Program-made: the position numbers and the translations under genes
Part shown: positions 1 through 64,000 of the stretch, one piece after another
Numbering within the stretch: the stretch's first letter is position 1
Layout of the letters: each line of letters begins with the position of its first letter
Origin: Leptobrachium leishanense
Lineage: Eukaryota; Chordata; Amphibia; Anura; Megophryidae
Length of the DNA: 64,000 nucleotides
Direction: 5' to 3'
Assembly (NCBI GenBank): GCA_009667805.1
Contig: CM019068.1
Coordinates: forward strand, 2,897,218-2,961,217
The notes under the pieces: model-generated
The model's database searches: none
What the model was told of the DNA's origin: nothing
Seen by the model: the letters and a program-made list of their open reading frames with translations, nothing else

Positions 1-830
1 CCGCAGCCCCGCTCCCACCTCCCGCCGCAGCCCCGCTCCCACCTCCCGCCGCAGCCCCGCTCCCACCTCCCGCCGCCAGCCCGCTCCCACCTCCCGCCGC
101 AGCCCCGCTCCCACCTCCCGCCGCAGCCCCGAGCACCGCTCCAGCCGCAGCCCCGAGCACCGCTCCAGCCGCAGCCCCGAGCACCGCTCCAGCCGCAGCC
201 CCGAGCACCGCTCCAGCCGCAGCCCCGAGCACCGCTCCCGCCGCAGCCCCGAGCACCGCTCCCGCCGCAGCCCCGAGCACCGCTCCCACCGCAGCCCCGA
301 GCACCGCTCCCGCCGCAGCCCCGAGCACCGCTCCCGCCGCAGCCCCGAGCACCGCTCCCACCTCACTCACGCCGCAAGCCCCGAGCACCGCTCCCACCTC
401 ACTCACGCCGCAGCCCCGAGCACCGCTCCCACCTCACGCCGCAGCCCCGAGCACCGCTCCCACCTCACGCCGCAGCCCCGAGCACCGCTCCCACCTCACG
501 CCGCAGCCCGAGCACCGCTCCCACCTCACGCCGCAGCCCCGAGCACCGCTCCCACCTCACGCCGCAGCCCCGAGCACCGCTCCCACCTCACGCCGCAGCC
601 CCGAGCACCGCTCCCACCTCACGCCGCAGCCCCGAGCACCGCTCCCACCTCACGCCGCAGCCCCGAGCACCGCTCCCACCTCACGCCGCAGCCCCGAGCA
701 CCGCTCCACCGCAGCCCGAGCACCGCTCCACCTCACGCCGCAGCCCCGAGCACCGCTCCCACCTCACGCCGCAGCCCCGAGCACCGCTCCCACCGAGCAC
801 CGCAGCCCCGAGCACTGCTCCCACCTCACG
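1..830. repeat. GC-rich minisatellite in EIF3A intron 2
   Basis: Tandem array whose unit changes along its length. It starts with a ~24-bp unit (CCGCAGCCCCGCTCCCACCT followed by CCCG), passes through CCGCAGCCCCGAGCACCGCT plus CCAG, and ends as a ~31-bp unit with CCACCTCACG. It abuts the splice donor of EIF3A exon 2, so it lies at the 5' end of intron 2. The G-rich strand is the sense strand of the gene. Open frames across it are repeat artefacts. Confidence 0.9.
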
Positions 831-839
831 ACCGCTCAC

Positions 840-1030
840 CTGCTGGCAGATGTTTTTGTACTGATACAAGCCCTCCTTGGCCAGGTGACTCTTGCGCAGA
901 TCCACGCAGAGCTCCAAGTATTTCAGCATTATCGGCTCGTGGATTTTCTGCCATGTTCGGTGTTTTTTGCTCTTTATTACGTCATATAAAACATCAAGCG
1001 CCGGCTGCTTCTTCCCAACCTCGAGGAACT
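840..1030 (-). CDS. EIF3A: EIF3A coding exon 2 (translation initiation factor eIF3 subunit a)
   Basis: Second coding exon of the largest subunit of eIF3, the cytoplasmic complex that brings mRNA and initiator tRNA to the 40S ribosome. The 191-nt exon encodes 63 full codons after a split glutamate codon. It includes [20 protein letters not shown] and ends [10 protein letters not shown], which I recognise as the highly conserved N-terminal eIF3a region. On the minus strand it is bounded by an acceptor (CCTGCAG before 1030) and a donor (CAG then GTGAGC, starting at 839). Phase matches exon 1: exon 1 supplies the G and this exon the AG of one codon. No stop or frameshift is seen, so this is the live gene and not a retrocopy. 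The rest of the gene lies to the left of the window. Confidence 0.96.
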
Positions 1031-1149
1031 CTGCAGGAAAAGCGAAAAAACGGCCGAATTACAGACAATCCCCACCAGATTCCCAAAACCAACCACACGC
1101 ACCGCGAAGCTCATACCCCACCACAAAATTCAATGAGTCAGCGGGAGAC

Positions 1150-1500
1150 ACCCAGAGGAGAGGACCACCCCCAATAACACCCCCCCCCCCCGTGCGCGCG
1201 ACCAACCCGCCCCTGCAGTGCCCTGGGTCACACACACCGAGAGGGGGGGCCCGCGTAATACGGGGCCCAGGGTCACACACACGCGGGCCCCCCCCTCTCG
1301 GTGTAATGCGGGGCCCAGGGTCACACACACGCGGGGCCCCCCCCTCTCGGTGTAATGCGGGGCCCAGGGTCACACACACGCGGGACCCCCCCTCTCGGTG
1401 TAATGCGGGGCCCAGGGTCACACACGCGCCCCCCCCTCGGTATAACCCTCGGTGTAATGCGAGGCCCAGGGTCACACACACCCCTCCCCCGGTGTAATAC
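1150..1500. repeat. Minisatellite, proximal block of EIF3A intron 1
   Basis: About six imperfect ~47-50-bp units built on GGGGCCCAGGGTCACACACA, a C-run and CTCTCGGTGTAATG. It is a sister of the larger array that follows, from which it differs by a CACACACGCGGG spacer. The short stretch from 1031 to about 1150 is ordinary intron sequence. Confidence 0.85.
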
Positions 1501-4500
1501 GGGGCCCTGGGTCCCCCCCTCCCCCGGTGTAATACGGGGCCCTGGGTCCCCCCCTCCCCCGGTGTAATACGGGGCCCCGGGTCACACACCACGGCCCCCC
1601 CCGGTGTAATACGGGCCCTGGGTCCCCCCCCTCCCCGGTGTAATACGGGGCCCTGGGTCCCCCCCCCTCCCCCGGTGTAATACGGGGCCCTGGGTCCCCC
1701 CCCCTCCCCCGGTGTAATACGGGGCCCTGGGTCCCCCCCCCTCCCCCGGTGTAATACGGGGCCCTGGGTCCCCCCCCCTCCCCCGGTGTAATACGGGGCC
1801 CTGGGTCCCCCCCTCCCCCGGTGTAATACGGGGCCCTGGGTCCCCCCCCCCCCCCGGTGTAATACGGGGCCCTGGGTCCCCCCCCTCCCCGGTGTAATAC
1901 GGGGCCCTGGGTCCCCCCCCTCCCCGGTGTAATACGGGGCCCTGGGTCCCCCCCCTCCCCGGTGTAATACGGGGCCCTGGGTCCCCCCCCCTCCCCCGGT
2001 GTAATACGGGGCCCTGGGTCCCCCCCCTCCCCCGGTGTAATACGGGGCCCTGGGTCCCCCCCTCCCCGGTGTAATACGGGGCCCTGGTCCCCCCCCCCCC
2101 GGTGTAATACGGGGCCCTGGGTCCCCCCCTCCCCCGGTGTAATACGGGGCCCTGGGTCCCCCCCCTCCCCGGTGTAATACGGGGCCCTGGGTCCCCCCCC
2201 CTCCCCCGGTGTAATACGGGGCCCTGGGTCCCCCCCCTCCCCCGGTGTAATACGGGGCCCTGGGTCCCCCCCCTCCCCCGGTGTAATACGGGGCCCTGGG
2301 TCCCCCCCCTCCCCCGTTGTAATACGGGGCCCTGGGTCCCCCCCTCCCCCGGTGTAATACGGGGCCCTGGGTCCCCCCCCTCCCCCGGTGTAATACGGGG
2401 CCCTGGGTCCCCCCCCCCCCGGTGTAATACGGGGCCCTGGGTCCCCCCCCTCCCCGGTGTAATACGGGGCCCTGGGTCCCCCCCCCTCCCCGGTGTAATA
2501 CGGGGCCCTGGGTCCCCCCCCTCCCCCGGTGTAATACGGGGCCCTGGGTCCCCCCCTCCCCCGGTGTAATACGGGGCCCTGGGTCCCCCCCCTCCCCCGG
2601 TGTAATACGGGGCCCTGGGTCCCCCCCCTCCCCCGGTGTAATACGGGGCCCTGGGTCCCCCCCCTCCCCCGGTGTAATACGGGGCCCTGGGTCCCCCCCC
2701 TCCCCCGGTGTAATACGGGGCCCTGGGTCCCCCCCTCCCCCGGTGTAATACGGGGCCCTGGGTCCCCCCCCTCCCCCGGTGTAATACGGGGCCTGGGTCC
2801 CCCCCCTCCCCCGGTGTAATACGGGGCCCTGGGTCCCCCCCCTCCCCCGGTGTAATACGGGGCCCTGGGTCCCCCCCCTCCCCCGGTGTAATACGGGGCC
2901 CTGGGTCCCCCCCTCCCCGGTGTAATACGGGGCCCTGGGTCCCCCCCTCCCCCGGTGTAATACGGGGCCCTGGGTCCCCCCCCTCCCCCGGTGTAATACG
3001 GGGCCTGGGTCCCCCCCCCCTGGGTCCCCCCCCTCCCCCGGTGTAATACGGGGCCCTGGGTCCCCCCTCCCCCGGTGTAATACGGGGCCCCGGGTCACAC
3101 ACACCCCTCCCCCGGTGTAAACCGGGGCCCTGGGTCCCCCCCCTCCCCCGGTGTAATACGGGGCCCTGGGTCCCCCCCCTCCCCCGGTGTAATACGGGGC
3201 CCCGGGTCACACACACGGCCCCCCCCGGTGTAATACAGGGCCCTGGGTCACACACACGGCCCCTCCCCCGGTGTAATACAGGCCCCGGGTCACCACACAC
3301 GGCCCCCCCCGGTGTAATACGGGGCCCTGGGTCCCCCCCTCCCCCGGTGTAATACGGGGCCCTGGGCCCCCCCTCCCCCGGTGTAATACGGGGCCCTGGG
3401 TCCCCCCCTCCCCCGGTGTAATACGGGGCCCTGGGTCCCCCCCCCCCCGGTGTAATACGGGGCCCTGGGCCCCCCCCCTCCCCCGGTGTAATACGGGGCC
3501 CTGGGTCCCCCCCCTCCCCCGGTGTAATACGGGGCCCTGGGTCCCCCCCTCCCCCGGTGTAATACGGGCCCTGGGTCCCCCCCCCTCCCCGGTGTAATAC
3601 GGGGCCCTGGGTCCCCCCCCCTCCCCCGGTGTAATACGGGGCCCTGGGTCCCCCCCCTCCCCGGTGTAATACGGGGCCCTGGGTCCCCCCTCCCCCGGTG
3701 TAATACGGGGCCCTGGGTCCCCCCCCTCCCCCGGTGTAATACGGGGCCCTGGGTCCCCCCCCTCCCCCGGTGTAATACGGGGCCCTGGGTCCCCCCCTCC
3801 CCCGGTGTAATACGGGGCCCTGGGTCCCCCCCCCTCGTGTAATACGGGGCCCTGGTCCCCCCCCCTCCCCGGTGTAATACGGGGCCCTGGGTCCCCCCCT
3901 CCCCCGGTGTAATACGGGGCCCTGGGTCCCCCCCCCTCCCCCGGTGTAATACGGGGCCCTGGGTCCCCCCCCCTCCCCCGGTGTAATACGGGCCCTGGGT
4001 CCCCCCCCCTCGGTGTAATACGGGGCCCTGGGTCCCCCCCCCCCCGGTGTAATACGGGGCCCTGGGTCCCCCCCCTCCCCCGGTGTAATACGGGGCCCTG
4101 GGTCCCCCCCCTCCCCCGGTGTAATACGGGGCCCTGGGTCCCCCCCCCTCCCCCGGTGTAATACGGGGCCCTGGGTCCCCCCCCCTCGGTGTAATACGGG
4201 GCCCTGGGTCCCCCCCTCCCCGGTGTAATACGGGGCCCTGGGTCCCCCCCCCTCCCCCGTGTAATACGGGGCCCTGGCCCCCCCCCTCCCCCGGTGTGTA
4301 ATACGGGCCCTGGGTCCCCCCCCTCCCCGGTGTAATACGGGGCCTGGGTCCCCCCCCCTCCCCGGTGTAATACGGGGCCTGGGTCCCCCCCCCTCCCCCG
4401 GTGTAATACGGGGCCCTGGGTCCCCCCCCCTCGGTGTAATACGGGCCCTGGGTCCCCCCCTCCCCGGTGTAATACGGGCCCTGGGTCCCCCCCTCCCCGG

Positions 4501-6430
4501 TGTAATACGGGGCCCCGGGTCACCCCCCCCCCCCCCACCCCCCCCATACGGGGGGGCCCCCCCCCCCCCCCCCCCCCGGTGGTAATAACGGGGGGGGCCC
4601 CCCCCCTGGGTCCCCCCCCTCCCCCCGGTGTAATACGGGGCCCTGGGCCCCCCCTCCCCCGGTGTAATACGGGCCCTGGGTCCCCCCCTCCCCCGGTGTA
4701 ATACGGGGCCCTGGGTCCCCCCCTCCCCCGGTGTAATACGGGGCCCTGGGTCCCCCCCCTCCCCCGGTGTAATACGGGGCCCTGGGTCCCCCCCTCCCCC
4801 GGTGTAATACGGGGCCCTGGGTCCCCCCCCTCCCCCGGTGTAATACGGGGCCCTGGGTCCCCCCCCCTCCCCCGGTGTAATACGGGGCCCTGGGTCCCCC
4901 CCTCGGTGTAATACGGGGCCCTGGGTCCCCCCCTCCCCCGGTGTAATACGGGGCCCTGGGCCCCCCTCCCCCGGTGTAATACGGGGCCCCGGGTCACACA
5001 CACGGCCCCTCCCCCGGTGTAATACGGGGCCCTGGGTCCCCCCCCCCCCGGTGTAATACGGGGCCCTGGGTCCCCCCTCCCCCGGTGTAATACGGGGCCC
5101 TGGGTCCCCCCTCCCCCCCTCCCCCGGTGTAATACGGGGCCCTGGGTCCCCCCCCTCCCCCGGTGTAATACGGGGCCCTGGGTCCCCCCTCCCCCGGTGT
5201 AATACGGGGCCCTGGGTCCCCCCCTCCCCGGTGTAATACGGGGCCCTGGTCCCCCCCTCCCCCCGGATGTAATACGGGGCCCTGGGTCCCCCCCCTCCCC
5301 CGGTGTAATACGGGGCCCTGGTCCCCCCCTCCCCCGGTGTAATACGGGGCCCTGGTCCCCCCCTCCCCCGGTGTAATACGGGGCCCTGGGTCCCCCCCCT
5401 CCCCCGGTGTAATACGGGCCCTGGGTCCCCCCCTCCCCCGGTGTAATACGGGGCCCTGGGTCCCCCCCCTCCCCGGTGTAATACGGGCCCTGGGTCCCCC
5501 CTCCCCCGGTGTAATACGGGGCCCTGGGTCCCCCCCCTCCCCGGTGTAATACGGGGCCCTGGGTCCCCCCCTCCCCCGTGTAATACGGGGCCCTGGGTCC
5601 CCCCCCCTCCCCCGTGTAATACGGGGCCCTGGGTCCCCCCCCTCCCCGGTGTAATACGGGGCCCTGGGTCCCCCCCCTCCCCCGGTGTAATACGGGGCCC
5701 TGGTCCCCCCCTCCCCCGGTGTAATACGGGGCCCTGGGTCCCCCCCCTTCCCCGGTGTAATACGGGGCCCTGGGTCCCCCCTCCCCCGGTGTAATACGGG
5801 CCCTGGGTCCCCCCCCTCCCCCGGTGTAATACGGGGCCCTGGGTCCCCCCCCTCCCCCGTGTAATACGGGGCCCTGGGTCCCCCCCTCCCCCGGTGTAAT
5901 ACCGGGCCCTGGGTCCCCCCCCTCCCCCGGTGTAATACGGGGCCCTGGGTCCCCCCCTCCCCGGTGTAATACCGGGCCCTGGTCCCCCCCCTCCCCCGGT
6001 GTAATACGGGCCCTGGGTCCCCCCCTCCCCCGGTGTAATACCGGCCCTGGTCCCCCCCTCCCCGGTGTAATACGGGCCCTGGGTCCCCCCCTCCCCGGTG
6101 TAATTACCGGGCCCTGGGTCCCCCCTCCCCCGGTGTAATACGGGGCCCTGGGTCCCCCCCCTCCCCGGTGTAATACCGGGCCCTGGGTCCCCCCCTCCCC
6201 CGGTGTAATACGGGGCCCTGGGTCCCCCCCCTCCCCCGGTGTAATACGGGGCCCTGGGTCCCCCCCTCCCCCGGTGTAATACGGGGCCCTGGGTCCCCCC
6301 CTCCCCCGGTGTAATACGGGGCCCTGGTCCCCCCCTCCCCGGTGTAATACGGGGCCCTGGGTCCCCCCCTCCCCGGTTGTAATACGAGGCCCTGGGTCCC
6401 CCCCCTCCCCCGGTGTAATACGGGGCCCTG
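1490..6430. repeat. ~35-bp C/G-rich minisatellite filling EIF3A intron 1
   Basis: About 140 tandem copies of a 32-36-bp unit: CCCCCCTCCCCCGGTGTAAT then ACGGGGCCCTGGGTC. Copies differ mainly in homopolymer C length. The unit's only stop-like triplet (TAA) lies on the plus strand, so the minus strand stays open in all frames and gives spurious Gly/Pro/Arg-rich ORFs of over 1100 codons. A nearly pure C/G block with inverted G and C runs lies at about 4520-4600. A few units (for example near 3200-3300 and 4990) carry the CACACACGG variant of the proximal block. Confidence 0.95.
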
Positions 6431-6605
6431 GGTCACACGCGGGTCGCACCGGGTCACACGCGGGTCGCACCGGGTCGCACCGGGTCACACGCGGGTCGCA
6501 CCGGGTCACACGCGGGTCGCACCGGGTCACACGCGGGTCGCACCGGGTCACACGCGGGTCGCACCGGGTCACACGCGGGTCGCACCGGGTCACACGCGGG
6601 CCCCC
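6425..6605. repeat. 21-bp tandem repeat at the 5' end of EIF3A intron 1
   Basis: About eight copies of GGGTCACACGCGGGTCGCAC plus C, with one partial copy. The unit resembles the GGGTCACACACACGCGG segment of the proximal block, suggesting it was amplified from within the larger repeat. It ends about 75 bp inside the exon 1 splice donor. Confidence 0.9.
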
Positions 6606-6681
6606 CCTCCCCCGGTGTAGGCCGCAGCCTCCGTCCCGCCGCCATGTTTCCGCCCGAGTAGATCTCTGCTCCCGCACTTAC

Positions 6682-6730
6682 CGTTGGCCCGCTTGAGGGC
6701 GTTCTCGGGACGCTGGAAGTAGGCCGGCAT
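6682..6730 (-). CDS. EIF3A: EIF3A coding exon 1 (start of translation)
   Basis: Encodes MPAYFQRPENALKRAN plus the first base of the next codon, the recognisable N-terminus of eIF3a. The ATG occupies 6730-6728 on the minus strand. The splice donor reads AACG then GTAAGTG, starting at 6681, a strong consensus, and the phase (16 codons plus one base) fits exon 2 exactly. Intron 1 is 5651 nt (1031-6681), nearly all minisatellite. A clean start, conserved peptide and good splice sites make this the functional 5' coding end of the gene. Confidence 0.95.
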
Positions 6731-6900
6731 TGTGCAGGTCGCGGTGTGGAGCACACGCTCGGAGTCGAATGATGGCGGAGTCCGGTCACAGAGCCGCCAG
6801 CATGTGAGACACGCCGCACGCAAAAGGACGCCGGAAGTGAGGGGGCGGTGCCAGGTTCCTTTTCCGGCGTCAACGTCACACGCGGCTTTTCTCCCAAGGG
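6731..6900 (-). promoter_or_regulatory. EIF3A 5'UTR and probable CpG-rich promoter
   Basis: GC- and CpG-rich DNA immediately upstream of the EIF3A start codon. Visible motifs are an ETS-type site CCGGAAGTG (6831-6839), a GC box GGGGGCGG (6841-6848), a second ETS core on the other strand (TTCCGG, 6862-6867) and a CRE-like ACGTCA (6873-6878). There is no TATA box, as expected of a housekeeping gene. The transcription start cannot be fixed from sequence, and motif function is inferred. Confidence 0.6.
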
Positions 6901-6949
6901 GTCTGGCTGCAGATTGGAGCTCCACAGGAAACATGTGACCTCCACTCAC

Positions 6950-7614
6950 TCAAAGGATTTTTTTTTTCTTTGTGATCAACTTTAATGTAACGGACAACAA
7001 ACACAATAATGCTGAACACTGGTTTCTGCTAGATTTTCATCTACCTCTGCCTTAATTATGATTATTCAATGATAATGCAGCTATTAATATTATTATAGAA
7101 TTGTATTGTGATTAATAGTAGCATTATCATAATTTATAATATTAACGATTTTATGATAATGCTACTATCATTCACAATATAATACTGTAATAATGATAAT
7201 AGCAGCATTACTGTTATATAATAATAATTATGTGGAAAAAAGTGTGGTGGGATCAGCGCTTCCTTCAATGGGGGTCCCCTTATCCACTCGGTCCCTTTTC
7301 GCCGTATGCTCTTGCGTACCTGAAACGAAACGCTAAAAATCAACGCTATTTTATAAAATATATAAATAAAAGAAAAATAATATATAAATAAAAGAGAAAT
7401 GGGCAGAAATGTACACCCAAACGCGATGCGCTACAATATCGCTTCTTCAGTAAGTGTGTAGTTCGGTCATAAGAGGCTTAAATAGTCTTTATGGTAATTA
7501 TTTTCGATAGTGAAAGTGTCCCGGGTCTGAGTTGGCGCCAGATGGTTGTGCACATGCGTGTGATGTCATCACTGCAGGTCTTGTGTTCCAGCCACAAAGA
7601 TGGATGTGTGTTCC
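6950..7614. other. AT-rich intergenic stretch without a gene
   Basis: Sequence above EIF3A with AT-rich, partly self-complementary DNA around 7060-7240. Near 7405-7450 the minus strand reads CTGAAGAAGCGATATTG followed by a CpG-rich segment, resembling sequence often seen at Penelope-like element termini in amphibians. I see no coding region or RNA gene. Confidence 0.5.
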
Positions 7615-7689
7615 AATCGCATGAAAATCAAATCAAGTCAAAATAAGCTTTATTGGCAGGGCCAAATACATTTTAGCATTGCCAAAGCA
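7615..7689 (-). mobile_element. 3' tail of a retroposon (minus orientation)
   Basis: On the minus strand the sequence reads GCCAATAAAGCTTATTTTGA followed by a short TTGA-type simple repeat, like the 3' end of several vertebrate non-LTR elements. It is too short to assign to a family. It directly adjoins the TA at which the Tc1 fragment begins. Confidence 0.4.
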
Positions 7690-8142
7690 TACAGTTGTGT
7701 TCAAAATTATTCAACCCCCACTGAAATTGAGTGTTTTGGCCAGTTTGACATTGATTTTGATCCTTCAGTCTTCTTGCTTACAATTAAATCAAAGAGGCAC
7801 GTGTAGGTCAGACAAATATAACATAACATTTATAATGAAATAAGCACAAATGTCTTTTCTGTGCTCACATCATTATCAGTTTTATTCAACCCCCAAGTGA
7901 CATTCAATCTTAGTACTTAGTACAACATCCTTTTACAGTTATAACAGCTTTTAAACGTGAAGCATAGCTTGACACAAGTGTCTTGCAGCCATCTACGGGT
8001 ATGTTCGCCCATTCGTCATGGGCAAAAGCCTCCAGTTCAGTCACATTCTTAGGCTTGCGCACTGCAACTTCTTTTTTTAAGTCCCACCAGAGGTTCTCAA
8101 TCGGATTTAAGTCAGGTGACTGCGATGGCCACTCCAAAATGT
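7690..8142 (-). mobile_element. Tc1/mariner transposon, 3' part only
   Basis: The low-coordinate end starts at a TA dinucleotide (7690-7691) with terminal sequence CAGTTGTGTTCAAAATTATT. It carries the C-terminal part of a Tc1-type transposase on the minus strand. The upstream half of the transposon, including the other inverted repeat, is absent: at about 8143 the sequence switches into the remnant LTR of the retrovirus. This means truncation through recombination, not a simple insertion. Confidence 0.85.
7910..8142 (-). pseudogene. Tc1-type transposase, C-terminal fragment
   Basis: Encodes the last third of a DDE transposase that cuts and pastes Tc1/mariner DNA at TA sites. The diagnostic block SPDLNPIENLWWDLK is present, with the catalytic-region PSQSPD signature just before it, followed by the usual C-terminal tail ending in KGCCTKY and a stop. 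The first and second catalytic aspartates and the DNA-binding domain are missing, so it is inactive. The ORF runs on upstream into retroviral LTR sequence (to 8209), which is chance. Confidence 0.88.
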
Positions 8143-8192
8143 TGGCCGCCTGGCTCATAATGGCAACCATCTTCCAGCCTGATTCCACTTCA
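8143..8192 (-). repeat. Remnant of the ERV 3' LTR
   Basis: These 50 bases match the 5' edge of the 5' LTR (18595-18644), including the terminal TGAAGTGGAATCAGGCTGGA read on the minus strand. The remaining ~610 bases of the LTR are gone and Tc1 sequence follows directly. The junction lies within or next to TGGCCGCCTGG. Confidence 0.9.
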
Positions 8193-8206
8193 TTCCCCCC
8201 TTGGCT
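8193..8206 (-). other. ERV polypurine tract
   Basis: On the minus strand AGCCAAGGGGGGAA lies immediately before the TG of the 3' LTR remnant, the expected place and composition for the plus-strand DNA primer of a retrovirus. Confidence 0.8.
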
Positions 8207-8812
8207 CAAGCCTCAGGATCTCTTCCTGATGCTTGTAGCCATCACACCCCACTAGTATTATTCTTGAGTTCCTCATACTTTAGGGGACCCATTTTCGCTG
8301 GGAACATGTCTTGTGGGATTATAAGTGGTATCTTTTGTGTCTGTGTGAGTGTCAGTGCTCTCTTGCATAGGGACCATAGACATAGCCCTATGCGGTACGT
8401 CAGTATTCCTACAACCAGGATCACCACTATCATCAGAATCATGGATCCAATCTGTGAGATAAATCTCAGGATGGATCCAAACCACTCTCCGATTGCTCCG
8501 AACCCACGGAGTGGATTCCAGCCTTCAGCGGCGATTCTCCTTGCTGTGTTCTGCAACTGTGCTACCTTCTCTTGGTGATCCTGGATCACCTGGTAATAGT
8601 CCGGGACGTCGTGTGTAGTGTTCCTGATGAAGGTGCAACATTCATAGTGCATTGTCATTTCACACAATCCATTCAAGGCCGCACTGATCTGTTCTAGTGC
8701 CATATCATGTATCATCTGCACCTTTCGTATCTCACACACTTCCAGATTCAGCAACTGAATGTCCATACTGGTCTTATTCAGAATTTCATCCATCAGACTG
8801 GCATAACTGTTC

Positions 8813-9617
8813 TGTCACGGATGGCTCTGTTCTGGGGCGCCTGGCAGCAGATTCCTCGCTGCTCGCTGGCCAGGCGCCGAATAATAACGCCACCGGGTGC
8901 GCTCACGTGGGACGCCGGGGGGCGGAGCCTGGCGTTATGACGCGGACCCGCCGGGTTTAAAACCCGGCTTCACTAGTTCGCCGGTGCCCTGACGTGGTAT
9001 TCACTTCCCGCAGAGCTCTTGTGTTTTTGGCTAATATATCTGTGTCTGACCTTGCTTTTGGAAACGAACCATTCTGTGTATGACCCCTGGCATTGGCAAA
9101 CGAACCATTCTGTGTATGACTCCTGGCATTGGCAAACGAACCATTCTGTGTATGACTCCTGGCATTGGCAAACGAACCATTCTGTGTATGACTCCTGGCA
9201 TTGGCAAACGAACCATTCTGTGTATGACTCCTGGCATTGGCAAACGAACCACTCTGTGTATGACCCCTGGTATTGGCAAACGAACCATTCTGTGTATGAC
9301 CCCTGGCATTGGCGAACGAACCACCCTGTGCATAACCCCTGGTATTGGCATTCACTCTTCTCACGGTTCTGCTCTTAACTTTGGTACCGAGGTCAGTCTA
9401 TGTGGCACCCTAAGCACACATCAGACTACCTCTGATATTACTAAGGTCCTAGGGAGAACGAATACTCTATTCTGTACCTCTGTCTGGTGTTTACCCTTGC
9501 TTGTCTATTGTCTGGTTAGTGATCTATCTAGTTGTGCCGACCATTCAAGGATCGGAAGGGTAGAGAGCGATCTACGTAAAGGGACCACTATTTTGGTATT
9601 CAGGGGGATTCGTGACA
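8813..9617 (+). mobile_element. Solo LTR of a Ty3 chromovirus, inserted in ERV env
   Basis: An 805-bp LTR starting TGTCACGG and ending CGTGACA, flanked by a perfect 5-bp duplication TGTTC (8808-8812 and 9618-9622). It is a diverged relative of the LTRs of the chromovirus at 26892-32550, sharing the GGCGCCTGGCAGCAG block, the TTTAAA box (8956-8961), GTGCCCTGACGTGG and the 3' part. No internal sequence remains, so the element was lost by LTR-LTR recombination. It lies in the opposite orientation to the host provirus. Confidence 0.95.
9060..9345 (+). repeat. 36-bp tandem array inside the solo LTR
   Basis: About eight copies of a 36-bp unit beginning CATTCTGTGTATGACYCCTG and ending GCATTGGCAAACGAAC. 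The unit is a multiple of three, so all frames stay open, but it lies in a non-coding LTR. The full-length chromovirus LTRs carry about six diverged copies at the same place. Confidence 0.92.
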
Positions 9618-10826
9618 TGTTCATTCTTACCATCAACTCTCGTCCCCATCCAGTCCACGCCGGCAGCCATGACCATATTCGATCCACCTTTCTAAACATC
9701 TCTCTCTTCTGCCTTTCAAACACCAGTGGGTACCTAGGGTGGAGTTCTGTGTCTGTATTAGTGTCTTCTCCCCTTACTCTCTGAATTGGGATCAATTTAG
9801 CCAGATAACACATTCCCGTTATTTTTGGTGGTACCCATGTGTAACACACCTTCCCACAACACACCTGGTATCCCCCTCTCAATATAAATGGTGACAAATG
9901 TAGTGTTCCCTTTGCTATTTCTATCATCAGTTGTCTCAGCCGTTTCATCATATCTTGTGCACTCTGCCTTCCATCCATCACCTTTGCAATCACCGCCTCT
10001 TGCTCACTCGTGAGTTTTCTACATCGTATGTATAGAAAATTTGCCTGCTCCTTTGTGTTGAATGTGTAGATGTATGATGTCCAGTTGAACTTGCTTGAGT
10101 AGCACCCTCCACCCTCATTATGTGTGTCTCTATCTGGTCCTAGTTGGAAGCACCACTCTGGTGGGTATACTGGCCCTATTATAGGGTACCTGGGACTGAA
10201 TGATTCTGTTTTTTCTCTGGGTGCATCAAAAGCATGTATTGTGACATTCCCTGACGCAAACATACTCAGATTCATTGGAACAGAAGCAAATGGGATGTGG
10301 ATTGTCTCTGGGTGCAACCTACTACACACCCAGCATGCGGTTTGCCCAGACTTTTTAGCATAATCATATTTAAATTGCACAAGTAAATGTCCTCTTGGCA
10401 AAATCTCGGATGTCGCCTCTCGTTTTTGTCTCCACATAGTACGATTCTCCATCACCGGGTGCGTACCATTCCAGATATGGGAGATATCCACTTTCTTGGC
10501 GGTGCTTGGGCACCTGGGGCATGCTCCATGCGAGAGTCCATAGATCAAGTTTGCAAGGTACAAAATCAGTACCACAAATGCCCCAAATGTCAAAATCCCT
10601 TGGGCAATTCTTTTCACAGTCACATAAACCCAATCCCTCCCCACCGGAATTTCAAAAATAAAAGACATTTCCGGATGATCAAGGGTGGGGGACGGGCCCC
10701 TAAAAAGCACCCTTGGGGTATCCCCCGGGGGATCCCATTGCTCCCCTGTTGGTGGATGGTCAGGCCTTATTGTGTCCATCAAGACACCCACTTGTGAAAT
10801 CATTTGGGTGCCTTCAGTTGGATCAT

Positions 10827-12281
10827 TCAGATGCTCACGGCTGTGGTTTTTGTCAGCTTTAGCCTCAGCAGATTGGTCTCGTTGGTGACGACCTTCCATG
10901 CTGGTTCAGGACTGGCTGCAGCTACTTTCAGTCTGGAGTGATGTATCCACGGGACCACCTCGGCAACCTTTACTGCTGTAGGGGTTGATAACAGGACAAG
11001 GTAAGGACCTCTCCACTTTGGGCCTAGTGGGTCATTTTTCCACTCTTTCACCCATACTGAATCACCTGGAAAATACTTGTGGAGTGGGGGATACAAAAAG
11101 TGAGGTATATTATCTCCCACCCAAGTATTCAGTTTCTGCATTGATTTACCTAACAATACAACCTGATCATTTAATTTAGTTTCTCCCAATGCCCGAAGGT
11201 CCCCCCTTAGTCCAGTAATCAGAGGGGTAGGCCGTCCGAACATGAGTTCATACAGACTTAGCTTCAATTGGGGGGTTGGCCTGCACCTAATGTCCCGGCT
11301 GGGTGGAGTAGAGGTAATGTCACCGCTCTGCATGGAGAGAGCCTGTGGAGTCATGGGTTCAATCCCAGCAAGCAACCTCTCCAGTAAGTGTCCTTGGCAA
11401 GACACCTAACAGTACACACTCACCACCCAGGACATACTTGAAAACGAGAGAAATCTCAATGTATCCTTCCTGGTAAAATCCTTTCACAAAAAAAAAAAGA
11501 GGACTATCGGCAGCACATCCAACCAGCCTAGCGACGTCTCTTGGCACAATTTGGACATCAAAGTCTTTAGGGTGCAGTTCATTCTCTCGACTTTTCCTGA
11601 GCTTTGGGGCCTGTAGGCAGTATGTAGCTTCCAGGTGATGCCCAACAGGCGGGCAAGCTGTTGTAAACAGTTCTGTATGAATGCAGGGCCATTGTCCAAC
11701 CCTATCTCAAGAGGCAATCCATAACGTGGTATTATTTCTTTCATCAGACTTTTCACTACTTCCACAGTCTTTTCAGTTCTTGTTGGGAAAGCTTCCACCC
11801 ATCCTGTCAGAGTACACACCATTACCAGTAGGTATTTGTATCCTTTGCAGGGCGGCAGCACTGTGAAGTCTATTTGTAGCGATGCCATTGGGGATAGCCC
11901 GATTGGCTGCTTCCCTGGAAGTCGAGATGGGCCTGTTCTCGGGTTGTTTTTGGCACATGTCACGCACTGCTGGGCTATTGCTTTGCAGACTACTGACAGT
12001 CCGGGTACGTAGAAATGTGGCTCTAATTGCTGTTCCATCACTTCTCTTCCTCCATGGGTACTTGCGTGAAGTGTTCTTACAATCTCAGGAGCCAATGTTG
12101 CTGGTAGGACTATTTGTCCATTCTTCAACTGGAACCATCCGTCTTCTCCATATCCACCTTGTTCTTCTGATAGCCACTTCTTTTCTTTCTCTGAATATAC
12201 GGGTGTCCATTCACTCAGTGGCGCCGGTAGAAGTGCAGCCACCACTGGTTTTGCTTTGTATCGTGCCCATTCTCCATGGTT
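10827..12281 (-). pseudogene. pol: ERV integrase (C-terminal part of pol), split by a SINE
   Basis: Integrase joins viral DNA to host DNA. The zinc-binding HHCC domain is present (LHASTH, then CVTC). The catalytic core shows IDFT, LDNGPAF and KVERMN, a D,D(35)E triad, all intact in the frame running from 12611 to 11510. A ~200-bp SINE interrupts the reading frame just after the core. Downstream (about 11296-10827) the C-terminal region resumes with a GPYLVLL block like the GPY/F module of gammaretroviral integrases. The first part is one open frame with the second half of the OGFr domain. The pol stop overlaps the env start, as in gammaretroviruses. Confidence 0.92.
11297..11505 (+). mobile_element. 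tRNA-derived SINE candidate in ERV integrase
   Basis: About 200 bp with an A-box-like TGGAGTAGAGG and a B-box-like GGGTTCAATCCC at RNA polymerase III promoter spacing, ending in a run of A (about 11487-11501). It interrupts an otherwise continuous integrase reading frame. Target-site duplications are not obvious, so the exact ends are uncertain. I do not recognise the family. Confidence 0.65.
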
Positions 12282-12884
12282 TCCCCAGACAAATTCTTCT
12301 TTCGGGAAATAGTATCGCCATGTAAAGAACAGCAGATCTTGTCTGTCTTGTGAATCTCTTACTGCTGGTATGAAAAAGTTCATTGCACTTTTCTTCATTT
12401 TTGGCAGCTTATTTTTGATAAGGATCTCCTTGAGGAAGAACCTCACCAACGGGGCTTGGTACTCTTCTGCTCCCAATTCTCCCATACTTAGCAATATTCG
12501 TGTAATCCGTAGATTATTATGAAGGTTGGTTGTCAAATTTTCGAAACGTTCGGCGAAATTTTCTGCTCGTTCAATTTCTGTTACTTTTGTATCTTCTTCA
12601 TACTCCCCCATTCATTTTACGCCGAAGAATTTCAGCATCATTTTGTAGGCTCTGTGTAGTCTTTGCTGAACTTCTGAGGTGTTAATCATTAGGCGTGTCT
12701 CTTGCGGATTCAGAGGAGTGGAATAGAAATTTCGGCCTTGAGACTGAGTTGGGAAAAGCCATTGGATATAATCATGATTAAGTTCTAATAGTTCGTAATC
12801 ATCTTGCCATTTGTGCAATATAATTTCAATGAACTCGCCTTTGGGTTCAAATTTTCTCCAATTCATGTAGAATTCGTAGTTTGG
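12282..12884 (-). pseudogene. OGFr-like domain embedded in retroviral pol
   Basis: About 200 codons that match the conserved region of the opioid growth factor receptor family (OGFR/OGFRL1). Visible blocks include NYEFYMNWRKFEP, DDYELLELNHDYIQWLFP, HNNLRITRIL, a GELG motif, QAPLVRFFL, SAMNFF and EEFVWG, in the family's usual order and spacing and without introns. It lies after the RNase H end (GNRRADQAAK) and before the integrase HHCC domain. Its second half is in one uninterrupted frame with integrase for 375 codons. A single in-frame TGA at about 12612-12614 interrupts the domain, in line with decay elsewhere in the provirus. Host OGFR is a nuclear-envelope-associated receptor linked to growth inhibition; what a viral copy would do is unknown. 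The domain identity is strong; capture from a host gene is inferred. Confidence 0.93.
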
Positions 12885-12929
12885 CATGGGAGGTTGAGGC
12901 TCTTGCTTGCAGAGTAGGACTTTGGCTTG

Positions 12930-14194
12930 ATCAATTGTTAGCAATGGTTTTGCAGCTGCTTTTGCGGCCTGGTCAGCGCGCCTGTTGCCTTTTGGGATTT
13001 CATCATGACCTTTTGGTGGCCACGACAGTGCATGATACTGACAGCGCTTGGTTTCCATACAGCTTCTAGGAGGACCGCGATTTCAGCCGCATACTTGATT
13101 TGTTGTCCTGAGGAAGTAAGTAGGCCTCTTTCTTTGTAGAGTGCACCATGTGCATGGACTGTCATGAAGGCGTACTTGGAATCAGTGTAGATATTCACCC
13201 TCTTGCCTTCGGAGATTTCTAGAGCCCTGGTTAGGGCTGTTTTTTCAGCCAGTTGTGCAGATGTATGGCCTGGTAGTGGATTTGCTTCTATAATTTCTTC
13301 TGCTGAGACAACTGCATAGCCGGAGACTTTCTTCCCATCATCCATGTAACTGCTACCATCGGTGAATAGCTGTAGATCGTATTTGTCTAGGGGTACGTCT
13401 TTCAAATCTGGCCTGCTACTAAACACTTCTTCCATGACTTGGAGGCACTCATGATCTGGATCCTCTTCACAGTCAGGCAGTAAAGTAGCAGGGTTCAAGG
13501 TAGCGATGAGGTCCAGATGAACCCGTGGATTCTCACACATCATGGCTTGGTACTTTGTCATCCGGCTGTTGCTGAACCAGTAACTTCCTTTTACATCCAG
13601 CAGGGCTTTGACAGCATGGGGCACCTTGACGTGAAGAACTTGTCCAAGGGTCAGCTTGTCTGCTTCTGCTATCAGCATTGCGGTGGCTGCCACGGCTTTC
13701 AGGCATGGGGGTAGGCCACAGACCACAGGGTCGAGTTGCTTGGAGAGATAGGCCACAGGCCTCAGCCAAGAGCCGAAACTTTGGATCAGCACTCCTGTCG
13801 CTGTTTGATTGTGTTCATGCACGTACAGCTGGAAGGGCTTGCTGTGATCTGGTAGTCCCAGTGCAGGAGCTTCCATTAACAGAGTCTTTAACTTTAGGAA
13901 TGCTGCTGTTTGCTCTTCTTCCCAGAGGAAGGGGTCCTGTTCTCCCCCCTTTGTGGCCTGATGAAGGGGCTTGGCAATATCTGCGAAGTTGGGGATCCAC
14001 AGGCGGCAGAAGCCTGCAGCTCCCAGAAACTCACGAACTTGTCTCCTGGTCTTTGGTTGGGGTATTCGGCATACCGCTTCTTTTCTTTCAGCCCCGATGC
14101 GCGCTTTGTACCTGTTAATTGAAAACCTAAGTACTTTACACTTTGTTTGCATATTTGTGCTTTCTTTCTTGACACCCTGTAACCTGCTTGGCAT
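12930..14194 (-). pseudogene. pol: ERV RT connection and RNase H
   Basis: Continuation of pol after a frameshift near 14100-14130. It has the RT thumb/connection region (FLGAAGFCRLWIPNF, PLHQATKG) and an RNase H domain with TDGSSYMDDG, an acidic helix (EKTALTRALE), YTDSKYAFM and, after a second frameshift near 13010, the GNRRAD end motif. RNase H removes the RNA strand during reverse transcription. The motif residues look intact but the two frameshifts break the polyprotein. The OGFr domain follows some 20 residues after RNase H. Confidence 0.9.
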
Positions 14195-15297
14195 AGTAGA
14201 TGTAGCAGGGCTTTTGTGGCAGATAAACAGTCTTTTTCTGTGGGAGAAGCCAGTAATAAATCATCCACATATTGTAATAAGACAACTTTGTCTGGCTGAG
14301 CGTTGAAGGAGCGGAGGTCTTGGCTGAGCGCGCATCCGAAGATCGTGGGCGAGTTCTTGAAACCTTGAGGAAGGCGTGTCCAGGTCATTTGATGGCGCGC
14401 TCCACTGGTAGATTCCTCCCACTGAAATGCAAAAAGGGGCTGGCTTGCTGGAGCCAGACGGATGCAAAAGAAAGCGTCTTTTAAATCAAGAACCGTGTAA
14501 TATTTTGTATCTCCGGGAATTAGTGCCAACAAATTGTATGGATTGGGAACCACAGGGTGTAGGGTTACTGTGGCTTCATTGACAGCTCGTAAATCTTGGA
14601 CTGGGCGGTACTCTTGTGTGTCCTCTTTCAGTACTGGCAACAGGGGTGTGTTCCACGGTGACACGCAGAATTTCAATATGCCGTGGTTTTTAAGTCTCTG
14701 TAAATGTGTCTGGATATTCTGCTTGGCTTTTTGTGGGATATGATATTGTCTTAGAGCCACAGGCGTTGCACCAGGTTTTAAATCGACGTACACTGGGGGA
14801 ATATTTACAGCTAGTCCGAGCGGATTTTCCTCCGCCCATACCCCAGGAATTTCGAGGAGTAGTGTGTGCAGGTCCGGGCTTGCCGGCAGAGTTGGTGCTG
14901 TGCGCCATTCTTCCTCTCTTGGCATAATTACTGCAATTTTCACAGATTGGGGGTGCTGAATGGCTGGGTTGTACTGCCGAGCAGAGCTGCCACTCTCAGG
15001 CAGGTCTAATTGAGCATGTCCCCCGGGAAGGAACGTAATTTGGGCTTGCAATTTGCAAAGGATATCCTGCCCCAGGAGCTGGATGGGACATTCGGGCATA
15101 TACAAAAATTCATGTTCAACATTATGCCCACCCACACTACATTTTCGAGAAGCAAGGAAGGGGTACTTAGCAGACACCCCCATCGCTCCCATAATATCAA
15201 CTTCATTTCCCATAGGGGGTGCAATTTGCTGTGTTACGACAGAATATTCAGCACCGGTGTCAACCATAAAAATTTCATCTTTATTTCCCACTCTCAT
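14100..15297 (-). pseudogene. pol: ERV protease and reverse transcriptase
   Basis: The frame holds an aspartic protease (active site VDTGAEYS, residues 12-19 from the Met at 15297, and the LLGQDIL flap-side block). It then holds a reverse transcriptase with LPQGFKNSP, VLDLKDAFF and the YVDD box at 343-346. It is in the same frame as the end of gag, separated by stop codons, so the Met given is only the first one and not a real start. The frame is lost near 14100. The organisation (gag stop, then protease in frame) is that of gamma- and epsilonretroviruses. Confidence 0.92.
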
Positions 15298-15369
15298 AGT
15301 GACCGTGGGCTCGTGATTACCGAGCGGGATGGGCCCAGGTCCTTGTCAATATGTACCTTGCCCTTCAAA

Positions 15370-16901
15370 TTACGTTCCCGCCAAACCCACGAATCCTGCA
15401 CCGGCACCCTCACTCCTTTCATATGTGCCGTTCGTTACCTGACCATTGGAGGCTTGTCCTCCCGACTCCCCAGCCTCCCCTTGTTCCCCAAATTTAGCCA
15501 AAAATGCAGGACAATCATTTTTCCAGTGACCTTCACCCCGGCACCTGGCGCACTGGTTGGGTCCCAGGGGTTCCCTAGGGGCTCCCCTACCTCTTCCTCG
15601 AGCCCCCCTACCCCTTGCTCTCCCTCTGTCCGGGCCACCTCGTCCTCCACCATTTCCCATATAACCGACCACACCTGTGTGTCCTCTTTGTCTCTTTATC
15701 TCTTCCCGCTTCTCCTCTAGGTCCCGGTTATGAAACACTTTATTAGCAATTTCAACTAATTCGCTAATACCTTTTCCCAAGAACCCATCTAATCTCTGTA
15801 TTTTATTCCGTATATCTCTCTGTGACTGACCCACAAAAGAAGAATTAATTAACCTCTGGTTCTCCACTGCCTCAGGGTCAATAGGACTATACATCCTGTA
15901 CGCATCCAGCAACCTTTCTAAAAACGCGCTTGGGGATTCTTTAGGCTCCTGTACGATATCTGCTATCTTCCCCATGTTTGTGGGCTTTTTCCCTCCCACT
16001 TTAACACCCATTATTACTGCTGTCCGGTACGTCTGTAGGTGAGCAATACCTGCAGCGGTATTGTATGGCCATCGGGGATCTGTTTTGGGGTAATGCTCCT
16101 CTGCCCACGCTTCCGGCTGGGGCTTAGCATCTACTACGGCTTGGGCAAGCAGAATCTTCCGCGCGCTACTATTTATTCGGGCTCTTTAGTAAACATTGTC
16201 AGCATTAGTTGCTGACAATCTGCCCATGTGGGGTTATGCGTAAGCATAACTGACTCTATCATACTAGCCACTGCTGCGGGATTAGTGGAATACAGTGGTG
16301 TGTGTGTTTTCCAATTAAAGAGATCCGTTGTCGTGAATGGGACATATGTGTATTGCACTGGCCCAGGTGCTCCGCGTGGCGGAGCGAAGGGAGCTGGCCG
16401 GGAAGTAGCAGCTGCCTGCTCCCCCCTCTCCGCCCGCGCAACCGTGGCACTCAAAGCTTCTCTAGCTGCCCCATAACATGATGGATAGGGCGGGGGCAAA
16501 GAATCAATCTCCTCCGGTTGTTCTATCAACACCGGTCTCCCTTTTTCTTCATTATTTGGGGGTACCTGTTTCTTATTTTTTCCCGCCATCATTATAAAAT
16601 GACTTTTATCTTTTACACAATGCCTCCATATATCTATATACGGGTACTGCTCAGGATGTCCGCATTTCCCGGTGACTTGGGAATGCACTCTCTGTATTAG
16701 CTCCGGGTCCATTGACCCCTGCTCTGGCCACTCTGGAACTAACAGTGGCCACACAATTGTACACATCAATGTTAGTTTCTCCTTAGTTAACTCTATACCA
16801 TAATCATGCGTTGCATATAGCGCTTCAAAATTCTGCACCATATACCCTAAGGGCGTCTCACCCTTCTTTACCTTACTGGGTTTGGACAGCCCGTTACCCA
16901 T
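15370..16901 (-). pseudogene. gag: ERV gag
   Basis: Structural polyprotein. It starts MGNGLSK, giving an N-myristoylation glycine, with a matrix-like WPLLVPEWP block, then a PPPY late-budding motif (about residues 136-139). A frameshift near 16170 separates this from the capsid region. That region has the major homology stretch around ESPSAFLERLLDAYRMYSP, charged helices, a Gly/Arg-rich segment and one zinc knuckle CARCRGEGHWKNDC. These are hallmarks of gammaretroviral gag. The frame ends in TAA at 15370, with a TGA ten codons further and protease continuing in the same frame. Confidence 0.92.
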
Positions 16902-17957
16902 CGTTACCCTTAAAAAAACAGTAACCTTTTTACAATGCAGATATTACTTTTTAGCAAGAATACTTCAGTCAACAATTCATATGTGTCTGAGCCGCTTCCT
17001 CCGTCAGTAGCCGGACTGCAGTCGCCTGAGCCGGAAACGTACCTTGGGAGTCCACTCTCAAGTTTGCTTTCTCGCAATGCGAGTAGGCGCTCGATCACTC
17101 ACAGCACTCAAATCACTCACAGCACGTACTGTACCAGATACTTTCAGCACAAAACAAAACATAAACAATTCTACTCTCTCTACTAGCCGAGGGCACACCG
17201 TCCCTCCTTTTGGCTCCTTATACCCCGTCAATTGAACTCTACTCTATGTCTGTTTGTGGCTATGTGCACCCCGTTCTATAACTATACGCCCGTCTGCAAT
17301 TCCAATTTGCCTATGGATAATCTACCCACCCGGCACCACTACCTCTGCAGCTACCGCTGACCTCAATTGGCCCCCTTCACTACACGACGTACACACTAGC
17401 ACTGACTCAGGGCTCTCAGCCCAGTCACAGAAATCCCTCCTCCTTTCCTTGTCCACGTGCAGAAGCTCTGTTTACAAACACTGACTATGACTATGCAACT
17501 CCACGTGGCTACTCTCTCCCTCTCTTACAGAACTACCATTTGGTTGGCATCCGATCCCCCGGGTCCAGACACGCGCTAGCCACTCTGGCTCCTTTGCTTG
17601 TCCGTGCTATCTGCGGCGGGTTCGGTATGTCAACGACACCGTGGCCGCGGGTCTCCTTCTCCAACTATGGTCGGACGTTTTCCCTCTATACCGGTATCTC
17701 TGATACACATACAAACATAGAAGACACTTTACCTATCGCCGCGCTGCTTGCTGTTTCCTCAGACTCGGTGGTGTCCCAGCTTCCCGGGCCGGGGGTCCGT
17801 TTGGGACGAGATGAGGTCCACTGAACAGGAAATCCTGCTTGGCGCCTGCAGATGTCAGCGCACCTTCAACGGATGCCCAACCGACGGGATCACTCGCACC
17901 TGCAGTCAACCGCTACAGTGTTCAGCAGCCGTTGTTGTGCCGGCAAGGGCCCGTATC
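16902..17957 (-). other. ERV 5' leader
   Basis: About 1.06 kb between the primer-binding region and the gag ATG, where a retrovirus keeps its splice donor and packaging signal. I see no conserved ORF. Short open frames here do not resemble known accessory proteins. Confidence 0.6.
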
Positions 17958-17975
17958 CCGGCTCACGAGCCCCCA
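17958..17975 (-). other. ERV primer-binding site, proline-tRNA-like
   Basis: Five bases after the 5' LTR the minus strand reads TGGGGGCTCGTGAGCCGGGA. The first 11 bases equal the 3' complement of tRNA-Pro, the primer used by many gammaretroviruses. The rest agrees only if two extra bases are allowed. Confidence 0.7.
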
Positions 17976-17980
17976 AGAAA

Positions 17981-18644
17981 TGTTACCGGAATCTGCTAGG
18001 TTCACTCGAGACGGAGCCGGACCGGACACAAACAAGGATTGTCTGAACACGAGTCTCTTCAGGAAAGGCAAACTTTATTAGTGTCGTCACACAATGCTCA
18101 CACAGGATTAAATCGCAAAGAGTGAGCCCCAATCTCACCCCGGCGAGGGGTTTTATACCCCGAATACATAATTAGGTACATCCCAATTAGCCCACCTCCC
18201 GGTGACACTTATCCCACCCCACGTGGGTTAATACCTCCCATTGTTAATACAAAGGCATTCCATACATTGACCGTAAATTGGCAAACTTCATGTTAGTCTG
18301 ACAGTTTGTGATTTGCTGCCGCACTCAATCCGGGCCGTGCCCACCTCCCTTGTGGCTGTGCTTGTTTATTCCAGATAAGACATGGTCTGGTTTCTACGCT
18401 CTCTTTGTCTCTCTGCAGGCCTTTGTGACCTTCATGTATCCATTCGTCATCCTGTCTCTCTGTGCCAAGAGCAGCCCGGATCTTCCCTTATTTTAATTGC
18501 TTCTCTGTTAATATAACACATTCCTAAGATTCTATGTAAGCTTCATTCTAAATCTACCTAGTTATTTTCAAGTGAACCAATATTCTGAACAAGATGGCCG
18601 CCTGGCTCATAATGGCAACCATCTTCCAGCCTGATTCCACTTCA
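17981..18644 (-). repeat. ERV 5' LTR
   Basis: A 664-bp LTR that on the minus strand starts TGAAGTGG and ends CCGGTAACA. It has a TATA box (GGTATAAAACCCC, about 18153-18165) and downstream a polyadenylation signal CTAATAAAG (about 18072-18080), giving a short R region. Its first 50 bases recur at 8143-8192 as the only remains of the 3' LTR. Confidence 0.9.
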
Positions 18645-18769
18645 CTGTTAGCTTGTGTTTGTTTGTATTTATTGTCAACCCATTAGGGACTTATGTGCAG
18701 GGGCTAGGCTTTGCCTTTATTTGGTTTTAATTGTCTCTTGGGGGATTGTATATATATATTTTTCTGCTT

Positions 18770-18950
18770 CCAGTGTTTTTTGCCTTCGGGGGACGAGTCC
18801 GTCTTTATGGCGCCTTTCTAGTGTGTTTTCGCGCTTCCCCTGTATCTCCGTCATTAGGAGAGGCGCGGCTTTGCGCCGCTGCCTGAGGTAAACGCTCGCA
18901 ACGACTAAAGGCGAGTTTTACCTCAGAGGCTACTGTATATGTTGAGACTC
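18770..18950 (+). mobile_element. Possible DIRS 5' region fragment
   Basis: Around 18815-18900 the sequence (CGCGCTTCCCC, then GGCGCGGCTTTGCGCCGC, then CTGAGGTAAA) resembles the reverse complement of the 5' region of the DIRS element at 32600-32720. It looks like a diverged, oppositely oriented fragment of a related element. The rest of 18650-19245 holds no recognisable feature. Confidence 0.4.
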
Positions 18951-19246
18951 TGGAGTCTGGTAATAATATGGTCCTTAGTGAGTAAAGTAAATTTCTGAAT
19001 AAAGTGAAACGCGCATGGTGAACAATGAATCTTACATGTTTCCGTGCATTGAAAGGTATATCAGTGATAGTGGGTTGGTTTCTCTTAGTTGTGATCCAAA
19101 ATATAGGGCCCTATTACAATCTTCGCGATAAAACGCTCGCGCAGCTCGTGATTTTTTGCGCAAAGGGTTAAACGTTAACGCCCGTAAATTAACGCTGGTA
19201 TTACCATCCTCGCGCATCTTTCCATCCGTCGAAAAATTGCCCGCTT

Positions 19247-19800
19247 TAAGGCCCCTGGCACACGAGCGTATAGGTACTGCGCACAGTGCGTCCGTTACGG
19301 ACATAATTTTTCACAGGAGATATTGTGTGTACTGCAAAAGTGTGTCCGCAACGGATGAAAATTTTGATGGGAGGTATTGTGTTCAACAGACGATAAGTTA
19401 ATAATTACGGACGTTGTACGGACGTTGAGAAAAAAAAAGAGGGGGAAATTAAGTTGAAAAAAAAATCGAGTTTTGTGGTGTTTGGAGTTTGGAGTAAGAT
19501 GGATGCAAGAGAGGCTGTGGCGTTTGCTATCTCAACATATGTTTATCTGAAGAAAAAAAAGAGATGAAAATGGTGGGTGCGTCCTATCAACACGGTCCGA
19601 CACCACCATGGGGCGTTCCAGAAGCTGTACAGGCCACTTCGTGAGGAAGACCAGGTAAAGTTCTACAATTACCTCCACATGTCGATAACATCATTCGACT
19701 AGTTGTTGGCCACTGTGAGAGAGCCGTTGATGAAGATGGACACCAACATGAGGACTGCCATATCACCAGAGGAGTTGCTGGTCCTCACATTACGGTAGGA
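19247..19800 (+). mobile_element. PIF/Harbinger DNA transposon fragment
   Basis: Begins GGCCCCTGGCACACGAGCGT, a Harbinger-like terminal sequence preceded by TAA/TTA, the usual target. From about 19499 it encodes the N-terminal part of a Harbinger transposase: a WVRPINTVR motif, QKLYRPLREED, YLHMSITSFD and an ISPEELLVLTLR block, broken by stops. The catalytic part and the other terminus are missing. Confidence 0.75.
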
Positions 19801-20086
19801 AATGAACGCTGTAGTTTCCTACCCACACAAAGACCTTACAACATATTACACACTAGGGGGGTTATTTAAAGAGAGACGATCTGGCCCCGAAAGATAAATG
19901 AATGCTGATTTTCAGCGTATGGTGACATTTCCTGGCCATTCAAGAGCCTGGGCGAGCATGAGACAGGACGTGTGAGAGCTGAGCTCCTGGTGGAAAGGTG
20001 ACTAATACGCAGAAACAGCTTGCACAGACCCGCCCAAAATCGACCAAAACTGACAGGCTGCTGGAAGAAGACCCCCAGATCCCGAT

Positions 20087-21034
20087 ATGCCGCAACAAAA
20101 GCAAAAAAAAACAAGCGATGGCCAGGTGACGCCAATCTTCACACCCCGCCGCACCATGGACACGAGGCAAGATGGCGGCCGGACCTCCGCAGCGGATGGC
20201 GGGGAGGAAACTGACAGCCTGGCAGACCACATCCCAGCTTCCAAGCAGGATATTTCGCCCTTATTCCTCAAAATATCGGAGGTACAGGAGATGCTGGCGA
20301 GGGAAATCCTAAAGAGATCGCAGGCAGTGAGGGTGGAAATACAGGCCCTGGAGGACCGCACTGATTCCCTGGAGACCCGAGTGGAGGAGGTGGTGGCACA
20401 GGCCAATGTGTCTGCGGACTGTGTCAATGGGTTGCAGGACAGAGTGGAATACTTGGAGGCGGCTATGGAGGATATGTTCAACCGCTCCAGACGGAATAAT
20501 TTGCGCATCCGAGGGCTCTCGGAAGAGGTGGCACAGGCTTCATTGGAGGCCACTGTGGTGGGCATAGTTCAGAGATTATTACCAGACCTGCCTATAGAAA
20601 GTTTTCTGATGGATAGAGTGCACCGCTCGCTGCGATCCAGAGGCCCTCCAAACTTGCAACCCTGTGATGTAATTTTGAGATTACACTACTATAAAACTAA
20701 AGAAAAGATCCTCAGAGCCAATAGAGTGAAATGTATTTAGTACGAAGATGTTGAGCTTCAGATCTATCCGGATTTGGCTTCGGTGACGCTGGTCAGGCGC
20801 TGGGATTGGAAGCCAGTGACTAAGCCACTTCGCGAAAACGGTCTCAAATACACCTGGGGCTTCCCATTTCGCTTAATGGTAACCAAAGATTCTCGCTCAT
20901 TTTCCTGTGCCACAGTGAGTGCTCTACCTGCATTTATGGAACGACTGGGCCTTAAGATGCCCGAGGGGATGCGTTCGGCTGGCTCGACACAACTTCAACG
21001 GCTCCCGGTGGAATGGTGGGAGGCACATACCTGA
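20087..21034 (+). pseudogene. L1-type LINE ORF1 (nucleic-acid chaperone), fragment
   Basis: ORF1p-like protein: coiled-coil heptads (about residues 70-140), then an RRM-type region with RRNNLRIRGLSE, DRVHRSLR and DVILRLHYYKTKEKILRA, then a C-terminal domain (DLASVTLVRRWDWKP). These resemble ORF1 of the more complete L1 at 36.8-44.9 kb. One in-frame TAG near 20738 interrupts it. ORF2 is absent: PLE sequence follows at about 21.1 kb. Sequence from about 19860 is probably its 5'UTR. Confidence 0.85.
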
Positions 21035-21199
21035 AAAGCCCTTAGCGGGCCATATTTTTTGTGGGGCAGGTTTCTGATGGTCAGAAGTGTCCCTCTGCGA
21101 CTTTGTCGGGTCGCCTTTGATGCCAAACGACTCTGATCAGCCCGACCTCATTGCCCGTTGTCAACAAAATGGAACGTATCTGGTAAGCGCAAAACAATA

Positions 21200-21674
21200 T
21201 GCTCTGGAGTCCTATATATGCTCTGGAACCTATATATGGCAGGCTGGGAGACCCAGTTTGTCTATGGTTCGCATAGCTGGGCGCACCAAAATATTAAAGT
21301 CTATAAACGTTTTATAGACGATATATTCTTTGTTTGGTGAGGAGATGAAAAAGATCTTATATCCTTTCTTGATAGTTTAGATTGTCCAGATTGGGGTATA
21401 AAATTAGAAAAAAAATGGAATAAGGATAGGATTACGTTTCTCGATCTAGGCATCTATAGAGAAGGAAACGAGATACGGACAAAATCATTTTTCAAAGAGG
21501 TGGACACCAACACTTATATAGATATCACAAGTTGTCATAACCCGATATGGCTAAAGGGTGTTCCAAAAGGACAATTCACCAGATTAAGAAGAAATTGTTT
21601 AGATATATCGACATTCAAACAACAGGCAGCTTCCCTTAAAGGGCAATTTATGGAAAAAGGATACAATGAAAAGG
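21200..21674 (+). pseudogene. PLE reverse transcriptase, C-terminal part
   Basis: Encodes the catalytic end of a Penelope RT: KVYKRFIDDIFFVW (the YxDD-equivalent box), then KWNKDRITFLDL, DTNTYIDITSCHNPIW and KGVPKGQFTRLRRNC, a run characteristic of PLEs. An in-frame TGA follows the FIDD box. The 5' part of the RT is absent. It breaks off inside the GYNEKE motif, exactly where the DIRS terminus begins. Confidence 0.88.
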
Positions 21675-21928
21675 AATTCCCAGATTCCCCTATTATCATG
21701 ATGGGGAATCATAATTATAGTAAAGACACGGAGGCGAGTATTATGCTATCTTTCCTTTACTTAGCCGATAGCAGCAAGAACAATCTCTCAAATACCACAA
21801 CACAAGTATATAGAGAGAAAAAATACATTTAAACAATATATATCTATAACATGTATTGGTATAGTCCGGATAGTGGTACAGTCCAACTCCATAAATCCTC
21901 CGACCGCCGTTAGCTCCTCCTCTTTTCT
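21675..21928. repeat. DIRS left inverted terminal repeat
   Basis: Inverted match to 33024-33240, sharing for example CCGTTAGCTCCTCCTCTTTT, the TAGTCCGGATAGTGGTACAG segment and GACACGG near the outer edge. Identity is high but not complete (single-base and short indel differences). The outermost ~50 bases (21675-21727) match the internal complementary region and not the other repeat. Confidence 0.85.
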
Positions 21929-22194
21929 CATGCGAGACGTAATAAACTTCTTCTGCAATTCAATAGACATCGGAAGGACTCCACTCTTTGAGGCGAAAAC
22001 GATCTCCAACTCGAAGTCCACAAGGATCCGATAACACTTCCCGTGTACCGCTCAAGCTGTCAGGGAGATCAATATGGTAAAGGTCAACAGAGCTACGCAA
22101 GGAACGTATAGAAAACGACCTATCTACAACCTTTATTGAATGTAGGAACATTATCTTCAGAGATTAGGGTGGGAGAAAACACTAGTATTTGGGC

Positions 22195-22299
22195 GGGATA
22201 ATACTCGCCTCCGTGTCTTTACTATAATTATGATTCCCCGTCATGATAATAGGGGAATCTGGGAATTATCCCACAAGACACGGAGGCTCTTATTATGCT
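22195..22299. repeat. DIRS internal complementary region
   Basis: Two adjoining blocks. 22195-22266 is complementary to the outer left end (21675-21750) and 22264-22299 is complementary to the outer right end (33223-33242 and inward). DIRS elements use such a region to bring both ends of the linear copy together before circle formation. Its place just after the recombinase is as expected. Confidence 0.8.
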
Positions 22300-22346
22300 A
22301 GTTCAAAGCTTAAGTAACTAATGAATGTGACATGTGAGACACTGGT

Positions 22347-23250
22347 TTAAATATAAAACTCCCTAAAGGTGGATTCTCTGGACCAGTCTGCTGTTTTTAA
22401 GATGTCTTCAAGACGACATCCACGAGAAAAAGCTCCGGACGCAGAAGCACTCCGGGAAGAATGAGCTCCGAACACGGAGACGTCCACACCAGCTTCCGAC
22501 ATGATCCATTTAACCCACCCAGCGAGTGTGGTAGAAATTACAGATTTATATGGTTTACGTAAGGAGATAAATAAATGTAAAGATTGGCGTGGGCTGTTAG
22601 GGGCAGTAACTCTTTCGTATTCTTTTAAACAACGCTCCGGGCACAAACTAGGGTGTTGTGGGAACTCTGGGTAGAAAACCTCTGACAATGAAGTTTTCGT
22701 TCTGTTAGAAATCAGAAATTTCACTCCTGTGGGGGAGAAACATCCACCCCCTAAGTCCAGGGCTCGAACATCCGAGACTATTTTGCAGGAGATCAAGCAA
22801 AGTAAAATGGCTAATTTAGCCGAAATTTTTTTAATGGACAAAACTTCATTATCAGGCCACCTGTCCAACAGACTAAACACAACATTAACATCCCAGGTGT
22901 TAGAATAACGAGGACGAGGAGGTCTCTTACACCGTATACCCTTTAACAATCTACATACAATTGGATGTTTCCCTGCAGGAACCCATTAAACCCTTGATGT
23001 GATGCAGATATCGCTGACCTGAAGTTATTAATTGTACGATACGCTTTCCCATCTTCAAATAAACAAGTGAGGAATTTTAACAAATTGCTCAAAGTAGCCG
23101 ATATGGGATCAACCTGTTGTCCCACACACCAAGCGACCCATGTGTTCCATGCTGATCTATATCTCCTTCTAGTAGATGGTGCCCATGAACTTGATAGTAA
23201 GGAGGCAGTTGCCTCCGAAACCTCGAAGGAAGACCATTGATCCCTGACAC
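22347..23250 (-). pseudogene. DIRS tyrosine recombinase
   Basis: Integrates the circular DNA copy. The N-terminal part (about 23250-22943) has a core-binding-like region with SSSWAPSTRRRYRSAWNTW. After a frameshift near 22945 the catalytic part shows an arginine in the SDVRALDL block, the HxxR motif GAHSSRSAS, a W in ADWSRESTF and the nucleophile region FREFYI at the very end. Catalytic residues look intact; only the frameshift disables it. Confidence 0.88.
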
Positions 23251-23259
23251 TTTCCACGC

Positions 23260-24637
23260 TACCAACCACATCGAGTGGGAGTCTATGAGATTCCGAAGTG
23301 ATCCCTCTGGGTCCGTCAGGGTGGAGTCGGAGATTCGAATCAATCTGGGAGTGTCCACCACCAGTTCCAGAAGTCGTGGAAACCATGGTTGAGACCTCCA
23401 GAGTGGTGTTATGAGTACAACTGTAGCTAACTGTGATAGTATTAACCGTATTACTGATAGAATGAGGGAAAACGGGGGAAACGCGTAGAGAGTCCCTAGA
23501 GGCCAGGTCTGAACCAGAGCATCCGTAGCCAGAGCCATGGGGTCTGGTCTCCAACTGTAATACTCCGGAAGAAGGGTATTGAGGCGTGACACAAATAAAT
23601 CTATAGAGAATGGACCCCAGAGGGATGACAAGGTGACAAACACCCTGGTATCTAATCTCCAGTCGCTGGAGTCTATCAGATATCGTGAATTCCAGTCCGC
23701 CACAACATTGCTGAGGCCTGGAATAAATTGTGCCCGAACTGATAGATTGTGAGACAGACAAAAGCCCCAAAAAGACTTCGCTGTCTCTGCCAACTGTCTG
23801 GACTTGGGACTTCCTAGATGGTCGATATACCGCACTGCGGAAAAATTGTCCATCTTTAGTAGAATGTAACTCGCCTGGAAGTGTTTGATAAAGCTCTGAA
23901 TAGCAAACAAACCAGCGAGGAGTTCCAGACAGTTTTATGTGTAATCCCATCTGCCGCCTGTGGATAGCGAGCCGCAACGCGCGCCCCACCCAGATCTGCT
24001 GGCGTCTGATTCTATAATTAATGCTGGAGATGGATGGATGATGGCTCTTCCGTTCCACGTTTCCAAGTGGTGTAACCACCATTGCATCTCTTCCTTCGAT
24101 TCGTCGTCCAAAGAGATGCAATCTGGATAAAGCCACCCCATCCTCAGGTATCGTGCCTTCAGACGTTGAAGGGCCTGATAATACAGCGGTCCCGGAAAGA
24201 CTGAGGAAAGAAGCCCTAGTAGGCGAGCCAACCATCTCAGAGGAAACTCTTGTGTAGATAAAAGACGTCTGATCTCTTTGTGAATCAGTTGGACTTTGGC
24301 CGATGGCAGGGAGAGAGACATCTCTATTGAGTCTATGGTGAAACCTAGGAATTCTATCAACTGTGTTGGTGTAAGAATCGACTTTTTTTATATTTATTAA
24401 GAAGCCTAGATTGGATAGTAAATTCACCGTCCAATCTCTGTGAGTCATTAATAATTTTGGATCCTCCGCCACTGGTCTCATTAACTTGGTGAAACACCAA
24501 GGGGCGGAAGACAGACCGAAGGGAAGGGAACTGAATCTCCAAAGAGTGCCCTCCCAGGTGAACTGGAGAAAATCCCTGTATGAATTTTTTATCGGAATAG
24601 TCAGGTACGCGTCTTTCAGGTCTACCTTGACTAACCA
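23260..24637 (-). pseudogene. DIRS reverse transcriptase / RNase H / methyltransferase-like region
   Basis: Continuation of RT after the 1.1-kb insertion: KVDLKDAYLTIPI, RFSSLPFGLSSAPWCFTK, then after frameshifts IEFLGFTIDS and an RNase H stretch with IIESDASRSGWGA and LLKMDNFSAVRYI. Downstream, GPFSIDLFVSRLN and neighbouring residues fit the C-terminal DIRS region often called methyltransferase-like. At least two frameshifts divide it. Confidence 0.82.
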
Positions 24638-25722
24638 AAAGAAAAACTTTATAGAATAAGGGGAAATAACGTAAGGCCATTTTATCCACATTAAAATGGA
24701 ATGGAAAGCAATTACTGCGGCAATAATCTCCCAAACCAACTTCTCCTAATACCATGCAGCACCTTTACTTATGACGGTTTCCTCCAATGGCAAATATGCA
24801 TCATGTTGCTGATTTAAACTGCTGGCTAATTGTGGTTCCTTGTGTCATATAGAATTAATACAATTGGGTTTAGACTTCAACTGCATTCTACTATATGTAT
24901 GTCTGTTGTAGATGCGAATTACTTTACACATGATATCAACTGACTGCATTTATGAGCGTCTAATTGCCTCTTGTTGCTAATTATATAGTTGCACCTCAGT
25001 GCGGTTCACAGCCTTTAGGCTTTGTGGATACTATGTGGATTTTCAATCTTTACTTATGGTGAATTATTGCCCATATTCTATACAATTGAGAATTACCTCT
25101 CATTTTTTTTTTCTTGGTATGTGTTTTCTCATTATCAATGCATGTTCAGCCTCCAACTGTGTTTATTATATATGACACCCAATACTGGCAAAACTATTTT
25201 AGCAACTCCTATTACCCTGCATTAGCATGAGAATTCCAGGATCTTTGATGCCACCTAGTGACTTACTAGCTGCGGACGTGATACTGTAAAATTACAACCA
25301 TTGCCCATATTCCAAACAATTGAGATTTTTATCTCCAACTTTCCTTGGTATTTGTTTCTAATTATTATATGCTTGTTCAGCCTCCAACTGTGTTTATTAT
25401 ATATGACACCCAACGCTGACAAATTCTGGTTTGCCAATTCTGACTACAACCTTGCATTAGCATGAGAATTCCAGGATCTTTGACGCCACCTAGTGACTTA
25501 CTAGCTGCGGACGTGATATTGCAGAACTAGATTCATTGCCCATATTCTAATTGAGAATTTATTTCTTATTTTCCATTGTTATGTGTTCTCTATCTAGAGA
25601 AAGCTTATTTATGGTTTAAGGAGGTTATCATTTACCATTTTTATGTATTATTTTTTTTCTGTGTACATAGTATTTATCCAATAAAGGTTACTAGGTAGCC
25701 GGTGTTTACCACTTTTTTTCTT
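24638..25722. mobile_element. Unclassified 1.1-kb insertion in DIRS RT
   Basis: Splits the DIRS RT between LVKV and DLKDAY. It is flanked by a 17-bp duplication, TCTACCTTGACYAACCA, at 24621-24637 and 25723-25739 with one mismatch. It has no ORF I recognise. It contains a ~230-bp internal tandem duplication (about 25140-25290 and 25370-25525, sharing CAGCCTCCAACTGTGTTTAT and GCCACCTAGTGACTTACTAG). The long duplication suggests target-primed insertion, but no poly-A tail is clear. Confidence 0.7.
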
Positions 25723-25727
25723 TCTAC

Positions 25728-26849
25728 CTTGACCAACCAATCCTGATGAGTTAAGACCCCTTTTAATGATGGGATTCCCTCCATTTTGAAGTGATTGTAT
25801 ATTACGTACTCGTTGAGACATTTTAAATTTATTACTGGACGGAAACTCCCGTCTTTTTTCTTTACTAGGAATATATTGCTGAGGAAGACTTCCTTGTGAG
25901 GAATCACCTTTTCTATCGCATTCTTTCTGAATAAGTCTTTTTCTTCTAGTGAAGTAACCGCTCTGTCCTTTTCGGACATTATCATTATCCCTGGAGGAAC
26001 ATACTGTATGGGATGTGAAGTGAAATCTATTTTGAAACCTTGTATCGTCTGAGGAACCCACTGATCTGACGTGACTATCTGCCACTGTTTGAAAAAATGT
26101 GATGTCCTGCGGTTCAGTTCTGGCGTTAGATGCAAGTTATGTGCCAGAGTTGGGGCTGGGCACTCAGCCCTCAGATTATTCCTAGGTTTTTTATCCATCG
26201 GCATGCGAATGCGCTGCTCAATATATTTTGCTACATGGTCTATTGGTGTCCACTCTGCAGATCGCGGGTGCTTAAGTTGTTCAGGGACAGAGTTTCCCAG
26301 TGCGTCTACCGGGTCTATAACCGGTTGTTTAACCTCGTTGGATTCAGCTGACGATACCGTGTCTGACTCGATCGGAGAAACCTCCGGGTCATAGTCCTGG
26401 TCAGAGCTCTCCTCCGAATCTGACGCCGTGTCACTAACACAATCAGAGGAGCTGTCAGTCTCCTTAGCGCGTTTCCACTTTCTCTTAGTGGTGGCCGATG
26501 TTAAACGTCCTCTTTTTCGGGTCACAGTGGAGTGCTGTGGGGATTCCTCTTGTATATCAGCGTATATACATCTTTTATGAGAGCATTTTTTAGGGAGTTG
26601 CTCACCTCCCTCATTCGAAGTCCCAGGGACCTCGTCCTCCCGATGGGAGTCAATAGAGAGGAATCTATCTGATGCTGGGGAAATTATCGAGGATCTCCTA
26701 GAAGAGCGACTCTCCAATGCCCTAATTAAAGTATTTTCTATTTTTGAAGACAACGCTGACATAGCAGCCATAAAGGCGTCTGTCGGGTTATTAGGGTGAG
26801 GTGCCGCTAGTAAGGTGCCTGGGGTGGCTGGGACATTAGGGTTAGCCAT
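25728..26849 (-). pseudogene. DIRS gag fused to RT N-terminus
   Basis: A single frame starting MANPNVPATP. It has a Ser/acid-rich gag-like region (residues about 1-230, with SSDCVSDTASDSEESSDQDY) and then abruptly the RT start (TSDQWV, IFLVKKKDGSFRPVINLKCL, THQDWLVKV). In intact DIRS elements gag is longer and RT is a separate frame, so an internal deletion has probably joined them. The frame then runs into the unclassified insertion. The 5' leader of DIRS is cut by the chromovirus 42 bp upstream of the start codon. Confidence 0.8.
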
Positions 26850-26891
26850 ATTGAGCTTTTTTATAAGTTTATATTATAATTATGGGGAGAG

Positions 26892-27553
26892 TGTCACGGA
26901 TCCCCCTGATACTAGAGTGGTGGTCCCTATACGCAGGACACTCTCTACCCTTCCGATCCTTAGAGTGGTCGGCACGACTAGACAGACATAGGATGATACA
27001 CAAGACCTTAGAACAATTAGCTCTTCCCAAGACCCTAACAACACAAGGGGTAGTCTGATGTGTGCTTAGGGTGCCACACAGACTGACCTCAATACCAGAA
27101 TTAGAAGAGTTAATGCCAATACCAGGGGTTACGCACAGAATGGTTCGTTCGCCAGTACCAAGGATCATACACAGAGTGGTTCGTTCGCCAATACCAAGGA
27201 TCATACACAGAATCGTTAGTTTGCCAATGCCAGGGGTCATGCACAGAATCGTTAATTTGCCAATGCCAAGGGTCATACACAGAATCGTTAGTTTTGCCAA
27301 TGCCAAGGGTCATACACAGAATCGATAATTAGCCAAAATATTCAAGAGCTCTGCGGGAAGTAACTACCACGTCAGGGCACCGGCGTCTCTGTGAGTCTGG
27401 GCTTTAAACCCGGCGGGTCCGCGTCTCGCCGCCAGGCCCCGCCCCCGGCGTCTCACGTGTGCGGAAGCGTCCGCAATATCACTCGGCGCCTGGCCAGCGA
27501 GCAGCGAGGAAGCTGCTGCCAGGCGCCGGGGGGGCGCGGGGGCCACCGTGACA
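26892..27553 (-). repeat. Chromovirus 3' LTR
   Basis: 662 bp, TGTCACGG to CGTGACA. It contains about six 33-36-bp tandem units (27112-27327) and, on the minus strand, a TTTAAA box upstream of GTGCCCTGACGTGG. A polypurine tract (minus strand GAGGGGGGGGTTC, 27554-27566) adjoins it. Confidence 0.95.
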
Positions 27554-30246
27554 GAACCCCCCCCTCTACGGGCGGCCACTGGACGACCCCCAGGAGCGCG
27601 GGGATGAGCCACGTAGAAGGCCTTCACCAACCGAGGCGCATGGACCTCAGCAGCCGGGAGCCAAGAACGATCCTCCGGCCCGTAGCCCACCCAGTCGACC
27701 AGATACTGCAAAGTGCCCCTTGATACCCTGGCGTCCAAAATGGCCCGGACTTCAAACTCTTCCTCACCCTCCACTGAGATAGGAGGAGGTGGGATACGGG
27801 CCCTGGTGTACCGATTACACAAGAGAGGTTTTAAGAGGCTCACGTGGAACACGTTGTGTATCCGGATATGGGGAGGTAATGCCAAAGCATAGGAGACGGG
27901 GTTGAGTCGTCGTAAAACCTTGTAAGGGCCTATGAATCTAGGTGCCAACTTCATGGAAGGCACTAGGAGCTTAATATTCCGCGAGGAAAGCCATACCCTG
28001 TCCCCGACCTGATATACGGGTGCCTGCCTCCTGTGTCTGTCAGCCTTGATTTTCTGGATGGCACTACTTTTCTTGAGTGCCTCCTTGACTTTCCCCGAGG
28101 TGTCCTTCAAGGACGCCAAATGGTCATCCAAAGCAGGTATCGTGGTATCCGAAAATGTAGTCGGTAACATAGGAGGATCGAAACCATAAACGGTGAAGAA
28201 AGGGGAATGTCCTGTGGATTCGCTCACCGCGCTGTTCAAAGCATACTCAGCCCATGGTAGCAGGTCTGACCAGTTATCTTGCTGTTCTGAGATAAAGCAC
28301 CTGAGATACTTTTCTACATTCTGATTTGCACGTTCTGCTGCTCCGTTGGTCTGGGGGTGATAGGCCGAAGAGAAAGACAAGTCTATCCCCACATTCTTAC
28401 AAAACCCTTTCCAAAACCTGGAGACGAATTGGGTACCCCTATCGGAGACAATCCCAAGAGGAATACCATGTATGCGGACCACGTGGTTAATGAATATGGG
28501 CACCAGTTCGGCTGCCGACGGTAGTTTACGAAGAGGAACATAGTGACCCATCTTGGAGAACCGATCGATGATCGTAAGTATAACTGTGTTCCCTCTAGAA
28601 TCGGGTAACTCCACTATGAAGTCCATAGCTAAGTGCGACCATGGTCGTTCTGGGATAGGCAGAGGTTGGAGCAAACCAATGGGTGCTGTTTTGGGATTTT
28701 TATGTCTTGCGCAAACCTCGCACACAGCTATGTAATCCTTAACATCTCGGCGCAACGTGGGCCACCAAAAGATTTTATTGATGCTGGACACCGTTTTGGT
28801 GATTCCCATATGCCCGGACGTTTTAATATCATGGTAAAGGTTTAATATTTCTTCTCTTTCACATTCAGGTACAAAGAGTTTCGCGGGAGGTTTCCCTTCA
28901 GGAGCCGTGCCCTGCACGGTTTGTAACCTTTGCAACAAGGGAGACGAGACATTGATTGTGGTAGAGGCTATAATCCTTTCTTGGGGTACAATGGGATGCT
29001 GATCTTGGACGTTAAATTCGTAGGACTCATGTTGTCTAGATAAAGCATCTGCCTTAACATTTCTGGACCCAGGTCTATAGGTCAGTACGTAATTAAAGCT
29101 TGAAAGAAACAACGACCATCTTGCTTGTCGGGAATTTAACCGTTTAGCATCTCCAATGTATGTGAGATTTTTATGATCGGTTATGATAAGGATGGGGTCA
29201 CTAGACCCTTCCAGTAGGTATCTCCATTCTGCCAAGGCTGATATGACTGCTAACAACTCTCTGTTTCCTATGTCATAGTTCCTCTCTGCCGGGGAGAGTT
29301 TCCGGGAATAGAAGCCGCATGGATGCAATGGTTTGTCGGGTGCCTCCCTCTGGGACAAGACTGCACCAAGACCTATCTCGGAGGCATCAACTTCCACTTG
29401 GAACGGCAGAGCCGGATCCGGATGTCTGAGTACCGGGGCCGTAGTAAACGCTTGTTTGAGTGCTTCAAAGGCTTGACTGGCTTGGGGTGTCCATTTCTGA
29501 TTACCCACCCCTTTCCTAGTCATGGCCGTGAGGGGAGATACCAAAACCGAAAACTCTTTAATGAACCTCCTATAATAATTTGTGAATCCTAGAAACCTTT
29601 GGATGGCTTTAAGTCCTTGGGGTAGAGGCCAGTCTAGGATTGCTGTAAGTTTCTTAGGGTCCATCTGGAACCCCTCCGGTGTTATTATGTAGCCAAGGAA
29701 ATGTACTGTCCTTATGTCAAATAAACATTTCTCTAATTTACAATACAATCCAGCCTCCAACAATTTCTTCAGTACTTTTTTCACGTGGACATGATGGGTT
29801 ACGATATCAGGCGAGTATATCAGGATGTCATCAAGATATACTATGACAAATACTTGCAGGAATTCTCGTAAGGTATCATTTATGAGGTCTTGAAAAACAG
29901 CCGGCGCATTGCATAGGCCAAAAGGCATCACCAGGTACTCATAATGCCCACTTCTAGTATTAAAAGCCGTCTTCCATTCGTGTCCCTCTTTAACCCTTAC
30001 GAGGTTGTAAGCCCCGCGTAAATCAAGTTTGGTATAAATATTGGCCCCCTTTAGGCGATCGAACAGTTCTGTGATAAGTGGTATGGGATAGGCGTTCCTT
30101 ATGGTAATCCTGTTCAAACCTCTATAATCTATACAAGGCCGCAGGTCTCCCTCTTTTTTCGATACAAAAAAGAAACCTGCCCCTGCTGGAGAAGAGGACC
30201 GTCTGATGAAACCTCGCTCCAGGTTCTCCCTTATGTACTCCTCCAT
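27364..30246 (-). pseudogene. pol: Chromovirus pol: RT, RNase H, integrase, chromodomain
   Basis: 960 codons without a stop. RT: SPAGAGFFFVSKKEG, CIDYRGLN, LVMPFGLCNAPAVFQ and YLDDILIYS. RNase H: VEVDASEIGLGAVLSQ and ELLAVI. Integrase: an HHCC domain (HMGITKTVSS, CEVCARH), then MDFIVELP, VSDRGTQF and NGAAERANQ, giving the D,D,E core. A C-terminal chromodomain follows (EEFEVRAILDARVSRGTLQY, VDWVGYGPEDRSWLP), which in this group directs integration by binding chromatin. The frame runs through the polypurine tract and ends inside the 3' LTR. It is one frameshift away from the protease frame, within an A-rich run near 30255, so the polyprotein is broken there. Confidence 0.93.
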
Positions 30247-30249
30247 AAC

Positions 30250-30850
30250 GTCATTTTCTTTTGGGACAAGGGGTATACATGTCCCCTAGGAGGCATAGTA
30301 CCAGGGAGTAAATTTATAGCACAGTCGTACGGGCGGTGCGGCGGTAGGACCTCAGTCCTGGACTTAGAGAAGACCTCTTTCAATCCCAAATATTGTTCAG
30401 GCACCTCTGTAGACAAGGGAGGGGCTGTGGCAACGTTGAGGCTAGCGATTACGTTGACCCTCCCCAGACAGTGCGATTGACAACGAGGACTCCAGTATTT
30501 GATGTCTCTTTGGACCCAATCAATAACCGGGTTGTGTTCTGCCAACCACGGAAACCCAAGCACGACAGGACAAGAAGGGGACTCAATGATTTGGAAACAT
30601 ATGTTTTCGTGGTGCAATACTCCTGTTTTCATACATACAGAAACAGTGTCGTGGGTGATATGGGGGCAGGATAGAGGGTTACCATCTATAGCTTCCACCA
30701 TAAGAGGTCTGTCCTTGAGGACCAGAGGTATGAGACATTTAGCAGCAAACTGTTTATCCATAAAATTGCCTGAGGCCCCAGAATCTAAGAAGGCCTCAGT
30801 CTTAATGTGAACCTTGTCCCAGGTCAATGATATTGGTACCAGGATCCTGG
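30250..30850 (-). pseudogene. pol: Chromovirus protease and start of RT
   Basis: Frame in -1 relative to gag, entered through the poly-A shift site at 30853-30861. It has an aspartic protease with [10 protein letters not shown] and the downstream [13 protein letters not shown] block, then the RT lead-in ([32 protein letters not shown]). It ends in a stop at 30231 after a small indel that puts the rest of pol out of frame. The Met at 30827 is internal, not a start. Confidence 0.88.
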
Positions 30851-31873
30851 ACTTTTTTTTTCGTTGTTTACGAAAGAGGCATAAAGAGACCCTATAACCT
30901 GGGTATTGGCTGGTCTCTGGCTTGCTCGGCCACTCTCACCCCTGCTCCCCCTAGGTCTCTGAGGACATTGAAGGCGGAAGTGGTCTGCCCCGGCGCAATA
31001 GAAGCAGAGTCCCTTCTCCCTTCTGTGAGCTCTCTCTGCCTCCGATATACCAGTCTTTCCTATCTGCATAGGCTCAACAACAGGTAGATCTGATTTAACG
31101 TTTTCCTGGTTACCGGAAGTAACGGTAGTTCTGGATGATAAGGGTAAAGGAGGCAAGAGCCTTCTAGGTCTATCCCTGGGGTGTCTCCTTTCCCTAATTT
31201 GATCATCCATAGCGATACAGAAGTCGATCAAATGATCAAGAGTCTCTGGCAATCTTAGAGGAGCCAACTCGAACATAAACGCGTCGTTCAGCCCTTCAGT
31301 AAAGGCCAAGGTTAGGACATCGTTCGGCCAGAGGACCTCTGAAGTCAAGGTCTTAAATTCTATTGCGTATTCAGCAACCCTCCTATTACCTTGTTTAATA
31401 TGAAATAATGTCCTCCCTGCATTGGTAGCCCTTCTAGAGGGGTCAAAGGTGCGTTTAAGCTCTGAAGTAAAACCCTCATAATCGTATATGATGGGTTTTT
31501 TGTTCTCCCATAAGGGAGTAGCCCACAATAAAGCCTTCTCCGTTAAATGACTAATTAGATAGCCCACCTTAGCTTTATCTGACATACATGATCCTGGGTT
31601 GTTCTCGAACAATATCTCCAGTTGGGTCAGAAAGCCCCGGCACAAGTTTGGTGTCCCATCATAGCGTACGGGTGCTTTCATACTGAGCCTGCATCCCTCA
31701 GGAGAGGCCGGACTGATCCTAGGCACTACTGGGTCTGGAGGGCTTGCAGTCCCAGAACTAGATCGGTTTAACAGGGTCTGCAGGGCAAGAGCAATCTGGT
31801 CCATCCTATGGTCCTGCTCTTCTTGTCTGGCTGCAATACGAGTCAACTGATTAGAGAGGTCTGCGGGATCCAT
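30824..31873 (-). CDS. gag: Chromovirus gag
   Basis: 349 codons, intact, from ATG at 31873 ([10 protein letters not shown]) to TGA at 30824-30826. It has an N-terminal coiled coil ([20 protein letters not shown]), a capsid-like region typical of Sushi/Ty3 gag ([39 protein letters not shown]) and one zinc knuckle [14 protein letters not shown]. The start codon lies only 15 bases after the 5' LTR, leaving almost no leader. A run of nine A (30853-30861) near the end is the probable -1 frameshift site into pol. Confidence 0.9.
30853..30861 (-). promoter_or_regulatory. Probable -1 ribosomal frameshift site between gag and pol
   Basis: Nine A on the minus strand, read in the gag frame as GAA AAA AAA AGT, so an A AAA AAA heptamer is in register. 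Slipping back one base gives AAG TCC AGG and enters the frame that carries the protease. Gag otherwise ends 27 bases further on. No pseudoknot was modelled. Confidence 0.7.
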
Positions 31874-31875
31874 AG

Positions 31876-31885
31876 GCCCTGACGT
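31876..31885 (-). other. Chromovirus self-priming site
   Basis: Two bases after the 5' LTR the sense strand reads ACGTCAGGGC. It is exactly complementary to GCCCTGACGT in the LTR (32365-32374 in this copy), which lies about 25-30 bp downstream of the TTTAAA box, where transcription should start. No tRNA match is evident. This is the arrangement of Tf1-type self-priming. Confidence 0.75.
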
Positions 31886-31887
31886 AA

Positions 31888-32550
31888 TGTCACGGATCCC
31901 CCTGATACTAGAGTGGTGGTCCCTATACGCAGGACACTCTCTACCCTTCCGATCCTTAGAGTGGTCGGCACGACTAGACAGACATAGGATGATACACAAG
32001 ACCTTAGAACAATTAGCTCTTCCCAAGACCCTAACAACACAAGGGGTAGTCTGATGTGTGCTTAGGGTGCCACACAGACTGACCTCAATACCAGAATTAG
32101 AAGAGTTAATGCCAATACCAGGGGTTACGCACAGAATGGTTCGTTCGCCAGTACCAAGGATCATACACAGAGTGGTTCGTTCGCCAATACCAAGGATCAT
32201 ACACAGAATCGTTAGTTTGCCAATGCCAGGGGTCATGCACAGAATCGTTAATTTGCCAATGCCAAGGGTCATACACAGAATCGTTAGTTTTGCCAATGCC
32301 AAGGGTCATACACAGAATCGATAATTAGCCAAAATATTCAAGAGCTCTGCGGGAAGTAACTACCACGTCAGGGCACCGGCGTCTCTGTGAGTCTGGGCTT
32401 TAAACCCGGCGGGTCCGCGTCTCGCCGCCAGGCCCCGCCCCCCGGCGTCTCACGTGTGCGGAAGCGTCCGCAATATCACTCGGCGCCTGGTCAGCGAGCA
32501 GCGAGGAAGCTGCTGCCAGGCGCCGGGGGGGCGCGGGGGCCACCGTGACA
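31888..32550 (-). repeat. Chromovirus 5' LTR
   Basis: 663 bp, nearly identical to the 3' LTR. On the minus strand it has a TATA-like TTTAAA at 32399-32404, the predicted RNA start near 32375 and the ~36-bp tandem units at about 32108-32323. Confidence 0.95.
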
Positions 32551-32555
32551 GAGAG

Positions 32556-33023
32556 AGCAGTAACTTGCCGCAATTCCGAAGAGAAATCTCTGAGGTGTTG
32601 AGCCGTGGCGTCTCGCGCATGCGCACAACCGCCGCGAGCTTTACCTCAGACAGTGGCGCGAAAAGCCGCGCCCCTCCTTAGCAACAGTAGCAGGGAAGCG
32701 CCAAGCCCTGACAGAACCCGCCGGGGAGACAAGTCGTCCCTCCGGAGGGAGCACATTGCGATAACGCAAACAAAAACAAACAATTTTACTATATTTGTCC
32801 CCAATATAATAAACAACGAAAAAAACGATACAAAGTGAAAGAATTTCAGTTATATGTGTAATTACAACCTCAGTAACGCATGCACGCACTTCAACAGTGA
32901 ATGTACAATATTATGTGAATATTAAAGCCACAGGTGTGTGTCTCAAACGCAAAGTATATCATTTGCTAAAGTTCAATAATAATAATAATTGCTGCTAGAT
33001 ACTCATCTCATCGGCGAGCAGCA
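32556..33023 (-). other. DIRS 5' leader, right of the chromovirus
   Basis: GC-rich then AT-rich sequence between the chromovirus and the DIRS right terminal repeat. It contains CGCATGCGCAC and an (AAT)n stretch near 32984. No ORF is convincing. It continues the DIRS leader interrupted at 26891. Confidence 0.7.
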
Positions 33024-33242
33024 AGAAAAGAGGAGGAGCTAACGGCGGTCGGAGGATTTATAGAGTTGGACTGTACCACTATCCGGACTATACCAATACA
33101 TGTTATATATATATATTGTTTGAATGTATTTTTTCTCTCTAAATACTTTTGTTGTTGTATTTGAGAGATTGTTCTTTGCCGCTATCGGCTTAAGTAAAGA
33201 AAAGATAGCGTAATACTCGCGTCCGTGTCTTGTGGGATAATT
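33024..33242. repeat. DIRS right inverted terminal repeat
   Basis: Inverted copy of the left repeat. Its outer edge CCGTGTCTTGTGGGATAATT is complementary to part of the internal complementary region at 22264-22285. PLE sequence resumes right after it. Confidence 0.85.
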
Positions 33243-33287
33243 AGACCTCACGATCACCAAATTAGAGAACGAGGATAGAGACACTGT

Positions 33288-33474
33288 CAGGGTTATTCAG
33301 AGAGAGGTGAAAAGCAGGAGAATGACTGGAGAATGAAAAATTCTAGGTCAAAATGGCCAAACCAGAAAAATTCTCCCTTTCATCTCACTTTCCAAATCGG
33401 CTACTTTGACCTAGAATTAGAATTTTTCATTCTCCAGCCATTCTCCTGATTTTCACGCTCTTTGAATAACCCTG
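33288..33474. mobile_element. Palindromic MITE, copy 1
   Basis: 187 bp, almost fully self-complementary, starting CAGGGTTATTCAGAGAG and ending with its inverse CTTTGAATAACCCTG. A second copy is at 39803-39984. No coding capacity. It interrupts PLE sequence. Target duplications are unclear, so the superfamily is unassigned. Confidence 0.85.
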
Positions 33475-34146
33475 TCTGTTAAAATATAAATGGAAAATTT
33501 CTCGTACAGGAAAGATGAGATCACTTTCATTTGTGACTATAATGGCAAAGCTAAGAATATTGAAAAAATATTCAACAAGCACTGGGACGTTCTATGCCAT
33601 GACAAAGAGTTAACGGGCTTATAGGAAAGAAACCCAAGATAATCTTTAGAGGGACGAAGAATTTAAAAAACAATCTAGTCCATGGAAAAACAGGAAAAAA
33701 TCCTACCAAGCAAAGGAATAGTTTCAATTTAAAACATGGGTTCTATAGCTGTGGACAATGTCTCGCCTGCAGATCTACAGGCACAAAGAAAAAAATTCCA
33801 TGGCGAATATCATAATCAAAAATACCATCAGACAGTGAATATAAAAAATGTATTAAATTGCTATTGAAAGAACGTCCTATATTTGTTGGAGTCCCCATGT
33901 GGCCTCCAATACGTGGGTCGTACCAAGAGCGCTTTAAATGTAAGAATCTCAGAACATGTGAGAAATGAGAAGAATCTATACGAGAAACACTCTGTGTCCT
34001 CACATTTCAAATTAAAACATAATGGTTCCCCTGTGGGTTTGAAATTTATGGCCATAAAACAAATTTTTTAAAACGATATAGAGGAGGATATAATAAAAAG
34101 ATTGGGGCAGGAGGAGAGGAGGTTAATTTTTGAATTAGGCACTATG
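33475..34146 (+). pseudogene. PLE linker and GIY-YIG endonuclease
   Basis: Reads, with stops and frameshifts, FNKHWDVLCHD, then GFYSCGQCLACRS (the cysteine linker of PLEs), then SPCGLQYVGRTKSALNVRI and SEHVRN, the GIY-YIG nuclease signature with its conserved arginine and histidine, then SSHFKLKHNG and LKFMAIKQIF. The nuclease nicks target DNA for reverse transcription. It is cut by the solo LTR just after LIFELGTM. Confidence 0.87.
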
Positions 34147-35574
34147 TGTCATGCCCCACGCCGCGGTCGGACCGCGGCCGCCATGTTGGAACACCTTGCA
34201 CACTCACCCGAGGTCCCTCGTGGCACGTCGCTCCCTGGTTCTGGTCTTCAACTCGGAGGAGGAGAGCCAGGATGTGTCCCACGCCGCCTCCAGGATCCAA
34301 CTAAGCAGAAACCAAGCGCGCATGCGCGATCGTCCATCCTAAAGCATGAAGACCTAGGTACTCTGCTGGTCAAGTAAAGGTACTGCATTACACCTGCACT
34401 GGAGATCCTCGTATTCCACCAATTAACCTATCAAGTACTCAGGTATCCCATCTCCACCTACGAGCTCCAGGTGAACGGTGTTCTTATGATCCTCTGAACC
34501 CTATTTAAATCTGCCGCCTTTCCCAGTTCATTAACCAGGTTATACTGTGGTTCACCACCACGTTATCCAGTGGTCCCTCTTCGTATTTGCTCCAAGAGAA
34601 TCCTGAGTTCCAGACCTGCTTCCACGGTACCAGCTCCGCTTCCAGACCTGCTTCCACGGTACCAGCTCCGCTTCCAGACCTGCTTCCACGGTACCAGCTC
34701 CTCTTCCAGACCTGCCTCCACGGTACCAGCTCCGCTTTCCAGACCTGCATCTACGGTACCAGCTCCGCTCCCAGACCTGCTTCCACGGTACCAGCTCCGC
34801 TTTCCAGACCTGCATCCACGGTACCAGCTCCGCTCCCAGACCTGCTTCCACGGTACCAGCTCCGCTTCCAGACCTGCTTCCACAGTACCAGCTCCGCTTC
34901 CAGACCTGCTTCCACGGTACCAGCTCCTCTTCCAGACCTGCTTCCACGGTACCAGCTCCGCTTCCAGACCTGCTTCCACGGTACCAGCTCCGCTTCCAGG
35001 CCTGCTTCCACGGTACCAGCTCCGCTTTCAGACCTGCTTCCATGGCACCAGTTCCATCTTCAGGCTTGCTACCACAGTGCCAGTTCCATCTTCAGGCTTG
35101 CTACCACAGTGCCAGTTTCCTCTCCAGGCTTGCCTCCACGGTACCAGCTCCATCTACAGGCTCGCCTCCACGGTACCAGCTCCATCTCCAGGCTTGCTTC
35201 CACGGCACCAGCTCCATCTCCAGGCTTGCTTCCACGACACCAGCTCCATCTCCAGGCTTGCTTCCACGACACCAGCTCCATCTCCAGGCTTGCTTCCATA
35301 CCCACGGTACCAGTTCCAGATCCTATCTTCAAGTCCAATTCATCTACCCTGGTCTATTTCAAAGATTACAACTCGTGTTATTTACCCCTACAATCCTTTG
35401 TTCTGGACTTTATTCCTGTCAAAGAAATCTTGCGTTATCTTTTGTTCTGGACTTATATTTCGTTCCATCCACTAAACGCTCAACTGATCATACATCTCCT
35501 GGTCTCCTTCTTCGGCTTGCCATTGGGTTCCATACACACAACACTACACAGGGGTCATAGCCTCTGCCCTTACA
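34147..35574 (+). mobile_element. Solo LTR (1.43 kb) with internal minisatellite
   Basis: Starts TGTCATGCCCC and ends CCCTTACA, with a perfect 5-bp duplication CTATG (34142-34146 and 35575-35579). It has a TATA-like CTATTTAAATC near 34500 and then a long 32-bp tandem array. Removing it restores the last PLE codons in frame. It is not the same family as the chromovirus LTR, though the layout (TATA box followed by a tandem array) is alike. No internal coding sequence remains. Confidence 0.88.
34606..35330. repeat. 32-bp minisatellite inside the solo LTR
   Basis: About 22 copies of a 32-bp unit, CCAGACCTGCTTCCACGGTA then CCAGCTCCGCTT, drifting to CAGGCTTGC...CCATCT variants towards the right. 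Because 32 is not a multiple of three, the peptide reading cycles through three frames, explaining long open frames on both strands. These are not genes. Confidence 0.93.
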
Positions 35575-35579
35575 CTATG

Positions 35580-35627
35580 TCACCGGGTGGCCTTAATAAT
35601 GATTTCGAAGTTACTCATTTTCTGTAG
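35580..35627 (+). pseudogene. PLE C-terminal codons and stop
   Basis: Reads SPGGLNNDFEVTHFL followed by TAG, the usual ending of PLE proteins (a Gly-Leu-Asn block near the C-terminus). It continues the frame broken at 34146 by the solo LTR. Confidence 0.8.
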
Positions 35628-36757
35628 GGTCATCTCAGCTATGCCATTTGTGAGTTTTATTATCGAATTATCACAGATAAATAAGTCAATAATGATCATT
35701 ATAACACATGTACATTTAACTAAAAAAAACCTCTATGATATTGATTAATCCTAAGGGATCTTTGTGGGATTAACATATATATTAATATTTCATGATTCCA
35801 CCTTTATTTGATAGAGAAGAAATGTACCTAGACCAGGAGAACATCAGCCCTAAGCATAGGTCACTACAGCACTTTATACTAGTATTAATTCTCATTTACT
35901 TCATTAGCACTTTGTTTAGCTAATATAAGTCTAAAGGTAATGACACTCTATTACACATTATGCACTCGAATGGCCACTACAGCACTTTATACATGAGTGC
36001 AATTTTTCACAGTACAATGGATCTAGCTTATGTCCCAAAAATAGACTATAATATTAGAAATCTATTCCGTCCATACCGACATCCATTAATATACACCTTT
36101 TACACCCAGGTTGAGGGAGTGCAAAGTTTAGTGAATAATCAACTGATGTACACAGTCTAGTTGATAGAATTCTCCCTTTTAGGGAACCAAGGAGAACACA
36201 CTTTATTTGTACACACAGGTCACTTTAGCACTATTAGCACTTTTTCTATGATCTACACCACACAGGATATAAGAAAATTGTCACTTTGGAGCTCATTTAA
36301 TACTGTGTTTAATAGGTCATTATCTCAAAAAAGCGCAATAGTAAATAATAAAATATATATATATATATGTGCTTTTCTAGTTTAGGAGTTTAGGTGCTTG
36401 AGCTATTTTGTGTATACACACAGTTGGTAATCTTGTAATTTAATGCACTTTCTATAGACACTATTCATAATCAAAGCATTGTGCTATATATAAAATTTTC
36501 CCCTGGATAGAGGGATATATAAAACGAGCTTAAGCAGCCACTACAAGCAGAAAAAGTGGAAGCTCACATTCTACCCGTACAGATGGCATAGGGGAGCAAT
36601 CCATAAAAATTCTATGCGTTCCTTTAATAAACTATTCTTTTCCTTTTATTCTATGCCATATATATGTTTTGTATTGGAGACTTTAGTTCTTCGTTCCAAC
36701 GCTGAAGATGTGCCTGACTGCCATGGTGGGGAGCGATTGTGGGCAGAGACCGCCCTC
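35628..36757. other. AT-rich sequence after the PLE, no gene seen
   Basis: Probably the PLE 3' region followed by other repeat sequence. It contains a short (AT)n run at about 36351-36370 and several short open frames without recognisable content. At its right end it carries the first copy of the L1 target duplication. Confidence 0.5.
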
Positions 36758-36904
36758 AAAACATAAACTTGGGGGGGGCGTGGCCTGGAGCGGGATGAGA
36801 GCAGACGTGTAGGCTGATCTCTCCGTCCTGACGATCGTAGAACCCGAGCTAAACTGGAGCAGATTCCTCCCAAGTCGACTCCCATCACCGCTGACTACCT
36901 CCTG

Positions 36905-37888
36905 ATGTCTCCCGCTAAGGTGTCGCGGGCAAAGGGGACCCCGGGCACGTCGGTGGCCCCGATATTTCGCCCTCTCGCATCCGGGCCTACTCCTCAAGAT
37001 GGCGGCCGCAGTTCTCCGGCAGCTTCCTCCGCATGCTCTAGCCCCGGTGGGCCCCCTGAAGCAGCAACAAAAGGGGATGTGCAGCAGATCCTCGGCCGGC
37101 TGGTCGAGGTCCAGCAGTTTTTGGCGGGGGAGCTGGACAGGTCGGCGCGCGCTATTCGGGGAGAGATCCACGCGGTTGGCGCCCGAACTTCCGCTTTGGA
37201 GGATGCGGTGACCACGCTGTCCAAGGGCCATAACACGGTGGTGGATCGGTCCAACATATTGGCGGAACGTATCCAGCACCTGGAACAACAAGTGGAGGAC
37301 CTCTCCAACAGGTCGAGGCGCAATAACCTACGACTCCGGGGGCTCCCGGAGTCGGTTTCCTCCGCTGCTCTAGGGAAGACGGTAATGACTTTGCTGCACA
37401 CCCTGATGCCTAACTTTACCGTGGACCAACTTTTATTAGACCGAGTGCACCGCGCCCTGAAAGCAAAGGTGGCCCCCCCAGCGGGTCCTAGAGACGTGAT
37501 TTTCCGTTTTCATTATTTCACATCAAGGGCAGCGGTACTGCGGGCTCTGCGGGACTCTCCTCTGAAATACCAAGATGCAGAGCTACAGGTCTTCCAAGAC
37601 CTGGCGCCTACCACGTTGGCCCGACGCCGTCCCTGGAAGCCCGTCGCTGACCATCTGAGGAGCCATGGAGTCCGCTTCGCTTGGGGCTTCCCCCTAAAGA
37701 TGCTGGCCTTCCATAATGGCGCCACGACCATCTGCACCTCGTTGGCGGGGGCTCCCGCCTTCTTGGCCCAACTCAGCCTCCCGGCCTTGGAGTTACAAAT
37801 AACGGATCCCTCCCTGCAGCCTCTGGAACCGGTGGAAGTAGAGTGGGAGGTTATTCCCCCATCTGGCTCCCCTCGCCCTCCGTCGTGA
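36905..37888 (+). CDS. L1 ORF1 protein, intact reading frame
   Basis: 327 codons without interruption. It has a Pro/Ser-rich start, a coiled-coil region (about residues 50-140: QQILGRLVEVQQFLAGELD, LEQQVEDLSN), an RRM with RRNNLRLRGLPE, DRVHRALK and GPRDVIFRFHYF, and a C-terminal domain (DLAPTTLARRRPWKP, WGFPLKML). ORF1p binds L1 RNA as a trimer and acts as a chaperone. The start is the first Met after the 5'UTR. ORF2 follows after a ~560-bp spacer that shows no other gene. Confidence 0.88.
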   Translation: MSPAKVSRAKGTPGTSVAPIFRPLASGPTPQDGGRSSPAASSACSSPGGPPEAATKGDVQQILGRLVEVQQFLAGELDRSARAIRGEIHAVGARTSALEDAVTTLSKGHNTVVDRSNILAERIQHLEQQVEDLSNRSRRNNLRLRGLPESVSSAALGKTVMTLLHTLMPNFTVDQLLLDRVHRALKAKVAPPAGPRDVIFRFHYFTSRAAVLRALRDSPLKYQDAELQVFQDLAPTTLARRRPWKPVADHLRSHGVRFAWGFPLKMLAFHNGATTICTSLAGAPAFLAQLSLPALELQITDPSLQPLEPVEVEWEVIPPSGSPRPPS

Positions 37889-39619
37889 GGGGGACATCAT
37901 GGCTGCATCGTGGATCCGGTCCCTTTCGCTCAGCTGACATCTCCCGGGTGACGATTCCCACTCATGGGCGCTCTTGTGGGTAGCATGGTGGGGTACTGGG
38001 AACAGCGGGCCTGTGGTCACTTGGGGAATTGTGCCCTGTTGAGGTGGAGGCTTTCCTGCCTCCCCCTTCCCACAGCACAAGCGGGGCTTTGCATGCCGTT
38101 CTGTTTTCTGTCAAGTTCATCGATTATTTGTTCAATTCTCTGATCTGCGTTTACATTATCTTATCATATTTGTAGTTTTTGGGTTCTTTCTACGTCCATA
38201 TGTATGCTGCTTCACGCGTCAATTAAGGAGGTAGCATGTGTGGTTACCATGTCCTCCTTATCCGTCCCCCCTATCGAGGGACTACCCGGGACTCTGTTGA
38301 GATTGTCTCGGGCTTTCCTTCTATGTTTCTTTTTGTTACTTTTTCTTCCCCCTCCTGTATCTCCCTCTTGGTGTCTTGTTCTTATTCGTCTTGTCTGTTT
38401 GCATGTTACCCTGTCTCTGTTTTATGTGTGTCTGGCACTGATGTGGGTTGAGAGCGCTGGAGTACAACATCACCTCACTCCTAGGACCTATGATCCCACC
38501 TAGAAAGGTTACGGCCCTTTCGCTTAATGTGAAGGGCTTAAACTCCTCCCAGAAGAGGAGACTAATGTTTCGAGATCTTCGACGCAAACATGTTGATATA
38601 GCGTTTCTCCAAGAAACAAGGTTGCCTCGGCAGGAATCGCACAGGCTGCGAGACCCCCAAGTGTTTTCCTCCTGCGCTCTCAACAAACACAACGGAGTGG
38701 CTATCCTTATACATAAAAACTGTCTTTTTACAAAACATGATGTATATACTGATTTGGCTGGACGCTATGTTATCCTATCGGGCACACTTGGTCTGAGACC
38801 CGTCACCTTGGTTAATGTTTATGCTCCGACCACACCCGATAAATCGTTCTGGGATGCCCTTCACGCTGACTTGGACAGATTTGCCTCGGGGGACGTTCTC
38901 ATGTGTGGGGACTTTAACGCGGTCCCCTGTCCCGCTATTGACAGGTTTCGCCCTGCCGCCGACCCTTCCTTGACTGGGGGCTCAAGACAGGACACCATGT
39001 TTGGCTCTTTTTTAACCCAGAAGGCCTTGATAGATATTTGGCGGGTCTCCCATCCCTCCACTAAAGATTTTACCTTTTATTCTAATCCCCACGGGTCCTA
39101 CTCCAGGATAGACAACATTCTCATCTCTCCCTCCCTCCTCCCATGGGTGGTGGCGGCTTCTATCGGGGTTATCAGTTGGTCGGACCACGCGGAGGTGGTC
39201 CTGGAGCTTGGTCTCCCTGACTGCTCCCCGGTGTGGAACTGGCGATTGGGCTCCCATACATTGCAGGATGCGGGGTTGGTCGAGGAGCTTAAAGGGGAAC
39301 TGGAGACATATTTCCGAGAAAATGGCGCGGGGGAGGTTTCCTTTTCCACCGTATGGGCGGCACATAAAGCTGTATTGAGAGGGGAGATTATTAAAAAGGT
39401 TTCCTATCGTAAGCGCCTCAAGCTACAACGCGTATTAGAGTTACAACACACGCTGCAGGCGCAGGAATTGGATCATAAATCTGCGCCCTCACAGGAGGGT
39501 TTTGACCGCTTGCAAGGCACCCGACAGGCTCTGAACAGGTTGTTGCTCGATGACGTCGCTAGATCAATGACCTGGTCAAAGCGCAGGTATTATGAATCCG
39601 CGAACAAGATGGACACGCT

Positions 39620-41891
39620 CAGTGGCGACTCTAGGAACAATATTTAGGGGGGGCACAGAAGAAACCGCAGTCAAAACTGGGGGGGCACTAATAATTTTCA
39701 CCACTAAATCATATCACTGAATAAAACTAAGGGCCCTAACACCTGGTGTGAACTAAAACACCATCACTAAAGGAAACATTTAGTGCGAGTCGCTAAAACC
39801 TACAGGGTTATTCAGAGAGCGGTGAAAAGCAGGAGAATGACAGGAGAATGGAAAATTCTTGGTCAAAATAGCCAAACCAGAAAAATTCTCCCAGTCATCT
39901 CACTTTCCAAATCGGCTATTTTGACCTTGAATTTAACATTCTCCAGTCATTCTCCTGCTTTTCACCGCTTTCTGAATAACCCTGTTAGTGCCTGACGACT
40001 TACTAACAGATCACCTTGACTGCAGTAGTCCATGAACAAGGTCGTTTGGCGCACGCTAGGGAAACTCTAAGACCCGGGTTGAGACCCAGCGCTAATGCGG
40101 TTGTGTACAGGATAGAACGTTTTTTCTTTTCCATACCTATCCCCGCCCTCACAAGCTTGAATATGAACACATCCAGTGAATCACCTCTCACTCCTGCATT
40201 ATTAAAATCCTCCACGGTGGCCGTATTATCCATGTTTTGATTCACACATATATTAAGGCTGATGGGCATTGCATGATAAATGCCACCCAGCAGCATGTAG
40301 AATCATTACACTGCATTTAATAGATCCAAAAGGAAGGCCAGGTGAGCGACACAAATTTCCCTGCTGCAGCATATAAATACATGTTTCAGGGCAAGACTTA
40401 TTCACGTGTCCCTTTAAACATGGTCCACACAGTCACCCTAATAATCAACTGCTTCCATACAATGAATAACCCCCAGCATAAAATGTTTAAAATTAGGCAA
40501 TATATTAGAATTAGGATATATGTGCATAAAGGATACATTTATAATAGAGCTTACTGCAACAGCAGCGACATTGCTGACCATATCCATTACTATGGTGTAT
40601 GGGGCCAAGAGAACACCTGTGCTGCATTCCTTTCAATTGCCTATTAATTTTGGACAAGGACCAGGTTTTTCTGTTTTTTTGGAGTTAGCACCAGGGTTGA
40701 GCAGTAGGTAAAATGTTGCAATTAGTGCACCTCAAAAAATTTAGCGCTGGCACCAAGTGATCTGTTAGCTACAAAAGCGCTAGAGATCTCTAGCACTCCC
40801 TATGTTAAGTATAGGACGCGGAAAGTACAGTAAGCTTGCGGTACAAATCGCTAATAGCAATGCGCTAAGTGATTTTTCCCATTTGTAGCGGGAAGCAAAC
40901 AATCTGTTGGTCCAGCGCTAGACTCGATTAACCTGGCGCTAACGCAAAATCACGCCGACGCAAGGGTTAGCTCACACCCGGTAATAGTGCTCTAAATAAG
41001 TATATATAAATAAGATTCCAAAACCCCAGAGTAATATGATGCAATGAGTAATGTGATGCAGTGATGCCTTTTTGTTGTACTAACCTGATACTTAAATTCA
41101 ATATTTTATTCGCTGCAATTCGGCAGTTTTCGCTGAATGTCTGATAGCTGCTTCAGCGACTCCACTTTTAGCAAATTACAGTGACCATTCCCTAAATATG
41201 GAATTCACCTTATTCTCGGGAAAATTAAATTCCCCGAAATGTGACGGAAAGCAGAGGATCTAAAGATAAATAGACCCATTAGATTCTAACTTCCATAATA
41301 ACCCCTAAAATGCCATAAACCCAGAGAAATACAATAAAAATAATAAACAATGTGGCATTTAGCTACCCCTTAACCCGTAAAATGCCATTCATCAAGGGAA
41401 AACCTGAAATGAATACACTGAGGCATGTAGTTTACCCATCAACCCGTAAAATGCCATTAATCAAGGAAAAAACAAATGTATACTGTAAGGGATGAAGCCT
41501 GCCCATTAACCCTTAATATACAACTAAAACCAAGGCAAAAACTAACGTAATACACAATGTAGTGTATAGTCTGAACATTAACCATTTCACTGCTGATCCA
41601 TTTCAACCCTGTGAAAATGTTTAAGTTTAAGTACACGTTTTTGTTTATTGTTTTATGACTTCTACTTCACACTGAATATGGTCATGTGGGGTATCATTGG
41701 AAAGGCCAGAATCTGCCCTTTCAAATGACACCTAGCTCGTCCATATACGATGCATAGCGACGGAGATACGTTGGTCCGAAGAAGTGTGGGAAGCTGGATG
41801 CTGATTTTTGGTGGGGGGGGCACATGGGGGGGCAAGGAATAACCTAGGGGGGGCAATTGCCCCCCCTTGCCCCCCTGTAGAGTCGCCTATG
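39620..41891. mobile_element. Non-autonomous hAT element in L1 ORF2
   Basis: 2272 bp with a perfect 8-bp duplication GACACGCT (39612-39619 and 41892-41899), the hAT hallmark. Ends are CAGTGGCGACTCTAG and, inverted, CATAGGCGACTCTAC. A G/C palindrome (GGGGGGGCAATTGCCCCCCC, near 41856) lies just inside the right end. No transposase is visible. It contains MITE copy 2, and its right end resembles the terminus at 48270. Confidence 0.92.
39803..39984. mobile_element. Palindromic MITE, copy 2
   Basis: 182 bp, same family as 33288-33474, with terminal CAGGGTTATTCAGAGAGCGG and its inverse. It lies inside the non-autonomous hAT, so it inserted after that family formed or is carried by it. Confidence 0.85.
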
Positions 41892-44800
41892 GACACGCTG
41901 TTGGCGCGGCAGATTCGCCCGCGTCCCCAAGCGACCCGCATTACCTCCCTCAGAGACTCGGCCAATAGACCGATCAATACCCCACAACATATTAAACGAA
42001 CCTTTACAGACTACTACTCCTCTCTTTATAATCACTCCCCTCTACACTCGCCTCCCACGTCTTCCCACCTAGCAGATATTAATTCTTTTCTTACCAGCGT
42101 TGACTTGCCCACACTTTCATCGACACAAGGGGAGGCGCTTGCGAAGGACTTCTCTCTCGAAGAGATCTCGGAAGCCATAGCTTCACTAAAACCGAATAAA
42201 GCTCCCGGCCCAGATGGCTACACAGCCCGCTATTACAGGACATTCCTCCCGATACTTGGTCCCCACCTGGTAACTTTGTTTAATACGGTCAAGGGGGGTA
42301 GCCCTTTTCCGTCCGACTCCCTGCTGGCATCCTTGGTAGTTCTTCCTAAACCGGGTAAGGACCTCTCCGGCCCATCGGGTACCCCCCATATCCCTGTTAA
42401 ATCTCGATGTAAAGATCTATGCCAAGGTATTGGCTACCAGACTCAACCCGCTGTTACCATCTTTAATACACCCTGATCAGGTGGGATTCATACAGGGGCG
42501 CCAAGCATATGAAACAACCGTAGGGCGGCGGGCGCGATCTGGCACCTAGAGGCGAGGGGCCAGCCTTCCTTGCTTTTGTCCCTGGACGCAGAGAAGGCGT
42601 TCGATCGTATCGAATGGCCCTTTCTCTTCGCCCTGCTGGAGCATATGTCCTTCCCCCCTGATTTCTGTTCCGCGGTTCGGGCCCTTTACTGTAACCCTAG
42701 GGCTGACGTTGTCGTACCCGGTTCCGGGACGTCCACTTTCCCTATTTATAACGGTACCCGTCAGGGATGTCCTCTTTCTCCCCTTTTGTTCGCTCTCACC
42801 CTAGAACCCCTACTGACGCACATACGCTCTCCCCAGACATCAAAGGCATAACGGTTCAGGGCGAATCCTTCAAGGTATCCGCCTATGCGGACGACGTGCT
42901 GCTTACCCTGACCTCTCCAGAGTCCTCATTGACGGCCACTACTGCATTATTGTCCCGTTTCTCGAATGTTTCGGGGTATAGAGTTAATCTTGATAAATCA
43001 ATTATCTTACCTTTCCACCTCTCCGCACAGGGATCCAAGACTTGATTGCCCGATTCGGGTTTAAGATAGCGTCTACCTCAATCCCATATTTGGGTATTCA
43101 CTTACCAAGCAAGTATAAGGACCTATACAAGGTCAATTACCCACCTTTATATGCTAAACTGCGGCGGGAGATGGAGGTGTGGAATAGGGAGTGCATTTCC
43201 TGGCTTGGACGCGTACATTGCGTTAAAATGAATCTAATGCCTCGCCTGTTGTACCTGTTCCAGGCGCTTCCATCTCCCGTCGACCCAAGTGACCTCCGAT
43301 TTTTGCAATCTCACATCGACGCGTTTGTGTGGAGGGGGGGGAGGCGTCGGGTGGCACGATCTACACTATACCGCCCAAGAGAATTGGGGGGCCTCGGACT
43401 TCCTAATTTACAATGGTACTTCCAGGCGGCGCAACTATCCCAGGTGGTGGCAGTACACTCTCCGCCCAACACCCACCGCTGGGTAGACTTTGAGTCGGCA
43501 TGTATGTTCCCGGAGGATCCCAGATACTGGATGTGGCTCCCTAAAAGCCGGCGACCCCGAGAACCGGTACCCTGCCCTCCGCTAAGTCACTCAATGGCGA
43601 TATGGGATTCCCTTGCCTCCTCCAAAAAACTACGCCAAGTCTCATCTTCCATGCTCCCTCTGTGGAGAAACCCACAGTTCCCACCGGGGCAAACGCTGGA
43701 CCAATTCTCTAGATTTGTCAAGGGGGGCATCTTGCGGCTCAGAGACCTGCGGGATCATACTGGATTGTACTCTTTCGACTCCATGTCAGCCCGCTCCCAG
43801 CTGCTTCCGCGGGACTCCTTCCGCTACATACAGCTCCGTCACTTCGCCTCTACCATAGAAAATAAAATGGCTGGCTCCTCTCCTCTCACCTTCTTTGAAC
43901 GGTTATGCTTATCCGGAGACCCGCCCCGAGGTCTCATTTCCAGGCTATATATCCACCTAGCAAGCACACCCTCCTTGCCTGCTATCACTTACATGGCCGC
44001 ATGGGAGAGAGATTTTGGATCGACGCTCGAGGGGGATGAATGGCTGGACATCTGGGAGGCAGCTCGGAAAGTATCCATATGCACAACCTTGCAGGAACAG
44101 GGGCTTAAGACTATGATGAGGTGGCACGCCACCCCTGTGCTCCTCCATAAAGCGAACGCGGCCATCCCTGACGATTGCTGGAGGGGATGTGGAGAACGGG
44201 GCACTCAGGCTCATATGTGGTGGTCATGCCCTGCAATTTCCAAATATTGGGACTCAGTACAAGCTCTGGTGGAACAGATCTTCGGATCCGAAGTCCCAAA
44301 AGACCCCTGGACATACCTATTCGCCAACCCGGTTCCGGACTTTACTATACACCACAACCGACTCCTCTCTAAAATACTATTAGCAGCCAGGAAAGCGGTG
44401 GCGGAGTCCTGGAGAGCTCCGAGACTCCCTCCGCAGAGACGTATATTGCAGATCATGGACCACATTCAATTGATGGACGAACTCTCGGCAAAGATGCATC
44501 ATACCTTGCCGGCGTACCAGAAAGTCTGGGATGTTTGGGATGCTTTTGGGGTGTAACAGACTCCTGGGAATGCTTGGTTTGAACACCCTCTGATCTAACC
44601 TAGTATATCATCGGCTCCTTTAGTGCCTTTATCTGTTTTGTTAGTTAGTATGTCGGTGTTTCGTGTTGTCCTGTATTGTCATTGTTTAAGTGTGTTCCGT
44701 TCCCTCCCCTTCCCAGTATGTTATTCCTCTGTGTTGTGTCTTTCTTTTCTTCACTTTCTTTTATCACTCTCCTGCGCTACGCAATAGGTTTCGTTTATAT

Positions 44801-44923
44801 ACATTATCTATAATTGGGTCAGGGGTGGATCTTCACTCATTCAGATTTTGTGTTGCTGTATATACTGATTTGCCCTGACTTCTATAAATAAAGTCTTTAA
44901 AAAAAAAAAAACATAAACTTGGG

Positions 44924-45600
44924 ACAGCGCATGCGCAAAATGGCCGCGCTTTGAAGAACCAGCATGGAACGCGGAAAACAGTGTGGCGCATGCGCAAGAT
45001 GGCGGCGCACACCGGAGAAAGATTTTTTGGAACCGATTAAAGTCATGTGGGGACAATTTGATTATTAAAAAAGGGTATATATACCCTTGCATTGTGGATA
45101 TTTGTTAAGACCAGCTGAGGAAGCAGCGAAGCGCGTTCTGGGGCCATAATTTATGGTTTGTTTTAATTTGTACTATATTAAACCTGTTAAAGACCACATT
45201 CCGGTTCCAGATTGGTTTTTCTTTTGTATTTTTCTTCCACAAAAAATCCATGGGCACTTCTACCTGAGCTTTGGAAGCTCCAACTCATGTAAGTTTCCAA
45301 TCAGCAGAAAAAGATTTGCACCTATTTTCCAGAAAGATTCACACTAGGAAAGCATGTATTTCTCTATTTTGTCCCTCCATGCTCTCACCTAATACGGGGT
45401 TTTGAAGAAAATCTCATACTCAAGGTGGGGGTCACCTGCCAACAAGGAGGAAGAAAAATTACCCAAAGGCGAAGTTCCACTCTGAGCCGGTGTTAGGGCT
45501 CTACATTTGTGAGTGGAATTTGTATACAGTATATCGCCTACAATTAATTTATCGCAGTGTTGTACTATGATCTTTTATTTGCTTCTTTTTAAAACCATAT
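44924..45600. other. Older repeat sequence right of the L1, possibly a PLE terminus
   Basis: Continues the L1 target. Contains CGCATGCGCAAAATGGCCGC twice in varied form and, near 45113, AGCTGAGGAAGCAGCGAAGC followed by GCGTTCTGG, similar to terminal sequences of amphibian Penelope-like elements. No coding region is recognised. Confidence 0.4.
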
Positions 45601-45975
45601 GATGTGTTACGGACCTGTATGAGACATCCGGACTCCAGAGCATATTGTTTTGCGCTTACCAGATACGTTCCATTTTGTTTACATTCAATGGTGTGGGGGA
45701 AACCACCATTTGCTGGTGTAGCATTGGAGTTGGGGTGGCTACGGCGTGTTGTGTGGCGCTTACCATTTGTTTCACATCATTGCCCGTTGTATCCGAAACA
45801 TATGCCTCGTTGATTTACGGTTTACGCTATGTTATGTTGTTCGGCCTTCTATCCCCAATGTCCAGGGACACCTAGAGGAACGGCTTGCTGGACCACATGG
45901 GAGGGGATAGGGACTGCCCTGAGGCTGGGAAAAGCTAGTTTGTACTGGGGGCATGTTTAGAAAATTTTAAGTATA

Positions 45976-46836
45976 TGTGACGTAAGCGTTCTCTTCTGCA
46001 TGTCCCTGACTCTCCAGATACCCCCTTACCAAGATCAGTTCGGCCTCTGAGTTGCTTGGAGCTCAGTGCCTCGAGCAGCCTGATCTGCAGCTCCAGACCT
46101 ACTGGGTCTGAACCTCTGCCTTGGAGACTCTTTGCATTTCCAGAAGGCCGCTCTGTGCCTTCTGAGGTTGAGTGTAGTGTAGCGTAGTTGAAGGAGACAC
46201 CAGACGAGCTGTATGTTCTAACAGGATTCTCTCTCTTTATGGAAGATTTCACCGGATATTTATACAAAATACAGCAATGCACATTCAAAGTTCCCGCCCA
46301 CCCCAACAGTTCTGATTGGTTGGTTCCAAGACTGCTGCGGGTTTCCTTCAGGTCCTCTTCAGTTATAATTTGCATACCAAATGGTGAACATGTACCTAAA
46401 GTCTCTAATTACATTATGTCAGTTAGATATTTACAATTTAACATTCTTTAGCCTTTAGCTCACACAACATTTGCATAATCTATTGTTCTAACACATCAGA
46501 TTAAAGACAAACACTATCACAGATCCCTTGAATCAAACATGCAGCCAGATAAGGGGAAAAGCCCTGTTGCATAAATTACACAGTAGTAAAGCTTGTTTAC
46601 TGGCTACACAAAAACACATTTACCTACAGGAATATAAGTATATTTAAAACTAAAGCTACGCAATTTACACTACATTTAAACTAAAACCGGGCAATGTAAA
46701 ATATATTTAAAATCACACAATATAAATGAACATAAAGTCTTTCCCAAGGCAATTGTCTATGTCTTTTGGGGTTTTCGCCATTGGAAATAAAAGTCTTGGG
46801 CTTTGACGCGGGGAGCGCTATGTCAGTTCCATGACA
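45976..46836 (-). mobile_element. LTR-like 0.86-kb insertion with 34-35-bp flanking repeats
   Basis: On the minus strand it runs TGTCATGG to ACGTCACA and contains a TATAAATA box followed by an AATAAA-like CATAAAG, so it looks like a solo LTR. The 35 bases before it (45942-45976) and after it (46837-46871) are identical, much longer than the 4-6 bp that retroviral integrases duplicate. The class is therefore uncertain. Confidence 0.55.
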
Positions 46837-47210
46837 GTACTGGGGGCATGTTTAGAAAATTTTAAGTATATCTGTTCTGTTCGGGCTGACGGTTGTTGTG
46901 ATATGTTTATAACTGTTCTGTGTGGTCACCCACTGGGTGGCTGGTTCCCTTTAATGGGCTTCACATGCGGCTTTATGGTCGCTTGCAGATTCCCCCCCGA
47001 GGCCTGGTTTTTGGGTTTTTCCCACCGGACCGGGGTATGGAACTGTGTGTTCCCTGATGTTTCTGTGTGGTTTATGTCTTTCTGTTCTCCTTTCACTTCC
47101 TTCTTATTCTCTTGTTCCTTTTCTTTTTCTCTTTTTTTTCTTATCTGTCCCCTGCTCTTTATGGGGGGGGGTCTGTCATGGAGCCGTTGTTTAGCTTCTA
47201 CCGGATTACT

Positions 47211-47412
47211 ATGGCTAAGCCCTTGAAGGTCTGGTCCTTGAATGTCAAGGGCCTCAATTCCCCTGGGAAGAGACGCCTTCTCTTTAGAGAGTTGCGCCGC
47301 CATAAGGTCGACATAGCCTGCCTACAAGAAACCAGCATTCCTAAATCCGCGTCCTTCCAGCTCTGTGACAGTCGCTACTCCCAGGTCTTTTCCTCATGTG
47401 CTCTGAATAAGG
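47211..47412 (+). pseudogene. L1 ORF2 endonuclease, N-terminal fragment
   Basis: Starts MAKPLKVWSLNVKGLNSPGK and continues RRLLFRELRRHKVDIACLQE and SQVFSSCALNKG, closely parallel to the start of the L1 ORF2 at 38490 but from a diverged copy. The catalytic D, N and H motifs further on are missing because the fragment stops about 70 codons in. Confidence 0.85.
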
Positions 47413-47453
47413 GTCTTGTTTTTTGTCACCCATCCGACGGGGGGGGGATATTG

Positions 47454-48269
47454 TTATGTTCCCCCAGCCAGGTCCCCTGGTGCTGTGTGCTCTTCTCAGC
47501 CTTCTTGGTTTATAGGGTTAATCTGGCTGGTTCTCCGGCCCTGGAGTCTCGGCGTCTGACCAGACCTGTGGTCACATGACCTGAACTGTCCTATAAAATG
47601 GCAGTCAGTGCAATGGATCCCTGATCCAGTATAGATCTCCATTGCTGAGTTCCTGAATCCTGTATTTTGCATCCTGATACCTTGGTTTATGATTCCTGGC
47701 TCTGATTCTGACGATTCTTGTGATTTACCCCTGGTACCGTGTATGTGATATATTGGTTCTAGACTCCTGGCTACGTAGTCTGACCACTCTCTTTCTTGAT
47801 CCCATTTGTGTTTTGTCCGTGTGGTATTCTGGTTTCTGTTTGTACCACACAACAGTCTCTGTCATTTGGTTATTCTGCTGTGAGACCTATTGCTAGGTAT
47901 ACCTGTTGGTTTTGCTGGTTGCAGTATAGCCTGGTTCTATTTGAGTCCTGCCCTGCGTGCTGCTGAATTAATTTCTGTCCAGTCTGTTTTTCTGGTTTCT
48001 TTATCTAGTGCAGCAGCTCATAGGTCTGGTTTATAGAGACCACCTCAAGGATCTCTTTCTTCTTCTATTGCTGCTAGATATTCCTTCCTTGTCACGTCTG
48101 GTAAACCCTGTTATTTCTTTGTGTACGTTTTCTCGTGCTGACCCCCACCCTGTACTCTGTATAATTAGAAGGCCATCCAAAAGGACCTTTTTCCCAGTGC
48201 AGGGCTTTCCTCGTGCGTCTTGTCTGGTTCTGTTTAATCCGGTGTCCAGGGTTCTGCATTATGCAGAAC
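47454..48269 (+). mobile_element. Probable LTR, truncated on the right by hAT
   Basis: About 0.8 kb starting TGTTATGTTCCCCC with a TATA box CCTATAAAATGG near 47591 and no ORF. The layout suggests the LTR of a Ty3-type element. Its right end meets the hAT terminus inside a palindrome, TTCTGCATTATGCAGAA. The 3' end of the LTR is not found. Confidence 0.5.
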
Positions 48270-48758
48270 CATAGGCGTCGCTACGGGGGGCAAGGGGGGG
48301 CAATTGCCCCCCCTAGGTTATACCTTGCCCCCCCACCAGAAATCGGCAAGGCTACTATAGACGCGGCCCCAGACCGCCGCCGCGCTTACAGTGCGAAGCG
48401 GCGGCCGCCAGCATATGATTAAAGATGGCGGCCGGCCAACATCCGGCCCCCTCACATGGCGTGCGTCACAGCCGGTGCGCCTCGTGACTTCCTCGTCGTC
48501 AAGCCGCATGCCCTGTCCCAGCCGCACCCACCATAGGCTGCCTGGCTGACGCAGAGAAGAGGAGCGCTAAGCGGATCAGGGAAACAGAGAGAGACCCTGA
48601 CAGCCCGCAGCAGCAGCACTAGACAGACGCTGGTCAAAGCTGGTGGTGGTGAGTGAGAGATCAGATCACCTCATGTCATGGCCTGTTTAATAATTTTGAA
48701 AAAAAATCAACCTTAACCCAGCAAAAAAACCAAAGAAACCCCACACTGACTTCATTTG
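48270..48758 (+). mobile_element. hAT 5' terminus and 5' region
   Basis: Starts CATAGGCGTCGCTAC followed by GGGGGGCAAGGGGGGGCAAT and its inverse, matching the inverted right end of the hAT at 39620-41891. It continues with a CpG-rich segment and a possible splice donor GTGAGT near 48649. The 52-bp satellite begins soon after. The matching 3' terminus was not found. Confidence 0.75.
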
Positions 48759-51700
48759 GCAGCGCAGCGCAGTGTATGAGCGTGTCACAGAGCCACAGAA
48801 CTATAAATCTGATGTGCAGCGCAGTGTATGAGCGTGTCACAGAGCCACAGAACTATAAATCTGATGCGCAGCGCAGTGTATGAGCGTGTCACAGAGCCAC
48901 AGAACTATAAATCTGATGTGCAGCGCAGTGTATGAGCGTGTCACAGAGCCCCAGAACTATAAATCTGATGTGCAGCGCAGTGTATGAGCGTGTCACAGAG
49001 CCACAGAACTATAAATCTGATGTGCAGCGCAGTGTATGAGCGTGTCACAGAGCCACAGAACTATAAATCTGATGGCAGCGCAGTGTATGAGCGTCACAGA
49101 GCCACAGAACTATAAATCTGATGTGCAGCGCAGTGTATGAGCGTGTCACAGAGCCACAGAACTATAAATCTGATGTGCAGCGCAGTGTATGAGCGTGTCA
49201 CAGAGCCCCAGAACTATAAATCTAATGTGCAGCGCAGTGTATGAGCGTGTCACAGAGCCACAGAACTATAAATCTGATGTGCAGCGCAGTGTATGAGCGT
49301 GTCACAGAGCCACAGAACTATAAATCTGATGTGCAGCGCAGTGTATGAGCGTGTCACAGAGCCACAGAACTATAAATCTGATGTGCAGCGCAGTGTATGA
49401 GCGTGTCACAGAGCCACAGAACTATAAATCTGATGTGCAGCGCAGTGTATGAGCGTGTCACAGAGCCACAGAACTATAAATCTGATGCGCAGCGCAGTGT
49501 ATGAGCGTGTCACAGAGCCACAGAACTATAAATCTAATGTGCAGCGCAGTGTATGAGCGTGTCACAGAGCCACAGAACTATAAATCTGATGTGCAGCGCA
49601 GTGTATGAGCGTGTCACAGAGCCACAGAACTATAAATCTGATGTGCAGCGCAGTGTATGAGCGTGTCACAGAGCACAGAACTATAAATCTAATGTGCAGC
49701 GCAGTGTATGAGCGTGTCACAGAGCCACAGAACTATAAATCTAATGTGCAGCGCAGTGTATAGGAGCGTGTCACAGAGCCACAGAACTATAAATCTGATG
49801 TGCAGCGCAGTGTATGAGCGTGTCACAGAGCCACAGAACTATAAATCTGATGTGCAGCGCAGTGTATGAGCGTGTCACAGAGCCACAGAACTATAAATCT
49901 GATGTGCAGCGCAGTGTATGAGCGTGTCACAGAGCCACAGAACTATAAATCTGATGTGCAGCGCAGTGTATGAGCGTGTCACAGAGCCACAGAACTATAA
50001 ATCTGATGTGCAGCGCAGTGTATGAGCGTGTCACAGAGCCACAGAACTATAAATCTGATGCGCAGCGCAGGGTATGAGCGTGTCACAGAGCCACAGAACT
50101 ATAAATCTGATGTGCAGCGCAGTGTAATGAGCGTGTCACAGAGCCAGAACTATAATCTGATGCGCAGCGGCAGGTATGAGCGTGTCACAGAGCCACAGAA
50201 CTATAAATCTGATGTGCAGCGCAGTGTATGAGCGTGTCACAGAGCCACAGAACTATAAATCGAGTGCAGCGCAGTGTATGAGCGTGTCCACAGAGCCACA
50301 GAACTATAAATCTGATGCGCAGCGCAGTGTATGAGCGTGTCACAGAGCCACAGAACTATAAATCTGATGTGCAGCGCAGTGTATGAGCGTGTCACAGAGC
50401 CACAGAACTATAAATCTGATGTGCAGCGCAGTGTATGAGCGTGTCACAGAGCCACAGAACTATAAATCTGATGTGCAGCGCAGTGTATGAGCGTGTCACA
50501 GAGCCACAGAACTATAAATCTGATGTGCAGCGCAGTGTATGAGCGTGTCACAGAGCCACAGAACTATAAATCGGATGCGCAGCGCAGTGTATGAGCGTGT
50601 CACAGAGTCACAGAACTATAAATCTGATGTGCAGCGCAGTGTATGAGCGTGTCACAGAGTCACAGAACTATAAATCGGATGCGCAGCGCAGTGTATGAGC
50701 GTGTCACAGAGCCACAGAACTATAAATCTGATGTGCAGTGCAGTGTATAGGAGCGTGTCACAGAGCCACAGAACTATAAATCTAATGTGCAGCGCAGTGT
50801 ATGAGCGTGTCACAGAGCCACAGAACTATAACTCGGATGCGCAGCGCAGTGTATGAGCGTGTCACAGAGCCACAGAACTATAAATCGGATGCGCAGCGCA
50901 GTGTATGAGCGTGTCACAGAGTCACAGAACTATAAATCTGATGTGCAGCGCAGTGTATGAGCGTGTCACAGAGTCACAGAACTATAAATCTGATGTGCAG
51001 CGCAGTGTATAGGAGCGTGTCACAGAGCCACAGAACTATAAATCTGATGTGCAGCGCAGTGTATGAGCGTGTCACAGAGCCACAGAACTATAAATCTGAT
51101 GTGCAGCGCAGTGTATGAGCGTGTCACAGAGCCACCGAACTATAAATCTGATGTGCAGCGCAGTGTATGAGCGTGTCACAGAGCCACAGAACTATAAATC
51201 TGATGTGCAGCGCAGTGTATGAGCGTGTCACAGAGCCACAGAACTATAAATCTGATGCGCAGCGCAGTGTATGAGCGTGTCACAGAGCCACAGAACTATA
51301 AATCTGATGTGCAGCGCAGTGTATGAGCGTGTCACAGAGCCACAGAACTAAAAATCTGATGTGCAGCGCAGTGTATGAGCGTGTCACAGAGCCACCGAAC
51401 TATAAATCTGATGTGCAGCGCAGTGTATGAGCGTGTCACAGAGTCACAGAACTATAAATCTGATGTGCAGCGCAGTGTATGAGCGTGTCACAGAGTCACA
51501 GAACTATAAATCGGATGCGCAGCGCAGTGTATGAGCGTGTCACAGAGCCACAGAACTATAAATCTGATGTGCAGTGCAGTGTATAGAGCGTGTCACAGAG
51601 CCACCATATCTATGTGCAGCGCAGTGTATGAGCGTGTCACAGAGCCACAGAACTATAACTGATGCGCAGCGCAGTGTATGAGCGTGTCACAGAGCCACAG

Positions 51701-54700
51701 AACTATAAATCGGATGCGCAGCGCAGTGTATGAGCGTGTCACAGAGTCACAGAACTATAAATCTGATGTGCAGCGCAGTGTATGAGCGTGTCACAGAGTC
51801 ACAGAACTATAAATCTGATGTGCAGCGCAGTGTATAGGAGCGTGTCACAGAGCCACAGAACTATAAATCTGATGTGCAGCGCAGTGTATGAGCGTGTCAC
51901 AGAGCCACAGAACTATAAATCTGATGTGCAGCGCAGTGTATGAGCGTGTCACAGAGCCCCGAACTATAAATCTGATGTGCAGCGCAGTGTATGAGCGTGT
52001 CACAGAGCCACAGAACTATAAATCTGATGTGCAGCGCAGTGTATGAGCGTGTCACAGAGTCACAGAACTATAAATCTGATGTGCAGCGCAGTGTATGAGC
52101 GTGTCACAGAGCCACAGAACTATAACTCGGATGCGCAGCGCAGTGTATGAGCGTGTCACAGAGCCACAGAACTATAAAATCGGAATGCGCAGCGCAGTGT
52201 ATGAGCGTGTCACAGAGTCACAGAACTATAAATCTGATGTGCAGCGCAGTGTATGAGCGTGTCACAGAGTCACAGAACTATAAATCTGATGTGCAGCGCA
52301 GTGTATAGGAGCGTGTCACAGAGCCACAGAACTATAAATCTGATGTGCAGCGCAGTGTATGAGCGTGTCACAGAGCCACAGAACTATAAATCTGATGTGC
52401 AGCGCAGTGTATGAGCGTGTCACAGAGCCACCGAACTATAAATCTGATGTGCAGCGCAGTGTATGAGCGTGTCACAGAGCCACAGAACTATAAATCTGAT
52501 GTGCAGCGCAGTGTATGAGCGTGTCACAGAGTCACAGAACTATAAATCTGATGTGCAGCGCAGTGTATGAGCGTGTCACAGAGCCACAGAACTATAAATC
52601 GGATGCGCAGCGCAGTGTATGAGCGTGTCACAGAGCCACAGAACTATTCGATGCGCAGCGCAGTGTATGAGCGTGTCACAGAGTCCACAGAACTATAAAT
52701 CTGATGTGCAGCGCAGTGTATGAGCGTGTCACAGAGCCACAGAACTATAAATCTGATGTGCAGCGCAGTGTATGAGCGTGTCACAGAGCCACAGAACTAT
52801 AAATCTGATGTGCAGCGCAGTGTATGAGCGTGTCACAGAGCCACAGAACTATAAATCTAATGTGCAGCGCAGTGTATGAGCGTGTCACAGAGCCACAGAA
52901 CTATAAATCTGGATGCGCAGCGCAGTGTAAAGCGTGTCAACAGAGCCACAGAACTATAAATCTGATGTGCAGCGCAGTGTATGAGCGTGTCACAGAGCCA
53001 CAGAACTATAAATCGATGATGTGCAGCACAGTGTATGAGCGTGTCACAGAGCCACAGAACTATAAATCTGATGTGCAGCGCAGTGTTGAGCGTGTCACAG
53101 AGCCACAGAACTATAAATCTGATGTGCAGCGCAGTGTATGAGCGTGTCACAGAGCCACAGAACTATAAATCGGATGATGCGCAGCGCAGTGTATGAGCGT
53201 GTCACAGAGCCACAGAACTATAAATCTGATGTGCAGCGCAGTGTATGAGCGTGTCACAGAGCCACAGAACTATAAATCTGATGTGCAGCGCAGTGTATGA
53301 GCGTGTCACAGAGCCACAGAACTATAAATCGGATGCGCAGCGCAGTGTATGAGCGTGTCACAGAGCCACAGAACTATAAATCTGATGTGCAGCGCAGTGT
53401 ATGAGCGTGTCACAGAGCCACAGAACTATAAATCTGATGTGCAGCGCAGTGTATGAGCGTGTCACAGAGCCACAGAACTATAAATCTGATGTGCAGCGCA
53501 GTGTATGCGCGTGTCACAGAGCCACAGAACTATAAATCTGATGTGCAGCGCAGTGTATGAGCGTGTCACAGAGCCACAGAACTATAAATCTGATGTGCAG
53601 CGCAGTGTATGAGCGTGTCACAGAGCCACAGAACTATAAATCGGTGATGCGCAGCGCAGTGTATGAGCGTGTCACAGAGCCACAGAACTATAAATCGGAT
53701 GTGCAGCGCAGTGTATGAGCGTGTCACAGAGCCACAGAACTATAATCTGATGTGCAGCGCAGTGTATGAGCGTGTCACAGAGCCACAGAACTATAAATCT
53801 GATGCGCAGCAGTGCAGTGTATAGGAGCATGTCACAGAGCCACAGAACTAAAAATCTGATGTGCAGCGCAGTGTATGAGCGTGTCACAGAGCCACAGAAC
53901 TATAAATCTAATGTGCAGCGCAGTGTATGAGCGTGTCACAGAGTCACAGAACTATAAATCTGATGTGCAGCGCAGTGTATGAGCGTGTCACAGAGCCACA
54001 GAACTATAAATCTGATGTGCAGCGCAGAGTATGAGCGTGTCACAGAGCCACAGAACTATAAATCTGATGTGCAGCGCAGTGTATGAGCGTGTCACAGAGC
54101 CACAGAACTATAAATCGGATGCGCAGCGCAGTGTATGAGCGTGTCACAGAGCCACAGAACTATAAATCGGATGCGCAGCGCAGTGAGCGTGTCACAGAGC
54201 CACAGAACTATAAATCTGATGTGCAGCGCAGTGTATGAGCGTGTCACAGAGCCAGCTATATAAATCTGATGTGCAGCGCAGTGTATGAGCGTGTCACAGA
54301 GCCACAGAACTATAAATCTGATGTGCAGCGCAGTGTATGAGCGTGTCACAGAGCCACAGAACTATAAATCTGATGTGCAGCGCAGTGTATGAGCGTGTCA
54401 CAGAGTCACAGAACTATAAATCTGATGTGCAGCGCAGTGTATGAGCGTGTCACAGAGTCACAGAACTATAAATCTGATGTGCAGCGCAGTGTATGAGCGT
54501 GTCACAGAGCCACAGAACTATAAATCTGATGTGCAGTGCAGTGTATAGGAGCGTGTCACAGAGCCACAGAACTATAAATCTGATGTGCAGCGCAGTGTAT
54601 GAGCGTGTCACAGAGCCACAGAACTATAAATCTGATGTGCAGCGCAGTGTATGAGCGTGTCACAGAGCCACAGAACTATAAATCGGATGCGCAGCGCAGT

Positions 54701-56600
54701 GTATGAGCGTGTCACAGAGCCACAGAACTATAAATCGGATGCGCAGCGCAGTGTATGAGCGTGTCACAGAGCCACAGAACTATAAATCTGATGTGCAGCG
54801 CAGTGTATGAGCGTGTCACAGAGCCACAGAACTATAAATCTGATGTGCAGCGCAGTGTATGAGCGTGTCACAGAGCCACAGAACTATAAATCTGATGTGC
54901 AGCGCAGTGTATGAGCGTGTCACAGAGCCACAGAACTATAAATCTGATGTGCAGCGCAGTGTATGAGCGTGTCACAGAGCCACAGAACTATAAAGCTGGA
55001 TGCGCAGCGCAGTGTATGAGCGTGTCACAGAGCACAGAACTATAAATCTGATGTGCAGCGCAGTGTATGAGCGTGTCACAGAGTCACAGAACTATAAATC
55101 TGATGTGCAGCGCAGTGTATGAGCGTGTCACAGAGTCACAGAACTATAAATCTGATGTGCAGTGCAGTGTATAGGAGCGTGTCACAGAGCCACAGAACTA
55201 TAAATCTGATGTGCAGCGCAGTGTATAGGAGCGTGTCACAGAGCCACAGAACTATAAATCTGATGTGCAGCGCAGTGTATGAGCGTGTCACAGAGCCACA
55301 GAACTATAAATCTGATGTGCAGCGCAGTGTATGAGCGGTGTCCCACAGAACTATAAAGGAATGCCGCAGCGCAGTGTGAGCAGTGTCAGAACTATATAAT
55401 CGGGATGCGCAGCGCAGTGATGAGCGTGTCACAGAGCCACAGAACTATAAATCTGATGTGCAGCGCAGTGTATGAGCGTGTCACAGAGCCACAGAACTAT
55501 AAATCTGATGTGCAGCGCAGTGTATGAGCGTGTCACAGAGCCACAGAACTATAAATCTGATGTGCAGCGCAGTGTATGAGCGTGTCACAGAGCCACAGAA
55601 CTATAAATCTGATGTGCAGCGCAGTGTATGAGCGTGTCACAGAGCCACAGAACTATAAAGCGGATGCGCAGCGCAGTGTATGAGCGTGTCACAGAGCCAC
55701 AGAACTATAAATCTGATGTGCAGCGCAGTGTATGAGCGTGTCACAGAGCCACAGAACTATAAATCGGATGCGCAGCGCAGTGTATGAGCGTGTCACAGAG
55801 TCACAGAACTATAAATCTGATGTGCAGCGCAGTGTATGAGCGTGTCACAGAGCCACAGAACTATAAATCTGATGTGCAGCGCAGTGTATGAGCGTGTCAC
55901 AGAGCCACAGAACTATAAATCTGATGTGCAGCGCAGTGTATGAGCGTGTCACAGAGCCACAGAACTATAAATCTGATGTGCAGCGCAGTGTATGAGCGTG
56001 TCACAGAGCCACAGAACTATAAATCTGATGTGCAGCGCAGTGTATGAGCGTGTCACAGAGCCACAGAACTATAAATCTGATGTGCAGCGCAGTGTATGGA
56101 GCGTGTCACAGAGCCACAGAACTATAAATCTGATGTGCAGTGCGTGTATGATGGAGCGTGTCACAGAGCCACAGAACTATAAATCTGATGTGCAGCGCAG
56201 TGTATGAGCGTGTCACAGAGCCACAGATACAGAACTATAAATCGGATGCGCAGCGCAGTGTATGAGCGTGTCACAGAGCCACAGAACTATAATCTGATGT
56301 GCAGCGCAGTGTATGAGCGTGTCACAGAGTCACAGAACTATAAATCTGATGTGCAGCGCAGTGTATAGGAGCGTGTCACAGAGCCACAGAACTATAAATC
56401 TGATGTGCAGCGCAGTGTATGAGCGTGTCACAGAGCCACAGAACTATAAATCTGATGTGCAGCGCAGTGTATGAGCGTGTCACAGAGCCACAGAACTATA
56501 AATCTGATGTGCAGCGCAGTGTATGAGCGTGTCACAGAGTCACAGAACTATAAATCTGATGTGCAGCGCAGTGTATGAGCGTGTCACAGAGCCACAGAAC
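48759..56600. repeat. 52-bp satellite array
   Basis: About 150 copies of a 52-bp unit, GCAGCGCAGTGTATGAGCGT then GTCACAGAGCCACAGAACTA then TAAATCTGATGT. Variants (CGGATGCGCAG, GAGTCACAG, TATAGGAGCG, GTGCAGTGCAG) recur in blocks, showing segmental duplication within the array, for example about 50590-51180 against 51420-52010. Short ORFs are repeat artefacts. The array is cut off by the assembly gap, so its true length is unknown. Confidence 0.97.
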
Positions 56601-56700
56601 NNNNNNNNNNNNNNNNNNNNNNNNNNNNNNNNNNNNNNNNNNNNNNNNNNNNNNNNNNNNNNNNNNNNNNNNNNNNNNNNNNNNNNNNNNNNNNNNNNNN
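56601..56700. other. Assembly gap (100 N)
   Basis: Exactly 100 unknown bases between two unrelated satellites. A round number suggests a gap of unknown size, so the joining of the left and right parts rests on scaffolding. Confidence 0.99.
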
Positions 56701-59700
56701 CTCTATACTGCTCTATTACTGCTCTATTACTGCTCTTTACTGCTCTATTACTGCTCTATACTGCTCTTTACTGCTCTGACTGCTCTTACTGCTCTATCCT
56801 GCTCTATACTGCTCTTACTGCTCTATACTGCTCTTTACTGCTCTATACTGCTCTTACTGCTCTATACTGCTCTATACTGCTCTTTACTGCTCTATACTGC
56901 TCTTTACTGCTCTATACAGCTCTATACTGCTCTTTACTGCTCTATACTGCTCTTTACTGCTCTATACTGCTCTATACTGCTCTTTACTGCTCTTTACTGC
57001 TCTATACTGCTCTATACTGCTCTTTACTGCTCTATACCGCTCTTTGCCGCTCTTTACCGCTCTATACCGCTCTATACCGCTCTTTACCGCTCTATACTGC
57101 TCTTTACTGCTCTATACTGCTCTTTACTGCTCTATACTGCTCTATCCTGCTCTATACTGCTCTTTACTGCTCTATACTGCTCTATCCTGCTCTATCCTGC
57201 TCTTTACTGCTCTATACTGCTCTATACTGCTCTTTACTGCTCTATACTGCTCTATACTGCTCTATACTTCTCTTTACTGCTCTATACTGCTCTATACTGC
57301 TCTTTACTGCTCTATACTGCTCTTTACTGCTCTATACTGCTCTATACTGCTCTTTACTGCTCTATACTGCTCTATACTGCTCTTTACTGCTCTATACTGC
57401 TCTTTACTGCTCTATACTGCTCTATACTGCTCTTTACTGCTCTATACTGCTCTATACTGCTCTTTACTGCTCTATACTGCTCTTTACTGCTCTATACTGC
57501 TCTTTACTGCTCTATAGAGCTCTATACTGCTCTTTACTGCTCTATACTGCTCTTTACTGCTCTATACTGCTCTATACTGCTCTTTACTGCTATTTACTGC
57601 TCTATACTGCTCTTTACTGCTCTATACCGCTCTTTACCGCTCTTTACCGCTCTATACCGCTCTATACCACTCTTTACCGCTCTATACTGCTCTTTACTGC
57701 TCTATACTGCTCTATACTGCTCTTTACTGCTCTTTACTGCTCTATACTGCTCTATACTGCTCTTTACTGCTCTTTACCGCTCTTTACCGCTCTATACCGC
57801 TCTTTACCGCTCTATACTGCTCTTTACTGCTCTATACTGCTCTATTCTGCTCTTTACTGCTCTATACTGCTCTTTACTGCTCTTTACTGCTCTATACTGC
57901 TCTTTACTGCTCTATACTGCTCTATAACTGCCTTTACTGCTCTATACTGCTCTTTACTGCTCTATACGCTCTTTAACCGCTCTATTACCGCTCTATACCG
58001 CTCTTACTGCTTTTACCGCTCTTTACGCTCTATACTGCATCTATACTGCTCTTTACTGCTCTATACTGGCTCTATACTGCTCTTTACTCGCTCTTGTACT
58101 GCTCTATACTGCTCTATACTGCTCTTTACTGCTCTATACTGCTCTATACTGCTCTTTAGCTTGTGCTCTATACTGTCTATCTCCGCTCTAATACATCTTT
58201 ACTGCTCTATACTGTCTCTTACTGCTCTTACTCTGCTCTATACTGCTCTATACTGCTCTTTACTGCTCTAATGCTGCTCTATACTGCGCTTACTGCTCTA
58301 TACTGCTCTATACTGCTCTTACTGCTCTATACTGCTCTATATTAGCTGCTCTTTACTGCTCTCCTGCTCTTTACTGCTCTATACTGCTCTATACTGCTCT
58401 CTTACTGCTCTATACTGCTCTATCCTGCTCTATTCCTGCTCTTTACTGCTCTTACTGCTCTATACGGCTCTAATACTGCCTTTTTACTGCTCTATACTGC
58501 TCTATACTGCTCTTTACTGCTCTATACTGCTCTTCTACTGCTCTATACTGCTCTTTACTGCTCTATAGAGCTCTATACTGCTCTTTACTGCTCTATACTG
58601 CTCTTTACTGCTCTATACTGCTCTTTACTGCTCTTTACTGCTCTATACTGCTCTTTACTGCTCTTTACTGCTCTATACCGCTATTTACCGCTCTTTACCG
58701 CTCTATACTACTCTTTAACTGCTCTATATACTGCTTCTTTACTGCTCTTACTGCTCTAACTGCTCTTTACTGCTCTTTACCGCTCTTTACCGCTCTTTAC
58801 CGTTCTATACTGCTCTTTACTGCTCTATACTGCTCTTTACTGCTCTATACTGCTCTTTACTGCTCTATACTGCTCTATACTGCTCTTTACTGCTCTATAC
58901 TGCTCTATACTGCTCTTTACTGCTCTATACTGCTCTTTACTGCTCTATACTGCTCTATACTGCTCTTTACTGCTCTATACTGCTCTTTACTGCTCTATAC
59001 TGCTCTTTACTGCTCTATACTGCTCTTTACTGCTCTATACTGCTCTATACTGCTCTTTACTGCTCTATACTGCTCTTTACTGCTCTATACTGCTCTATAC
59101 TGCTCTTACTGCTCTTTACTGCTCTATACTGCTCTTTACTGCTCTATACCGCTCTTACCGCTCTTTACTGCTCTATACTGCTCTATACCACTCTTATAAC
59201 CGCTCTATACTGCTCTTTACTGCTCTATACTGCTCTATACTGCTCTTTACTGCTCTTTACTGCTCTATACTGCTCTATACTGCTCTTTACTGCTCTTTAC
59301 TGCTCTATACTGCTCTTTACTGCTCTATACTGCTCTATACTGCTCTTTACTGCTCTATACTGCTCTATACTGCTCTTTACTGCTCTATACTGCTCTTTAC
59401 TGCTCTATACTGCTCTTTACTGCTCTATAGAGCTCTATACTGCTCTTTACTGCTCTATACTGCTCTTTACTGCTCTATACTGCTCTATACTGCTCTTTAC
59501 TGCTCTTTACTGCTCTATACTGCTCTTTACTGCTCTTTACTGCTCTAATAACGCGCTATTTACGCGCTCTTTTACCGCTCTATACCGCTCTATACTACTC
59601 TTTACTGCTCTATACTGCTCTTTACTGCTCTTTACTGCTCTATACTGCTCTATACTGCTGCTTTTACTGCTCCTTTACCGCTCTTTACCGCTCTTAACGC

Positions 59701-60392
59701 TCTATACCGCTCTTTACCGTTCTATACTGCTCTTTTACTGCTCTATACTGCTCTTTACTGCTCTATAACTGCTCTATACTGCTCTTTACTGCTCTATACT
59801 TGCTCTATACTGCGCTCTTACTGCTCTTTACTGCTCTATACTGCTGCTTTTACTGCTCTATACTGCTCTTTACTGCTCTTTACTGCTCTATACCGCTCTT
59901 TACCGCTCTATACCGCTCTTTACTGCTCTATACTGCTCTTTACTGCTCTATACTGCTCTTTACTGCTCTATACTGCTCTATACTGCTCTTTACTGCTATT
60001 TACTGCTCTATACTGCTCTATACTGCTCTTTACTGCTCTATACCGCTCTTTACCGCTCTATACTGCTCTTTACTGCTCTTTACTGCTCTATACTGCTCTT
60101 TACTGCTCTATACTGCTCTTTACTGCTCTATACTGCTCTATACTGCTCTTTACTGCCCTATACTGCTCTATACTGCTCTTTCCTGCTCTTTCCTGCTCTA
60201 TACTGCTCTTTACTGCTCTATACTGCTCTTTACTGCTCTATACTGCTCTATACTGCTCTTTACTGCTCTATACTGCTCTTTACTGCTCTATACTGCTCTA
60301 TACTTCTCTTTACTGCTCTTTAGTGCTCTATACTGCTCTATACTGCTCTTTACTGCTCTATACTGCTCTATACTGCTCTTTACTGCTCTATA
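56701..60392. repeat. 10-bp satellite (TGCTCTWTAC)
   Basis: About 370 copies of TGCTCTATAC and TGCTCTTTAC in irregular alternation, with TAC/TACC variants (CCGCTCTTTACCG blocks recurring near 57030, 57620, 57780, 58660, 58780 and 59880). The plus strand lacks stops in frame, so long Tyr/Leu/Cys-rich ORFs appear; they are not genes. It passes straight into hAT transposase sequence at 60393. Confidence 0.96.
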
Positions 60393-61629
60393 TGTCCATT
60401 GCATGAATCATTGTCTTAATTTAGCTGTTGTTGATACTGTTAAAAATGTGGCTGAAGCAGCTGAATTTTTTGCGAAGTTGGAGAAGCTTTACGTTTTTTC
60501 CAGCACATCCGTGGTTCACTCAGTGTTTGAAAGAGTTTAGAAAGAGATGTCAACAAAACCCGTTATTAAGCTAAAACAATTAAGTGATACAAGGTGGACA
60601 TGCCAATATGCTGCATGCAAAGCTGTACTTCAGACACTCGAGCCTCTCCTGGAAACTCTTAAGTTATTATCTGATGGGAAAAATACAGAAAGAAGAATTG
60701 AAAGCAAATTCCATCATTAATTTCATTGACTTTAATTCATTCTATCACTTGTGCTTTTTTGAAAACATATTAAAAAGGACACAGACCTTATCCAATATGC
60801 TACAAGCAAAAGATCTCGATTTGGCATCAGCAGTCCTTCTCGTCCGGACTGTTATTGGAGAACTTGAACAAGTACGAAATGGAAGACAGCACCCCTACAG
60901 GATCAGTACAATCTTCCGCAATAGAAAAGGTTGGGTGGATGCAATAAACTTGTGCATTAAATGCGGAATAGAAACTCCTGATTCTGGAGGAGATAAACCA
61001 CCTCGCAAACCAAGAGATTGCCGACCACCTTTAAAATTAAGGGACAGCCTTATAATGGAAACAGTGGGTCAACGAAGACAACTGTGCAAAAAGGAGGATT
61101 TTATACAGCATTTTGTCTATGTTGTTCTTGACAACATAATATCACGTTTTTCAAGGGATTCCTTGGTGGTGATGGAAGGCATTCAGGCACTTAACCCAAA
61201 AGCAGATTGTTTTTTGAATTTTCAAAAGCTGACTTCAATGGCAAAATTCTATGGCTGCAATTTGGAGTATTTAGAAACAGAACTCAAGCTCTTGTGACTT
61301 TGAAGAGAAAAGACGAATCAGAAGGCATAAACGTTAACACTGTCTTGGAGTTCACAAACTTTCTGCAGCCCTATGCTGTCCCCTTCTTTAAACTGTACAG
61401 ACTGTGTAAAATCGCATGTGTTTTGCCAGTTAGCAGTGCATCTTGTGAGAGACGTTTTTCAGCACTGAAATTAATAAAATCCTATTTGCGTATAACAATG
61501 ACAGAGGAAAGGCTGTCAGATCTTGCCACACTAGCAATTGAGTTTAGGCTTGCAAACAAGATAAACATGGATCAAGTCATTGACAGGTTTGCATCAATGC
61601 ATAAAAATTCACCTATAAATCTATATTGA
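60393..61629 (+). pseudogene. hAT transposase, C-terminal half
   Basis: Remnant of a hAT DDE transposase related to the vertebrate zinc-finger MYM/TTF-type group. It starts at the conserved VHCMNHCLNLAV block. It continues with DTRWTCQYAA, FENILKRTQTLSNMLQAKDL and ASAVLLVRTVIGELE, and ends with the dimerisation domain LPVSSASCERRFSALKLIKSY, MTEERLSDLATLAIE and a stop. In-frame stops and at least two frameshifts break it. The N-terminal zinc finger and first catalytic residues are missing: the 10-bp satellite abuts the first conserved block. It may belong to the hAT end at 48270, but that is inference. Confidence 0.85.
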
Positions 61630-61654
61630 CTCAAATCCATAGATCTATAGAATC

Positions 61655-61965
61655 ATTTGCCTGCGTAATTCGAGTTATATTGGAAAGACAGATGACTTTA
61701 CGTGATCAGATGATCAGCGATTATCACAGCGTACAAGAAAAACTTTACGGATAAACCAGTGGCTAAACACTATTTGGAAAAGAATCCTCCTTTATGTTCA
61801 TTGAAGTTTATGGCCATTGACACAGTTCTTCTACTTCCACAACAGGAGACCGAGCTAAATTACTTGCACAACGCAAGATGTTTTGGATGAAAATGCTAAA
61901 TACCCTGTCACCGTATGGACTTTTCGAAAAGTTTTCATTACGTTCTTTCGTTAAATTTGCGATTT
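61655..61965 (+). pseudogene. PLE GIY-YIG endonuclease fragment
   Basis: With frameshifts it reads SSYIGKT, RDQMISDYH, a KPVAKHYLEKNPP block, SLKFMAIDTV and GDRAKLLAQRKMFWMKMLN, then TLSPYGL. This is the order seen in GIY-YIG nuclease and C-terminal regions of Penelope-like elements. It is a different, more degraded copy than the one at 33.5-34.1 kb. Confidence 0.7.
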
Positions 61966-62071
61966 TGGTACTTTTTGTTTTGATTTATGCAGGGTTTCGT
62001 ATTAAGACGTTATACATAGTATGTTAGTAGTTCAGTGCTGGCTTAGGGCTCTTTTCCATAGTTGGCGCTTA

Positions 62072-63131
62072 TGACGGAATGGATGTTGTCCGCCTGCGGG
62101 TGTGCTCTATCTGCGTGCCCCCGGCGCTTACCGCGGGCCCGACTACCGAGTGACGCGGCACTCGGCGTCTCGTGCAGCCTGAAGTGACCCTGGGGAAGGG
62201 TTAGCGGGCGGCGGAGGGGACCCCTGCGTGGAACCAGCCCGACCACTGAGCAACATGGTACTCAGCGTCTCGAGCAGCTGGTTCACTGACCTTGTGGGTG
62301 TGGGACGTCTGTGGAGCGGCCGGCCGAATACGGAGATCGGATCTGCCGCGGAGGAATATTCGGATCTTAAGTGGGAAACGTTTCGGATCTGGGTGCGGAT
62401 AAATCTTCGGATCGGATTGCGGAGATCGCTACGGAGCTTACGGAAGCGGCTGGATGTTCGGATCTTATCTCGATCCCTGGATATACCGAAGCGCGGTACG
62501 CGGCCGCGCCTTTCGGATCGGATCCCGGTCGGATGTACCCGGACTCGATGCCTTCACGCTGCGCCTCTGTCCTGATGCTCGATGCAGGCACAGGGCGCTC
62601 GATTCGGTTCGGATCGTTGCTGGACACCGCACCCTGAGACCGCGGGGGATACTCAGAGAATGTATGCGGCGGAGAAATAAAGTCATCAGACGAGGCTGGA
62701 TGCACTGGTAGATCTGAGTTTATTATTCACAGCACCTACATTTATCAACTTCACACAATTAGGAATACAATGGGAATCCCTGCCCGCCCTCACAAGTCCC
62801 ATTGGCCGTTACGGATCGGGGAGTCGCCGATTCGAACCGGATGGTCCGAATCGGCCATTTTATGATTCGAACCGGATGGTCCGAATCGGCCATTTTCCGA
62901 TTCGAATATTCTAAACGGGACCACGAGGTGATCGGAAAATGGCGGCGGGCAAGGCAGACAAAGGGAAATACATTTCACAATCAACGGGGAACACTTCATT
63001 ACACCACACATAACCACATCTAAATAAAACAGTACTTAAAACTCCGCGGGTCCCACCGCACCTAAGTGTCCATGGCCATAACTGTCACGGGAAACTGCCC
63101 CTGGCTGAGGGTGTTGGGCCATTCCGTGACA
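62072..63131 (-). mobile_element. Candidate 1.06-kb insertion with short inverted ends
   Basis: The ends are TGACGGAATGG and, inverted, TGTCACGGAATGG. Flanks are GCGCTTA (62065-62071) and GCGCTAA (63132-63138), six of seven bases alike. On the minus strand there is an AATAAA-type signal near 62727, so it may be an LTR. It includes CpG-rich sequence and two ~40-bp repeats with GATTCGAACCGGATGGTCCG (about 62828-62910). No ORF is convincing. Confidence 0.4.
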
Positions 63132-63143
63132 GCGCTAATTTAT

Positions 63144-63211
63144 CCAGAGCTGTTGTAAATTTAACAACTCCATAGACAATATTGGCTTTGGTAAATTTAC
63201 AACAGCTCTGG
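63144..63211. repeat. Perfect hairpin
   Basis: CCAGAGCTGTTGTAAATTTA (63144-63163) is exactly inverted at 63192-63211, separated by 28 bases. It could be the end of a palindromic transposon or a structured RNA; nothing in the flanks decides. Confidence 0.8.
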
Positions 63212-63650
63212 CTAAACTTGCACCAATTTTGTAATCCAGCCCTTAGGGTTTGTTTTTGATAGTGATCCATGTAATATGTATCTCTTTTGTGATAATAATC
63301 GGCTACAGAAGTGTGCGGAAATGTTGATATGCAGAGATTTTTGAATAAATAGAATTGTTATTCTTGTATACAAGTCCTGGAGTGCTGGTTTTTGGTGGAT
63401 TAAGCTATATGCTCTTCTCAATACAGGGAGCTCCTGTTTGCTTCTGAGGGCTATTAACAGAAATTATAAACAGACTTTGTAGTAAAGGAACCTAACATCT
63501 CTAGTGTCTTTTTACAGGAAGATTTTAGAATGGCTAATGTAAGTCACATACAGCGAGGTGAGACTAGGGCTGTATAAATAAAGTGATTTCAATCCTAAAT
63601 GTCAGCAGGGCCGGTGCAAGCATTTTTGTCTAGTCAGGCGAAGGTGCGTT
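63212..63650. other. Unremarkable AT-rich sequence
   Basis: No coding region, RNA gene or clear repeat structure is visible in this stretch. Confidence 0.5.
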
Positions 63651-64000
63651 TTGGTGCCCCCCCCCCCATCCGTGTCATGTCAAGCCAATCAGGATAGAGG
63701 TGCCATAATAATCTCTATATATGCACACATACATATATACACACTCTAGTGTCGCACCGATACCACTTTAAGACCGAGTACAAGTACCAATACGTTTTTT
63801 CAGGTATTCACCAATATCATGCCCACTCAGATACATATATACAGACCAGAACATGTCCAGATAAATATATATATACATACAGAGACCTCAGACCAGAACA
63901 TGTCCAGATATATATATATATTGCCCCCAGCTCACATGGATATATTTGCCCCAGCTCACAAGGGTATATATATTGCCCCCAGCTCACATGGATATATATA
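63651..64000. repeat. Simple and low-order tandem repeats
   Basis: A C-run (63658-63667), several (AT)n stretches, two copies of GACCAGAACATGTCCAGATA and three copies of a TTGCCCCCAGCTCACATGGA-like unit near the window end. Confidence 0.8.

What the first reader, a model, noticed from the sequence alone, without database searches (positions are those of the whole stretch)
12282..12884. OGFr domain carried inside a retroviral pol between RNase H and integrase
The provirus encodes ~200 residues with the order and spacing of the OGFR/OGFRL1 conserved region (NHDYIQWLFP, HNNLRITRIL, APLVRFFL, EEFVWG). The second half shares one open frame of 375 codons with the integrase HHCC domain and D,D(35)E core. 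It is therefore part of the polyprotein and not debris that landed in a dead provirus. The site is the one where non-primate lentiviruses carry dUTPase, so it tolerates extra enzymes or domains. Host OGFR limits cell growth; a virus-borne copy might compete with it, alter nuclear entry, or serve another role. I know of no described retrovirus with this domain, but cannot search.
Basis: partly seen in the sequence, partly recalled or inferred. Interest (0 to 1): 0.93.

Follow-up and report, generated by a model that had tools for sequence, protein, structure and literature searches.

The report
Frog retrovirus carrying captured OGFR domain
A family of retroviruses lodged in a toad's genome has taken up part of the host's opioid growth factor receptor gene into its polymerase gene and kept it under selection, a rare case of a virus making a host growth regulator part of its own replication polyprotein.

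Summary
Confirmed. Window 12276-12890 (-) matches Pfam OGFr_N in two pieces (E 2e-29, 2e-37) between RNase H and integrase of a gamma-like (ERV1) provirus. This copy is broken; the family is not. Of 38 OGFr loci examined in the same genome (probably Leptobrachium leishanense), 38 have integrase downstream and 34 RT/RNase H upstream. Several carry one open frame from protease through OGFr to integrase; four LTR pairs are 97-99.7% identical. Nearest pols found elsewhere lack the domain, with a clean junction. The viral domain is under purifying selection (median dN/dS 0.12), keeps 40 of 54 host-invariant residues, and forms one clade, sister to the host's own OGFR. That gene has at least four introns there; 28 of 28 viral domains have none. 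Some copies still carry receptor N-terminus; the window's lineage has lost it. So a spliced host OGFR mRNA was captured once, trimmed and amplified. Its use to the virus is untested: I favour a Gag-Pol-borne module that binds the partner or ligand of host OGFR and counters its growth-restraining role. Ten literature searches found no report of it.

The parts
12615..12890 (-). OGFr domain, first half (PF04664 profile 5-96)
   Evidence: Pfam E 1.9e-29
12276..12596 (-). OGFr domain, second half (PF04664 profile 98-204), same open frame as integrase
   Evidence: Pfam E 2.4e-37
12612..12614 (-). in-frame TGA that interrupts the domain in this copy
12891..13006 (-). linker between RNase H and OGFr; holds an AKVLLC motif, possibly a remnant of the host sequence upstream of the domain (RAASDL/AAKDL); the frame differs from that of RNase H in this copy
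13007..13375 (-). RNase H domain
   Evidence: PF00075 E 3.3e-19
14116..14631 (-). reverse transcriptase domain
   Evidence: PF00078 E 8.3e-32
15037..15315 (-). retroviral protease domain
   Evidence: PF00077 E 8.3e-13
11937..12104 (-). integrase zinc-binding (H2C2) domain
   Evidence: PF17921 E 7.3e-10
11607..11891 (-). integrase catalytic core
   Evidence: PF00665 E 3.1e-16
10920..11081 (-). MLV-type integrase C-terminal domain
   Evidence: PF18697 E 8.1e-18
16593..16856 (-). Gag matrix domain
   Evidence: PF01140 E 8.8e-11
15730..16110 (-). Gag p30 capsid, main part (a further piece lies in ORF 16173-16943)
   Evidence: PF02093 E 6.1e-34
15508..15555 (-). single Gag zinc knuckle
   Evidence: PF00098 E 3.5e-4
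8242..10905 (-). env region (two ORFs, 9505-10905 and 8242-8814), assigned by position only; no Pfam match
18004..18644 (-). 5' LTR
   Evidence: aligns to LTRs of other copies, in most over nearly its whole length; shares 50 identical bases with 8143-8192
8143..8192 (-). remnant of the 3' LTR, truncated

Best explanation
A gamma-like (ERV1) retrovirus of the Leptobrachium lineage captured the 5' half of a spliced host OGFR mRNA, from near the start codon to just after the OGFr domain, in frame between RNase H and integrase. All sampled OGFr-bearing copies descend from that one capture. The window's lineage has since lost most of the receptor's N-terminal part and kept the ~205-residue domain, which lies in one frame with the rest of Pol in several copies and has been held by purifying selection during recent replication [shown by sequence: anatomy, single origin, host source, selection]. 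Most likely the domain keeps its original molecular job of binding the conserved ligand or partner of OGFR, and serves the virus as a Pol-borne competitor of the host's growth-restraining receptor. That would favour the dividing cells that gammaretroviruses need [inferred; about 0.35]. It is probably released or exposed by the viral protease [inferred].
For: Position: IN downstream in 38 of 38 loci, RT/RNase H upstream in 34 of 38. Long open frames. Four LTR pairs 97.1-99.7% identical and a fifth, partial, 96.2%; identical 4-bp flanks read in four of four pairs looked at. Clean insertion relative to an OGFr-less pol. Virus clade 100/99, sister to host OGFR 100/98; AU tests reject anuran-OGFR monophyly without the virus (p 0.008) and a Pelobates+Leptobrachium host-only clade (p 0.023). 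The host gene has at least four introns in the domain; the viral domain aligns as one stretch, insertions of at most 2 residues, in 28 of 28 copies. L061 keeps host codons 3 to about 273 between RNase H and IN. Selection: median dN/dS 0.12; 40 of 54 host-invariant sites kept against 30 of 147 others; confident model, pLDDT 89.6.
Against: No functional data of any kind. The viral part ends before the receptor's C-terminal half, where the literature recalled here places nuclear localisation signals. Pol products are made in small amounts (recalled), which is awkward for a competitor. The domain evolves about three times faster in protein than the integrase core. No PDB fold match anchors a mechanism. 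The first tree and AU tests, before the host's own OGFR was added, did not place the virus firmly. One further locus, L071, has about 0.97 kb between the halves of the domain close to the place of the fourth host intron; that stretch holds a dispersed repeat also seen in the window and matched none of the other DNA held, the fetched host-gene stretches included, so I read it as a later insertion, not an intron. All loci were found by their OGFr, so they do not show how many pols lack it.
Confidence: 0.6

Rival explanations
1. The domain is used inside the virion or pre-integration complex, for instance as a handle for nuclear entry or as an extra integrase/RT cofactor, rather than as a competitor of host OGFR.
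For: It sits next to integrase in 38 of 38 loci, in pol, where non-primate lentiviruses carry dUTPase (within pol: PMC1224870 passages; exact RNase H/integrase site recalled).
Against: The viral copy ends before the host C-terminal half; no nuclear or integrase-binding motif was tested. A host-like pattern of constraint fits either reading.
Confidence: 0.25
2. OGFr_N is an unrecognised enzyme or small-molecule-binding domain, and the virus carries it for that activity, as others carry dUTPase.
For: Polar residues invariant in hosts (among them E, Q, H-N, R and T of the NHxYIQWLFP and HNNLRITR stretches) are kept in at least 90% of viral copies. A giant virus protein has the same fold by model (A0A481YX38, E 6e-6).
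Against: No PDB fold match at E <= 0.001, so no activity can be named.
Confidence: 0.15
3. Passenger: the insert is kept only because deleting or stopping it would break the frame into integrase.
For: It lies inside one long frame, so stops and frameshifts would be purged.
Against: Frame keeping alone predicts dN/dS near 1; observed median 0.12 at median dS 1.31. Site-by-site constraint follows the host's (rho 0.58). In the window's lineage the N-terminal part was lost while the domain stayed.
Confidence: 0.03
4. Private landing of a host OGFR retrocopy in one dead provirus, or several independent captures.
For: The window copy is broken.
Against: 38 of 38 loci have integrase after the domain; 28 of 28 viral domains form one clade; distances on the OGFr and pol trees of 21 copies correlate (r 0.74, Mantel 0 of 2000), though the two topologies differ in places.
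Confidence: 0.01

Closest known systems
KIT-ligand capture in crocodilian CrocERV29 (PMC4299795; passages and section 15 read)
   Same: [quoted passage not shown] purifying selection reported there
   Different: there the gene lies between pol and env; here it is fused in frame inside pol
Walleye retrovirus cyclin homologues and RSV src (as described in PMC4299795, section 15)
   Same: captured host regulators of cell division in retroviruses
   Different: additional ORFs, not a pol domain; OGFR is a growth restrainer
dUTPase in pol of non-primate lentiviruses (PMC1224870, passages; exact site between RNase H and integrase recalled)
   Same: extra domain inserted in pol
   Different: known enzyme, unrelated domain; other retroviral class
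Host OGFR of Leptobrachium (C12, two genes about 15 kb apart; P0259/P0261/P0263/P0269)
   Same: domain 53-69% identical to the 12 viral copies compared; old copy L061 keeps codons 3 to about 273
   Different: host gene has introns and a C-terminal part that the virus lacks
OGFR-like protein of Marseillevirus LCMAC202 (A0A481YX38)
   Same: OGFr fold, by predicted models, in a virus
   Different: giant DNA virus, 21% identity, free-standing protein
OGFr-less gamma-like pols of lizards, caecilians and a Logan contig (seven compared: P0123, P0125, P0126, P0128, P0138, P0141, P0143)
   Same: RT/RNase H part 53-67% identical, integrase part 49-57%
   Different: no OGFr_N; in P0123 RNase H is followed by integrase after two residues where the query has about 229 more

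Membership tests
OGFr_N domain (PF04664) | profile match over the full domain above the curated cut-off | tested here: met
   103 and 129 bits against 22 in the window; 242-277 bits in the 150 places scored, 150 of 150 over the cut-off
OGFr_N domain (PF04664) | family-invariant residues and fold | tested here: met
   40 of 54 host-invariant sites kept in at least 90% of copies; confident all-helical model matching the model of a giant-virus OGFR homologue
OGFR gene (whole receptor) | C-terminal half beyond the domain | tested here: not met
   viral part ends at or soon after WGPxEKLxxYKK and runs into integrase; so a part of OGFR, not a whole receptor
OGFRL1 | groups with OGFRL1 | tested here: not met
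   virus lies within OGFR; five OGFRL1 rows form a separate clade 100/100
Gamma-like / class I (ERV1) retrovirus | Gag_MA and Gag_p30, one zinc knuckle, MLV-type IN C-terminus | tested here: met
Gamma-like / class I (ERV1) retrovirus | 4-bp target-site duplication | tested here: met
   read in 4 of 4 pairs looked at; the 4-bp value for ERV1 is in PMC4299795, Table 1
Gamma-like / class I (ERV1) retrovirus | Pol made by readthrough of the gag stop (recalled) | not testable with these tools
   gag and pro lie in one frame with two stops between them in the window
Retrovirus with captured host gene | intronless copy of an intron-containing host gene | tested here: met
   host exons; viral domain uninterrupted in 28 of 28; one further locus, L071, holds a 0.97-kb insertion
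Retrovirus with captured host gene | loss of viral genes, as in most acute transforming viruses | tested here: not met
   gag, pro and pol domains present in the window; env region by position only
dUTPase-carrying retrovirus | dUTPase domain | tested here: not met
   none in the Pfam scan of nine ORFs

The most novel reading that the evidence does not exclude
OGFr has become a fourth working subunit of this virus's Pol, packaged in virions beside RT and integrase, whose activity (partner binding or catalysis) the virus needs; the virus would then be the simplest system in which to find what the OGFr domain does at the molecular level in animals.
Probability: 0.35. Interest if true: 0.95.

Novelty: new variant of a known kind. 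Interest (0 to 1): 0.86.

Why it matters
Captured host genes in retroviruses are mostly separate ORFs, often gained at the cost of viral genes (PMC4299795, section 15). Here a host growth regulator is fused into the replication polyprotein and kept by selection through long divergence and recent spread. The capture can be followed in one genome from a long OGFR insert (L061) to the trimmed domain. It also offers a sequence-rich handle on OGFr, a domain without a PDB fold match here: the viral copies show which of its residues are kept outside the receptor.

Full report
WHAT IS IN THE WINDOW. The minus strand from about 18644 to 8143 is a gamma-like (class I, ERV1) provirus. Pfam finds Gag_MA, Gag_p30, one zinc knuckle, protease, RT, RNase H, integrase zinc and core domains and the MLV-type integrase C-terminus. 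Between RNase H (ends near 13007) and integrase (H2C2 from 12104) lies Pfam OGFr_N in two adjoining pieces, 12890-12615 (E 1.9e-29) and 12596-12276 (E 2.4e-37), separated by a TGA at 12612-12614. The copy is dead: pol is split over several frames, the domain holds a stop, and the 3' LTR is cut down to 50 bases.

IT IS A FAMILY TRAIT, NOT A LANDING. In the window's own genome the OGFr_N profile gives 5871 first-look candidates, of which 150 were scored and 150 of 150 pass the cut-off. I held DNA around 38 distinct places: integrase follows on the same strand in 38 of 38, RT/RNase H precedes in 34 of 38. These places were found by their OGFr, so they say nothing about how many pols lack it. L009 to L012 have one open frame of 1347-1420 codons holding protease, RT, RNase H, OGFr and integrase; L013 has one of 1569 codons but only part of integrase. 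Ten copies were examined at their ends; five pairs of ends aligned (99.7, 99.4, 99.0, 97.1 and, partial, 96.2% identical) and five did not. Four of these pairs were looked at for flanks and all four show identical 4-bp flanks. So OGFr-bearing members of at least two distant subfamilies (L009 and L014 types, domains about 54% identical) were copied recently. A passage of PMC10435555 (Fig. 6 legend) lists L. leishanense among species with invading ERVs; the terms OGFR and opioid do not occur in its main text.

WHOSE GENOME. The best protein hit is a UniRef entry of Leptobrachium leishanense, 98% identical (Megophryidae). The species is inferred from that. UniRef already holds such proteins, some named after the OGFr domain; I found no description of them.

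RELATIVES WITHOUT IT. Searching with the integrase part, 7 of the 120 proteins listed (182 significant) carry OGFr_N, all seven from L. leishanense. With a profile of OGFr plus integrase, no row outside L. leishanense among the 120 listed (of 751) shows both OGFr_N and a pol domain. Of 43 L. leishanense OGFr proteins returned, 31 also match RNase H or integrase; 12 do not, among them four that match the host gene. The nearest OGFr-less pol, P0123, aligns to query residues 1-337 at its 424-760 and to 567-795 at its 763-992: about 229 residues are inserted, with two residues between in P0123. Protein collections under-represent repeats, so absence elsewhere is weak evidence.

WHERE IT CAME FROM. 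With the host's own OGFR included, 28 of 28 viral domains form one clade (100/99), sister to Leptobrachium OGFR (100/98), with Pelobates next (89/87) and away from OGFRL1. AU tests reject an anuran OGFR clade without the virus (p 0.008) and a Pelobates+Leptobrachium clade without it (p 0.023). Before the host gene was found, the tests rejected nothing. Two OGFR genes lie about 15 kb apart on C12. In them the domain is divided by at least four introns (before GEFIE, after SYIQW, before MMKKD, before HSHNN; the first seen in one gene with L072), whereas the viral domain aligned as one stretch in 28 of 28 copies, with insertions of at most 2 residues. Against this stands one further locus, L071, with about 0.97 kb between the halves near the place of the fourth intron; the stretch holds a dispersed repeat found in the window and no match to the other DNA held, so I read it as a later insertion. 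The most host-like copy, L061, has RNase H, then host codons 3 to about 273 in P0259 numbering (58% over residues 3-86; 64% over 3-182; 79% over 187-244; the last 23 residues matched through P0269), then integrase; its host-derived part holds two stops. L022 keeps DSWDEEEEEEW and the stretch before the domain, and L014 and its kin a weaker likeness of the same N-terminus (31%, E about 1e-9). The linker before the domain is 292-393 bp in seven of 29 copies measured, 69-117 bp in 21, and 1297 bp in L003; it is a multiple of three in 24 of 29 (two of 31 distinct loci could not be measured). L014, with nearly identical LTRs, has a long linker, so length is a matter of lineage and not of age alone. 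At the other end the host WGPxEKLxxYKK runs into integrase. This is capture of a spliced mRNA followed by trimming. Some old copies are nearer to host OGFR (L001, L005 66-69%) than young ones (L009 53-55%), as expected if the direction was host to virus.

SELECTION. Over 17 of 28 copies chosen as least broken, median pairwise dN/dS is 0.12 for OGFr (17 copies, 102 pairs), against 0.06 RNase H (12), 0.09 integrase zinc (12), 0.04 integrase core (13) and 0.06 RT connection (7); pairs are not independent and saturated ones were dropped. Viral and host site constraint correlate (rho 0.58); 40 of 54 host-invariant sites are kept in at least 90% of copies, against 30 of 147 other sites, and no site conserved in at least 80% of hosts has a different residue fixed (95%) in the virus. 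Distances on the OGFr and pol trees of 21 copies correlate (r 0.74; Mantel 0 of 2000).

STRUCTURE. AlphaFold2 on an alignment of 40 viral and host proteins gives a helical domain with two short strands, mean pLDDT 89.6, pTM 0.86. There is no PDB match at E <= 0.001. Among viral models one match stands out, an OGFR homologue of Marseillevirus LCMAC202.

HOW IT MAY WORK. Shown: anatomy, single capture from a Leptobrachium-lineage OGFR mRNA, in-frame place in Pol, purifying selection, host-like constraint. Inferred: because the virus keeps the residues that the host keeps and lacks the rest of the receptor, the domain probably still binds what OGFR binds. Host OGFR is tied to restraint of proliferation (passages and cited titles seen in PMC5876317 and PMC8363427), and gammaretroviruses need dividing cells (recalled), so a competitor is the simplest use; captured retroviral genes discussed in PMC4299795 (section 15) also act on cell division. 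A role in the virion next to integrase, or an unknown activity, is not excluded.

NOVELTY. Ten literature searches in an open-licence library gave no report of OGFr in a retrovirus among the papers listed; some searches listed only part of what they found, and most subscription papers and bioRxiv preprints are outside the library. Capture of host mRNA and extra pol domains are both known; their union here, a host growth regulator fused into Pol and kept in a lineage, is a new variant.

Noticed in passing
window 8978-9409: Nine copies of a 36-bp tandem repeat inside the env region, between the two env ORFs.
   Followed up: no
window 7910-8142: Sequence next to the truncated 3' LTR whose 100-aa ORF looks like a Tc1/mariner transposase end (recognised from memory, not searched).
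   Followed up: no
window 1255-6434 and 48764-56600: Long tandem arrays on both sides of the provirus, with units of about 35 bp (seen in 4025-5961) and about 52 bp.
   Followed up: no
P0182 (Pelobates fuscus) and P0219 (Microcaecilia unicolor): Annotated ERV pol proteins jump from the end of RNase H straight to the integrase core, skipping the zinc domain and whatever lies at the OGFr site, at nearly the same place in two species.
   Followed up: partly
L059 (IMG/VR contig of 378,912 bases): OGFr-like locus, 32% identical, in a large viral contig, besides the Marseillevirus LCMAC202 homologue.
   Followed up: no
G000:C12, L066/L067/L072: Two OGFR genes about 15 kb apart in the toad genome; Xenopus tropicalis also has three OGFR-like proteins whose contigs have one and the same length.
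   Followed up: partly
L029/L030: One young provirus copy sits in a tandem array: sequence outside its two LTRs shows the same ~41-bp repeat.
   Followed up: no
L071:490-1458: About 0.97 kb between the two halves of the OGFr domain, near the place of a host intron; holds a ~190-bp repeat also at window 33280-33474 and 39803-39984.
   Followed up: partly
P0013 (Serrasalmus rhombeus, 944 aa): Fish protein with a much higher OGFr score than its 47% identity suggests, perhaps several OGFr domains.
   Followed up: no
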